A stretch of 64,000 bases of DNA, taken from contig CM047430.1 of the NCBI GenBank assembly GCA_026168455.1, positions 3,732,858-3,796,857 on the forward strand, given 5' to 3'. The DNA comes from Theocolax elegans (taxonomy: Eukaryota > Arthropoda > Insecta > Hymenoptera > Cerocephalidae). Below the pieces are notes generated by a model. The model was given only the letters and a program-made list of their open reading frames with translations, searched no databases and was not told the DNA's origin. This document shows positions 1 to 64,000 of the stretch, in pieces. Position numbers and translations under genes: made by a program. The first letter of the stretch is position 1, and each line of letters opens with the position of its first letter.

Positions 1-86
1 ATATATAACATATATATATATATGTTGAATTCTGAATTCTTAGACACGGCGGCGGCGGCGGCGGCGGCGAAATAATTATATATTAT
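1..86 (-). mobile_element. Terminal fragment of a Helitron-like element (copy 0)
   Basis: The first 86 bases repeat the right-hand end of the copies at 4325, 25509, 27454 and 28918: a TA/ACA minisatellite, TTGAATTCTGAATTCTTAGA, a (GGC)7 run, then a TA-rich tail. The rest lies outside the window. The GAGAGA terminus seen in other copies is missing, so this end is degenerate or overwritten by TA repeats. It abuts copy 1 head-to-tail. Confidence 0.7.
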
Positions 87-1489
87 ATATATATATATAT
101 ACTAGGGGGGCTTCGCCCCCCTGCGCGCTTCGCGCGCCAACCCCCTATTTTTAATTTCGAAAAAGGTTTTTCGTAATTAATTTATTTAAAATAATGTTTT
201 AAATTGTATTATTTTTTCACTACCATGGACACCTTAAAAATTAAACAGATTCATACAACACCTTGGAGGTATTGCTATAGTTATTATAATTTATAAATAA
301 AAGTTTACCAAAATTTAGTGTAATGAAATCAGAATAAAAATAATAAAAAAATAGACATATTAAATGTTAACTGTAAATATTAAACTATATGAATTCTTAT
401 AAAGCTTAAATTTATATTTTAATAATTATAAATGATAATGAAAAATTAACTTACCAAAAATAGTAAAGTACATATACCTACTAAATTGTAGTATTTTAGT
501 TAACAACTTATTAACATTTTGGATTATTTTAAACCGTTATAAATAGAAATTCACCTTCTAAAATTAATTTATTTAATGACGAACGATCATCGCCAAAAGT
601 TCTATGTCATTAATATTTTGTACTTTAATAGTAATAAAACTTTCTTCTTCATTAAATTAATTTTTGTATTATTTTTAAAGAATTATTTATAAAATTTTAG
701 CGCTATATAAATAAAAACCTGTTTCTTCCATTTCTCCCGTGATTCGTAATTTGCACTCTATTTCAAAATTTGCGTTTTAATCCATAATTATATCCAATTT
801 ATTTTTACTATGCAGAGCCCAAATATTTATTTTGATTATTATAAACAAATTCATTTCTTAAATATCCTTCTATTTCTAATAAATACATACTTGTTTATTT
901 AAAATATTGTGTTATATAAATATAAATTATCTACACACTTATATATCCATACAATTTTGAAATATTAATTTAAAAAATATTTAAATTAAATGCTCCTAAA
1001 TTAATAGTTTTTGAAAATCTATTCAAATGTAATTCGTATTTTATATTGCCACTGTTAAAATTTGAATTTTCTTTTGCCTATACTGTTTATAATAGAATTA
1101 TCTTAAAAATGCAATAATTAATATATTTAATTTTTAACTTATTGTATATTTCACATATAGATATTTGGAAAAGTGTATGTTATACTTGATTAATATTTAT
1201 TTAATCTTCAAACAATTTTGCATCTGTATTTAAAGCATTACATTGTATTTTAGATCCGTTATTATTATTGGGTATACGTTTAAAAATTTTATGAGTTTTA
1301 TGAAGAATGAGTAGACAAATACACATTCTTTCAAGTTATGTTCACAACTTTTTTTTGCGCACGGAAAAAATACATATATTATGTATTCTTGAAAAAACAA
1401 TTTTAAAATATATATATATATTATATAAATATTACGCCGCACGCACACACACCCACATACATACATACATATGTATACATATATATGGT

Positions 1490-2692
1490 CTATCTCACGT
1501 CAAGTGGTACGATGAAAATTTTAAATCACTCCAAAATTTGAGAACAGGCTGGAAACATCTTCCAGAACATACAAAAAAAATTTAAGTGTTAAAAATAATT
1601 TGCTTAAGAGTTATTCGACCATGAAAAGTGGAAATTTTTTAATTTATTAGAAAAATTTCTATTTTTAAAGCCATTTATCTCAAATTCTGTTGATTTTTTT
1701 GAAAAAACATTACAAACAACTTTTGTTTAAATTAATCTTTAGAACTTATCTACCCTGGTTACATTTCTTAATTTTAAAATCTCGAAGAGATAGAACACCC
1801 GGACATATTGAATATCCAAAAACGGCTACCACACCATAATCGATTTTAATCTAACACCTCTCAAAAGTTCACATTTTTCGCGAGCTTTCGAATGGCTTGG
1901 GTTAGCTTATCGGCCAAGACCGCTGTTGTAAGTTATGCCTGGGTTTATCGCTATTTAACTCAAAATCTATCAACTTTTACTATACAAATATTCGTTGCTA
2001 ATTATGTGTAGAATTTATCCTTCTGGGTTAGAATTTCTAATCTTAAGGTCAATGTTACATAAACTACATGTCAATATTCAACTTAAAAAAGTGTAAGTTC
2101 GCCGCAATTGATTTTTTTATCCAAAGGTCTAAAAGAAAGCTTGGAGCAATACCTTTCAAATAGTCTGTAGCTTTTTATGACCTTCAATTCCGTAAAAAGT
2201 TATGATAATTTAAAGAAAGACAAAAAATTCACAAAAATTAACATGGTATTACCCATTTAAATTTTTAAAAAAATTTGGTGTTTGTGTGTTCAAAAAATGT
2301 GATCTTTTGAGCGGTGTTAGATCAAAATCGATTGTGGCGTGGTCGCCTGTTTTGATATTCAATATTTCCGGGCGTTCTATCTCTTCGAGATTTTAAAATC
2401 AGGAATTGTAACCCAAGTAGATAAGTTCTAAAGATTATTTTGAACAAAAGTTGTTTATAATGTATTTTTAAAAAAATCAATAGATTTTGAGATAAATAGC
2501 TTTGAAAATAATAATTTCTCTAAAAAATTGAAAAATTTCCATTTTTCATGGTGGAATAACTCTTAGGCAAATTATTTTTAACACCTCAAATTTTTTTTCT
2601 ATCTTCTGGAAGATATTTCCAGTCTGTTCACAAAATTTGGAGTGATTTCAAATTTTCATCGTACTACTGATGTGAAATAGCCCATATATATG
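1490..2692. mobile_element. Nested foldback (long inverted repeat) element in Helitron copy 1
   Basis: The left arm begins GGTCTATCTCACGTCAAGTG at 1497. The right arm ends at about 2692 with the imperfect complement (ATGTGAAATAGCCC). The arms stay alignable for about 400 bp each (1497-1890 and 2285-2685) around a central stretch of about 400 bp. TA-rich sequence flanks both sides. The same arms form the palindrome at 42953-43899, so this is a family of non-coding foldback/MITE-like elements. No transposase is seen, so the superfamily is unassigned. Confidence 0.65.
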
Positions 2693-3599
2693 GTAATGAA
2701 CAATTAACTTACCAAAAATAGTAAAGTGCATATACTTCATTGTAGTATTTAGTAAAAACCTATTAAAATTTTAGATTATTTGAAACGGATTTAATAGAAC
2801 TTTACCTCCTAAAATTAATTTATTTAAGTCATCGCCAAGAGTTCTACATGTCATTAATATTTTATGCTTTAAGAGTAATAAAACTTTCTCCTTAATTAAA
2901 TTAATTTTTGTATTAGCTTTAAAGAATTATTTATAACATTTTAGCGGTATATAAATAAAAACCTGTTTCTTCCATTTCTCCCGTAAATCGTAATTTGCAC
3001 CCGCTTTCAAAATTTGCGTTTTAATCCATAATTATATCCAATTTATTTTTCCCTTTAGTTACAGAGCCCATATATTTATTTTAATTATTATAAACAAAGG
3101 CATTCCTTAAATAACCTTTTGTATCTAATAATACATACTTGTTTATTTAAAATATTGTTTTATATAAATATACGTAATCTCCAAACAATTTTTAAATTTG
3201 ATTTGAATAATATTTAAATTAAAAACTACTAAAATAATAATTTTCGAAAAACTTTTGAAATGTAATTCGTATTTTATATTGCCTCTGTTAAAATTTGAAT
3301 TTTCTTTTGCCATTACTGTTTATAATAGAATTATCTTAAAAATGCAATAATTAATGTATTAATTTTTAATTTATTGTATATTTCACATATAGATATTTGG
3401 AAAAGTGTATGTTATACTTGATTAATATTTATTTTATCTTCGTAAAATTGTGCATATTTTTAAAAACATTACATTAAATTTTAGGTCCGTTTTTATTTTA
3501 TGAGTTTTATCAGGAATAAGTAAACTAATACACATTCTTTCAAGTTATATTCACTTTTTTTTGCGCACGGAAAAAATACATATATTATCTATTCTTGAA

Positions 3600-4270
3600 A
3601 AAACAAATAACACGTACACACACACACGCACACACATACACACACACACTTCTGGGTTAGAATTTCTAATTTCAATGTAAAGTTTATATAAAATACATCC
3701 CAATATTCAACTTAAAAAAAGTGTAAGTGCGCTACAATTGATTTTTTATCCAAAAGTTTGAAAGAAAGCTTGGAGCAATACCTTTCAAATAGTCTGTAGC
3801 ATTTTTATGGCCTTCAGTTCTGTAAAAAGTTATGAATTATCTTAAAAATGCAATAATTAATGTATTTAATTTTTAACCCATTGTATATCACATATGGATA
3901 TTTGGAAAAGTGTATGATCACACACACACACACTCACACACACACACACACACATACACACACTCACACACAAACACACACGTACACACACACACACGCA
4001 CGCACGCACACGCACACACAAGCACACACACGCACGCACACACACAAATACACACACACACACATACAAACATGCACACACACACATATATATATGACAT
4101 ATATATATATCATATACATGACATATATATATAACATATATATATGACATATATATATAACATATATATATAACATATATATATAACATATATATAACAT
4201 ATATATATATAACATATATATGACATATATATATAAAACATATATATATGTTGAATTCTGAATTCTTAGA

Positions 4271-4301
<31 letters not shown>
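3600..4301. repeat. CA, TATATGACA and GGC simple repeats inside Helitron copy 1
   Basis: There are CA/CG-dinucleotide runs (3609-3648 and 3920-4085), then an imperfect minisatellite of TATATATGACATATATATATAAC-type units (4086-4250), then (GGC)9 at 4274-4300. Long ORFs here, rich in His-Thr, Tyr-Ile or Cys-Val, are repeat artefacts and not genes. Confidence 0.9.
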
Positions 4302-4325
4302 AAATATTTATATATTATAGAGAGA

Positions 4326-5650
4326 TATATTACTGCAGATAATATTAATTTGTCAAACCGAGTACAAGCACTTCATAATTATTATATAGTAAAAAAAATA
4401 AATAAATAAGATCCATTCCAAATAGAAATTCGTTTTATATAGTTTAAAACATTAGAAATCTTTATTTTAACATTTTTTTAATCGTTAATCTACTTTCTTA
4501 AGATAGTAAGAGAATATTCAAAATTAACTCGTGATACAACCGCAACGGTGGTGCAAGTATTATTTCATTTAAAAAGAATAAAAATGAGAAAAATTTCTGT
4601 TTTATTACTTTTCCAGAAATTAATTTTGCACAAATGAATATTATTATAAAATTGTGTATTTTCTGCTGTAACTAAAAAAAAAAATAAATGAGTAAGATAG
4701 ATATTTTTCAGAAAAAATTAGTACATTCAGTTCGAAAAATATATTTATTTTTGAAAAGCAATACTTGCCGATTCCATTTTGATTTCAGTACTTTCTATTG
4801 CGGAAACTTTCTACGAATTATGTACAACAATTTTAAAAGTGTGATTAAAATATACACCATACTTGACAATTGCATTTTGATTTCAGTACTTTCTAATGTA
4901 ATAACTTCATTAGTATTATTCTATTGATAAATAAGTTATGTAATATAGGTTTAGTTAAAATAAAAATATTGGTAAATTGTGATCGGACCGAACCCATACT
5001 TGCCAAAATGTACACCTTCTTGAAGGTGTTTTACAACATTAAACGTAAAGTTTTATAGTAATAAATATTTATAAAAATACTTGTCAATTTCATTTTGATT
5101 TCAGTACTTTCTATTGCAGAAACTATTTAGGAATTATGTACGTAGTTAATTTCTTATTAAAAAAATTTTGTTTTTATTGTGGTGCAACAAAATTTGCTTA
5201 AAAATTAGAAATGTTTAACTATTATATTTACATAGCAATTTTAAAAGTGTGATTAAAATATACACCATACTTGACAATTGCATTTTGATTTTTTAAACTG
5301 TGATTAGAAACCATACTTGCGAATGTTGACACCTTCGTGGAAGGTGTTTTATAAATTACTATCTAGAGACACAAATTGAACATTAAACATGTAATAATAA
5401 CAAATAAATAAATTATTGAAAGTGGAACCCTAATAAATAAATTAGAAGTTTCTGTTTATGTGGACAAAATTTGTAGAATACTGAACAAATGTTTGTATTC
5501 AATTGAATTAATAAATATTTGTATTTGTAAAGATAAATACTTGTGATTCAATTTGATTTCAGTACTTTCAATTACAGAAACTTTTTATGCAGTTAACGCA
5601 AAAAAATATATAAATGATTAATTAAAAACAAATTTGCAAGATACCGATTC
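4326..5650. repeat. AT-rich stretch with recurring short modules; no gene
   Basis: No convincing ORF is seen. From about 4740 two modules recur. One is a TACTTG...CATTTTGATTTCAG-TACTTTCTATTGC-GAAACTTT block (near 4765, 4865, 5080 and 5548). The other is an ACACCTTC-T-GAAGGTGTTTT hairpin (near 5017 and 5327). Both appear again in the 308-bp tandem repeat at 7646-9040, so this looks like a degenerate part of the same satellite-like family. The first 350 bases are plain AT-rich sequence. Confidence 0.55.
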
Positions 5651-7320
5651 ATAGGTAAAATGAATCGATATCTTGGCTCCAGGCAACTCGCCGCTATTAA
5701 GAAAATTCAAATCAGCCGAGAGAGAAACCAAGTAACGAAAAGATTTCTGTTTTTGTTTAATTATTTTAGAAAAAATCGGGCTCTCTCAAGCGTTGGTATG
5801 CGGACGTTTGAAGGTCTCGATACAAGCAAGTATACCGAAACTCGCACCACATAGCATCGCTTTGGAGAGCACGTTATAATTTTTCTATAGGCCACAAAAG
5901 GAATATTATATTTTAATTCCTTTTTACATACATTAACTATAGAAAGTTCGGTTTAGCTACAGTAGCATCACGCGTACTCTCTCTCTCTCTCTAGGCTAGA
6001 CTCTCTCGCGGGCGGGGCTTTCTCTGCAAGCTTAGACAACGGGGCGCGCGGTATGGTAGAGTAGATGGCTGAGTAGGGCTGCGTCAACTTTTTAAGAATT
6101 TTTAAGTAAATGAGCTATTGCGCAAGCGGTACTTGGTCGTACCGCCAAAGCTCAGCCGCTTGCTTTATTAACGTGCGCACAGCGGACAAGAGGTCTTCTT
6201 TCTTTTCTTTTTCTCGAGCTCTCTGCTCTCGTCCCTCGACGTCGAAGGAAGCCGCTCCCGGAGGACCACCCAGTGTCCGGTACCAGCCAAGGAGTTAAAT
6301 GTAAGCTGAGTAATTAAGGAGATATAATTATCTCCTGATAATATAATTACTATCCCCCAGGATTACGCCAATAGGCCAAACTGGGTAGGCAGGCCTCGGC
6401 TAGCCTTTCGGATAGTATTATATTACTTTTTTTTATTATTAAGTCCACTAACCCGAGCCCACGAAGCAAAGTAAAAAGAGTCTTCGACTCGCCCTGTATG
6501 ACCGGGATCGTTCGTCGGCCATAGGCCTAACGTACTTGAACCCAAAAGGGTCTCCAGGTTTTTGCTGGCCTCAAATTTCCCTTCTAAAGTGCGTGAAATA
6601 ATTTAAAATCCTACCTCCTTGACTAACATTTTCATCCCTTTTGTATTTCGGGTCGGACTCGGGTAGGTAGTTTTCATTTTGTTAATTTCGTTCAGTTTCA
6701 TCAGCATTTTTCTTTCTTTTATATATATACTTTTTATATAATTTAGTTTCAAATTACAATGGCTCGCAGTTACGAAATAAATATTCTATATAAAAAGGAG
6801 AAATAAATAAACTTTTAAACGATCCTTAAAGTGCACAATCAATAATACAAATATATTTATACATTTTTTTCTTATTCTTTGTATTAACTGAAAATAAACT
6901 AAAGAATCTTCTAGATAAAACATATATACTGTATATTTTGTTGAATACCTGTTTTATCCATATTTCCTCCGACATTTTTCTTCTTCTCATAAATTTACAA
7001 GATTTATTTAGAGTGGTCGGCAATTTGAAAACATAATTTTTTTTTTATTTTTTACGTCTAATAAATGCTTTCCCTTTGGATCTATTTCTTTCTTATTATC
7101 ACAATATAATAATTTTCTGCATAGCAGTTATTAACATTTTTCTTTGAAATAAATATCAAAGCAACTCAGGTTGCATTTATTACGATTAATATTTAATTAA
7201 TATATATTTGGCCGTAAAAGCACCACTGTTCGACAACGTTTCGGCGGACCCGGAAAGCTGCTAAAGATAATTATTAACTACAAGTTAAAATAGACAAAAC
7301 GAAACGTTGCAAATTTACGG
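5651..7320. other. Unassigned GC-richer block between satellite segments
   Basis: No gene is recognised. There is a 62-codon ORF at 6110-6298 (Ser/Arg-rich, ending YQPRS) and a 64-codon ORF at 5660-5854, neither with a recognisable domain. The stretch also contains a perfect 9-bp hairpin (AAAAGGAAT...ATTCCTTTT, about 5897-5925), a CT microsatellite (about 5974-5994) and a GC-rich segment (about 5990-6300). A GTAAGC follows the 6298 stop and could be a splice donor. It may be a promoter or leader of a non-coding transcript or an old retroelement piece, but nothing in the sequence decides this. AT-rich from 6700 on. Confidence 0.3.
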
Positions 7321-7645
7321 TATGGTAAAAAATACTTGTCGATTATTCCGCTTTGATTTTAGTACTTAAACTTTTTATGGAGTTTAAGTGAAATATATAA
7401 ATGTTTAATTAAAAACAAATTTATGATATGGTTATAAGTACTTATCGATTGTGTTGTTTTGATTTCAGTCAGAAACTTTTTATGGAGTTTAAGCAAAATA
7501 TAAGTAGAAATAGGATGGGAGTAATAATTAAAGATTTTTGTTATCAGATAACAATTTTGAAAGTGCAATTTGAATTAAAATAACAATAGGTAGAAAATGA
7601 TGAGTCTTTAATTTCTAGTTGTTTTTTATTACTGACCCTTTTGTT

Positions 7646-9040
7646 CCAAATTTTTTATTCGTCAAAAGGAACACACTTATGAAACTTTATAGGTGCATAT
7701 AAGTTATAAGTTACGTAATTACTTTTAAATAAAAAAAAGATATTTATTTAATAGAATGCAATTTAAAAAGTATGATTGGAATAAAATACTTGCGAATACT
7801 GACACCTTCTTGGAAGGTGTTTTGATTTCAATACTTTCTATTGCAGAAATTTCTTTTATCGGATATTTACTTAGTAAATTCTTAATAAAAAAAAATTAAG
7901 CTATTGTGTAAGTAGAAAAAAGAAGGGAATAAGAATTAAAGATAACTTTTGATCCAAATTTTTTATTCGTCAAAAGGAACACACTTATGAAACTTTATAG
8001 GTGCATATAAGTTATAAGTTACGTAATTACTTTTAAATAAAAAAAAGATATTTATTTAATAGAATGCAATTTAAAAAGTATGATTGGAATAAAATACTTG
8101 CGAATACTGACACCTTCTTGGAAGGTGTTTTGATTTCAATACTTTCTATTGCAGAAATTTCTTTTATCGGATATTTACTTAGTAAATTCTTAATAAAAAA
8201 AAATTAAGCTATTGTGTAAGTAGAAAAAAGAAGGGAATAAGAATTAAAGATAACTTTTGATCCAAATTTTTTATTCGTCAAAAGGAACACACTTATGAAA
8301 CTTTATAGGTGCATATAAGTTATAAGTTACGTAATTACTTTTAAATAAAAAAAAGATATTTATTTAATAGAATGCAATTTAAAAAGTATGATTGGAATAA
8401 AATACTTGCGAATACTGACACCTTCTTGGAAGGTGTTTTGATTTCAATACTTTCTATTGCAGAAATTTCTTTTATCGGATATTTACTTAGTAAATTCTTA
8501 ATAAAAAAAAATTAAGCTATTGTGTAAGTAGAAAAAAGAAGGGAATAAGAATTAAAGATAACTTTTGATCATTTTCAATTTCTTTTATCGGATATTTACT
8601 TAGTAAATTCTTAATAAAAAAAAATTAAGCTATTGTGTAAGTAGAAAAAAGAAGGGAATAAGAATTAAAGATAACTTTGATCCAAATTTTATTCGTCAAA
8701 AGGAACACACTAAGAAACTTTATAAGTGCATATAAGTTATAAGTTACGTAATTACTTTTAAATAAAAAATTTTAAGCTATTGTATAAGTAGAAAAAGTAT
8801 GGGAATAAGTATTAAAGATATTTATTTAATAGATTGCAATTTAAAAAGTGTGATTGGAATAAAATACTTGCGAATATTGACACCTTCTTGGAAGGTGTTT
8901 TGATTTCAATACTTTCTATTGCAGAAATTTGTTTTATCGGATATTTACTTAGTAAATTCTTAATAAAAAAAAATTAAGCTATTGTGTAAGTAGAAAAAAG
9001 AAGGGAATAAGAATTAAAGATAACTTTTGTTCCAAATTTT
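7646..9040. repeat. 308-bp tandem repeat, about four to five units
   Basis: Two near-exact full units start at CCAAATTTTTTATTCG (7646 and 7954), and a third at 8262. The period is 308 bp. A fourth unit (about 8570-8680) lacks its first two thirds, and a fifth (about 8682-9030) is diverged and rearranged. Each full unit carries the hairpin ACACCTTCTTGGAAGGTGT and a TTTGATTTCAATACTTTCT block shared with 4740-5600. The identity between the first three units implies recent amplification. No coding potential. Confidence 0.88.
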
Positions 9041-9470
9041 TTTTATATATGTCTACTCGAAAAAGTTGAGACAGAGCTATAGGGGAAAACGAAAGAGTGA
9101 GTGAGACACGCGTGATCTAGTTATTTTTACATTATTATCTTAAACGGTCATCTTTTATCTTACACGGTCGTCAATCATCTAATTTGCCGCGAAACGTGCG
9201 CGTAGCAGAACCTGTCAGTGACAATTATTGGTTATGTTTAATGTTGATAATTTAAAAGTTTGTCAAATTCTTGGTTTTGGACTACAGTTTTCACAGGTAC
9301 AGTATAATAATTATTTAAATTTTTTATTTTTACTACATTTGTAAGTATCAAGATTTAAATAAAAATAGTAAAAATAATTTAGGAAATGTTTATTAATTAT
9401 TTGAATAAATTATTTTAGAGAAGTTAAAAATAATATAATTATTTGTTAATAAAATTATTTATTTAACAAT
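9041..9470. other. No gene seen; boundary of truncated retroelement
   Basis: AT-rich sequence immediately left of the truncated glycoprotein ORF. If Ty3 element 1 were complete, the rest of the glycoprotein gene and a 3' LTR matching 17830-18500 would be here. Neither is present, so the element is 3'-truncated. Confidence 0.5.
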
Positions 9471-10529
9471 TTAGATTCTGGAGACCAACGGTAGAGCATT
9501 TTGGATAACTTGCTGCTCTAATTCACACCTGTGCTGCAATATATCTCGGTACAAGCTTTTGAATTGTTCTTGCACGTAAAGGCCTAAACTTTTAATTTTT
9601 GAGTTAAAATATGTAGTAACAATAATGTCACTAATTTCAATGTGTTTCCTCGCAGGAAAATACTGCCCCGGCTGAATTTCTAAAATGAAAAGTCTTGGTT
9701 GGTCAGTTTTAATAAGGCGATATCCGCACACAGTGTGTTCGCTTCTTCTTACTAGTCCGAAACTTATTTTCCCGGTGGAATTTCCAAAGTACGCAGGTGG
9801 ATTCGCACCTTCGGTTACCCTTGTACTTATACCTTCATATAAAGTAATATATTTATCAAAATCACAAACCGATTGAGAGGTAACCTCCCAAAATACGTAA
9901 TTTTCGTCTGCGTCTATGCAATGTCCTGCTGAATATGGGCATCGAGTACCACCTGGTAAAATGAGTTCGTTTTTCGCGATCAATAAATTTGCCGTGGGTT
10001 CGGAGGAGGTTATTTCTAACTTTGCGGTTACCACTGCATTTTTTAATTCGCGACCTGCGTCAATGTACGTTGCACCACTGCACTCCGCCTCGTTATTTAA
10101 ACTACCAGCCAATGTTATTGATCTTCGATTTGTCGCGTTCACGATAATGTCATTAATGATTACCTGGCCTATTTTTATTTGTCCATATTTGATAATTTCG
10201 CGGCACGTGGTTCTATAGAGCGGCTTGATATACGTACTGTCGCCCTGTAAAAAGTCTGCATTGTGCGAATATGCCCCACAATATCGAATTTTTTGTTCTA
10301 CGCGCACTTTACACCGCTGAACAGGAACAGATTTAAATTCGGACAGTTCAAGAAGTTGAATATTTAGCGCTTCTATCTTCGGTTCGTTGTACTCGATGTT
10401 ACATGCACCCACAGCCGTGAGCGACACCGTCGATATGTTCGGAGTCAGCTTGCCACAGTCATAACCGGTGAATGCTTCAGCTTGCATACTTGTAAAAGCA
10501 AAAGTCAACAGAATCTTGAATAGCTTCAT
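9471..10529 (-). pseudogene. Truncated envelope-like glycoprotein of element 1
   Basis: 352 residues from a normal ATG. There is a hydrophobic signal peptide (residues 1-19), then an ectodomain starting Y-D-C-G with about 17 cysteines and several N-glycosylation sequons. It is collinear with residues 1 to about 350 of the 676-residue glycoprotein of element 2 (50544-52574): shared D-C-G start, CSG motif and C-E-(I/L)-E...IQN-(S/A)-L near the break. The membrane-proximal half, transmembrane anchor and tail are missing, so it cannot be membrane-anchored as it stands. The N-terminal pattern resembles glycoproteins of chuvirus type that have been reported in insect LTR elements; that relation is from memory of the family and needs a profile search. 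Confidence 0.75.
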
Positions 10530-10635
10530 TATATATTTTTTTTATTCCTGAAAATTACATGTAAAATTGAAATTACAATAAAAAACTATATTTAAAATAC
10601 AAGCTTTACGGAACACGCAAAAAAAGGTAAAATTT

Positions 10636-12081
10636 TTATTCTTTACATTCTAAACGTGTTTTCCTTAATTTGTTTGGATGAACAACTTTAGTTTTACCCC
10701 TGAATGTAATTTTAATATTCCTGCCGCCGTTCAAAATTTCTAGTATTTTGTGTGGACCAATATATGCTGGCGAAAGCTTAGATTTTTGCGGTTCATTCAC
10801 GAGCATTACATTATCTCCTACCTTGAAATTATAAGGATTGACTCGCCTGTCGTAATATTCTTTCGATTTTTGCTTTGCATTACAGAGATTAGTACGCGCT
10901 AAAGACTGTATTTCTAATAACCTACTTTTAAGTCTTACAAGATAATCGTTATAAGTTTCGGCTACATTGTCGCTAACGGGCGCTCTTGCCGAAGGGACAC
11001 GCGCTATTTTTCCGTAAACACACTCATAAGGAGTTAGCTGTGTTCCCTCATGCACGCTTGTATTATACGAAAAGGCCGCACATTCACACCATTCGTCCCA
11101 CTCTCTAATGTTTGTTGAATAGTTTTTTAGCCATTCTTTAAGTGAATGATGCATTCGTTCGATCGAACCATTAGATTGTGGTCGGAATGCGGTGGTTTGG
11201 ACCGTTTTAATATTACACAATTTAGCTACATTTTTCATAAGAGCACTAACTAAATTCGGAGCTTGATCTGTTGGAACCACTTTTGGCGCGCCATGTACAT
11301 AAACAAGTCTTTTCAAGAATGCGTTTGCAATATCGATAGATGTTATGCCCGCCAAAGGTGTTACTATGCAAAATTTGGTAAGTAAATCCTGCATAGTAAG
11401 GATATACTCGTTGCCAACAAATGTTTTCGCAAGCGGTCCCACTACATCCATTGCTACTTTATCGAAACTAGACCCTGGAGTGTCGGTAAGGACCATAGGT
11501 TGCCTAACCTTCTTTCGGACTACCTTGTTAGTTTCACATACCACGCATCGAGCAATAAAATTTCTTATATTCTCTTTCATATTCGGCCAATAATAATCTT
11601 GCCTTATACGGTTACAGGTTTTATTTATACCTTTATGACCATTCATGGGGGATTCGTGTATATCTTTAATAATCATTTCTCTAATTTCTACGTCAGGTGT
11701 AGCTACTTGATTAGTACAAATTATTATTTTTGTCTCGCTTCCTTCGAATATATCTTTAATTGTATCCAAAACCTCTTCCCATGAATAATCATCTAATGCA
11801 TCGGTTTCTGAAATGCGAACAGAACGCAAAAGCATAGCTATACAGCCATCAAGTAACGACTGAATTGCATCAATTAAAATTTCTCTTTCTATACGCGTAT
11901 GCATGTTTTCTTTAATGGGTAAAGCTATACGTTGCTTCCCATCCACTTCAGTTACCTTAATTCTGCCTAAAACTACGTTATCAATAATTGGTAAGAGTCC
12001 ATTTCTATCGAGAATGTCGGCCCCAGTACACAGAGGTTGATTTCGTGTTGTTACAAAATACGCTAAATTATCTTTTGCCAT
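10636..12081 (-). CDS. Integrase part of Pol, element 1
   Basis: 481 residues, the C-terminal portion of Ty3/gypsy Pol. The zinc-binding HHCC box has H142, H149, C179 and C182. The catalytic core has D212 (MDVVGPL), D272 (PTDQA) and E308 (GSIERMH), an exact D-x59-D-x35-E spacing. A C-terminal GPHKILEIL...VVHPNKLR region resembles the integrase GPY/F module. Integrase inserts the cDNA into host DNA in the nucleus. The ORF is in the -1 frame relative to the upstream RT ORF, with a 19-nt overlap. In element 2 the same junction is a single continuous frame, so this is best read as a 1-nt indel that separated integrase from the rest of Pol, not as a separate gene. Confidence 0.88.
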   Translation of the reverse strand: MAKDNLAYFVTTRNQPLCTGADILDRNGLLPIIDNVVLGRIKVTEVDGKQRIALPIKENMHTRIEREILIDAIQSLLDGCIAMLLRSVRISETDALDDYSWEEVLDTIKDIFEGSETKIIICTNQVATPDVEIREMIIKDIHESPMNGHKGINKTCNRIRQDYYWPNMKENIRNFIARCVVCETNKVVRKKVRQPMVLTDTPGSSFDKVAMDVVGPLAKTFVGNEYILTMQDLLTKFCIVTPLAGITSIDIANAFLKRLVYVHGAPKVVPTDQAPNLVSALMKNVAKLCNIKTVQTTAFRPQSNGSIERMHHSLKEWLKNYSTNIREWDEWCECAAFSYNTSVHEGTQLTPYECVYGKIARVPSARAPVSDNVAETYNDYLVRLKSRLLEIQSLARTNLCNAKQKSKEYYDRRVNPYNFKVGDNVMLVNEPQKSKLSPAYIGPHKILEILNGGRNIKITFRGKTKVVHPNKLRKTRLECKE

Positions 12082-15000
12082 AAGTACGCGTCACGACTGT
12101 GTATAATATTACGAGCAATGCAAGGTCGATATTGATCTTGACCGTGAGTCTCGTACTCTACAACCTGTTGGTCCTCACCGATCAGCTCACGTGAATCTAC
12201 ATTCATTTCACTGGTTTGAGGATTTGAAGCAGGGTCCATTGGAATGTCAGGAAAGTCAGGGATCGTATCCATAAGGGGTGGATCACGTGTTAGAAAAGGT
12301 AAGGGATTTGAACCAACTGGCGGTTGATTATCGTCTCTTTTGTTGTCAATGCTAGAAGCTGCAGCCCAGCGTTCTAGTTCACCAAATTGAGCGTTTATTG
12401 ATTTTTGTAAAATATCCTGTATTCGCGCTTGTTCTGAAATAGATAATTTGTATTTATCTCGTCCAATAGTTTCTAAGGTTATGTTTGTCAAAATTGTGTC
12501 AAATTCTACCAAATCACGATATGCAGTTGTGTATATGTATTTGTCGTCAACGTCTTGTTGTAACCAGTCAACTTTAACACGTTTACTTTTCTTTTTAATA
12601 TTTTGAGCGACTTTACACAACCAAAAATTTCCCTCCGCATTTCTGACAGCTAGAAATTCTCCATTCTTAAATACATTTTGCATTTCCGTCATATTTTCGA
12701 TGTTGTCAGTTGTGTAATTGTCTACAGTAGGAGTAGCTGTATTCGCATTCGTGAGTTGCGGATCTACACGAATATTTATCTCTTGTTGTTTAACTAGCGA
12801 TTTTTTCGCATTATTGCGAGTATATTTAGGTTTTTTATCTACGTGCTCTACCGAAAATTCTGACTCGCTATCTTCGAGTTCAGATCTTTTTCTGACTATG
12901 TTAACCTCGTCAGCGACATGATTAGCTTCCGGTGGGTTTCTAGATAAAGCGTCAGTAACAAAATTAGTTTTTCCCGGCGTGTATTTTATACTAAAATTAT
13001 ATATATCTGTTAATTTGAAATACCATCGCTTTAGACGAGATGTGGAATCTTTAACATTTTCTAACCATACCAATGGACGATGGTCTGTAAAATAAGTAAA
13101 GTGTCTCCCGCAGATACAATATTTAAACTGTTCAGCGCAAAAAAGCATAGCCAACAATTCCTTTTCGATCGTACTATAGCTGATTTCAGCACTATTTAGG
13201 ACCCTACTAGCATATGCGATTGGCAAATATACGTTTTCTTTTAGCTGTGATAAAACACCTCCTATCGCGAAATCGGATGCATCCGTCGTCACAAAGAAAG
13301 GTTTTTCAAAATCCGGATGTTGTAGAATAGGCTCTTTCAATAGTTTATCTATAAGAGTTTTAAACGCTAAATCCTGATCGTCACTCCATTCAAACTTAAC
13401 GTTTTTTCGTAAAAGAAGTGTTAACGGCCTTGCAATTTTTGAGAAATTAGGTATGTACCGTCGAAAATACCCAGTTAATCCGAGAAATTGACGAATATTT
13501 TTAGGTGATTTAGGTTGCGGAAATTCCTCAGTTGCCCTTAATTTTTCCGGATCAGGCTGAATACCGTTACCCGAAACAAGATGCCCAAGAAATATTACGG
13601 AAGTTTTAAAAAACTGACATTTCGTAGGATTAAGTTTAAGGTTAGTTTTTCTAAGTTTTTTGATTAATTCTATAAAAACTTCCTCTAAATCTTCCATAGT
13701 TTCAGCAAAACAGATTATATCGTCAAAGTACCCAATGCTTCCGCTCACTCTACTATTTTTTAACCCTTTTAGCAGTTTTCGGCCTAAAACTCGATTGACT
13801 AATTCCTGAAACGTTGCTGGTGCAGTTTTGCATCCAAAGCACATACGCTTATATTGATAATGACCAAATGCAGTTGAAAACGCTGTTTTATGTCGATCTT
13901 CCTCTCGTATAGTTATCTGATGAAAACCCGAATACATGTCGACAACTATGAACCAAATCGCTCCCCCTAATTGTTCGAGCATGTGTTGTATAAGCGGAAT
14001 CGGATGTGCAAAATCTTTAGTTTTTTCATTTAATTTACGAAAATCTACTACGACACGCCACTGCGGTTTTCCCTGATTATCGTTTCGTTTTCTAACTACC
14101 CAAAGTGGATTATTATACGGCGAATCGCTTTCCTCAATAATACCCGCTTGAAGCATTTTTTCTACCTGACTATGTACCTCTTGCTGTAATGCTTCAGGAA
14201 TCGGATACTGTCGAATGTTTACCGGTATATCGTCGGTCGTCTCAATTTTATGTTCTACTAAATTGGTTGTAGAAAGTGGTTCACCTTGAAGATGAAAAAT
14301 GTCAGCTGTTTTTTCGATAAGGTTTTTAAGTCGATCTACCTGTACGTCAGTTAAGTGCTCTTTTGGAATTTCGTCCATTAACTCATCAAGCCTAGTAGTC
14401 GAACTAACCGAACGTATTTTAAAATGATTGTTACTACTGCTAGTTGATAGGTCTTTTCTTATCGGTTCGATTGATTCGGGCACGTAAAGTTCAGTTAATA
14501 AATTAACGTCTACAATATCGGTACCTATAGCGTCTTCAATTTCAGAATACATTTTTACGTCATAGATCGAACCTGTAATTTTATTATCCCCAAACGTATC
14601 GTATTCGCGAATAAAATCTATGTCTTCTAAGAGGTCGAGACAACAAAGTAATTCAAAATTTCCATCGTTATGAGAGTATGCACATTTTCCTATATTTTCG
14701 TCATCTTCATCGAGTTTATTAAACATATTCCGATTTTCTAGACCACCCTCGGTCGTACACGAATTGTTTTTGCTATTCGCGGAACTATTGACAAGGACAT
14801 CTACACCGGCCTGAGCTTGCGTCATGGACCCTCTCAAAGCAGCTGCCACAGTAGACCCTACATAGTCCTCCAGCACTATAGACTCATTTACACCCTCCTC
14901 GGCACTGTGCACCGAACTAACACTAGGACTGGATCCCCACACACGATTAACATAATAATCTCTCATATACGTTGGATTAAAATCGATTAAATCATTTAAA

Positions 15001-15695
15001 GCGCGATCAAATTTTTCCTGATCAAATTCACGAGGAACATTCTCCACAGAACTAGTTAACGATTCTACCGTTTGGTTATGATTTAAGATTTCGTTACATT
15101 TTTTGTACTCCCCCATTGGATGCATAAAAACGTCGCCAATTTTAATCTCGACTTCTTTTGCGTTCTTATTTTCGACCTCTAAAATTACATAGCCATGTCG
15201 ATTTTCAGCTACAGTGTCACCCGCTTTTATTCCCTTTTCTGACAGTCTTATTGGGCTTATATATCCTCGACTACCTTGAAAGTTATTAGCTATTTTAAAC
15301 CGTACATCCGTTTTACTACGCGGCGGCAAAACATGTGTTCGAACTACGTTAATAAAAGGCAAAGTAACGTTATCAAAAAAAAGTAATTTATTCGCAAAAT
15401 CAACTGAAGCATTTCTTTCATTACAAAACCTTGATCCTATTAAAACATCGCATTTTAAAGGAAAAGATTCATCAACTACAACAAATTCTGTTAAAGTGTG
15501 ATTTATCAGAATTTTACAAATTCCTAATGATTTTATATCATTTCCCGAAATCCCTCTTAAAAACGGTTTATTATTTTCAAACACTAGCACGTCTCCTTTT
15601 AGTGCGGTAATTCGTACTAAATTCGGTTGAGCACCTGAATCAATCATCGCATCACATTTATCATTAGTAAAATCATATGATTCTAAAGTAACCAT
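12063..15695 (-). CDS. Protease-RT-RNase H part of Pol, element 1
   Basis: 1210 residues. An aspartic protease active site DSGA lies near residue 19. A linker of about 400 residues follows. Reverse transcriptase spans about residues 455-700, with VVDFRKLN, a TAPATFQ block and the catalytic motif YFDD (usual form YVDD or YLDD). RNase H has TTDAS, EKELLA, TDHRPL and DALSR. A charged spacer of about 250 residues leads to the frameshift before integrase. Pol is -1 relative to gag; its first ATG (15695) lies just past the gag stop (15716), and the -1 frame is open for about 110 nt upstream. I found no in-phase canonical slippery heptamer in that overlap, unlike element 2. Confidence 0.9.
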   Translation of the reverse strand: MVTLESYDFTNDKCDAMIDSGAQPNLVRITALKGDVLVFENNKPFLRGISGNDIKSLGICKILINHTLTEFVVVDESFPLKCDVLIGSRFCNERNASVDFANKLLFFDNVTLPFINVVRTHVLPPRSKTDVRFKIANNFQGSRGYISPIRLSEKGIKAGDTVAENRHGYVILEVENKNAKEVEIKIGDVFMHPMGEYKKCNEILNHNQTVESLTSSVENVPREFDQEKFDRALNDLIDFNPTYMRDYYVNRVWGSSPSVSSVHSAEEGVNESIVLEDYVGSTVAAALRGSMTQAQAGVDVLVNSSANSKNNSCTTEGGLENRNMFNKLDEDDENIGKCAYSHNDGNFELLCCLDLLEDIDFIREYDTFGDNKITGSIYDVKMYSEIEDAIGTDIVDVNLLTELYVPESIEPIRKDLSTSSSNNHFKIRSVSSTTRLDELMDEIPKEHLTDVQVDRLKNLIEKTADIFHLQGEPLSTTNLVEHKIETTDDIPVNIRQYPIPEALQQEVHSQVEKMLQAGIIEESDSPYNNPLWVVRKRNDNQGKPQWRVVVDFRKLNEKTKDFAHPIPLIQHMLEQLGGAIWFIVVDMYSGFHQITIREEDRHKTAFSTAFGHYQYKRMCFGCKTAPATFQELVNRVLGRKLLKGLKNSRVSGSIGYFDDIICFAETMEDLEEVFIELIKKLRKTNLKLNPTKCQFFKTSVIFLGHLVSGNGIQPDPEKLRATEEFPQPKSPKNIRQFLGLTGYFRRYIPNFSKIARPLTLLLRKNVKFEWSDDQDLAFKTLIDKLLKEPILQHPDFEKPFFVTTDASDFAIGGVLSQLKENVYLPIAYASRVLNSAEISYSTIEKELLAMLFCAEQFKYCICGRHFTYFTDHRPLVWLENVKDSTSRLKRWYFKLTDIYNFSIKYTPGKTNFVTDALSRNPPEANHVADEVNIVRKRSELEDSESEFSVEHVDKKPKYTRNNAKKSLVKQQEINIRVDPQLTNANTATPTVDNYTTDNIENMTEMQNVFKNGEFLAVRNAEGNFWLCKVAQNIKKKSKRVKVDWLQQDVDDKYIYTTAYRDLVEFDTILTNITLETIGRDKYKLSISEQARIQDILQKSINAQFGELERWAAASSIDNKRDDNQPPVGSNPLPFLTRDPPLMDTIPDFPDIPMDPASNPQTSEMNVDSRELIGEDQQVVEYETHGQDQYRPCIARNIIHSRDAYLWQKII

Positions 15696-15715
15696 CGGAA
15701 TCGTATCTTCCTCTC

Positions 15716-16999
15716 TTAAGCGGATGACGTAGACGGCTGGTTGCGAATCGCGTCTACTGGGCGCGCGGTCACCTCCGCACGGGTTGCACCCGAAACCTGT
15801 ACGGGGAGTTCGTTCCCCTTCTTATCTTCCACCTGACAATAGCGGCGAATGTGTCCCATTTTTCCGCATTTATTGCATTTATAATCTCGGAATTTATTAA
15901 AGTTATTCGGGCCCTTGTTTTGACCGTCCCATCGGTCTCGATTAAATGGAGCGTTACGTTTAAACTGTTGTTGCGCGCTCACTATCTGATTTCCTCTAGT
16001 ACCGTCGTCATTAGAAACATTATTTACTAAGTATCGATTATTATTATTATTTCCGTTTCGCGAGTCACGATTAGCATTGTCGGACCTGGGCGTTTGATTT
16101 TCACCGGATCGAGGAAAATTTCGTCCTTGATAGATAAAGCCGTGTTTCTCACGATCTCGCTCGAATTGTTTGCTTACAAAAATCGCGTTGTCAACTACTT
16201 GAGATAGTGTTAAACCTGCAGCCGGTGCAAGGCGTGACCGAAACGTGGGAGATAAACCGTCCCTTAAACCATCAATGACCTCGCGTTCAATCTCTTGAAG
16301 TTCGTAAACCGTAAGATCGTCGTCCGTATCTAACCGTTTCCTATTAATTATCGCGTCCATATAATCCACTAATGATTCATCCCGTTTTTTAACAATTGCA
16401 TCTAATTTTCCACGCAAATTATTTAAAGTTTCGGTGGGCGAGAAAACTCGTTTTAGTTTATCAACAAAATCACGTAAAGACTCAAATTTAAACTCTTCAA
16501 TTAAATTAAATGTGCTATCGGTCATCTTAACTTTCAATAAATTAATTACGTCTTTTTCAATAAATTTAGGCGTTAGATTCGCAACACGTTTACAACTACG
16601 GATAAACTGTAATAAATTCGTTCCATCAAACGTCGGAACATTCGCGATTGCGTTCTTAATCGCGATCATTGTTAAACTATTATTATACGATTCCGTCGGG
16701 TAAGTTTTTGATTCACTTGTTACGTTATCTTGCGTCTCTTTTTCAGGTTTCGACACCGGCGTCGAGGAACGAAGGTTACGAAAACGTACACGCATTTCTT
16801 CTATGTCCTTATCTGTTTCATTATTTGTATGCGTTTGATCGAGAAATTTTGAAGTCACATCCGGCACGTCAGGAAATTTTACTGTTCTATCTCCGCTATT
16901 CGCGATTTTATCCGTGAAATATTTGTCGGATTCACACTGGCTCGTGTCCGCGGGACCGTCCATCGGGTTAGTTTTTCGTAATTTTAAGATCGGCTTCAA
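15716..16999 (-). CDS. Gag (main part), element 1
   Basis: 427 codons from the first in-frame TTG. The first ATG gives a start at Met13, and the reading frame probably continues from the N-terminal ORF at 16968-17225. A central helical capsid-like region spans about residues 110-290 (VPTFDGTNLLQF...). An Asn/Arg-rich stretch follows, then a single CCHC zinc knuckle C-N-K-C-G-K-M-G-H-I-R-R-Y-C near residue 375. This is the nucleic-acid-binding structural protein that forms the particle. One knuckle is normal for Ty3/gypsy Gag, in contrast to the eleven in element 2. Confidence 0.85.
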   Translation of the reverse strand: MKPILKLRKTNPMDGPADTSQCESDKYFTDKIANSGDRTVKFPDVPDVTSKFLDQTHTNNETDKDIEEMRVRFRNLRSSTPVSKPEKETQDNVTSESKTYPTESYNNSLTMIAIKNAIANVPTFDGTNLLQFIRSCKRVANLTPKFIEKDVINLLKVKMTDSTFNLIEEFKFESLRDFVDKLKRVFSPTETLNNLRGKLDAIVKKRDESLVDYMDAIINRKRLDTDDDLTVYELQEIEREVIDGLRDGLSPTFRSRLAPAAGLTLSQVVDNAIFVSKQFERDREKHGFIYQGRNFPRSGENQTPRSDNANRDSRNGNNNNNRYLVNNVSNDDGTRGNQIVSAQQQFKRNAPFNRDRWDGQNKGPNNFNKFRDYKCNKCGKMGHIRRYCQVEDKKGNELPVQVSGATRAEVTARPVDAIRNQPSTSSA

Positions 17000-17225
17000 C
17001 GTCGAGGCGTCGTTTTGTTTCGTTTATCAATTCGCGAGCGGCGGCGTCGGCACGCGCTCGTTCAATTTCAAGTTGTAACGCGATATCCCTTTGAGCTTTT
17101 TCACATTCGGCTACGAGTTTTTCACGTTCTTCCAATTCACTTAAAAACTCAGCTAACTTAGCAGGATCCATATTTTTAAATTCTTCACTCATTATTCTCG
17201 TGAAAACTTGGTTAAATGAAGTCAC
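16968..17225 (-). CDS. N-terminal coiled-coil segment of Gag, element 1
   Basis: 85 residues, rich in E, A, K and R with heptad-like spacing (residues about 20-80), typical of an N-terminal Gag coiled coil. It overlaps the main gag ORF by 32 nt in another frame. The most economical reading is one gag gene broken by an indel near 16970-17000. A small separate protein is possible but less likely. The likely initiator is the ATG at residue 1 or residue 12 (M-S-E-E-F). Confidence 0.6.
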   Translation of the reverse strand: MTSFNQVFTRIMSEEFKNMDPAKLAEFLSELEEREKLVAECEKAQRDIALQLEIERARADAAARELINETKRRLDVEADLKITKN

Positions 17226-17829
17226 AAAACGATTTATAAAAAAAAATCAAAATTTACAGCTATAAAATAAGAATTTATTTAATCGATCTATCACGTTACG
17301 AGTATGCGTCACGGCACTGTAAAGCTTGTATTTTACATAAAAAAATATAATTATATTATAATAATATTATAATGTTTATATAAAGAAAATGATTATTTTT
17401 TTATCTACAAAAAATTGCAATATAAATTTTAATAAATACTAAGATATTAAAGATCTTTTTTTAAATTAATTGAAACTATTATATTAGTTACATTATATGA
17501 AAAAGGTAATGTAATTAACCATTTAAATATTTTCCAATCAAAAATACATAAAGAGATAAAGGAAAAATTTATTATAAATAAAATAATTTTAATTTGTTGC
17601 AACTATTTGTGGTATAAGAGTTAATAATGAAAAAGAAAAACATACGTTTAAATTAACGTAAATCTTAGTTAGTCATATCACTGTATAGAACTTTAATTTA
17701 AATTAATGAGGATAAAAACGATTTATCGCTGATTCAGAAAAATGTAATTTTGTTACACAAAAAAGGCAATGAATAGAAATTACTTAGCTTTCGATGAGGT
17801 CGATAAATATTCGAAACGCTGTCACCAGT
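17226..17829 (-). promoter_or_regulatory. Leader of element 1, with probable primer binding site
   Basis: Non-coding AT-rich leader between the probable 5' LTR and gag. On the minus strand the LTR end ATAACA is followed by two bases and then TGGTGACAGCG (plus 17817-17827), the position and TGG start expected of a tRNA primer binding site. Element 2 has the same spacing (two bases, then TGGTTCCGG). Which tRNA is used cannot be decided here. Confidence 0.5.
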
Positions 17830-18500
17830 TGTTATAGAAAGGATTCTCCGTTCGGAGCTTTCCCTCGCTATAATGATTTTTTTGGAAGGACCCGTGTGTC
17901 CTCGATCGACCTCCTTGGTGATGGGCAGGGAGCCACCAGATCAGCGTAGACGAGCTGTTACCCTGTACCCCTGCGGATCCTTACGTTTTTTCCTCTTTTT
18001 CTTATAAAAGCAAAGATTTAAAATGACGAGTGGTAGGATAGTGGCTACAGGTATAAGGAGACTGATTGATGCAGATAAGAAATGAGAAGAGAGCGTGTAA
18101 ATTTGAACTGGATTTAATTGATTATAATTAAACGTCTTTACTCTACCGAATGCGCCCGCGGACTGGTAACGTCGCATGTACAAAAATCGCGACGAACACC
18201 TTCGAAACTCTGGTCCTACGGTAGGATCTAGACGCGAACTCAGCAATTGCCGAAAGTCTCGGATTCCTCGCTAGTCTATGCATTGTCAGCCCGGCGAGTT
18301 CCGTTCGTCAAGCAACGAAGCTGCACAGCTATATTTATCGTTTTATTCATTTTACACAAAAAATTAATATATATATATTCGTTACACAAAATATAATTAA
18401 TACAAACTACAAAGAAACATAAGCAAGCGTACATTTACTGGTTTACTAGAACATTAAATTTAAACAATAATATTTAGTACAAATATGATCATACATAACA
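17830..18500 (-). repeat. Probable 5' LTR of element 1 (single copy)
   Basis: Bounded by TGTTATAG at 17830 and TAACA ending at 18500, giving the 5-bp inverted ends TGTTA...TAACA also seen in the element 2 LTRs. The length of 671 bp is close to the 652 bp of element 2. The left boundary is supported by the adjacent primer-site-like TGGTGAC; the right boundary is a guess because there is no second LTR. A 101-codon minus ORF (17941-18246) inside has a hydrophobic stretch then KKKRKKRK (see findings). Confidence 0.45.
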
Positions 18501-18502
18501 TT

Positions 18503-18714
18503 ACTATTTCAGCAGATAAGACTGCCAAAGTTTGGAAAACAACAGACTTTTCCGAGGTGCAAGTTCTACAGCATGAAGTTAACGATGGGTTTGGGATGTA
18601 GCTTTCAGTGCTGATTCGCAATACATTTTTACTGCTTCGTCGGATGGTGTTGCAAGATTAGAAAAAGTAGTTTCTGCTCTTGCCTTCAGAGATGAAGTGC
18701 TTCCGACAAGTTAA
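18503..18714 (+). pseudogene. Lst8: 3' fragment of Lst8 (mLST8/GbetaL), WD40 subunit of TOR complexes
   Basis: Translation gives ISADKTAKVWKTTDFS, then after a 1-base deletion near 18586 [13 protein letters not shown] and ASSDGVARL, then a gap of about 20 codons, then [10 protein letters not shown] and a stop. This matches the last WD40 repeats of mLST8, the beta-propeller subunit of TORC1 and TORC2 that contacts the TOR kinase domain. The frameshift and the deletion make it non-functional. It sits directly beside the probable LTR of element 1, and a TTTCAG precedes the match, so a last exon copied at DNA level is as likely as a processed copy. A functional Lst8 should lie elsewhere. Confidence 0.8.
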
Positions 18715-19115
18715 AAACAAAATAGACTGTGCATTATTAGTTCATTGAAGAATGTTGATGAACAATTTTAGTATAATATATTTGTTAAGAAAGTGTAAAG
18801 ACATTAAAAAATATAATTTATTATTTTTAATAAGAAAAATTTTGTAAATAAATATCCTTATTTCCTTTCTTAGAAGTTAATAAATAATTATTTATTCAAT
18901 TATTTTGGATGAAAAATATTACAATGTTATTATGAATAAAATGATTGCTTATTCAATTATTTTGGATGGAAAATATTAGAATGTTATTGTATATTGTACA
19001 AAAATAATGTGCGTGTTTAATTATTGGATGCACATTCCATCATATACTTAATATATTGGTGTTTTGCAACCATAATTAAATAATATTAACAATTTTAAAT
19101 TTATACAATTTTTTT
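18715..19115. other. AT-rich spacer with a short tandem duplication
   Basis: No gene. A segment of about 65 bp (ATTCAATTATTTTGGATG...) is repeated at about 18894 and 18953. Confidence 0.5.
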
Positions 19116-21041
19116 AATTACGAGAAAGTCTTAGGTTTCTGGTACTACTACTACTGCTATAATGATTATTGGTATTTACAGATTCTCTTCTACTTATTTC
19201 ACTGATGTCCAAATTATCATTTGTAGTTGGTTGAAATAATTTATTAGTTTGCACATGAAGTGGTGTACTTGTTATGATAGGTTGCTTGATTCGTTTGTTA
19301 ATTATTCTATGTGGTCTTCTAAAGGTATTTATTTTTGTTATTGATTTCCTTTTCATGTCAATAGTCTTATTTAAATTAACTATAGCTTGCTAGCTACTTG
19401 CTGTTTTTGCGGTTTACCTTTTGAATTAACTTTATTAATTTCATCTGTTTTATCCATTTCACTATTTGATTCTCCTTTGGATGTGTTGACTTGCTTTAAT
19501 TATTCTACCCTTTTTTTATTCACAATATGAATAGCAGCGCTTATTGCACTATTATCACCAGTAACATTTTTTTCATTTGTATTCTTCTCTAATGTAAAGT
19601 TTAGTTTTGTTTGTCTCATTGTATCTTGAAGGTTTTTTTTCTTTTTCTTGTTAGTTTTCTGTGTTTGTTTAACATTCATATTTGTTTGAGAATTTCCTTG
19701 ACTATACTGTTCAGTCGAGCCATCATTTTTACCTTATGACTTTTTGTTAGTTTGTAATTTATTAACAGTTGCTTTTTTAATTTTAGTATATGAAGGTTTC
19801 TTCACCGCTTGTTTTGTTTGTTTCTTTTTTGGAGTGCTCATCTGGCTAATATCAGCGTCTGAGGTTTCAAAATCTGATAAATCCTAAAAGAGAAGTAAAT
19901 GAATAAATAATTTTTTTTCTGTTTTAAAGTCTTTAGTTTAAAAATACTTACACTTAAATTTAATATTGTATCATATTTTTCCAACTTCCATTCCATAAGT
20001 GCATTATCTTGTTCAATTATTTGAATAAATGCTTCTTTTAATGTTAAAGTTTTAAAACATTCGAAAAAAGATTCTAAATGCTGCTTCATATTAGTATTGT
20101 CAATATCATCAAAGCTATTTAAGTCAAATTTTACTTTAATAGGATTTTCTTTTGTTAAGTCATAAAATACATAAACAATTATGTTAAAGTAGATATTAGT
20201 TTCAAAATCTTTGCATTTCAGAAACGTTATAAAACAAAAGTATAAGAATAATGCACATCCACAGAACAATTACAAACATCTTCCAAATAAGATTTCAAAT
20301 CATCATATTGTTTTTTTTGTTTGTGATACGTGTCTAAGTGTAACTTAAGATTTCTTACAAATATTATTGGAGTATTTACAATATTATCCAAAAAGGTGTT
20401 TCTTTAACTACTTGATGCAAATCTATGGCCAATGGAATATCCAAAACTCCAAATGTTCCCTTATTATTTTCATTAAAAATTTGAACAGTACCGTCACATA
20501 CCCAATTGTTGATCAATTAAGGTAAATCTGTACGTTCATAGAATAATTTTATGTTAAAAAAGCTAATAATTGTATATATTTAGACGGATACAGAAAGTAT
20601 AAGTATTAAACTTCCTTTTAGCCATCTCAGAAAAATAAAATAGGTGCTATTTTTAAAGTAAGCAACAATCTAAGAAAAAAAAGCGGGAAGTACCAATTTC
20701 TGATCAGTAAATTTTCGGTACATATACCACTTTCTATTTAAGTCTACTAAACAATTATTGATTGTTTAACCTTCAAATTGTGCGTAGCAACGTTTAGATT
20801 TATGTAAATCTTATTATTTTATTGAAATAATACACTGATCAGAAATTGGTTCATGATCAACAATTGGGTATGTGACGGTATATGTTTTTATATGTTCGTC
20901 ATCATCATATATTGCAAACTGAAAAATACATTCATCCTTATTAAACTTAATGCAATGAATTCCATTATTACGTTTCTTAACATCTGAGTTTTGTTCGCTA
21001 GTTTTTATTTGTTCCATTTGTTCATTGTAATTAAGTTCCAT
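19116..21041 (-). pseudogene. Unidentified spliced host-like gene, broken
   Basis: Pieces of one minus-strand reading: 21041-20814 (75 codons from ATG, acidic, ending ISDQCIISIK), about 20470-20270 (contains KLHLDTYHKQKKQYDDLKSY), 20269-19940 (F-rich, then KEAFIQIIEQDNALMEWKLE), an intron with perfect signals (GTAAGTATTT at 19952 to TTCTCTTTTAG at 19885), and a Lys-rich tail 19884-19116 with RQTKLNFT, which resembles a PCNA-binding (PIP) box. In-frame stops occur near 19737 and 19502, with frameshifts near 19390 and 20240. I do not recognise the family. The PIP-like box and basic tail hint at a nuclear protein, but this is weak. Confidence 0.4.
20489..20880. repeat. Exact inverted repeat pair inside the unidentified gene
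   Basis: The 27 bases at 20489-20515 are the exact reverse complement of 20854-20880. The 17 bases at 20692-20708 are the exact reverse complement of 20834-20850. A contiguous 47-bp block thus exists in inverted form split by about 176 bp that begin after ATTAAG-GTAAAT. Confidence 0.85.
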
Positions 21042-21305
21042 TTCATTAAATATTCTATCTCTCTTCGGACTTTTTCCTTTTTATCGTTTATTTACTCATC
21101 TTATTAGTGAGATGCTATTTTTCTTTACACAGAAATACTTGTTTTATCTGTAACACTTTTTGCACGCTGTAATGTACACGCAGGTTGACGTGTGACTTGA
21201 TTATCTCTCACTTCACTCTATCTCTCTTTCTCTCCCGTGTAAGTAAATGTGATCCCCTGCACCTATGTGTTACGTGACATTTTTGATGAAGATACGGGAA
21301 TGTCA

Positions 21306-21353
<48 letters not shown>
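21042..21353. other. Possible promoter region and (TA)n tract
   Basis: Upstream of the 21041 ATG on the minus strand lies a CT-rich stretch (about 21205-21240). From 21312 to 21353 there is an uninterrupted TA microsatellite into which the next Helitron-like element is inserted. Confidence 0.45.
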
Positions 21354-21354
<1 letters not shown>

Positions 21355-24300
21355 TAGGGGGGCTTCGCCCCCCTGCGCGCTTCGCGCGCCAACCCCCTAT
21401 TTTTAATTTCGAAAAAGGTTTTTCGTAATTAATTTATTTAAAATAATGTTTTAAATTGTATTATTTTTTCACTACCATGGACACCTTAAAAATTAAACAG
21501 ATTCATACAACACCTTGGAGGTATTGCTATAGTTATTATAATTTATAAATAAAAGTTTACCAAAATTTAGTGTAATGAAATCAGAATAAAAATAATAAAA
21601 AAATAGACATATTAAATGTTAACTGTAAATATTAAACTATATGAATTCTTATAAAGCTTAAATTTATATTTTAATAATTATAAATGATAATGAAAAATTA
21701 ACTTACCAAAAATAGTAAAGTACATATACCTACTAAATTGTAGTATTTTAGTTAACAACTTATTAACATTTTGGATTATTTTAAACCGTTATAAATAGAA
21801 ATTCACCTTCTAAAATTAATTTATTTAATGACGAACGATCATCGCCAAAAGTTCTATGTCATTAATATTTTGTACTTTAATAGTAATAAAACTTTCTTCT
21901 TCATTAAATTAATTTTTGTATTATTTTTAAAGAATTATTTATAAAATTTTAGCGCTATATAAATAAAAACCTGTTTCTTCCATTTCTCCCGTGATTCGTA
22001 ATTTGCACTCTATTTCAAAATTTGCGTTTTAATCCATAATTATATCCAATTTATTTTTACTATGCAGAGCCCAAATATTTATTTTGATTATTATAAACAA
22101 ATTCATTTCTTAAATATCCTTCTATTTCTAATAAATACATACTTGTTTATTTAAAATATTGTGTTATATAAATATAAATTATCTACACACTTATATATCC
22201 ATACAATTTTGAAATATTAATTTAAAAAATATTTAAATTAAATGCTCCTAAATTAATAGTTTTTGAAAATCTATTCAAATGTAATTCGTATTTTATATTG
22301 CCACTGTTAAAATTTGAATTTTCTTTTGCCTATACTGTTTATAATAGAATTATCTTAAAAATGCAATAATTAATATATTTAATTTTTAACTTATTGTATA
22401 TTTCACATATAGATATTTGGAAAAGTGTATGTTATACTTGATTAATATTTATTTAATCTTCAAACAATTTTGCATCTGTATTTAAAGCATTACATTGCAT
22501 TTTAGATCCGTTATTATTATTGGGTATACGTTTAAAAATTTTATGAGTTTTATGAAGAATGAGTAGACAAATACACATTCTTTCAAGTTATGTTCACAAC
22601 TTTTTTTTGCGCACGGAAAAAATACATATATTATGTATTCTTGAAAAAACAATTTTAAAATATATATATATATATTATATAAATATTACGCCGCACGCAC
22701 ACACACCCACATACATACATACATATGTATACATATATATGGTCTATCTCACGTCAAGTGGTACGATGAAAATTTTAAATCACTCCAAAATTTGAGAACA
22801 GGCTGGAAACATCTTCCAGAACATACAAAAAAAATTTAAGTGTTAAAAATAATTTGCTTAAGAGTTATTCGACCATGAAAAGTGGAAATTTTTTAATTTA
22901 TTAGAAAAATTTCTATTTTTAAAGCCATTTATCTCAAATTCTGTTGATTTTTTTGAAAAAACATTACAAACAACTTTTGTTTAAATTAATCTTTAGAACT
23001 TATCTACCCTGGTTACATTTCTTAATTTTAAAATCTCGAAGAGATAGAACACCCGGACATATTGAATATCCAAAAACGGCTACCACACCATAATCGATTT
23101 TAATCTAACACCTCTCAAAAGTTCACATTTTTCGCGAGCTTTCGAATGGCTTGGGTTAGCTTATCGGCCAAGACCGCTGTTGTAAGTTATGCCTGGGTTT
23201 ATCGCTATTTAACTCAAAATCTATCAACTTTTACTATACAAATATTCGTTGCTAATTATGTGTAGAATTTATCCTTCTGGGTTAGAATTTCTAATCTTAA
23301 GGTCAATGTTACATAAACTACATGTCAATATTCAACTTAAAAAAGTGTAAGTTCGCCGCAATTGATTTTTTTATCCAAAGGTCTAAAAGAAAGCTTGGAG
23401 CAATACCTTTCAAATAGTCTGTAGCTTTTTATGACCTTCAATTCTGTAAAAAGTTATGATAATTTAAAGAAAGACAAAAAATTCACAAAAATTAACATGG
23501 TATTACCCATTTAAATTTTTAAAAAAATTTGGTGTTTGTGTGTTCAAAAAATGTGATCTTTTGAGCGGTGTTAGATCAAAATCGATTGTGGCGTGGTCGC
23601 CTGTTTTGATATTCAATATTTCCGGGCGTTCTATCTCTTCGAGATTTTAAAATCAGGAATTGTAACCCAAGTAGATAAGTTCTAAAGATTATTTTGAACA
23701 AAAGTTGTTTATAATGTATTTTTAAAAAAATCAATAGATTTTGAGATAAATAGCTTTGAAAATAATAATTTCTCTAAAAAATTGAAAAATTTCCATTTTT
23801 CATGGTGGAATAACTCTTAGGCAAATTATTTTTAACACCTCAAATTTTTTTTCTATCTTCTGGAAGATATTTCCAGTCTGTTCACAAAATTTGGAGTGAT
23901 TTCAAATTTTCATCGTACTACTGATGTGAAATAGCCCATATATATGGTAATGAACAATTAACTTACCAAAAATAGTAAAGTGCATATACTTCATTGTAGT
24001 ATTTAGTAAAAACCTATTAAAATTTTAGATTATTTGAAACGGATTTAATAGAACTTTACCTCCTAAAATTAATTTATTTAAGTCATCGCCAAGAGTTCTA
24101 CATGTCATTAATATTTTATGCTTTAAGAGTAATAAAACTTTCTCCTTAATTAAATTAATTTTTGTATTAGCTTTAAAGAATTATTTATAACATTTTAGCG
24201 GTATATAAATAAAAACCTGTTTCTTCCATTTCTCCCGTAAATCGTAATTTGCACCCGCTTTCAAAATTTGCGTTTTAATCCATAATTATATCCAATTTAT

Positions 24301-25442
24301 TTTTCCCTTTAGTTACAGAGCCCATATATTTATTTTAATTATTATAAACAAAGGCATTCCTTAAATAACCTTTTGTATCTAATAATACATACTTGTTTAT
24401 TTAAAATATTGTTTTATATAAATATACGTAATCTCCAAACAATTTTTAAATTTGATTTGAATAATATTTAAATTAAAAACTACTAAAATAATAATTTTCG
24501 AAAAACTTTTGAAATGTAATTCGTATTTTATATTGCCTCTGTTAAAATTTGAATTTTCTTTTGCCATTACTGTTTATAATAGAATTATCTTAAAAATGCA
24601 ATAATTAATGTATTAATTTTTAATTTATTGTATATTTCACATATAGATATTTAGAAAAGTGTATGTTATACTTGATTAATATTTATTTTATCTTCGTAAA
24701 ATTGTGCATATTTTTAAAAACATTACATTAAATTTTAGGTCCGTTTTTATTTTATGAGTTTTATCAGGAATAAGTAAACTAATACACATTCTTTCAAGTT
24801 ATATTCACTTTTTTTTGCGCACGGAAAAAATACATATATTATCTATTCTTGAAAAAACAAATAACACGTACACACACACACGCACACACATACACACACA
24901 CACTTCTGGGTTAGAATTTCTAATTTCAATGTAAATTTTATATAAAATACATCCCAATATTCAACTTAAAAAAAGTGTAAGTGCGCTACAATTGATTTTT
25001 TATCCAAAAGTTTGAAAGAAAGCTTGGAGCAATACCTTTCAAATAGTCTGTAGCATTTTTATGGCCTTCAGTTCTGTAAAAAGTTATGAATTATCTTAAA
25101 AATGCAATAATTAATGTATTTAATTTTTAACCCATTGTATATATCACATATGGATATTTGGAAAAGTGTATGATCACACACACACACACTCACACACACA
25201 CACACACACACATACACACACTCACACACAAACACACACGTACACACACACACACGCACGCACGCACACGCACACACACACATATATATATGACATATAT
25301 ATATATCATATACATGACATATATATATAACATATATATATGACATATATATATAACATATATATATAACATATATATATAACATATATATATATAACAT
25401 ATATATGACATATATATATATGTTGAATTCTGAATTCTTAGA

Positions 25443-25486
<44 letters not shown>

Positions 25487-25509
25487 AATATTTATATATT
25501 ATAGAGAGA
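21354..25509 (-). mobile_element. Non-autonomous Helitron-like element, copy 2 (about 4.16 kb)
   Basis: Near-identical to copy 1 (102-4325) over its whole length, with single-base differences, a shorter minisatellite and (GGC)13 instead of (GGC)9. CTAG at 21354 is preceded by (TA)n, and the TC terminus is at 25509 (plus GAGAGA followed by TAT). Same orientation as every other copy. The near-identity of copies 17 kb apart points to recent transposition or a segmental duplication. No coding capacity. Confidence 0.7.
22735..23945. mobile_element. Nested foldback element in Helitron copy 2
   Basis: Same long inverted repeat as at 1490-2692, at the equivalent position within the host element, so it was present before the host element was copied. 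Confidence 0.65.
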
Positions 25510-25527
25510 TATATATATATATATATA

Positions 25528-27396
25528 CTAGGGGGGCTTCGCCCCCCTGCGCGCTTCGCGCGCCAACCCCCTATTTTTAATTTCGAAAAAGGTTTTTCGT
25601 AATTAATTTATTTAAAATAATGTTTTAAATTGTATTATTTTTTCACTACCATGGACACCTTAAAAATTAAACAGATTCACACAACACCTTGGAGGTATTG
25701 CTATAGTTATTATAATTTATAAATAAAAGTTTACCAAAATTTAGTGTAATGAAATCAGAATAAAAATAATAAAAAAAAATAAAGACATATTAAATGTTAA
25801 CTGTAAATTTTAAACTATATGAATTCTTATAAAACTTAAATTTATATTTTAATAATTATAAATGTTAATGAAAAATTAACTTACCAAAAATAGTAAAGTA
25901 CATATACTTACTAAATTGTAGTATTTTAGTTAACAACTTATTAAAATTTTGGATTATTTTAAACCGTTATAAATAGAAATTCACCTTCTAAAATTAATTT
26001 ATTTAATGACGAACGATCATCGCCAAAAGTTCTATGTAATTAATATTTTGTACTTTAATAGTAATCAAACTTTCTTCTTAATTAAATTAATTTTTGTATT
26101 ATTTTTAAAGAATTATTTATAAAATTTTAGCGCTATATAAATAAAAACCTGTTTCTTCCATTTATCCCGTGATTCGTCATTTGCACTCTCTTTCAAAATT
26201 TGCGTTTTAATCCATAATTATATCCAATTTATTTTTACTATGCAGAGCCCAAATATTTATTTTGATTATTATAAACAAATTCATTTCTTAAATATCCTTC
26301 TATTTCTAATAAATACATACTTGTTTATTTAAAATATTGTGTTATATAAATATAAATTATCTACACACTTATATATCCATACAATTTTGAAATATTAATT
26401 TAAAAAATATTTAAATTAAATGCTCCTAAATTAATAGTTTTTGAAAATCTATTCAAATGTAATTCGTATTTTATATTGCCTCTGTTAAAATTTGAATTTT
26501 CTTTTGCCATTACTGTGTATAATAGAATTATCTTAAAAATGCAATAATTAATGTATTAATTTTTAATTTATTGTATATTTCACATATAGCTATTTGAAAA
26601 AGTGTATGTTATACTTGATTAATATTTATTTTATCTTCGTAAAATTGTGCATATTTTTTAAAACATTACATTAAATTTTAGGTCCGTTTTTATTTTATGA
26701 GTTTTATCAGGAATAAGTAAACTAATACACATTCTTTCAAGTTATATTCACAACTTTTTTTGCGCACGGAAAATCTATTCTTGAAAAAACAAATAACACG
26801 TACACACACATACGCACACACATACACACACACACACACACTTCTGGGTTAGAATTTCTAATTTCAATGTAAATGTTATATAAAATACATGCCAATATTC
26901 AACTTAAAAAAAGTGTAAATGCGCTACAATTGATTTTTTATCCAAAAGTTTGAAAGAAAGCTTGGAGCAATACGTTTCAAATAGTCTGTAGCATTTTTAT
27001 GGCCTTCAGTTCTGTAAAAAGTTATGAATTATCTTAAAAATGCAATAATTAATGTATTTAATTTTTAACCCATTCTATATATCACATATGGATATTTGGA
27101 AAAGTGTATGTTCACACACACACACTCACACACACACTCACGCACGCACACGCACACGCACACGCAAGCACACACACGCACGCACACACACAAACACAGA
27201 CACACACATACATACACACACACACACACATATATATATATGACATATATATATAACATATATATATATAACATATATATATGACACATATATATAACAT
27301 ATATATAACATATATATATAACATATATATATAACATATATATGACATATATATATAAAACATATATATATATATGTTGAATTCTGAATTCTTAGA

Positions 27397-27431
<35 letters not shown>

Positions 27432-27454
27432 AATATTTATATATTATAGAGAGA
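25528..27454 (-). mobile_element. Helitron-like element, copy 3 (1.9 kb, internal deletion)
   Basis: Complete termini (CTAG at 25528; GAGAGA to 27454), but about 2.2 kb of the middle is absent, including the foldback element. Sequence follows the first half-repeat up to about 26455 and switches to the second half-repeat version by about 26480 (GCCTCTGTT, GCCATTACTG). It is separated from copy 2 by only 18 bp of TA. (GGC)10. Confidence 0.72.
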
Positions 27455-28842
27455 TTTATTTAATGACGAACGATCATCGCCAAAAGTTCTATGTAATTAA
27501 TATTTTGTACTTTAATAGTAATCAAACTTTCTTCTTAATTAAATTAATTTTTGTATTATTTTTAAAGAATTATTTATAAAATTTTAGCGCTATATAAATA
27601 AAAACCTGTTTCTTCCATTTATCCCGTGATTCGTCATTTGCACTCTCTTTCAAAATTTGCGTTTTAATCCATAATTATATCCAATTTATTTTTACTATGC
27701 AGAGCCCAAATATTTATTTTGATTATTATAAACAAATTCATTTCTTAAATATCCTTCTATTTCTAATAAATACATACTTGTTTATTTAAAATATTGTGTT
27801 ATATAAATATAAATTATCTACACACTTATATATCCATACAATTTTGAAATATTAATTTAAAAAATATTTAAATTAAATGCTCCTAAATTAATAGTTTTTG
27901 AAAATCTATTCAAATGTAATTCGTATTTTATATTGCCTCTGTTAAAATTTGAATTTTCTTTTGCCATTACTGTGTATAATAGAATTATCTTAAAAATGCA
28001 ATAATTAATGTATTAATTTTTAATTTATTGTATATTTCACATATAGCTATTTGAAAAAGTGTATGTTATACTTGATTAATATTTATTTTATCTTCGTAAA
28101 ATTGTGCATATTTTTTAAAACATTACATTAAATTTTAGGTCCGTTTTTATTTTATGAGTTTTATCAGGAATAAGTAAACTAATACACATTCTTTCAAGTT
28201 ATATTCACAACTTTTTTTGCGCACGGAAAATCTATTCTTGAAAAAACAAATAACACGTACACACACATACGCACACACATACACACACACACACACACTT
28301 CTGGGTTAGAATTTCTAATTTCAATGTAAATGTTATATAAAATACATGCCAATATTCAACTTAAAAAAAGTGTAAATGCGCTACAATTGATTTTTTATCC
28401 AAAAGTTTGAAAGAAAGCTTGGAGCAATACGTTTCAAATAGTCTGTAGCATTTTTATGGCCTTCAGTTCTGTAAAAAGTTATGAATTATCTTAAAAATGC
28501 AATAATTAATGTATTTAATTTTTAACCCATTCTATATATCACATATGGATATTTGGAAAAGTGTATGTTCACACACACACACTCACACACACACTCACGC
28601 ACGCACACGCACACGCACACGCAAGCACGCACACGCACGCACACACACAAACACAGACACACACATACATACACACACACACACACATATATATATATGA
28701 CATATATATATAACATATATATATATAACATATATATATGACACATATATATAACATATATATATAACATATATATATAACATATATATGACATATATAT
28801 ATAAAACATATATATATATATGTTGAATTCTGAATTCTTAGA

Positions 28843-28895
<53 letters not shown>

Positions 28896-28918
28896 AATAT
28901 TTATATATTATAGAGAGA
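27455..28918 (-). mobile_element. Helitron-like element, partial copy 4
   Basis: Near-exact tandem duplicate of 25998-27454 (shift 1457 bp). On the minus strand it has a proper TC end at 28918 but stops abruptly at 27455, where the TC end of copy 3 follows directly with no TA spacer. The CTAG/hairpin end is absent. (GGC)16. Either a partial rolling-circle concatemer or a local tandem duplication, or assembly slippage in near-identical repeats. Confidence 0.7.
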
Positions 28919-29716
28919 TATATATATATATATATATCCAAAGACCCCCCGATTAATTTTAGAATTTGAAAATTTAGCAGTACTTAATAAAAAAAATATA
29001 ACCACAAAACATGACAACTGCAACTGCTGCAAGTAAACTGAGCGTAACAGTAGCGCCCTCGCGCTGAATTTTTCAGAGTCTGACACGAGTTTTTACATGT
29101 GTACGCGCTCTGTCCCGGGCTGGAAACTAATTCTATAGACATATATCTATATAAAAAGGGAAGAGACAATAAAACACGGAAATAGCAAAAATCGAGTTAA
29201 AGGAAATCAACAAGCAATTTCTTTCACTTGATTTTTCTCTAGTATGTGTCGATGAATTTACACAAAATTTAATGTTGAGTGAAGATAATTAAATAGGGAA
29301 TGTGGGGTTTGGTCGATTATACATATATTATTAATGTAATAATCAAAATAATGAATACAAAATCTGAAGGGTTAAATTAGCTGTCTATAATGGCTCTATC
29401 GCGCCTTTTGATAGATTGATATTGTCATAATATACCTGAGAGAGTGTCTTTTGCGAGATGTAACCACACGAGTGATATGTTGTTTTTTTGAGTTCTGTTT
29501 AAATTTGGTGAGTGTGTGAAATTGTCTTGTGACATCGAGTTAAATGTTTCGTTGCTTGTATTTATTTATATTTTCTTAAACTGTAATTTATTACTTTTTA
29601 GCCTTGAAAAGGGACGGCGAAAAAACGTCCGAAACGACGGCAAAAATGTAACTTCTATTATTATCTATTAACAACTGTTGTTCGTGACATCAATAAATAT
29701 ACTTTTTTACTAAAGG
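28919..29716. other. No gene seen
   Basis: Unique sequence after a TA tract. A clear TATA box (CTATATAAAAAGGG, about 29147-29160) is followed by AATAAAACACGG (about 29168), which could be remnants of a retroelement LTR or a promoter. Around 29600-29640, GGGACGGCGAAAAAACGTCC-type sequence resembles the terminal repeats often found after reverse transcriptase genes of non-LTR/Penelope elements; this is weak. Confidence 0.3.
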
Positions 29717-30119
29717 TAACCTCTCTCAGCCTAAAGCGACGGATTCTATAGGAGGTGCGTGCACCGATTCAAGCCGTCTGCCGCACGCACCTCCTACTTT
29801 CAAATTCATTGTAATATGCAGACACTGATTATTGGGTGTATTATTTAATTAATTAGAACTATTTACATTATTGTCAGCTTGAAATGGTTGTCGAGGCACA
29901 TTATTAATAAATATTTTTAGTGTGTAACAATTACCAAATTTCAATTTATGTTAAAATATCGATAAAATTTGAAAAATACGGATAGAAACATAACCTCTCT
30001 CAGCCTAAAGCGACGGATTCTATAGGAGGTGCGTGCACCGATTCAAGCCGTCTGCCGCACGCACCTCCTACTTTCAAATACATTACAATAAGCAAAGACT
30101 GAGTCTTGGGTGTATTATT
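29717..30119. repeat. Two 130-bp direct repeats, each with a 14-bp-stem hairpin
   Basis: 29717-29845 is repeated at 29991-30119 (shift 274 bp). Each copy holds a perfect stem TAGGAGGTGCGTGC / GCACGCACCTCCTA with a 20-nt loop, at 29749-29796 and 30023-30070. Both hairpins are identical, whereas the flanks (after TTTCAAAT) have diverged. Confidence 0.85.
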
Positions 30120-30787
30120 TAATTAATTACAATAATTTAAATTAATGTTACATTGAAAACGAAGTAGAGGCATAAGTAACTGAGAAGTCCATTCAGATTA
30201 TATTAGTTTATACTTTTCAATAGAGCAATAGTTCCACTTTCTTCTTTCTTTAAAGGACAATTTTTACTTTTTACCCTATTGTAAAGAGTAATTTTTATAT
30301 TTTGCACTGTTCGAAGTGTAATTTTAGTTGTTAGTCGTTTAAAAGGTGTTGTTTTGGGATTTTTAACGTTAGTTAAAGAGTAGTAAAGTCATCAAATTAC
30401 TCATTTAAAGTTCAGTTTTTGCTCTTTGGGGTTAAGAGTGTATGTGTGCAACCTTGAAAGGTTCAGTCTAAACACCCAGGCTTGTTCGATTAAATTTATT
30501 TAACTTATTTACCGACATCTCTGTGATTAAAATAATCGAACTATTCGTTTAAGTTTACGGTGTTTTTTCTCTGTGTAGTTAATTTATCAACTTAGGGTAA
30601 CATATAGAATCTGCTCTTAGGACTTGTTTTATCTGTCAATGATAATTAATTCCTTGTGCGTGGTATTTCGACGAAATACAATATTACTCAATTCAAATAT
30701 AAAAAATTACAATTGTTATATGTATTTAAAAAATGCATCATTTAATGTGTTAAACAATATATAATTAACATATGGTTGCTACGTTAC

Positions 30788-31042
30788 TTTTGATGAATAG
30801 ATTGCTCGAGGATTAAGAGAATCTTTTAATAAATGAATATTGAACTCTTGTGGAATATCAGCAAAGCTAGGTATTTTGTATACAGCTGGTCCACGACTAC
30901 AAATTTCTCCAGCTGTAGAGTAAATCATTTCTTCCATTGTAAAAAGTCCATATCCTTGAATAAATGCTCCTTCTATTTGCCCAATATCTATTGCGGGATT
31001 TAAACTTGCTCCTAAATCCATTATAATGTCTGTACAGATAAC
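30788..31042 (-). pseudogene. Xdh: Isolated xanthine dehydrogenase exon (unit A)
   Basis: 85 codons with intact splice signals on the minus strand: TTTGCAG acceptor before 31042 and a GTAACG donor after 30788, phase 0 at both ends. The peptide contains [29 protein letters not shown] and AIYSSK, as in the molybdopterin domain of xanthine dehydrogenase, which oxidises hypoxanthine and xanthine to urate. The YKIP-type pocket sequence favours Xdh over aldehyde oxidase. The next exon should start AVGEPP with the catalytic Glu; neither it nor preceding exons are nearby, so this is an orphan exon. Confidence 0.85.
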
Positions 31043-31540
31043 CTGCAAATCGATGTAAAGCATTAAGTTAATAATATAAAATTAATTTAAGTGCTACATT
31101 ATAAAGTATTTGGAAATATCTAAGAAAAACTGGCGAACATAAAAATAATATGAAGTAAATCGAGTTAAAAATAATGTTGATTCTTTCTTTTCATTAATCA
31201 ATTTTACCATTCTTCTCGCTATTTACCAAGACAAACGGCGAAAATCTTTCGTCTTTAGACGGAAGATGAGAGCAGGGTTACATAAAAATTAATTGCACCA
31301 ATCTTTAAATCCCGTTTAATTTATGCATTAGACTATTTACCCTACACCCGTATACTGGGGAATGCGGCACTGACAGTGCGCGAAATAGGAGGATCACTAG
31401 AGCAATGAGAATATTGCGCGCGTCGAGCTCGAGTGGGCGACCGTCGATGGGATGTTGGGAGAGAGTGCACGGAGCGAGGAGAAATGCGCGAGAAAGGTAG
31501 AGGCTCTGTATACTAATGTATTTCTATCTAGGTATATAGG

Positions 31541-31543
31541 ACT

Positions 31544-31581
<38 letters not shown>

Positions 31582-31860
31582 CGACGTGCGCACACATATA
31601 CAATACCCCTCACGGGTAAAAAAGCACACTTTGACCTTATAATATTAATGAAGGATTGAAGCTATAGTGTCAAAGCGGGGCTCACAAAGATAATTTTCCG
31701 ATTTTTTGTGTGTCGGCATAAGTACGGATACATGGTTGAATTTTCGGTGGAATTATGCTGACGTCGGCATAATTACCCCAAAGTATGCACAATTCCCATT
31801 TCCCTTAAGAATTGGTCGGCATAAGTACCGATTGATCAATTTATATATATATATATATGG
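31541..31860. repeat. CA/TA microsatellite and CGGCATAAGTAC-type repeats (unit A)
   Basis: CA then TA runs at about 31541-31580. GTCGGCATAAGTAC-type motifs occur near 31714, 31764 and 31813. A 24-bp palindrome with one mismatch (AATTATGCTGAC/GTCGGCATAATT) is at 31751-31774. The same block recurs in unit B at about 36382-36700. Confidence 0.75.
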
Positions 31861-32072
31861 GATATTGCACGCGAAGTGGTCCAATAAAAAAAAAAATTCA
31901 CAAAAATTAAAATGGTAACTCCCATTTAAATTTTTTAAAAAATTTTGTGTTTCTTTAAACTATCATAATTTTTTACAGAATTGAGGGCCATAAAAATGCT
32001 ACAGACCATTTGAAAGGTATTGCTCCAAGCTTTCTTTTAAACTTTTGGATAGAAAAATCAATTGTGGCGCAC
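31850..32072 (-). repeat. Fragment related to the foldback element family (unit A)
   Basis: Begins GGGATATTGCACGCGAAGTGG, a diverged form of the foldback end, after a TA tract. It continues with sequence that is the reverse complement of about 2100-2280 (GGTATTGCTCCAAGCTTTC). A truncated, internally deleted relative; repeated in unit B at about 36690-36912. Confidence 0.6.
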
Positions 32073-32076
32073 TTAC

Positions 32077-32287
32077 CTCTTCGCGTAGTCTGCTGTTGAG
32101 TGGAGCTAAGAAGAATCCTGGAGGCTTCCTGGTTATCGCCTCCCTTGATGCATCCTGCCTGCAGTGTAAGACCCAGAGGAGCCCACCTGATATCATCTGA
32201 GCGCCCATGGTCCTCAACGCCAAGGCCACCTTAGTGTTTATGTGCCGTGCTTGGGATTGGGGTATTAGTTTGTGAGGGTAGATAGGG
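32077..32287 (-). other. Exon-like ORF with strong splice donor, unknown (unit A; copy at 36919-37129)
   Basis: An open minus-strand frame of about 70 codons (contains INTKVALALRTMGAQMISGG and ends PLNSRLREE) stops exactly at GAG-GTAAGTG, a near-perfect 5' splice site at 32076. GC content is higher than in the surroundings. I do not recognise the peptide. The downstream intron side is foldback-family sequence. It could be an orphan exon like the Xdh exon in the same unit. Confidence 0.3.
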
Positions 32288-32562
32288 CTTAGTTAATGTG
32301 CGGGTACGTAGCTAGGCTCAATATATATGAGTAGCAGCGATGTCAAAAGTAGCAGAATCCTCGCCGCGCAATTTAAAAATGTAATATACGAGCAAAAAAT
32401 AAATTGTAAATTAAATTATTTTTATCATTAGATAATTAATTATAAATTGCAAGGATAAAAGTTACTATAAAATAACTAATTATTTGTTATATTTTGTCGA
32501 GCAAAAAGTAAATGAATGTACCAAGCCGGGACTCGGTATCTTCTTTATAATTCTATATATTT

Positions 32563-32862
32563 TTGCTTATTATTATGAAAATTATGATAAAAACTAAGTT
32601 TTTGTATGTTAAACAACAATATTATAGCAAAGAAACATTTTTTGATAATAATAACATTAATTTACAAAAAATTATGAAGCATTGCTCTGTTTTGTCCGGC
32701 GGACCAGCTAAACAAGTGCAGTTACCAACGAAGCAGAAACTCTATGAAATCGCGGAACGAAATGGAATTAGAAGTGCGAGTGAATTATGCGGACATTTAG
32801 ATTTGAATTACCAACCAGAAAGTTTTATTACGATTATTAATATTAATTGTTTATATAAATGA
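32563..32862 (+). CDS. Hypothetical ORF, unit A (second copy at 37448-37705)
   Basis: The lower part (from the Met at about 32674: MKHCSVLSGGPAKQVQLPTK and following) has a compact, non-repetitive composition and reads LYEIAERNGIRSASELCGHL, unlike the AT-rich N-terminus. It ends in an AT-rich tail, suggesting a broken exon. No family recognised. In unit B the upstream ORF start differs by a homopolymer change but the core is identical. Confidence 0.3.
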   Translation: MLIIMKIMIKTKFLYVKQQYYSKETFFDNNNINLQKIMKHCSVLSGGPAKQVQLPTKQKLYEIAERNGIRSASELCGHLDLNYQPESFITIININCLYK

Positions 32863-33272
32863 TAAATATATTTCTTAGTACCATTAATATTTATATTAAT
32901 GAGGTAAAATTTACTGAGATAAATCACGAATGAAAAGATGATGGGACGAATTCTATTATTAAGATTTTGGAGATTTAAATTATTATAAATAGTTTGAATA
33001 TTTAATAGGAATAATAAATGATAGGAAGGTAAGTTGAAAATGATTTTTTATATAAATAATAACATATGTACAGGATTATCTTAATTAACATTTTTTAATT
33101 AACAATGTCCTTCTTGTAGGGACTTTTGTAAAATTTACGTTTTACCGCAATTTCGATCATGCTATCGGAAGGCTCGATAAGTTTATATGCTTCAAAATTT
33201 CTTCTTTTGATTGTAGAATTCCATCGACTGTAGCTACATGCAATTTATTTTTATTTTTGTCTTCAAATTATT

Positions 33273-34905
33273 TTAACTACTAAAAGCGCTTTCGGGATCA
33301 ACATTTTCGTGAGGGATATCCAAAACATACAACGCGATTACGGCAATTGTACGAAACGGATATACATCATCTATTTGTACATTCTTTATATGATGCCAAA
33401 TATCTTCTATTTTCGCGTCACTCTGGTCAATATGTTGAGGAATATTGATACTTGGCAACATATCCTATTCTATTTCGACTTTTTTTGTATATCAGCATCA
33501 TGCAATTGTGTTTTATGTACATTAATAAATTTTTTTATTAACAGAATAAACAGAAGTGACGTTTTTTTGATTAAGCACGCAGCCGTTTCGTATAATGGAT
33601 TTATAAAATTATTAAACCTCTCTTTCATTTCCAAAGCTAATGATATAAGAAAATTGAAAATCTGTTTACAAAAAATATCGATATTTTCTGGCGCGTTCAT
33701 CATATAGTCTGGAATCTCTTCTCTCAATTCGAAATCAATAAATCTTAAGTGATTATCGGTACTTAAAATGTCAATTTCTTCCGGCGGGGTCGATATTACA
33801 TACGTACGGCGCATAAAACAAGATACAATATTTTTATACCTTTTTTCTACTTCGTATTTTGTTTCGTATAAAATCACGTCTCTTTTTTGAAAAAATAGGT
33901 TTAATTCATTAATTTCATGTAAGGTTTTACGAAGCAGAAAAAAATAACATTTTGTTTAATAATTGTTCATTATCATTCTTAGCCGATAATATTTCAGAAA
34001 ATTTTAACAAACACCCCCACTGTTCAATTAACCGATGAGTACAAGCCTCTAACGACAACCAACGCGTAATTGACAAATTCAAAATTTTATTTTGGGGGTA
34101 TCCCATTTCTTTTTGCAACTCTGCAAAGTCGTGCAATTTGTTAGCGCTTTTTAACATCAATGTTATCTGCGTGAACAACCGTATTACCTCTGCAGGTAAT
34201 TCGACAAGCGAATGCTGTACGCAGAGATTAGCAATGTGCGCAGGACATTGCACATATACAATGTCGCCTATTTTTTTTAGAAAGAATGAATTTTAGTTCA
34301 ACCGTCAGAACAACAAGCGTGAATGTTACTTAGCGGTACTCCATACGCAGCAAAAGATTTTTCGAGACAACCGAGCAATTCTTTCGAACCGCATTTCGCT
34401 TCTGTTCCCTTTTCAAATACAGAAGCTAAATCCCGATGCCTGGTTTTTATATAACCATCATTCCAGTCGACGTACCTAACAATTATGACTAAATTTTTTT
34501 CCTGCAAAATATCGGTCGATTCGTCGATGCATATACAAAAATAGTTACATTTTGACATTTTAGCCAAATTCTCTTTTGAGCCTTCACCAAGCACATTGAC
34601 GATCATATTTCGCGCTTTAGTTTTTCCCATCTTAATGTCCTGCCATTGGCCGCTTCTATCCATCGCTTTCAAATCGTTCAATAAAACAGGAACTTGTTGA
34701 AATGGTAAATTGATTTTGACACAAGTAGATAAAAACTGCAATTCCCTTTGAGCCATTTCTTTATTGTGAATACTATTTACTCCTTTCAGAATTGTGAAAT
34801 CAACTGCTGAAGGGGGCTGTTTTAAACCGCATTCTATGTAATGATTATAGCTCATAGAATGGCTTTTTATAGTGCTGAATCGAGCATCGGAAGTTTTTTA
34901 GACAC
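33273..34905 (-). pseudogene. hAT-family transposase pseudogene (unit A)
   Basis: Collinear fragments in different frames: 34855-34298 (contains CICIDESTDI and NLVIIVRYVDWNDG, typical of the DUF4371/hAT catalytic RNase H-like fold), 34253-33927 (CPAHIANLCVQHSL...TRWLSLEA), 33877-33470, and 33461-33273 (ends ENVDPESAFSS, as in the C-terminal hAT dimerisation region). At least three frameshifts or stops. hAT transposases cut and paste DNA with 8-bp target duplications; terminal repeats were not located. Confidence 0.8.
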
Positions 34906-35627
34906 TGCATGGTGCTTTCGTCGGCTTCTTTATATCTTTCTGTAAATTATTTATTTTTATTTATTAATTAAATAATTTAAATTAATGTTACATTGAAAAC
35001 GAAGTAGAGGCATAAGTAACTGAGAAGTCCATTCAGATTATATTAGTTTATACTTTTCAATAGAGCAATAGTTCCACTTTCTTCTTTCTTTAAAGGACAA
35101 TTTTTACTTTTTACCCTATTGTAAAGAGTAATTTTTATATTTTGCACTGTTCGAAGTGTAATTTTAGTTGTTAGTCGTTTAAAAGGTGTTGTTTTGGGAT
35201 TTTTAACGTTAGTTAAAGAGTAGTAAAGTCATCAAATTACTCATTTAAAGTTCAGTTTTTGCTCTTTGGGGTTAAGAGTGTATGTGTGCAACCTTGAAAG
35301 GTTCAGTCTAAACACCCAGGCTTGTTCGATTAAATTTATTTAACTTATTTACCGACATCTCTGTGATTAAAATAATCGAACTATTCGTTTAAGTTTACGG
35401 TGTTTTTTCTCTGTGTAGTTAATTTATCAACTTAGGGTAACATATAGAATCTGCTCTTAGGACTTGTTTTATCTGTCAATGATAATTAATTCCTTGTGCG
35501 TGGTATTTCGACGAAATACAATATTACTCAATTCAAATATAAAAAATTACAATTGTTATATGTATTTAAAAAATGCATCATTTAATGTGTTAAACAATAT
35601 ATAATTAACATATGGTTGCTACGTTAC

Positions 35628-35882
35628 TTTTGATGAATAGATTGCTCGAGGATTAAGAGAATCTTTTAATAAATGAATATTGAACTCTTGTGGAATATCA
35701 GCAAAGCTAGGTATTTTGTATACAGCTGGTCCACGACTACAAATTTCTCCAGCTGTAGAGTAAATCATTTCTTCCATTGTAAAAAGTCCATATCCTTGAA
35801 TAAATGCTCCTTCTATTTGCCCAATATCTATTGCGGGATTTAAACTTGCTCCTAAATCCATTATAATGTCTGTACAGATAAC
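35628..35882 (-). pseudogene. Xdh: Isolated xanthine dehydrogenase exon (unit B)
   Basis: Identical to the exon at 30788-31042, duplicated with the 4.84 kb unit. The same intact splice sites; no neighbouring Xdh exons. Confidence 0.85.
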
Positions 35883-36382
35883 CTGCAAATCGATGTAAAG
35901 CATTAAGTTAATAATATAAAATTAATTTAAGTGCTACATTATAAAGTATTTGGAAATATCTAAGAAAAACTGGCGAACATAAAAATAATATGAAGTAAAT
36001 CGAGTTAAAATAATGTTGATTCTTTCTTTTCATTAATCAATTTTACCATTCTTCTCGCTATTTACCAAGACAAACGGCGAAAATCTTTCGTCTTTAGACG
36101 GAAGATGAGAGCAGGGTTACATAAAAATTAATTGCACCAATCTTTAAATCCCGTTTAATTTATGCATTAGACTATTTACCCTACACCCGTATACTGGGGA
36201 ATGCGGCACTGACAGTGCGCGAAATAGGAGGATCACTAGAGCAATGAGAATATTGCGCGCGTCGAGCTCGAGTGGGCGACCGTCGATGGGATGTTGGGAG
36301 AGAGTGCACGGAGCGAGGAGAAATGCGCGAGAAAGGTAGAGGCTCTGTATACTAATGTATTTCTATCTAGGTATATAGGACT

Positions 36383-36426
<44 letters not shown>

Positions 36427-38115
36427 CGACGTGCGCACACATATACAATACCCCTCACGGGTAAAAAAGCACACTTTGACCTTATAATATTAATGAAGGA
36501 TTGAAGCTATAGTGTCAAAGCGGGGCTCACAAAGATAATTTTCCGATTTTTTGTGTGTCGGCATAAGTACGGATACATGGTTGAATTTTCGGTGGAATTA
36601 TGCTGACGTCGGCATAATTACCCCAAAGTATGCACAATTCCCATTTCCCTTAAGAATTGGTCGGCATAAGTACCGATTGATCAATTTATATATATATATA
36701 TGGGATATTGCACGCGAAGTGGTCCAATAAAAAAAAAATTCACAAAAATTAAAATGGTAACTCCCATTTAAATTTTTTAAAAAATTTTGTGTTTCTTTAA
36801 ACTATCATAATTTTTTACAGAATTGAGGGCCATAAAAATGCTACAGACCATTTGAAAGGTATTGCTCCAAGCTTTCTTTTAAACTTTTGGATAGAAAAAT
36901 CAATTGTGGCGCACTTACCTCTTCGCGTAGTCTGCTGTTGAGTGGAGCTAAGAAGAATCCTGGAGGCTTCCTGGTTATCGCCTCCCTTGATGCATCCTGC
37001 CTGCAGTGTAAGACCCAGAGGAGCCCACCTGATATCATCTGAGCGCCCATGGTCCTCAACGCCAAGGCCACCTTAGTGTTTATGTGCCGTGCTTGGGATT
37101 GGGGTATTAGTTTGTGAGGGTAGATAGGGCTTAGTTAATGTGCGGGTACGTAGCTAGGCTCAATATATATGAGTAGCAGCGATGTCAAAAGTAGCAGAAT
37201 CCTCGCCGCGCAATTTAAAAATGTAATATACGAGCAAAAAATAAATTGTAAATTAAATTATTTTTATCATTAGATAATTAATTATAAATTGCAAGGATAA
37301 AAGTTACTATAAAATAACTAATTATTTGTTATATTTTGTCGAGCAAAAAGTAAATGAATGTACCAAGCCGGGACTCGGTATCTTCTTTATAATTCTATAT
37401 ATTTTTGCTTATTATTATGAAAATTATGATAAAAACTAAGTTTTTGTATGTTAAACAACAATATTATAGCAAAGAAACATTTTTTTGATAATAATAACAT
37501 TAATTTACAAAAAATTATGAAGCATTGCTCTGTTTTGTCCGGCGGACCAGCTAAACAAGTGCAGTTACCAACGAAGCAGAAACTCTATGAAATCGCGGAA
37601 CGAAATGGAATTAGAAGTGCGAGTGAATTATGCGGACATTTAGATTTGAATTACCAACCAGAAAGTTTTATTACGATTATTAATATTAATTGTTTATATA
37701 AATGATAAATATATTTCTTAGTACCATTAATATTTATATTAATGAGGTAAAATTTACTGAGATAAATCACGAATGAAAAGATGATGGGACGAATTCTATT
37801 ATTAAGATTTTGGAGATTTAAATTATTATAAATAGTTTGAATATTTAATAGGAATAATAAATGATAGGAAGGTAAGTTGAAAATGATTTTTTATATAAAT
37901 AATAACATATGTACAGGATTATCTTAATTAACATTTTTTAATTAACAATGTCCTTCTTGTAGGGACTTTTGTAAAATTTACGTTTTACCGCAATTTCGAT
38001 CATGCTATCGGAAGGCTCGATAAGTTTATATGCTTCAAAATTTCTTCTTTTGATTGTAGAATTCCATCGACTGTAGCTACATGCAATTTATTTTTATTTT
38101 TGTCTTCAAATTATT

Positions 38116-39750
38116 TTAACTACTAAAAGCGCTTTCGGGATCAACATTTTCGTGAGGGATATCCAAAACATACAACGCGATTACGGCAATTGTACGAAAC
38201 GGATATACATCATCTATTTGTACATTCTTTATATGATGCCAAATATCTTCTATTTTCGCGTCACTCTGGTCAATATGTTGAGGAATATTGATACTTGGCA
38301 ACATATCCTATTCTATTTCGACTTTTTTTTGTATATCAGCATCATGCAATTGTGTTTTATGTACATTAATAAATTTTTTTATTAACAGAATAAACAGAAG
38401 TGACGTTTTTTTGATTAAGCACGCAGCCGTTTCGTATAATGGATTTATAAAATTATTAAACCTCTCTTTCATTTCCAAAGCTAATGATATAAGAAAATTG
38501 AAAATCTGTTTACAAAAAATATCGATATTTTCTGGCGCGTTCATCATATAGTCTGGAATCTCTTCTCTCAATTCGAAATCAATAAATCTTAAGTGATTAT
38601 CGGTACTTAAAATGTCAATTTCTTCCGGCGGGGTCGATATTACATACGTACGGCGCATAAAACAAGATACAATATTTTTATACCTTTTTTCTACTTCGTA
38701 TTTTGTTTCGTATAAAATCACGTCTCTTTTTTGAAAAAATAGGTTTAATTCATTAATTTCATGTAAGGTTTTACGAAGCAGAAAAAAATAACATTTTGTT
38801 TAATAATTGTTCATTATCATTCTTAGCCGATAATATTTCAGAAAATTTTAACAAACACCCCCACTGTTCAATTAACCGATGAGTACAAGCCTCTAACGAC
38901 AACCAACGCGTAATTGACAAATTCAAAATTTTATTTTGGGGGTATCCCATTTCTTTTTGCAACTCTGCAAAGTCGTGCAATTTGTTAGCGCTTTTTAACA
39001 TCAATGTTATCTGCGTGAACAACCGTATTACCTCTGCAGGTAATTCGACAAGCGAATGCTGTACGCAGAGATTAGCAATGTGCGCAGGACATTGCACATA
39101 TACAATGTCGCCTATTTTTTTTAGAAAGAATGAATTTTAGTTCAACCGTCAGAACAACAAGCGTGAATGTTACTTAGCGGTACTCCATACGCAGCAAAAG
39201 ATTTTTCGAGACAACCGAGCAATTCTTTCGAACCGCATTTCGCTTCTGTTCCCTTTTCAAATACAGAAGCTAAATCCCGATGCCTGGTTTTTATATAACC
39301 ATCATTCCAGTCGACGTACCTAACAATTATGACTAAATTTTTTTCCTGCAAAATATCGGTCGATTCGTCGATGCATATACAAAAATAGTTACATTTTGAC
39401 ATTTTAGCCAAATTCTCTTTTGAGCCTTCACCAAGCACATTGACGATCATATTTCGCGCTTTAGTTTTTCCCATCTTAATGTCCTGCCATTGGCCGCTTC
39501 TATCCATCGCTTTCAAATCGTTCAATAAAACAGGAACTTGTTGAAATGGTAAATTGATTTTGACACAAGTAGATAAAAACTGCAATTCCCTTTGAGCCAT
39601 TTCTTTATTGTGAATACTATTTACTCCTTTCAGAATTGTGAAATCAACTGCTGAAGGGGGCTGTTTTAAACCGCATTCTATGTAATGATTATAGCTCATA
39701 GAATGGCTTTTTATAGTGCTGAATCGAGCATCGGAAGTTTTTTTAGACAC
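38116..39750 (-). pseudogene. hAT-family transposase pseudogene (unit B)
   Basis: Copy of 33273-34905 with the same lesions (38721-38308, 39097-38771, 39750-39142). One extra T near 39741 keeps the N-terminal segment open further upstream (202 instead of 185 codons), showing that homopolymer length is the main difference between units. Confidence 0.8.
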
Positions 39751-39815
39751 TGCATGGTGCTTTCGTCGGCTTCTTTATATCTTTCTGTAAATTATTTATT
39801 TTTATTTATTAATTA

Positions 39816-40689
39816 ATTAATGCAAACTATTCCGTTGTTTAAGGAAAAGAAGTTGGTAGGCCTGATTAAGATATATCAATGTGGCATTATCTCGCAGCTA
39901 TTAGGCATTATTTTTTCCTCAAAGTGCACATAATTCCCTACGAAACAAAAAAAATGATCTCAATACGATGAAAATTGACCGAGCTACAAGCATTTAAATA
40001 ATGGCAATTTTTCTGTGAAAAATCTTGTTGGGATAATTTTGATGCGGAGAGTATTTAAAATCATTATTTTACAATATACGTCATATTGCGTATTAAATAT
40101 TAAAAAATTGTGGACGATATTCATTCGTTTAGATAATTTATTTTATTGAAGTGCGCGAAACTCAGATCCTTCTGATTCTTTCGCGCAACAAAACAAATTC
40201 AAGAGTTAAAGACACTATGTTATTTAAGACAATAAGTTAAAATAATACATGACGATAGTACAAGTGTGCGGAACAGGCGATTCACGCACGATTCGCATTT
40301 GCCGCTCGAGCGAAACGTGGGTGGCAAAAAGACAAGTGCTTGCATCGCCTGAGCACACGAACGTTGTATACTATTTTTGAATACGACGTGAGCGAAACGA
40401 TATTCTGCAGAATTAAATATATTTAAGTATAATAACAAATAAAAAAACAGATCGAGTTCAGTAACAAAATAATAGAATATATAATATTTTATCTCATAAT
40501 TAGATTCCATTGCAATGTATTACTATATTACTGAAAAGAAGATTGAGAAAAATAGAGAACCTAGTAAGATATTATTTAATTAGTATTTTATGATTGTATG
40601 CATTGCGCTGAAATTAAGCTCAAGAAAATTATTTCGATCTTCAAAATTTATATGGAATAAATTGGGTTTAAAAATATTTCATGTTGTAG
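39816..40689. other. No gene seen
   Basis: Unique AT-rich sequence between the tandem duplication and the first Usp47-like exon. A GC-richer patch at 40255-40400 has no recognisable coding potential. The last 100 bases read as intron ending ATGTTGTAG. Confidence 0.4.
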
Positions 40690-41743
40690 ATTATGCAGGT
40701 CTTTTTAATCAAGGAAATATGTGTTATTTAAATGTAATTTTACAAACACTATTTATGACACCTGAATTTAGGAATCTGATATATAGTTGCGAATGCGTTA
40801 ACAATACGCAAGAAAATAGCGATTTGGGTTTTCAATTGCAAACACTTTTTTTGATTTGCAGGTAACATTAAAAGATTATTATACAAATTAAATAATTATT
40901 TAAAGCTTATAAAAGTAATTTAAATAAAACAAGTTTATACCATCTTCCTCTTCGTAGACAGCAAATAAAAATGCTATAAGTACTGTTTCATTCATAAACA
41001 GTCTTGAATAGGATTCGTCTAATTTAACATTTCAACAAGACGTACGGGAAGTATTCAGTAAACTCGACTATACGATAAAGCAAGAGCTGCAAACTAAATT
41101 TCAAACTAAAATCATAAGTAATTTATTTGAAGGTAATCAAATATCACCTAAACTTATATTAATAATTCCTTGTATTTAGCTCTAACGCTGAAAATTTATT
41201 TCACTTTAAAAATCTGGTATGCAAAATATAAAATTTTCTACTTGCCTGAAATGTAACGTGATACTTTTTATTATTGAATGGCAATTTCAAATGTCAGCAA
41301 AATTAATTATTTAAAAAAAAATACTCGTTTTGTAAGATATATTCTTATGTATTATTTGAACATCACACAGTTATAATATTTGTAAACATTTGTATATAAT
41401 TTATACAAAGAATTTTGATTGTGCCAATATGGAACAGATGTACAAATACATACGAATGATTATTACAAGATTGCATCAATGATTGCATGTTTGTTATTTT
41501 CATCAAATGTTTTGTTATTGTAGTTAAGTTAATAAAGTAAAAATCGTGAATTTACTTTCTAGGGCAAATTAATGGTTACGTAAAGTGCTTGAAATGTAAC
41601 TGGGAAACATGTAATGCAAGTAATTTTTTAGAAATATCCCTACCGATTAGAAATGATAACAATGCAGAAAATTATAAGAGTATGTATCTATTTCTAATGA
41701 AGTAAATTAACACTATACGCAATTTATTTGATTCTCTTTATAG

Positions 41744-42534
41744 TGTGACAGGGCGAGTGTGCCTGTCATGGTGCGAAGCGAGCACACACATCCCTACCTA
41801 CCCATTATCCAATATATTTACCTAAAACCGTATATAAAACGCGCCTAGCACCGAGCACACACATCCCTATCTACCCATTATCGAATATAATTCCCTAAAA
41901 CCTATAAAAGCATGCCTAACACCGAACAAGCCACACCCTGGAACTCTAGCGGAGCCAGCACACGCAGGAGTCGAGAAGACCAGTAGCCACCAAGAGGCCA
42001 CATACAGGGTGAACAGCACTCGGAGAGCCGGAGACATCAGCTGAGTATGAAGTCAGTACAGGAGCATAGACAGGGCACCGTGGTCGTGTGTGTCCCGCTA
42101 TTCCCCTTTTCGCGCGTATCCGCACACGTGGCCGGCGTCGCCATTTCCGTTAATCGAGCGAATATTCGATCGCTTCTTCATTATATCGCCGTGCATGTAA
42201 TTCTGACGAGCCAAAATACGAGCCAAATTACGAGCCATAATTACGACATAATTAATTATGCTTTAATTGTTAATAGCTAGCAACCGTTAAATATAGCCGC
42301 GAACGCAACTGGCAACCGTGTAATTCATCTATATTTAGTTAATAAATTCTCTTATTTTTATAAACTGATATAGACTTTATCACCCGCACTCTGATCTCCA
42401 GCAGTGTTGCCAGATAAAGGTATTTTTTCTTTGTTCCACTCACACAGTACGACCTCATTTACATTAGATAATAGAGGACAGAAAAACCCTAAATGGTAAC
42501 CCTGATCCCCAGTGCGGTGTGACATTGGCGCCCA
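41744..42534 (+). repeat. 5' LTR (791 bp) of the non-autonomous element
   Basis: Contains a tandem duplication in U3 of about 78 bp (GAGCACACACATCCCTA at about 41780 and 41856), each copy ending in a TATA-like box (TATATAAAACGCG at 41831; CTATAAAAGC at 41903). Later come AATAAA-type signals (about 42340) and a segment of about 112 bp (42410-42520) that is absent from the 3' LTR end and flanked by short CTGATC-CCAG repeats. Confidence 0.82.
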
Positions 42535-42535
42535 A

Positions 42536-42547
42536 CGTGTAATTTTT
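42536..42547 (+). other. tRNA-Lys-type primer binding site
   Basis: TGGCGCCCAACG one base after the 5' LTR. This matches the 3' end of tRNA-Lys used by gypsy-like retroelements to prime reverse transcription. Confidence 0.85.
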
Positions 42548-42952
42548 TTAATTAAGGGGTCAAGCGAAATTATAAAGTGCATTCGTTTTTTCATACGGCT
42601 TAACATGGAAACTTAACGCGATTTAGCGAAAGTAAAAAGCAATTATTTTATTCTTGTAAACATATAGCGCAAGCGAGCGTAGCCATTTTTGTCATCGTTA
42701 GTGCGCACACACATACGCAAGTCAGGAGCACGGCCATCTTGTAAAATTAACCGAGTGTCAAAAAATTAAAGTAAAATTTTCTTCGCAAATATTGCGCATT
42801 GCATGCAATATATTGCTTGTTTTTTTCTTGTGCTGCTATTTTAATTTTCTCTTTTGTAGAAATATTATTTAATAGAATATTCATTAAATTCAGTGCGAAT
42901 ATATAAAAAGTGCATGTACATATAAAACATTTATATATATATATATATATAT

Positions 42953-43899
42953 GGGCTATTTCACGTCAAGTGGTACGATGAAAATTTTAAATCGCTCCAA
43001 AATTTGAGACCAGGCTGGAAATATCTTCAAGAAGTTAGAAAAAAAATTTTAAGTGTTAAAAATAATTTGCCTAAGAGTTATTCCACCATGAAAAATGGAA
43101 ATTTTTCAAATTTTTAGAAAAATTTCTATTTTTAAAGCCATTTATCTCAAAATCTATTAATTTTTTTGAAAAAACATTACAAACAACTTTTGTTCAAAAT
43201 AATCTTTAGAACTTATCTACCAGGGTTACAATTCTTAATTTTAAAATCTCGAAGAGATAGAACGCCCGGAAATATTGAATATCAAAAAAAGGCGACCACG
43301 CCACAATTGATTTTGATCTAACCGCTCAAAAGATCACATTTTTTGAGAGCTTTCGAATGGTGGCGGTAAAATTATTGGCCAAGACCGCTGTTAGAAGTTA
43401 TGCCTCATAAACATCATAAAATCACTAATTTTCATGTATTTTAGGGCATAACCTACAACAGCGGTCTTGGCCAATAATCTAACCGCCGCCATTCGAAAGC
43501 TCTCAAAAAATGTGATCTTTTGAGCGGTGTTAGATCAAAATCAATTGTGGCGTGGTCGCCTTTTTTTGATATTCAATATTTCCGGGCGTTCTATCTCTTC
43601 GAGATTTTAAAATTAAGAATTGTAACCCTGGTAGATATGTTCTAAAGATTATTTTGAACAAAAGTTGTTTGTAATGTGTTTTCAAAAAAATTAATAGATT
43701 TTGAGATAAATGGCTTAAAAAATAGAAATTTTTCTAAAAAATTGAAAAATTTCCATTTTTCATGGTGGAATAACTTTTAGGCAAATTATTTTTAACACTT
43801 AAAATTTTTTTTCTATCTTCTTGAAGATATTTCCAGCCTGTTCTAAAATTTTGGAGCGATTTAAAATTTTTATCGTACCACTTGACGTGAAATAGCCCA
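42953..43899. mobile_element. 947-bp near-perfect palindromic foldback element
   Basis: Starts GGGCTATTTCACGTCAAGTG at 42953 and ends with its reverse complement at 43899. Arms of about 460 bp pair almost throughout with a centre near 43425 (ATAAAATCACTAATTTTCAT). TA repeats flank the left end. Same family as 1490-2692 and 22735-23945, but with much better arm identity and no unique centre. It has no ORF of its own. Confidence 0.85.
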
Positions 43900-44631
43900 T
43901 ATATAACGTGCACAAGCGTTCCTTCACATATAGCTATATACATATAAATATGGCCGCACACTATTTTTGATTGCCTATGATTTGCATTTATTAATTTTTT
44001 TTTGGGATATAACATTTATTTGCACCTGATATTATAATATTATTATTGCTTCCTTTGGTTTCGCCACTAATCGTTTTCTTTTGCTCGCCTTTAGCCAAAC
44101 TAATAAATTAATAAAATTCGTTGCATTCTTGCCAATAGCTAATTGCTTCTTACACATTAATGTGAAGTTTTTTTTCTTGCATTTAGACTAGCATATTGTC
44201 AATAATTTTTGCATTTTTAAAAGCATTTTAGTAACATATTCAAATTTTTTTTCTTCCTTTAACCTCTCCCCACACATTAAAGTGTACATAGCCTATTATT
44301 AACTAGCCTTATTATTTTTTTTACATTTATTAAGAGCCTACTAAAACCACAATTTTTTAGTTGTTTAATTAATTGCTGCTTGCCAAGTGGTTATATTATT
44401 TTTTTGGTTTCAAATTGCTGTAAAAGTTTTTTTTTCCCTCTCCCCTCTTCTGCAAGTTTAAAATCTTCCTTTTAAAACGCAGCTTGGAATTTATTTAATT
44501 AAATTAATTTTTTTGAGTGTATAGTATATAATTAATACTGATTGTTTGAGTAGTACTTAGTAAATTAAATTTTTTTCTCCTTTTACGTGAGTATCGAGCT
44601 AAGCAACTTAATAAAGAGCTATTACTTTGAA

Positions 44632-44730
44632 ACCGCGTAATTCATCTGTATTTAGTTAATAAATTCTCTTATTTTTATAAACTGATATAGATTTTATCAC
44701 CCGCACCCTGGTCCTCAGTGCGGTATGACA
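44632..44730 (+). repeat. 3' LTR remnant (about 99 bp)
   Basis: AACCGCGTAATTCATCTG to GGTATGACA matches the end of the 5' LTR at about 90% identity, except that it lacks the 112-bp segment. The U3 part is missing, so the 3' LTR is truncated at its left side. Confidence 0.75.
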
Positions 44731-44929
44731 ATAGGAAGATGCTCTTGAAAGAGTTATTCAAAGTGAAGTTTTGATTGGAGAAAATAAATACTATTGCAAT
44801 AATTGCAATGAAAAAACTGTTGCCCTGAAAGGGTTGAAATTCGTAAAATTTACATAATTTTTAATAATTCATTTAAAACGAATTGAATTTGATTATGATG
44901 TAAATCAGAGAATTAAAATCAATGACAAG

Positions 44930-45527
44930 TAAGTTTATAGGTTTAAATAAATAAATTTATCTAATTGTCAATAACGGTTCTTCATAGAATTCCATTTTTA
45001 ATATACATACAATGAATGCTTCTGATCTCTGTTTTAACACGTTCTCGTTAAATACTTTATTACATTACAATAAATAGAACATAATTTATAAAATCTAATT
45101 TTTCATAAGTATCCACATTAAATACAAAAATTATAATCTTAATTGAAAGACTAGTGGGGCCGAAATATGTAAAAGCTATACGCTTTTACATTCCAGGCAC
45201 GATCGTTACAATAATATACTAAATGGTTATGTGTTGATGGTGCCTTTCACCTATTTACATTAAAAAAAATTTGATCGTAATATATACAATAGAAATTAGA
45301 AACATTATATAACAAAAAGGAATCAAAACTTCTAAAAAAAACTCTAAATTTTCGCTGGCTATTTTCTGATTCCATCATTTAAAAGAACAGCATAAATTAC
45401 TTGAATTAGTCATTACAATTGTTTTTTGTAGAAATTTAAATGGTTTGGAAATTTTTATTACATTTCCCTCTGCTATTAAACAGGCTTGGGACTGTCATAC
45501 TTTAGATATAATATTAACATTAACATA
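44930..45527. other. No gene seen; one perfect hairpin
   Basis: Probably intron of the broken Usp47-like gene or intergenic. ATGTAAAAGC-TATAC-GCTTTTACAT at 45167-45191 is a perfect 10-bp stem. Confidence 0.5.
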
Positions 45528-45528
45528 C

Positions 45529-45590
45529 TAGGGGGGTCGAGCTATAGCTGGCGCTTCGCGCTCGCACCGTTGGTGGTTTTTCTTATTATA
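45529..45590 (-). mobile_element. Second Helitron-type 3' end
   Basis: CTAGGGGGG followed by a GAGCTATAGCTGGCGCTTCGCGCTCGC hairpin region. On the minus strand this ends hairpin-CCCCCCTAG before T, the same ending as the 102, 21354 and 25528 termini, but with otherwise different sequence. A different, probably truncated, family. Confidence 0.4.
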
Positions 45591-45699
45591 TAAAATAATA
45601 ATAATAATAAAAATTAGAGTTGTAATTATAGTATGTGTTCTAATAATAAATTTAAAATGTATTTATAGATGTTAAATTTTAGATATTATTCTAATATTC

Positions 45700-45830
45700 T
45701 GAATATCAATGTATTGAAGAAAAAAGTGTTGTTCCTCAAATATTTCAAAAATTAAAAAAAAAATATTTGGCAAGAAAGAAAGAAGTAATAGGAAACACAT
45801 TTTTGAAAGAAGAGGTAACGTGATGTGAAA
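45700..45830 (+). other. Possible coding exon remnant
   Basis: An open stretch reading EEKSVVPQIFQKLKKKYLAR and ending KEE before GTAACG (a possible donor at about 45819). Lys-rich, not recognised. It may belong to the same gene as the exon at 46122, but nothing proves it. Confidence 0.25.
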
Positions 45831-46121
45831 AAAATACATATATACATAATTTACATATATGTTTATATAAAACCATATAGTTTTTTTAAATTAATGTTCC
45901 TTCTAAAGAATATTTGGCAAAACATTATTAATGGGACGTATATTTTGGACAGTAAAGGTAAGTAAATGTAATAAAATATTGTACAATTTAAATTAGTCTA
46001 TATGAAACAATATAATTAATTTATATATTCGATATAGAGCAGCATTCATGTATATTGTTTAAATTTGTTAATTCTTGAAGAAATTCATTTGTATGAAGCT
46101 TTGTTTTTTTTTATTATGCAG

Positions 46122-46315
46122 CTGGTGAAATGGTTACTGGGGCATTATATAAATTTAATTTAGGTCCCAAAGATGTGTTATCGGGTGCCTTCTTTGGTAG
46201 TATATTTAGAGTAGTGTATGGTACCTATATGTACTTTATGTTTAAATTGATGAATTTGTCAAGTGAAAAACTCAGTGAACAAAGTCATAAATTGAAATAT
46301 GTACATGAAGAGTGA
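46122..46315 (+). CDS. Last exon of a TIMMDC1-like gene (mitochondrial complex I assembly factor)
   Basis: Acceptor TTATTATGCAG before 46122, then 64 codons to TGA. The peptide AGEMVTGALYKFNLGPKDVL is followed by a Gly/Ala-rich hydrophobic segment, then SSEKLSEQSHK. Order and spacing match the last transmembrane helix of TIMMDC1 (Tim17/22/23 superfamily), an inner-membrane factor for complex I membrane-arm assembly. Upstream exons are not identified, and TIMMDC1 usually has a longer tail, so this may be a fragment. Confidence 0.55.
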
Positions 46316-46490
46316 ATTATTAACTTCTATTTTAAATTACAATGTTAGTAATAACATGTAAACGTTAATGATTTCTTTTTTTTATTAATTAAATAAATTA
46401 GGAAAAATTAAGAAAAAAGTTATTATAGTATTTGAAAAGACAAATATATTTAAGTAATATAAAATCAATATATTCTTAGAATTCGCGCAC

Positions 46491-46590
46491 NNNNNNNNNN
46501 NNNNNNNNNNNNNNNNNNNNNNNNNNNNNNNNNNNNNNNNNNNNNNNNNNNNNNNNNNNNNNNNNNNNNNNNNNNNNNNNNNNNNNNNNN
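46491..46590. other. Assembly gap (100 N)
   Basis: Run of 100 Ns. The round length suggests a scaffold gap of unknown true size. Sequence on either side need not be adjacent. Confidence 0.98.
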
Positions 46591-46914
46591 TAGTAACTGT
46601 AGTAAAACGAGTAAAAGAAAATAAAAAAAAAGTTTAGTCTAAAAGCAGAATTGTTTGCGATGATAAAGTGTAGAAATATTTTTTTAGATTAGCTCTTTAT
46701 GTTAATAGATGAATTTAATGCACTTTGTCGAACATATTGTAGAACAAATCAAGTAAAACGACACAAAAGTTCTACTTATTTAACACAAAGTATTACAACA
46801 AAAATGGAAGTTTTTTTTATCAAATTTTACATTAAAAATATAAATTTTTTTAATCGTTTGTTAAATGTAACGTACGATGTCTTTTAGACATGTTAGTATG
46901 GTTCTTGTTTTCAG

Positions 46915-47029
46915 TAATCGAACTACTGAAACCTCATTACACTGCTTCATTGTTCTGAATATGCTTGATCCAGAAGACAATAATTTATTTGTGTCACCAA
47001 ACCATACAATGCAGTTACCTGAAACTTAA
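46915..47029 (+). other. Possible terminal exon, unidentified
   Basis: After a good acceptor (CTTGTTTTCAG) there are 37 codons in frame, including TSLHCFIVLNMLDPEDNN, VSPNHTMQLPET, then TAA. The composition is protein-like in an AT-rich context. No family recognised. Flanking 46591-46914 and 47030-47504 show nothing. Confidence 0.3.
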
Positions 47030-47504
47030 GGATTGAAAGAATTTATTTTTATGAGTATCAAAAATTCAATAAAAAATGCTGTTGTATATTATTCGCGTTT
47101 CAGAATAAAATATATATGATGCAGTTTCAATACAAAATATTTGCATGATCAATTAACATTCTTAAAGATGAATTGTAAAACATATCGATTTCGAATTGTG
47201 TTTCGTTTATACAAGATTATTTCAAGCAAGAGCCCTGCTGATTAGTGATCAGCTGTTTGTAATATATGATCGTAACATAAGTTTTCTAAAATTATTTCTA
47301 CATTTTTAATTTAAATTTTAAATCTAAATACATCATTTTAAAGAAATATAATTTTTTCATAAATTATTAAATGATTAAAATCATGCTAAATAAAATTATA
47401 TAGTTACAATAAATAAAGAATTTATGGTAGATTAATTGTTTACAGTTTTTTATATTCTATATGTTTTATTGTAATTTATCATATATAGTGTCACGTACAT
47501 ATCC

Positions 47505-49434
47505 CGGTTAAAAATATATAGTCTGGATATTTCTAGAATTTTCTGAGGTATTTCTGGATAACTCTACTAATAAGGGTTTCCTGGATATTTCGGGAATTTC
47601 TGAGATATCTCGAAATATCTCCTCTAATTATGGTATTTCCTGGATATTTCAGGAATTTCTAAGTTATTTCTGGATAACTCTACTAAATAAGGGATTTCCT
47701 GGATATTTCGGGAATTACTGAGGAAATTCGCGATGACTCTACCAATTACGGGATTGCCTGCATCTTTCGGGAATTTCTGAGGTATTTCTGGATAACTCTA
47801 CTAATTACGGGGTTTCCAGGATATTTCGGAAATTTCTGAGATATTTTGGAATGACTTCACTAATTGTGGAATTTCCAGGATATTTCGGGAATTTCTGAGG
47901 AAATTGGGGATAACACCAATAGCAACGGGATTACCTGGATATTTCGGGAATTTCTGAAAAAATTCGGGATGACTAATAATTACGGGATTTCCAGGATCTT
48001 TCGGGAATTTTTGAGCTATTTCGGGATGACTATACAAATTACGGGATTTCCTGGATATTTCGGGAATTTCTAAGTTATTTCTGGATAACTCTACTAAATA
48101 AGGGATTTCCTGGATATTTCGGGAATTACTGAGGAAATTCGCGATGACTCTACCAATTACGGGATTGCCTGCATCTTTCGGGAATTTCTGAGGTATTTCT
48201 GGATAACTCTACTAATTACGGAATTTCCAGGATATTTCCGAAATTTCTGAGATATTTTGGAATGACTTCACTAATTGTGGGATTTCCAGAATATTTCGGG
48301 AATTTCTGAGGAAATTGGGGATAACACCAATAGTAACGGGATTACCTGGATATTTCGGGAATTTCTGAAAAAATTCGGGATGACTAATAATTACGGGATT
48401 CCTGGATATTTCTGGTATTTCTGAGATATTTCTGGATAACTCTACTAAATAAGGGTTTCCTGGATATTTCGGGAATTTCTGAGGTATTTCGGGATGATTC
48501 TACCAATTACGGGATTTCCTGGATCTTTCGGGAATTTGTGAGGTATTTCGAGATGATTCTACCAATTACGGGATTTCCTGGATAATACGCGAATTTCTGA
48601 GGAAATTCGTGATAACTCTAGCAACTACGGGATTTCCTGGATCTTTCGGGAATTTTTGAGGAAATTCGGGATAACACCAATAGTAACGGGATTACCTGGA
48701 TATTTCGGGAATTTCTGAAAAAATTCAGGATGACTAATAATTACGGGATTTTCTGGATATTTCTGGTATTTCTGAGGTATTTCGGGATGATTCTACCAAT
48801 TGCGGGATTTCCTGGATATTACGCGAATTTCTGAGGTAATTCGTGATAACTCTACCAACTACAAGATTTCCTGGATCTTTCGGGAGTTTTTGAGGAAATT
48901 CGGGATAACACAAATAGTAACGGGATTACCTGGATATTTCGGGAATTTCTGAAAAAATTCGGGATGACTAATAATTACGGGATTTCCTGGATATTTCTGG
49001 TATTTCTGAGGTATTTCTGGATAACTCTACTAAATAAGGGTTTCCTGGATATTACGCAAATTTCTGAGGAAATTCGGGGTGAATCTACTAATTACGGGAT
49101 TTCCTGGATATTTCTGGTATTTCTGAGGTATTTCTGGATGACTCTACTAAATAAGGGTTTCCTGGATATTTCGGGAATTTCTGAAATATTTCAGAAAGAC
49201 TCTACTAATTATGGTATTTCCTAGATATTTCGGGAATATCTGATGAAATTTTGGATGAATCTACCAATTACGGGATTTCCTGGATCTTTCGGGAATTTCT
49301 GAGGTATTTCGGGATGATTCTACCAATTTCGGGATTTCCTAGATATTTCGGGAATTGCTGAGGTATTTCGGGATGACTAAACAATTTACAGGATTTCCTG
49401 GACTTTTCGGGAATTTCTGAGTTATTACTGGATA
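47505..49434. repeat. 59-bp satellite array, left block
   Basis: About 33 monomers of 57-60 bp with the core GGATATTTCGGGAATTTCTG, a perfect 7-bp inverted repeat GAATTTC-TGAG-GAAATTC, and a spacer of the type ATGACTCTACCAATTACGGG. Monomer types differ in fixed ways, for example GGGGATAACACCAATAG and GACTTCACTAATTGTGG. Because 59 is not a multiple of three and stops are rare, all frames can stay open on both strands for 60-100 codons; those ORFs are artefacts. The array continues after the retroelement at 60773. Confidence 0.95.
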
Positions 49435-50086
49435 TGTTATGTCCTGAATACTAAAAGCTTAATCTAAACAATGACGCCTGTCGCTTAGCCAGGACTCGAA
49501 CCTAGGGAATGTTTAGGAAAACTAAGAGTATGTTTTACAGAACATAAACGTATTATCTAGTGGCAGGAAAGAAGGAGAGCTCTTTCCACACTAGTATTAA
49601 TCAATTATTTTTATATAAATTGAGTACTTACTCAGTATTTCTTCTCTTGAAGATCTTTGCTTCCTTGTATTTTAAGTAAATGAATAATTAACACTTTGTT
49701 TATAATTGATTTAAATATATTGTATAATTTATTAATTTTGCACTTTTACAATATTCTTGATTTCTTTATAATTAGTACTCTCAGTCTTAAACACTTGAGA
49801 GACGAGCCGACGCGTGATTCGAACTGCCTAATTGTAGGTCAACATCTTCAATTTATTGTAAAAGAATGTTTATAAATTATAAAATTAATTTACAAATTTT
49901 AGTCGAATATTACCATGATCTCATTTAACAAATCGCTGAGTTTGCATTTTGACTCTTCGATTCATTGCTAATATCCAGGTCATTTACGAAACTCTACGTT
50001 CGCATTCTTTAAGCTGCAGTTGTTAGTTACGACTTGTTGTCGATTAAAAATTACAAAATTAAAAGTATACGTCTTATGACGTAACA
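49435..50086 (-). repeat. 3' LTR of element 2 (652 bp)
   Basis: In the plus sense, starts TGTTATGTCC and ends TATGACGTAACA; inverted ends TGTTA/TAACA. It carries GGTTCGAGTCC on the minus strand at 49492-49502, a perfect match to the RNA polymerase III B-box consensus and part of a tRNA T-arm-like stem-loop (CTAGG-TTCGAGT-CCTGG). The left neighbour is satellite ending GATA. Confidence 0.93.
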
Positions 50087-50543
50087 CCTGGGGGGCCAGA
50101 CGTTGCATATCGGAACGATATCAACTTCCTTTTAGTATTAGCAATCAATCGATTACATGATTTTAGGACACACTTTCATGTATGTATTGAGTCGACCACC
50201 TGTGCTACAATACAAACAAAACTTCAAACACGTACAAGCGAACATTGACCTTGTTTTGCTTCCGCGCGCACTTCTAAACAAATTGCATAAATCGACAACG
50301 CTACTCCATCCATTGTGAATTAATATTGTATATTGAATTAATATTATGTATTAATTATGTAATATTGAATTAATATCGCTACTCCATCTGTTGTGAATTA
50401 ATATTCACTATCCTCCCCGCTTAAGTATTGTACACTATTTTGTGAAAACATTTAAGGAAAGAAAAAAAAAAAAAAAAATAGTGTGCAATTTTCTTTCTTT
50501 TTATTTTTATATTTTTTTTTTTTATTTTTTATTTATTTTTTTT
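50087..50543 (-). other. Untranslated region between glycoprotein ORF and 3' LTR
   Basis: Next to the LTR is CCTGGGGGGCCAG (plus sense); no purine-rich tract in the element sense is obvious. A motif CGCTACTCCATC-GTTGTGAATTAATATT occurs twice (about 50299 and 50379). Poly-A/T tracts lie at 50459-50545. No gene. Confidence 0.5.
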
Positions 50544-52574
50544 TTATACATTTAACGAAAAAATATTATGATTTTTTGAATGTGAATTTGACATATTTTT
50601 ACCTGATAGAGTAATTGTAGGATTAATTTTTGATGGGAATATTGATGGTGGTCTATTTGGGATTGGTGGAGGTTGCATGGGAGATGAAATCTTCGGTATA
50701 ACTTTAATTTCTTTTAGTTCCACTTCTTCTGTTATTTCTGATTTCTTGTTATTCTCTTCATAATTTTCTTTATTTAATGTTGTCAATAAATGAGTAATTG
50801 AACTGAACACTGCTCCAAAAAGGTGAAGTGACCATCCATATATAGTATGTAGAGTATAGCCTCGAATTATTGTGTCAATGATTAATTTTATAACATGTAA
50901 AATTATTAGAATCATAATGAACATTGAGGAAAATGAGCCCCAAGTTGTCAATTTTCTAATAATTAGTTGCCATGTACTTTCTGCTATGTGTTTTAAAGTA
51001 TTTTCTGTAAACATATTAGTTGTAGATTCATCTGAATTTTGTTGTCCCGTCATTTCTCTTGTAATTATATTTAATAATGAAGCTTTTTCGAGAGGAAACA
51101 TGAGTTGTTGTTGTAGTTGGTCCAGGTCCGTTTGAGAATATACTCCACTAGTAGCCAAGGAATTAACTGTTTCATAGGTCCACCCAATCTGTGTATTAGG
51201 TTTAAACACATTAGGAGGTATTGTTTTTGTTGGTGTTGGCAAAAATTTTATCCATTCGTCTCCAACTTTATAAAAAGTAGGAACTATAGAATTACAATCA
51301 ACTTGAATTCCACGTTTTACCAAAATATGTGTTTTTGGTGTAAGGAAATAAGTTTCATTTCCTGATGTAACAGGTAGATGATTATAACATTCCTTAGTGT
51401 GTAATAATTTTACCTCTTTTGGAGTACATTTTATCAAATAAACTGCTTCTCCCGCTAGTTTTGATATATAACCTGGTTTTTTCATAATGTTATATGCAAA
51501 TTCATCTGGGGATAAGGTAGCAATGGATAAGGAATTTTGTATTGTTTTTCTTTCAATTTCACATTTTTGAGTTAATAGGTCTATATATATATTACCAAAT
51601 TGATTCCTTAAATGTTTTTCTACATAAACAAATTTTGAATTTACATAAGTAAATAAATCTAAATGTACACTTGCTTTATTACTAACAATGTCATTTTCAA
51701 AATATAATCTATTTATATTATTATTTTTTTCTAATATTAATAATTTTGGATGTTCAGTTCGGGTAAATTCGCGATTACAATTTGTGATTTTTTCCTTTGC
51801 CGCTAATGCAAAAGTAATTTCATTGGTATTTAACGTATAAGTAATTTCATTATTATTTCCGTTAGTAAACTTCTTTGCAAAACCTTTATATAAAACATCG
51901 TACTTATTTTTAAAACAATCATCTGTTGGTAAAATATCCCAAAAAGTATAACCCCCTTCCATATCAAGACAATGTTTGTCTGAAAATTTACATACAGTAC
52001 CCGAGCTTAATCTTAACTTATCATTATTTAAATTTACTTGTGCATTGTTTCTTATTAATGTAATTTTGATTGTACCGTGTACAAATACCTTATTCCATGA
52101 TCCAAAATTATCTGTATATGACTCTCCTGAACATGAGTTTCCTTCTGCACTTCCCGCGAAATCTATTCCTTTTGTTGTAGTTGAATTTATTTTTAAATCG
52201 GCAATAGTATGTTTATTGTCATACTTAAAAACTCCTGTTTCTTGAATAAATTTACATTTTTCGTGACTTATATCGTAGATGTACTCTTGTTCTGCATTTT
52301 CCGTTGGAATCAAATGTCCAAAAATTCCACATTTGAAAATTGTTCTATGTATAATTATTTTACATTGAATAATTTTAGTGTTTTTAAATTCTGCTATTTG
52401 TAGTAATTCTATTGGAACCTCTGTTGAATTGATTTGTGCATTATGGAAATCACATTCGCCTGAATCAAGTAATGAAAATGTCGTAATATTTGGCATGGTT
52501 GTCCCACAATCAAACCCAATAATCCCATGACAAATTTTTAAGATTGTCGAAAAAATAACTATTTGTTTAATCAT
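50544..52574 (-). CDS. Envelope-like glycoprotein of element 2 (chuvirus-type)
   Basis: 676 residues from ATG. Signal peptide about 1-19 (hydrophobic, then GFDCG). Ectodomain about 20-545 with over 20 cysteines and several N-x-S/T sequons (N30, N49, N131 and N406 among them). Transmembrane helix about 549-570 (MFIMILIILHVIKLII). Long cytoplasmic tail of about 105 residues with a proline-rich run (PMQPPPIPNRPP). The D-C-G...L-L-D-x-G-E-C-D start resembles glycoproteins of chuviruses rather than the usual baculovirus-F-like Env of errantiviruses; this assignment is from family knowledge and not tested. It would act at the cell or particle surface. The ORF starts 38 nt after the pol stop and is probably expressed from a spliced mRNA. 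Confidence 0.82.
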   Translation of the reverse strand: MIKQIVIFSTILKICHGIIGFDCGTTMPNITTFSLLDSGECDFHNAQINSTEVPIELLQIAEFKNTKIIQCKIIIHRTIFKCGIFGHLIPTENAEQEYIYDISHEKCKFIQETGVFKYDNKHTIADLKINSTTTKGIDFAGSAEGNSCSGESYTDNFGSWNKVFVHGTIKITLIRNNAQVNLNNDKLRLSSGTVCKFSDKHCLDMEGGYTFWDILPTDDCFKNKYDVLYKGFAKKFTNGNNNEITYTLNTNEITFALAAKEKITNCNREFTRTEHPKLLILEKNNNINRLYFENDIVSNKASVHLDLFTYVNSKFVYVEKHLRNQFGNIYIDLLTQKCEIERKTIQNSLSIATLSPDEFAYNIMKKPGYISKLAGEAVYLIKCTPKEVKLLHTKECYNHLPVTSGNETYFLTPKTHILVKRGIQVDCNSIVPTFYKVGDEWIKFLPTPTKTIPPNVFKPNTQIGWTYETVNSLATSGVYSQTDLDQLQQQLMFPLEKASLLNIITREMTGQQNSDESTTNMFTENTLKHIAESTWQLIIRKLTTWGSFSSMFIMILIILHVIKLIIDTIIRGYTLHTIYGWSLHLFGAVFSSITHLLTTLNKENYEENNKKSEITEEVELKEIKVIPKISSPMQPPPIPNRPPSIFPSKINPTITLSGKNMSNSHSKNHNIFSLNV

Positions 52575-52612
52575 TATTGATAGACCTAAAACAGTAAAAT
52601 TATATTAATACA

Positions 52613-55600
52613 TTATTTATTTTTTTCATGCATAAATAATTTATTAGGATGGACTGTTTTTGGTTTTCCTTTATAATCTATGACTATATTACCATTCTCA
52701 TGTACTTTTAAAATCTCAAAAGGTCCAAGATAATGATCTTTTTCTAATTTGCCTGGTTTAGGTTGTTTAGTGAACCAAACCTTATCTTTTATTTCAAATT
52801 GTACTGGATTTACGAATCTGTCATAATATTGTTTTGATTTCTCTTTAGATAATATTAAATTTTCTCGTGCTAATTTTGAAATTTCATCCATATTTAAAAC
52901 TAATTTTTCAAGATAACCTTTAAAAGTGGGTAATTGTTCACTTTTCCTTAAAGGTTCATGTGATGGTAGTCTTGGAGGAAAACCAAAAACTATTTGAAAT
53001 GGTGTATACATATGGCTAGTATGAACGTTAACATTATAATAAAATTGAGCTAATTCAATTAATTCATCCCATTCAATTTTCTTTGACGAAAAATTTCTTA
53101 AATACTCCATTAAAGGTGCATGTGCTCTTTCTAAATTTCCATTTGCCCATGGAGTAAAGGACGTTGTTTCTATTTTTGAAAATTTAAATCTACGAGCTAT
53201 TGCTTTCATAATTTTCCCAGTAAAATTACCAGCTCTATCAGTCAATAATAATTTAGGAAACCCAAAAATCAACAAGTATCGTTTTATAAAAGCATTAGCT
53301 ACAGATTCTGCAGTTTGATCTTGTAAAGGTACAGCTATTAAGTATTTTGAAAATTGATCTTGAATCGTTAAGATATATTTATTATTATTTTTAGTAATAT
53401 TCAGTGGCCCTACAATGTCCATAGCGACTTTATCAAGAGATTTAAATGGTGTATCCGTTATTAACATAGGTTGTCTAACTCTTTTTCTTTTTAATTTATT
53501 TCTATTACAATCATCGCAATTTTTAATTCTCTTTTGTATATCTTTCTTCAAATTTTCCCAAAAATACATAGTTTTAATTGTATTGTAAGTTTTTGTTATT
53601 CCTGCATGGCCTCCTAAATTAGAAGAATGATACATATCAAATATTTTATCTCTTCCATCTAATGGTACGAAACGTATTTCATTTTTACATATTATTATAT
53701 TAATTTGTGTATCTGCGAATATATCTTTTAATATTTCTTCAATTTCAATCCATTCAATATTAATTATTTCTATATCTTTTGATATACTAAAACTTAAATA
53801 ATTTTTCTGCAATAATATGTTACTTAATAATTTAAATAAATTAATCAAATTTATTTTTACATTTATATATGATTCTGCAATATCCAAACATAATACAAAC
53901 AATTTTTTATTGTCGATCTTAATTATTTCAATTTCATTTTTACTCAAAGATTTATTTATCTCAATTTGTTTATCATTAATTAATAACTCAGTATTATTAT
54001 CGAACGATTTTCTTCCTTTCGAAATAATATGAACTATATTATCTTTCCTTAAATTAATAGAATCACGAGAGTAATTTATATTTTTACATTCTTTAAATAT
54101 TTTTAAATGTTTATCCACTTGTGTAGAACTACCATTTATAATCAGTTTATTATCTTTTTTATGAGCTTGTTTAACTTCTTTCTTTTTATTCTCTAATTCT
54201 TGTATAGGTTCAGAAATTTTTACTTTTTCCAATTGAATTTGTTTAGCTTTTTGAGCTCTTGTTGTAACACTTATAATTGCACTTTCTATAGGATTTCTGG
54301 ACAAAGCATCAGCATTTACGTTATTTTTTCCTGCTTTATAGACTACCTCATAATCGTATCCCATTAATTTAAAACGCCATTTTTGAACTCTAGTGTTATT
54401 ATCAGCCATTTTTAATGATAACAAAGGTTTATGATCTAAAATTATTACAAACTTATTTGCAAAAATATATTTATTGAATGTTTTAATAGCAAACATTACA
54501 GCTAATGCTTCTTTTTCATACGTACAATAATTTTTTTCGGCACCTTTGATTACTCGAGACGCGTATGCTATCGGTCTATCTTCATTAATTTTCCCTTGTG
54601 ATAAAATAGCCCCTAATGCATACTTTGAAGCATCAGTAGTTATTAAAAAAGGTTTATCAAAATCTGGAAACTGTAAAACAGGTGCAGTACATAACGCAGT
54701 CTTTAATTTATCAAAAGCCTCTTGTATTTCTGTATTCCAAATAAATTTTACTTCTTTTTGTAATAAAGTCGTTAAGGGTTTAGCTATTTCTGCAAAATTT
54801 TTAATAAATCGTCTATAATAACCTGCTAAGCCTAAAAATTCTCTCACATTTTTAATATTTTTTGGACGAGGAAATTGTTTTATAGCAACTATTTTCTTCT
54901 CATCTGTTCTTATACCATCTTTACTTATTATATGGCCTAAAAATTCAATTTCTTTCTGAAAAAATTTACATTTACTTGTTTCAATTTTTAAACCTGCTTC
55001 CTTTAATTTTTTTACTACTATATTTAACCTCTGTATATGCTCTTCTATAGTTTCGGAAAAAATAATTACATCATCCATGTATACAAAACAAATTGTTCCA
55101 ATTAAATTTTCTAAAACTCTATTCATTACTCTTTGAAATGTTCTAGGTGAGTTTATTAAACCAAAAGGTAATACTTTAAACTCAAATCTTCCTAGTGGAT
55201 GAATACTAAACGCTGTTTTATGAATATCTTTTTCTTTTACTCTAATTTGATGGAATCCTGATACCATATCAATAGAACTAAATATTTTATTATTTTTTCC
55301 CATTTCATCAAAAATTTCTGTTATATTAGGTAACATATAGGGATCAGGAATGGTTTTTGCATTTAATTTTCTATAATCAATAACAAGCCTCCATTTCTTT
55401 TTACCATTACTCGCTAATGTCTTTTTTTCTACTAACCAAGTTGGTGCATTAAACGCGCTTTTTGAATTTCTTATAAGATCATTATTAATCAATTTTTTCG
55501 TTTCTTCAACTGCAATTTCTTTTAATTTATAAGGTAATGGGAACTGTTTAACGTATATAGGTTTGTCATCAATTAAATTTATTTCATGCTCTTCTATTTT

Positions 55601-57154
55601 ACATAAACCAATTTTTTCACCTTCTAACCAAAATGACTCTCTATTTTCCAAAATAAAAGTTTGAACTGTTTCTTTATCCTCATTCGATAAGTGATTTAAA
55701 TTTACTTTTTCTAGCAATTTTCTTTCTTTACTTAAATTATTTAATTTATTTTCTTCATCTTCTTTTGTAAAATAAATTGACCCCATATGTATTATTTCAC
55801 TCTCATAAGGTAATATTGAAACGTTAGTATTAATAATATCATTATAAAAGCCCTCAATATCTAATGAAATATAATTAATTTGATTTTTAAAATATGTATC
55901 CTCTCTATCAATTAAATTATTGTTTTTTAATGTTTCTTCAAAAATAAGGTAATTATTAATAATATATTCTTCTTCTTTAATATCATTTTTATTTAACATT
56001 GTATTATTTAAATTTCCTAAAAACTGTTCAATATTTATTTCTTTATTTTGTAAAAAATCTACAAGATTTACATAATTATCAACTTTTGATTGATCACTTA
56101 CCCACGAATCTATTACACTTTCATCATTATTTTTTTCAGTTAAAATTTGCGTTTTTGTATTATTTACAGTATCAATTAATTTTGTTGTTTCAATATTTTC
56201 ATAAAAATCAATTAAATCTTTATTTGAAAAATCAATTAATTCTTTATCTGAAAAATCAATTAAATCTTCATTTAAAACATCGATTAAATCTTGATTCGAA
56301 AAGTCTATTAAATCATTACTTTTTCCAAAATTACCTTCAGCTACTTCTTGAAATTTATTTTGATTTATTTCTTCACAAGTTTTATCATGAATATTTTCAA
56401 TTATATTGAAAAATTTTAAAAAATCTTCATTTATTGTACTTTGTATGCACATACTACTTTCTAAATTTTCTGTAAATTCTCTTTTTCTTATATTATTCTC
56501 ATAATCTTTATCTTGTATTACTTCGTTACAATTATCTTTTATAATATGTACAGAATTTTCTTTACTTTCTATAGACTGCAGTTTATTCGATTGAATTTTT
56601 AATTTATTGTTGTTAATTTCTAAATAGCCTTTATCTAACCGAAGTTTTTGTTGCATAAGAATTTTTATACCTATTATGCCATCATAAGGTATTGAAAAAT
56701 CTTCAGGAGCTACGTGGAATTCAAAATTAATATTGTTTATTGCTAAATTTATAGTACCCAAAGTTTTAATAGCATTATCTGTTATGCCAGATATTAAAAT
56801 TCTTTCAGTATTGTTTATTAAATTAAATGGAATATTATCTTTTTTTATAAGATTAATTTGTGCTCCACTGTCAATTAAAAATTTACATTTTTTGTTTGGT
56901 ATTAAATCATCAATTTCAATGTGTTGTAATAAATTCTCAATTTTAAAGACATAATTTCGTAAGTTATCCTGATTTACTAACGAATTATTACTCATATTAT
57001 GAAACGATTGGTCAATAAACTCATGTTTTGTTGACATTTGATATTGTAGGTCACCGAGTGTCTTGTCTTTATTATCTCTCCCTATGCACTCGAACCTGGA
57101 AGAGTGTTCTCGTTTCCCGAAAATTTTTGCTGACTGTCTCGATATTTTACGCAA
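52613..57154 (-). CDS. Pol polyprotein of element 2 (PR-RT-RNaseH-IN)
   Basis: 1513 codons; the first codon in the open frame is TTG, so translation probably comes by -1 shift from gag. Protease active site DSGA at about residues 95-98. Spacer of about 400 residues with an eight-residue LIDFS-type repeat (about 278-320). RT with VIDYRKLN, a SPRTFQ block and YMDD at about 691. RNase H with TTDASKYALG, YEKEALA, LDHKPL and ADALSR. Integrase with an HHCC finger (HSSNLGGH...CDDC) and D1246, D1306 and E1342, the D-x59-D-x35-E spacing. The C-terminus has the GPFEILKVH and VHPNKLF module. No stop or frameshift. It performs maturation, cDNA synthesis and integration. Confidence 0.95.
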   Translation of the reverse strand: MRKISRQSAKIFGKREHSSRFECIGRDNKDKTLGDLQYQMSTKHEFIDQSFHNMSNNSLVNQDNLRNYVFKIENLLQHIEIDDLIPNKKCKFLIDSGAQINLIKKDNIPFNLINNTERILISGITDNAIKTLGTINLAINNINFEFHVAPEDFSIPYDGIIGIKILMQQKLRLDKGYLEINNNKLKIQSNKLQSIESKENSVHIIKDNCNEVIQDKDYENNIRKREFTENLESSMCIQSTINEDFLKFFNIIENIHDKTCEEINQNKFQEVAEGNFGKSNDLIDFSNQDLIDVLNEDLIDFSDKELIDFSNKDLIDFYENIETTKLIDTVNNTKTQILTEKNNDESVIDSWVSDQSKVDNYVNLVDFLQNKEINIEQFLGNLNNTMLNKNDIKEEEYIINNYLIFEETLKNNNLIDREDTYFKNQINYISLDIEGFYNDIINTNVSILPYESEIIHMGSIYFTKEDEENKLNNLSKERKLLEKVNLNHLSNEDKETVQTFILENRESFWLEGEKIGLCKIEEHEINLIDDKPIYVKQFPLPYKLKEIAVEETKKLINNDLIRNSKSAFNAPTWLVEKKTLASNGKKKWRLVIDYRKLNAKTIPDPYMLPNITEIFDEMGKNNKIFSSIDMVSGFHQIRVKEKDIHKTAFSIHPLGRFEFKVLPFGLINSPRTFQRVMNRVLENLIGTICFVYMDDVIIFSETIEEHIQRLNIVVKKLKEAGLKIETSKCKFFQKEIEFLGHIISKDGIRTDEKKIVAIKQFPRPKNIKNVREFLGLAGYYRRFIKNFAEIAKPLTTLLQKEVKFIWNTEIQEAFDKLKTALCTAPVLQFPDFDKPFLITTDASKYALGAILSQGKINEDRPIAYASRVIKGAEKNYCTYEKEALAVMFAIKTFNKYIFANKFVIILDHKPLLSLKMADNNTRVQKWRFKLMGYDYEVVYKAGKNNVNADALSRNPIESAIISVTTRAQKAKQIQLEKVKISEPIQELENKKKEVKQAHKKDNKLIINGSSTQVDKHLKIFKECKNINYSRDSINLRKDNIVHIISKGRKSFDNNTELLINDKQIEINKSLSKNEIEIIKIDNKKLFVLCLDIAESYINVKINLINLFKLLSNILLQKNYLSFSISKDIEIINIEWIEIEEILKDIFADTQINIIICKNEIRFVPLDGRDKIFDMYHSSNLGGHAGITKTYNTIKTMYFWENLKKDIQKRIKNCDDCNRNKLKRKRVRQPMLITDTPFKSLDKVAMDIVGPLNITKNNNKYILTIQDQFSKYLIAVPLQDQTAESVANAFIKRYLLIFGFPKLLLTDRAGNFTGKIMKAIARRFKFSKIETTSFTPWANGNLERAHAPLMEYLRNFSSKKIEWDELIELAQFYYNVNVHTSHMYTPFQIVFGFPPRLPSHEPLRKSEQLPTFKGYLEKLVLNMDEISKLARENLILSKEKSKQYYDRFVNPVQFEIKDKVWFTKQPKPGKLEKDHYLGPFEILKVHENGNIVIDYKGKPKTVHPNKLFMHEKNK

Positions 57155-59094
57155 TTTTCAGCTGTATGCCCGATTGCTTTGCAATTTGAACATAATTCAT
57201 CTACACTACTTTCCAAAAGTTTCAGCATACTACAATTATCAATCAAATGATCAAAATTTTTACAAAATGAACATTGTTTTTTAGTTTGTTTATAATTTTT
57301 TAATGCTTGTAATTTCCAACATTCATCGATTACATGACCTTTAAACTTGCAATAGTCACAAACCTTTCCTTGAGACATATTTCTATTTATTTTATTTGTG
57401 TTATTATTAAAAATTTTATTTTGAAAATTACTATTCATATTTCTCGAATTTACTTGTTGATTATAATTTTGCGAAGATTTAAATTGTGCAACCATTAGTT
57501 TTATCTGTTCACATTCAGTTGATAAATGTCCTTCATTACAAATTGAACAAAAGCTAATTTTTTCATTTTTACAATTTTTACTTATATGTCCCTTACCATT
57601 ACATTTGAGGCAAGTCATTTCTGGACAATTTTCTAAAGAATGATTTATTTTTCCACAAAAACCACAATTTTCTACTATAATTTTCTTTTGACCTGAACAA
57701 ACATTAGGATTATGTCCGGAAAGACCACATTTCCAACAAATTATATATTCTGAAATAAAAGGACATTGATTTACTGTATGCGAAATTTCTTGACAATATT
57801 GACAATAACTATATTGATCTTTATTATATTTACAAGCACTTATTGAATGATTAGGTTGACTGCAATGTTTACAAGTTAAATTTATTTTATTTGTGACAAC
57901 TCTACAATTATTTGAAAAATGATCTGTTCCTTTGCAATAGACACAGCCTGCTAAAGGACAAAATAATGCTTCATGTTGAATACCATGGCAAATTTGACAA
58001 GTTAAAATTTTTTCCGTTTCTGATTTAAAAAAACTATTATTTGCAGATAAACAATTACTATCTCTTAAGCTGTCTTGTTTCAAAATTAAATTTTCTATTT
58101 CTATAGCTTTTATAGATATTGATGATAAATCATTATGTTCCCCAACTCGGATATTTATTTCAAATTTTAAACCGTCTTTAAAATATTTTAAAGCATCTTT
58201 ATCAACAGTATCATTAAAATTTTTAATACTAGTATTCGTTTCTCCCGATTGTGCTTTTTTAATTTCTTTCATTTGTTTTACCAAATCTGTAATTCTATTA
58301 GTGTAACTAACCACAGACTCATTTTTACCTTGTATAATTTGAGATAGTTTGCCATATAGTTCATATAAATTATTTTTTGAAGGATATAATTTTCTTATAA
58401 TAGAAACTAAATCTTCAATACTTGTAATATTAGAATTACCCAAAGCCTTATATGCTTCTCCTTTTAACTTAATTTTTAATACCTTAATTAAATTTTCTTC
58501 ATCAATATCTGCAATAATACTTTTAGCCTGTTTTAATTTTTCTATATATTCTGTTGGTGTTGGATTATGCCCATCAAATTCAGGCACTAAATTCGCAACA
58601 TCCTTTAAAGATAATTTGAGTGCATTCTCTTGAGTCATATTTATGTTTTTAAAATCAAAATTTCCCAGATTAAGTGAACTATTCTCTACTTGATTTGGTG
58701 TTTCAATATCTATTAAATTAGTTACTTCTACTTCTTCAGAATTATTCAATAAAAGACTTCTTTGGTTTAATAAACCTTCAATATCTGTATAATCGTTAAA
58801 TCCAGTCGAATTTGTTATATCCCAAATTGTATCATCTAATGCAATAGCTGAATCTTTGTAAATACTAGAATTTTGTTCTAATTCTAAAGAAGTTGATGGT
58901 TTAGGATGGTTAATTTCTGATGAAGATTCAACGTTATTTTGTTCTGTTGGTAAATTAAAACTAACAGTTTTTGAAGGAGGAGAACGTATTAATTTTGAAC
59001 TCTTTTGAAAAGGATTTAATATTTGTTCTTTTAAAATAGGATTTTCTTTAACTAACCCTCTGGTTAATGGTTTATTATTTTCTGTATTTGACAT
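57082..59094 (-). CDS. Gag of element 2 with eleven CCHC zinc knuckles
   Basis: 670 residues from ATG. N-terminal disordered Ser/Asn/Pro-rich region to about 150 with a clathrin-box-like LIDIE near 127-131. Helical capsid-like region about 160-345 (LVPEFDGHNPTPTEYIEKLK...). Then eleven CCHC knuckles: ten C-x2-C-x4-H-x4-C at 366, 384, 408, 431, 453, 477, 495, 579, 608 and 635, plus one C-x2-C-x3-H-x4-C variant at 516. Ty3/gypsy Gags normally have one or two. The last 24 codons overlap pol in the -1 frame. It assembles the particle and binds RNA; eight knuckles are contiguous, and the last three follow an Asn-rich spacer. Confidence 0.94.
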   Translation of the reverse strand: MSNTENNKPLTRGLVKENPILKEQILNPFQKSSKLIRSPPSKTVSFNLPTEQNNVESSSEINHPKPSTSLELEQNSSIYKDSAIALDDTIWDITNSTGFNDYTDIEGLLNQRSLLLNNSEEVEVTNLIDIETPNQVENSSLNLGNFDFKNINMTQENALKLSLKDVANLVPEFDGHNPTPTEYIEKLKQAKSIIADIDEENLIKVLKIKLKGEAYKALGNSNITSIEDLVSIIRKLYPSKNNLYELYGKLSQIIQGKNESVVSYTNRITDLVKQMKEIKKAQSGETNTSIKNFNDTVDKDALKYFKDGLKFEINIRVGEHNDLSSISIKAIEIENLILKQDSLRDSNCLSANNSFFKSETEKILTCQICHGIQHEALFCPLAGCVYCKGTDHFSNNCRVVTNKINLTCKHCSQPNHSISACKYNKDQYSYCQYCQEISHTVNQCPFISEYIICWKCGLSGHNPNVCSGQKKIIVENCGFCGKINHSLENCPEMTCLKCNGKGHISKNCKNEKISFCSICNEGHLSTECEQIKLMVAQFKSSQNYNQQVNSRNMNSNFQNKIFNNNTNKINRNMSQGKVCDYCKFKGHVIDECWKLQALKNYKQTKKQCSFCKNFDHLIDNCSMLKLLESSVDELCSNCKAIGHTAENCVKYRDSQQKFSGNENTLPGSSA
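57112..57118 (-). promoter_or_regulatory. Probable -1 ribosomal frameshift site between gag and pol
   Basis: The minus strand reads G-GGA-AAC in gag phase, a canonical X-XXY-YYZ heptamer, 12 codons before the gag stop. A -1 slip there enters the pol frame exactly (GGG-AAA-CGA). Downstream, CGAGTG...CACTCG (six perfect pairs, about 57057-57095) and CACTC...GAGTG can pair and could form the stimulatory structure. No ATG opens pol in this overlap, which fits fusion expression. Confidence 0.75.
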
Positions 59095-59434
59095 TTGATT
59101 TTATGCATTATAAATTTCTTACAAATTTTACAAATAGTAGTTTTATTAATAATAATATTTATAAACAAAAATTATGATTTTTTATGCTTTAATGATGTAA
59201 GATGCCAAGTCCAATTTTGGGAATTGAACCTGACTCAACTTAAAATAATATATATCCTGTTAAATTAAATTAATTTATTTAAAAAAGAAAAATCTGTGTA
59301 AGTTATTTATCTTTTTCCAAAATTATTTATTCATACTTCTATAAAAAAAAATTTTATACTTAATTACTTTCTTACAAAGCTTGACTTAAAACCAATCCAG
59401 GTTAAAAAAAAATGCTTAGGTCGTATAAATTTAT

Positions 59435-59442
59435 TATATAAG
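59435..59442 (+). promoter_or_regulatory. TATA-like box of the antisense gene
   Basis: TATATAAG, 78 nt before the ATG at 59520. The position fits a 5' UTR of about 50 nt. AT-rich context makes chance occurrence possible. Confidence 0.4.
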
Positions 59443-59519
59443 TCGTATATGCTTCTGCAAGAATATTAATCACAACTTTGATATAAAAAACACCACATCT
59501 AGAAGAAATAAATACTACA

Positions 59520-59814
59520 ATGAATTCAGTAAGTTAAAATTATTTCAATTTTTTCTATTCTCTTTATCAATGTTTATCTTCTCTTTTTTTAGTCGACTTC
59601 CATAAATCAATCAACTATTTCTCAATTAGTAAAAAATGTGAATTTAACTTCCGATCCTGTGTACCAGATCGATTGTCATATTGAAGACTGGGATTATGAA
59701 AATTTTGTACCTCAATGTCAATGGTGTAACAACAAAATTGACACTCCACCACAATTAAAAAGAACCATGAAAGTCAATTTAAATAATAATCAAATTATTG
59801 TAACATTTGAATAA
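59520..59814 (+). CDS. Small spliced antisense accessory gene in retroelement 2
   Basis: Exon 1 is ATG-AAT-TCA (59520-59528) in good context (ACAATGA). A 64-nt intron has a consensus donor GTAAGTT and a T-rich acceptor TTTTTTTAG (59529-59592). Exon 2 is 59593-59814, ending TAA overlapping an AATAAA (59810-59815). The product has 76 residues, acidic in the middle (IDCHIEDWDYENF), with a CxxC motif (PQCQWCNNK), a basic patch (LKRTMK) and a C-terminal beta-like NNNQIIVTFE. No family recognised. It runs opposite to gag-pol-env. The composition is much less repetitive than the surroundings, and all three codon positions look coding. No counterpart was found in element 1. Function unknown. Confidence 0.65.
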
Positions 59815-60120
59815 ATATTTTGACTTATGTATTTTTTCCTTAACTCGAATGAAAAAAAAATTTTTTTTTTTATTTATTCCCAAGCTAATCTTAGTCAAAA
59901 TTACTGATATGTTTCAATACAATGAAATGTATAAACGAAAATAAGTTATTATATATTTTTAATAGAGTTATTTATACTTCTATTGTTAATAGAATTATTT
60001 ATATTTTTAATAAAGTTATTTATACCGAAATCATTTGTTACGGTTTTTAAATTATTGGAACCCTTCTTCCAAAAAAAAAAAGAATTTGTTTAATAATAGT
60101 GTGTTTGTACCGGAACCATT

Positions 60121-60772
60121 TGTTATGTCCTGAATACTAAAAGCTTAATCTAAACAATGACGCCTGTCGCTTAGCCAGGACTCGAACCTAGGGAATGTTT
60201 AGGAAAACTAAGAGTATGTTTTACAGAACATAAACGTATTATCTAGTGGCAGGAAAGAAGGAGAGCTCTTTCCACACTAGTATTAATCAATTATTTTTAT
60301 ATAAATTGAGTACTTACTCAGTATTTCTTCTCTTGAAGATCTTTGCTTCCTTGTATTTTAAGTAAATGAATAATTAACACTTTGTTTATAATTGATTTAA
60401 ATATATTGTATAATTTATTAATTTTGCACTTTTACAATATTCTTGATTTCCTTATAATTAGTACTCTCAGTCTTAAACACTTGAGAGACGAGCCGACGCG
60501 TGATTCGAACTGCCTAATTGTAGGTCAACATCTTCAATTTATTGTAAAAGAATGTTTATAAATTATAAAATTAATTTACAAATTTTAGTCGAATATTACC
60601 ATGATCTCATTTAACAAATCGCTGAGTTTGCATTTTGACTCTTCGATTCATTGCTAATATCCAGGTCATTTACGAAACTCTACGTTCGCATTCTTTAAGC
60701 TGCAGTTGTTAGTTACGACTTGTTGTCGATTAAAAATTACAAAATTAAAAGTATACGTCTTATGACGTAACA
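60121..60772 (-). repeat. 5' LTR of element 2 (652 bp)
   Basis: Same length and ends as the left LTR; I saw only one difference in scanning (TTTCCTTATAAT against TTTCTTTATAAT). Same B-box at 60178-60188. Near-identical LTRs indicate recent insertion. Confidence 0.93.
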
Positions 60773-63700
60773 GATAACTCTACTACATAAGGGATTTTCT
60801 GTATAATTCGGGTATTTCTGAGGAAATTCGCGATGACTCTACCAATTACGGGATTGCCTGCATCTTTCGGGAATTTCTGAGGTATTTCTGTATAACTCTA
60901 CTAATTACGGGATTTCCAGGATATTTCGGAAATTTCTGAGATATTTTGGAATGACTTCACTAATTGTGGAATTTCCAGGATATTTCGGGAATTTCTGAGG
61001 AAATTGGGGATAACACCAATAGCAACGGGATTACCTGGATATTTCGGGAATTTCTGAAAAAATTCGGGATGACTAATAATTACGGGATTTCCAGGATCTT
61101 TCTGGAATTTTTGAGCTATTTCGGGATGACTATACAAATTACGGGATTTCCTGGATATTTCGGGAATTTCTGAGGAAATTCGTGATGACTTTACCAATTA
61201 CGGGATTTCCTGGACCTTTCGGGAATTTCTGAGGAAATTCGGAGTAACACCAATAATAACGGAATTATCTGGATATTTCTGGAATTTCTGAGGTATTTCT
61301 GGATAACTCTACTAAATAAGGGTTTCCTGGATATTTCGGGAATTTCTGAAATATTTCAGAAAGACTCCACTAATTATGGTATTTCCTGGATGTTTCGGGA
61401 ATATCTGAGGAAATTTTGGATGAATCTACCAATTACGCGATTTCCTGGATCTTTCGGGAATTTTTGAGCTATTTCGGGATGACTATACAATTTACGGGAT
61501 TTCCTGGATATTTCGGGAATTTCTGAGGAAATTCGTGATAACTCTACCAACTACGGGATTTCCTGGATCTTTCGGGAATTTCTGAGGTATTTCGGGATGA
61601 TTCTACCAATTACGGGATTTCCTGGATATTACGCGAATTTCTGAGGAAATTCGGGATGAATCTACTAATTACGGGATTTCGTGGAACTTTCGGGAATTTC
61701 TGAGGTATTTCTGGATAACTCTACTAATTACGGGAGTTCCAGGATATTTCGGAAATTTCTGAGATATTTTGGAATGACTTCAATAATTGTGGAATTTCCA
61801 GGATATTTCGGGAATTTCTGAGGAAATTGGGGATAACACCAATAGCAACGGGATTACCTGGATATTTCGGGAATTTCTGAAAAAATTCGGGATGTCTAAT
61901 AATTACGGGATTTCCAGGATCTTTCGGGAATTTTTGAGCTATTTCGGGATGACTATACAAATTACGGGATTTCCTGGACCTTTCGGGAATTTCTGAGGTA
62001 TTTCTGGATAACTCTACTAATTACGGGATTTCCAGGATATTTCGGAAATTTCTGAGATATTTTGGAATGACTTCACTAATTGTGGGATTTCCAGAATATT
62101 TCGGGAATTTCTGAGGAAATTGGGGATAACACCAATAGTAACGGGATTACCTGGATATTTCGGGAATTTCTGAAAAAATTCGGGATGACTAATAATTACG
62201 GGATTCCTGGATATTTCTGGTATTTCTGAGATATTTCTGGATAACTCTACTAATTACGGGATTTCCTGGATCTTTCGGGAATTTCTGAGGTATTTCGGAA
62301 TGACTCTACTAATTACGGGATTTCCAGGATATTTCGGAAATTTCTGAGATATTTTGGAATGACTTCACTAATTGTGGGATTTCCAGAATATTTCGGGAAT
62401 TTCTGAGGAAATTGGGGATAACACCAATAGTAACGGGATTACCTGGATATTTCGGGAATTTCTGAAAAAATTCGGGATGACTATAATTACGGGATTCCTG
62501 GATATTTCTGGTATTTCTGAGATATTTCTGGATAACTCTACTAAATAAGGGTTTCCTGGATATTTCGGGAATTTCTGAGGTATTTCGGAATGATTCTACC
62601 AATCACGGGATTTCCTGGATCTTTCGGGAATTTCTGAGATATTTTGGAATGACTTCACTAATTGTGGAATTTCAAGAATATTTCGGGAATTTCTGAGGAA
62701 ATTGGGGATAACACCAATAGTAACGGGATTACCTGGATATTTCGGGAATTTCTGAAAAAATTCGGGATGACTAATAATTACGGGATTCCTGGATATTTCT
62801 GGTATTTCTGAGATATTTCTGGATAACTCTACTAAATAAGGTTTCCTGGATATTTCGGGAATTTCTGAGGTATTTCGGGATGATTCTACCAATTACGGGA
62901 TTTCCTGGATCTTTCGGGAATTTGTGAGGTATTTCGGGATGATTCTACCAATTACGGGATTTCCTGGATATTACGCGAATTTCTGAGGAAATTCGTGATA
63001 ACTCTACCAACTACGGGATTTCCTGGATCTTTCGGGAATTTTTGAGGAAATTCGGGATAACACCAATAGTAACGGGATTACCTGGATATTTCGGGAATTT
63101 CTGAAAAAATTCGGGATGACTAATAATTACGGGATTTTCTGGATATTTCTGGTATTTCTGAGGTATTTCGGGATGATTCTACCAATTGCGGGATTTCCTG
63201 GATATTACGCGAATTTCTGAGGAAATTCGTGATAACTCTACCAACTACGGGATTTCCTGGATCTTTCGGGAATTTTTGAGGAAATTCGGGATGACTAATA
63301 ATTACGGGATTTCCAGGATCTTTCTGGAATTTTTGAGCTATTTCGGGATGACTATACAAATTACGGGATTTCCTGGATATTTCGGGAATTTCTGAGGAAA
63401 TTCGTGATGACTTTACCAATTACGGGATTTCCTGGACCTTTCGGGAATTTCTGAGGAAATTCGGAGTAACACCAATAATAACGGAATTATCTGGATATTT
63501 CTGGAATTTCTGAGGTATTTCTGGATAACTCTACTAAATAAGGGTTTCCTGGATATTTCGGGAATTTCTGAAATATTTCAGAAAGACTCCACTAATTATG
63601 GTATTTCCTGGATGTTTCGGGAATATCTGAGGAAATTTTGGATGAATCTACCAATTACGCGATTTCCTGGATCTTTCGGGAATTTTTGAGCTATTTCGGG

Positions 63701-64000
63701 ATGACTATACAATTTACGGGATTTCCTGGATATTTCGGGAATTTCTGAGAAAATTCGTGATGACTCTACCAATTACGGGATTTCCTGGACCTTTCGGGAA
63801 TTTCTGAGGTATTTCGGGATGATTCTACCAATTACGGGATTTCCTGGATATTACGCGAATTTCTGAGGAAATTCGGGATGATCTACTAATTACGGGATTT
63901 CGTGGAACTTTCGGGAATTTCTGAGGTATTTCTGGATAACTCTACTAATTACGGGATTTCCAGGATATTTCGGAAATTTCTGAGATATTTGGAATGACTT
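60773..64000. repeat. 59-bp satellite array, right block
   Basis: Continuation of the array at 47505-49434, running off the window. Higher-order structure is visible: a five-monomer unit of about 290 bp repeats with starts at about 62071, 62363 and 62653, and a longer unit of about 2.22 kb (61190-61500 matches 63410-63720). ORFs on both strands are repeat artefacts. Confidence 0.95.

What the first reader, a model, noticed from the sequence alone, without database searches (positions are those of the whole stretch)
59520..59814. Spliced small gene on the antisense strand of an intact LTR retroelement
A complete miniature gene (ATG in good context, 64-nt GT-AG intron with consensus sites, 73-codon second exon, AATAAA at the stop, TATA-like box upstream) runs opposite to gag-pol-env in the leader of element 2. 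The product has a CxxC motif and a mixed acidic/basic composition. Antisense ORFs are known in some plant Ty3 elements; I know of none like this in insect elements. It could regulate the element (an antisense RNA over the leader and primer site, or a host-factor mimic) or be a captured host gene.
Basis: partly seen in the sequence, partly recalled or inferred. Interest (0 to 1): 0.88.

Follow-up and report, generated by a model that had tools for sequence, protein, structure and literature searches.

The report
Spliced antisense gene in an insect-type retroelement
A virus-like mobile element in this genome carries, on the opposite strand of the stretch in front of its main genes, a tiny spliced gene whose protein sequence selection has kept across several families of the element, which matters because such backwards genes are known mainly from a few mammalian retroviruses and some plant elements.

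Summary
On the + strand of the leader of a Ty3-type, env-bearing LTR element (minus strand, 49435-60772) lies a 76-codon two-exon gene: TATATAAG 59435, ATG 59520, 64-nt GTAAGT...TTAG intron, 73-codon exon 2, AATAAA overlapping the stop. Of 26 near-identical copies found (window's included), 21 keep the spliced frame. Older relatives keep TATA box, ATG and donor, though most are broken by now. Exon-2 substitutions pile up at third codon positions (dN/dS 0.11-0.55 between lineages); the LTR shows no such excess; the other five frames are closed. Of 39 sister-family RT copies checked (49-53% identical), none has it within 16 kb. Four copies with near-identical RT share one deletion that removes promoter, exon 1, intron and most of exon 2, yet that variant multiplied: the gene is not strictly needed in cis. 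Exon 2 alone also occurs in other repeats, largely decayed. No parent gene, convincing protein relative or confident fold was found. Best reading: a lineage-specific antisense accessory protein gene, organised like deltaretroviral HBZ but in the 5' leader with its own promoter. Transcription and function are untested.

The parts
59435..59442 (+). TATA-like box of the antisense gene (TATATAAG)
   Evidence: Read directly. TATATAA is kept in all 10 rows aligned there: e2, eight of the ten older copies and the distant leader copy L049. L015 has different DNA upstream and L017 lacks this part.
59520..59528 (+). Exon 1: ATG AAT TCA (M N S)
   Evidence: ATG kept in 10 of 10 aligned rows. In L009 and L011 the third codon is TGA, a stop.
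59529..59592 (+). Intron, 64 nt, GTAAGT...TTAG
   Evidence: GTAAG kept in 10 of 10 rows; GTAAGT/TTAG in 26 of 26 near-identical copies. The acceptor of this family lies 3 nt upstream of that of its older relatives, frame kept.
59593..59814 (+). Exon 2: 73 codons and stop; conserved Cys and Cys-x2-Cys
   Evidence: Third-position excess and dN/dS 0.11-0.55 between lineages. The exons are the best-kept parts of the leader: exon 2 87.9%, 5'UTR with exon 1 88.4%, other leader blocks 78.8-83.2%.
59810..59815 (+). AATAAA poly(A) signal overlapping the stop
   Evidence: present in most of the 23 rows aligned, absent in some (L019, truncated L016 and L018).
59101..60120 (-). Leader of the element between 5' LTR and gag
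60121..60772 (-). 5' LTR, 652 bp
   Evidence: 1 mismatch to the other LTR; ends TG...CA; GATA on both outer flanks.
49435..50086 (-). 3' LTR, 652 bp
57082..59094 (-). gag (zinc knuckle PF00098)
52613..57157 (-). pol open frame (protease, RT, RNase H, integrase)
50544..52604 (-). env: Monjiviricetes_fusion PF24664 ('chuvirus-like' is my recall of what that class holds)
   Evidence: E 3.4e-204.

Best explanation
It is a genuine accessory protein gene of one Ty3-type, env-bearing LTR element lineage, written on the antisense strand of the leader. Inferred: a TATA promoter at 59435 drives a short antisense mRNA, the 64-nt intron is spliced so that exon 2 gains a start codon, and the RNA is polyadenylated just after the stop. 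Because intron and poly(A) signal lie antisense, neither is read in the sense genomic RNA, so both survive reverse transcription. The product, 76 aa, acidic, with conserved Cys/His positions, most likely acts in trans as a small regulator or host-interacting accessory protein, in the manner of deltaretroviral antisense proteins. Shown: the anatomy, its conservation, purifying selection on the protein, restriction to one lineage as far as tested, and a gene-minus variant that still multiplied. Not shown: transcription, splicing, translation, function.
For: 26 near-identical copies, all with GTAAGT and TTAG, 21 of 26 with an intact spliced frame. In ten older copies of the element the gene sits in the same leader; seven of the ten also show gag (58-84% aa identical) at the expected side. 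Eight of the ten, and the distant copy L049, align over TATA box, ATG and donor. Substitutions e2 against L012: 5, 5, 17 at codon positions 1, 2, 3, dN/dS 0.18; L012 against L048: 16, 9, 31, dN/dS 0.11. Summed over seven of the ten old copies exon 2 gives 36, 40, 89, the LTR 158, 113, 163. 12 of 19 RT rows at 99-100% identity have exon 2 within 16 kb, 7 of 21 at 60-93%, 0 of 39 at 49-53%.
Against: No RNA data. Structure prediction is poor (mean pLDDT 38.5 and 46.3). No convincing homologue (best PDB row E 0.015, a C2H2 zinc-finger protein, judged chance). Four copies lost the gene by one deletion and that variant still multiplied, two of them with a 1514-aa open frame at the RT match. Of the ten older copies only L012 keeps the whole spliced frame; L009 has exon 2 open but a stop in exon 1; the rest have stops or indels. 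All copies come from one genome, and the pairwise tests share ancestry. The LTR control is uneven between its three classes, though not in favour of the third alone.
Confidence: 0.72

Rival explanations
1. The stretch acts as an antisense (non-coding) RNA that silences or tunes the element; the open frame is incidental.
For: A conserved TATA box and poly(A) signal would make a short antisense RNA over the leader. Antisense RNAs are described for some LTR elements (PMC7264820, passages).
Against: Third-position excess and low dN/dS are specific to one frame; an RNA role does not predict that. Both roles could coexist, as for HBZ RNA (PMC10186651, passages).
Confidence: 0.12
2. A passenger: exon 2 belonged to another repeat (the dispersed exon-2-only copies) and was carried into the leader; it once mattered elsewhere and is now only inherited.
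For: Exon 2 with the end of its intron recurs without exon 1 in other repeats: L019, L021, L047, L048, the L022 array and seven L048-type copies; three such copies lie beside PolB-type DNA. Which context is older is not settled.
Against: Among the exon-2-only copies recent pairs show no constraint (L021-L047: 8 nonsynonymous, 0 synonymous codons; L021-L022 dN/dS 1.63) and all eight further copies looked at are broken, while the e2 family kept frame, promoter and donor. They look like fragments of once-functional genes.
Confidence: 0.12
3. Captured host gene acting as a mimic.
For: Spliced structure; a protein unlike the usual element proteins.
Against: No cellular copy recognised among the exon-2 places of the 658-Mb genome (contexts; no gene prediction was run on them). 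A parent gone from this genome, or too diverged, is not excluded.
Confidence: 0.05
4. Conservation comes from a sense-strand signal in the leader (packaging, translation, dimerisation).
For: Leaders carry such signals in retroviruses (general knowledge).
Against: Constraint follows codons of one antisense frame; the minus-strand frames hold 3-7 stops; the four deletion copies lack the region and their variant multiplied.
Confidence: 0.05

Closest known systems
HBZ / APH antisense genes of deltaretroviruses (PMC10186651, passages seen)
   Same: Spliced antisense mRNA coding for a small accessory protein, opposite to gag-pol-env.
   Different: There the promoter is in the 3' LTR; here a TATA box in the leader between gag and 5' LTR. 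HBZ is a bZIP protein; this one matches no Pfam model.
Antisense additional ORFs (aORF-3R) of plant elements such as Grande, RIRE2, Retand; also fungal Boty (PMC7264820, passages and section 5 read)
   Same: Conserved antisense reading frame present in most copies of a family, own promoter in Grande, unknown function, no clear homologues.
   Different: [quoted passage not shown] the word intron does not occur in that review's text. Here: 5' leader, and a tiny first exon that supplies the start.
Anakin, a BEL/Pao element with a chuvirus-derived env (PMC10084718, abstract and passages; PMC12440569, one passage)
   Same: LTR element with a chuvirus-like glycoprotein.
   Different: Here pol has Ty3-type domains; the word antisense has 0 occurrences in PMC10084718.
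Drosophila hydei micropia antisense promoter (named in a passage of PMC7264820)
   Same: Insect LTR element with antisense transcription.
   Different: Its antisense RNAs are said there to have no coding capacity.

Membership tests
Metaviridae (Ty3/Gypsy) LTR element with env | LTRs, TSD, gag, pol in order protease-RT-RNase H-integrase | tested here: met
Metaviridae (Ty3/Gypsy) LTR element with env | Place in the RT tree among Ty3 clades | not tested
   No tree was built; only Pfam domains and RT identities within the genome
Antisense accessory gene of the HBZ kind (works like) | Antisense open frame under protein-level selection | tested here: met
Antisense accessory gene of the HBZ kind (works like) | Spliced antisense transcript | not testable with these tools
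   Splice sites kept; no RNA data
HBZ family (member) | bZIP domain / sequence relationship | tested here: not met
   No Pfam hit at E up to 10
HBZ family (member) | Promoter in 3' LTR | tested here: inconclusive
   A conserved TATA box lies inside the leader; the start site was not measured
[quoted passage not shown]
   Lies between 5' LTR and gag
Captured host gene | A cellular parent gene | tested here: inconclusive
   None recognised in the own genome by the exon-2 search; other insect genomes not searchable here
PolB (Maverick/Polinton-like, name recalled) element gene | Constant association with PolB copies | tested here: not met
   By eye, 2 of the 150 PolB rows (834 candidates) lie within a few kb of an exon-2 place; a third PolB piece, in L042, is not among those rows

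The most novel reading that the evidence does not exclude
An env-bearing Ty3 element has independently evolved an HBZ-like arrangement: a spliced antisense gene with its own leader promoter, whose protein acts in trans, so that a gene-minus variant could multiply with the help of gene-plus copies before the gene-plus family became the youngest one.
Probability: 0.35. Interest if true: 0.86.

Novelty: new variant of a known kind. Interest (0 to 1): 0.73.

Why it matters
Antisense protein genes of retroelements are few and their origin is unclear. This case gives one young family, several older ones and a natural gene-minus variant in a single genome, so whether an antisense accessory gene affects spread or silencing of an endogenous retrovirus can be asked directly from RNA and copy data. 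It also joins an antisense gene to an element with a chuvirus-like env; one survey (PMC10084718, passages) reported no clear evidence for capture of such glycoproteins by Gypsy elements.

Tried and rejected
Chance ORF: rejected (and conservation). Element 1 of the window (9474-17023; pol pieces 31-38% identical) as an informative relative: no counterpart of the product in the window beyond itself (next row E 0.88). RPA/OB-fold resemblance of exon 2 (my own recall): no support from Pfam, PDB or structure prediction. PolB element as the gene's home: no constant association. The gag-only LTR element beside L021 as carrier: the copy lies outside its LTRs. Penelope-like carrier for the exon-2-only repeat: a hammerhead-like motif was recalled and found by pattern in L019 only; Rfam gave no match in L019, L021, L022, so left open. 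tRNA or known structured RNA in the leader: none found. In one search the row L022a was misaligned by one base and is to be ignored; one search stopped on a zero division after 12 of 15 pairs.

Rows dropped: one search used 79 of the 151 RT rows listed (the 72 left out are 43-53% identical) and 57 exon-2 places (56 of the 92 rows and one), leaving out most rows of the C2:78.69-78.71 Mb array and split rows. The LTR control used seven of the ten older copies and one best stretch each.

Full report
What is there. The element occupies 49435-60772 on the minus strand: LTRs of 652 bp with one mismatch, GATA on both flanks, inside a 59-nt satellite array. Its frames are gag, a pol with Ty3-type domains and an env that matches the Monjiviricetes fusion glycoprotein model at E 3.4e-204 (that chuviruses belong there is recalled). 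Exon 2 has no ATG of its own before codon 59 of its 73, so splicing is what gives it a start.

Is it more than chance. One of 3000 dinucleotide-preserving shuffles of the leader gave a comparable spliced frame; a bare 73-codon run is not rare (211 of 2000). Codon usage trained on the element's own genes gives +23.9 bits in this frame, against -10.6 to +9.1 in the others.

Copies. The window lies in a 658-Mb genome. A DNA search gave 41 matches (40 of 83 candidates scored, so lower bounds). Twenty-six, the window's included, are 99-100% identical; all 26 keep GTAAGT and TTAG and 21 of 26 the spliced frame; five have frameshifts. Ten more loci (L009-L017, L020; L009 and L011 overlap and are near-duplicates) are older relatives of the same element: all ten match leader or LTR DNA of the element outside the gene, and seven also its gag (L009, L010, L012, L013, L016, L017, L020). 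Only L012 keeps the whole spliced frame; L009 has exon 2 open but a stop codon in exon 1; the others have stops, indels or missing parts. They use an acceptor 3 nt further downstream, in the same frame. L049, whose leader is only about 70% similar, keeps TATA box, ATG, GTAAG and an AG acceptor before a truncated exon 2.

Selection. e2 against L009, L012, L021, L048: substitutions at positions 1, 2, 3 are 5/5/14, 5/5/17, 12/14/27, 15/13/33; dN/dS 0.21, 0.18, 0.40, 0.20. Over all 17 partners of e2 it runs from 0.18 to 0.55, the highest for a broken unit of the L022 array. L012 against L048: 16/9/31, dN/dS 0.11. Single-pair binomial values for the third-position excess run from 0.038 to 0.0006 for the six between-lineage pairs; they share ancestry and are not to be multiplied. 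As control, the LTR of seven old copies, split by the same count of three, gives 158/113/163, exon 2 of the same copies 36/40/89; the LTR classes are uneven but the third does not stand out. In the leader the exons are best kept (exon 2 87.9%, 5'UTR with exon 1 88.4%, other leader blocks 78.8-83.2%); gag's start and the LTR are about as conserved (89.7% and 87.1%).

Who has it. With 180 residues of RT as query (151 rows listed, 150 of 8733 candidates scored) I compared 79 rows with the exon-2 places. Of 19 rows at 99-100% identity 12 have exon 2 within 16 kb; of 21 at 60-93%, 7; of 39 at 49-53%, none. The gene is thus confined to this lineage so far as tested. Stretches at the expected leader place of all seven gene-less rows at 99-100% were fetched: four (L056, L057, L059, L060) share one deletion of e2 59351-59758; three (L055, L058, L061) show no proper leader there. 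The four are 97.8-98.7% identical to each other, while seven gene-bearing copies are 98.9-99.6% identical to the window, which suggests that the gene-minus variant spread somewhat earlier and the gene-plus family is the youngest. Two of the four have a 1514-aa open frame at the RT match. Two sister-family stretches at the expected leader place (L053, L054) match neither the leader nor the product.

The second context. Exon 2 with the last part of its intron and its 3' flank, but without exon 1 and promoter, recurs in other repeats: L019, L021, L047, L048, an array at C2:78.69-78.71 Mb, and seven more copies of the L048 type. Old splits within this group still show third-position excess (L021-L048: 11/5/20), recent ones do not (L021-L047: 5/2/1, 8 changed amino acids, none silent). 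L021, L047 and L048 are open; all eight further copies are broken. I read them as decaying fragments of once-working genes. Three stand beside PolB-type DNA (L042/L021, L047, L052; PF03175 on a piece of L042), but PolB copies are abundant and by eye only 2 of the 150 rows have an exon-2 place nearby. Which context is older is not settled: over the first 36 or so codons L049 and L051 are nearer to e2 (0.25, 0.28) than to the exon-2-only copies (0.33-0.42), but the tree is unrooted and short.

What it may do. Shown: anatomy, conservation, protein-level constraint, lineage limits, dispensability in cis. Inferred: transcription, splicing, product. The protein is 76 aa, acidic; in the alignment of ten exon-2 pieces Cys28 is invariant, His29 nearly so, and Cys42 and Cys45 are kept in the eight pieces that reach them, which would suit a small metal site; some broken copies outside that alignment vary there. 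Structure prediction gives no fold. I favour a trans-acting accessory protein. An intron and a poly(A) signal placed antisense are invisible to the sense genomic RNA, which explains how they persist through reverse transcription (recalled logic of antisense-intron markers). The RNA made from the predicted start to the predicted poly(A) site would cover only the middle of the leader.

Known relatives. See Closest known systems. The literature searches listed no insect LTR element with a spliced antisense protein gene in its leader that I could recognise from titles and abstract starts; one search found no paper at all. The library holds only open-licence papers, and most listed papers were seen as listings only.

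Noticed in passing
window 50544-52604, 9471-10541: Two different Ty3-type elements (pol 31-38% identical) both carry PF24664 env genes; the first is full length in an element with 1-mismatch LTRs. PMC10084718 (passages) reported no clear Gypsy capture of such genes.
   Followed up: partly
L056, L057, L059, L060: A gene-minus variant of the element defined by one shared deletion of about 408 nt in the leader, apparently older than the gene-plus family.
   Followed up: partly
L022, L044, L045 (C2:78.69-78.71 Mb): Exon-2 copies amplified inside a tandem array together with other sequence.
   Followed up: partly
L042 5427-8818: A short LTR element with LTRs 98.8% identical and a single 692-aa gag-like frame; no pol match between its LTRs.
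   Followed up: no
G000: A very abundant DNA_pol_B_2-type family (834 first-look candidates), many copies with open frames of about 1300 aa.
   Followed up: no
window 59210-59245 and 60170-60200: Two B-box-like (GGTTCRANTCC) motifs on the element's sense strand, one in the leader, one in the LTR; L049 and L051 have similar ones by eye. Motif recalled; ARAGORN and Rfam found nothing.
   Followed up: partly
window 50087-50100: No purine-rich tract on the sense strand right before the 3' LTR (the sense strand reads CCCCCCAGG), unusual for such an element (recalled).
   Followed up: no
window 18500-18680: Fragment that looks like an LST8-type WD40 host gene (by eye, recalled).
   Followed up: no
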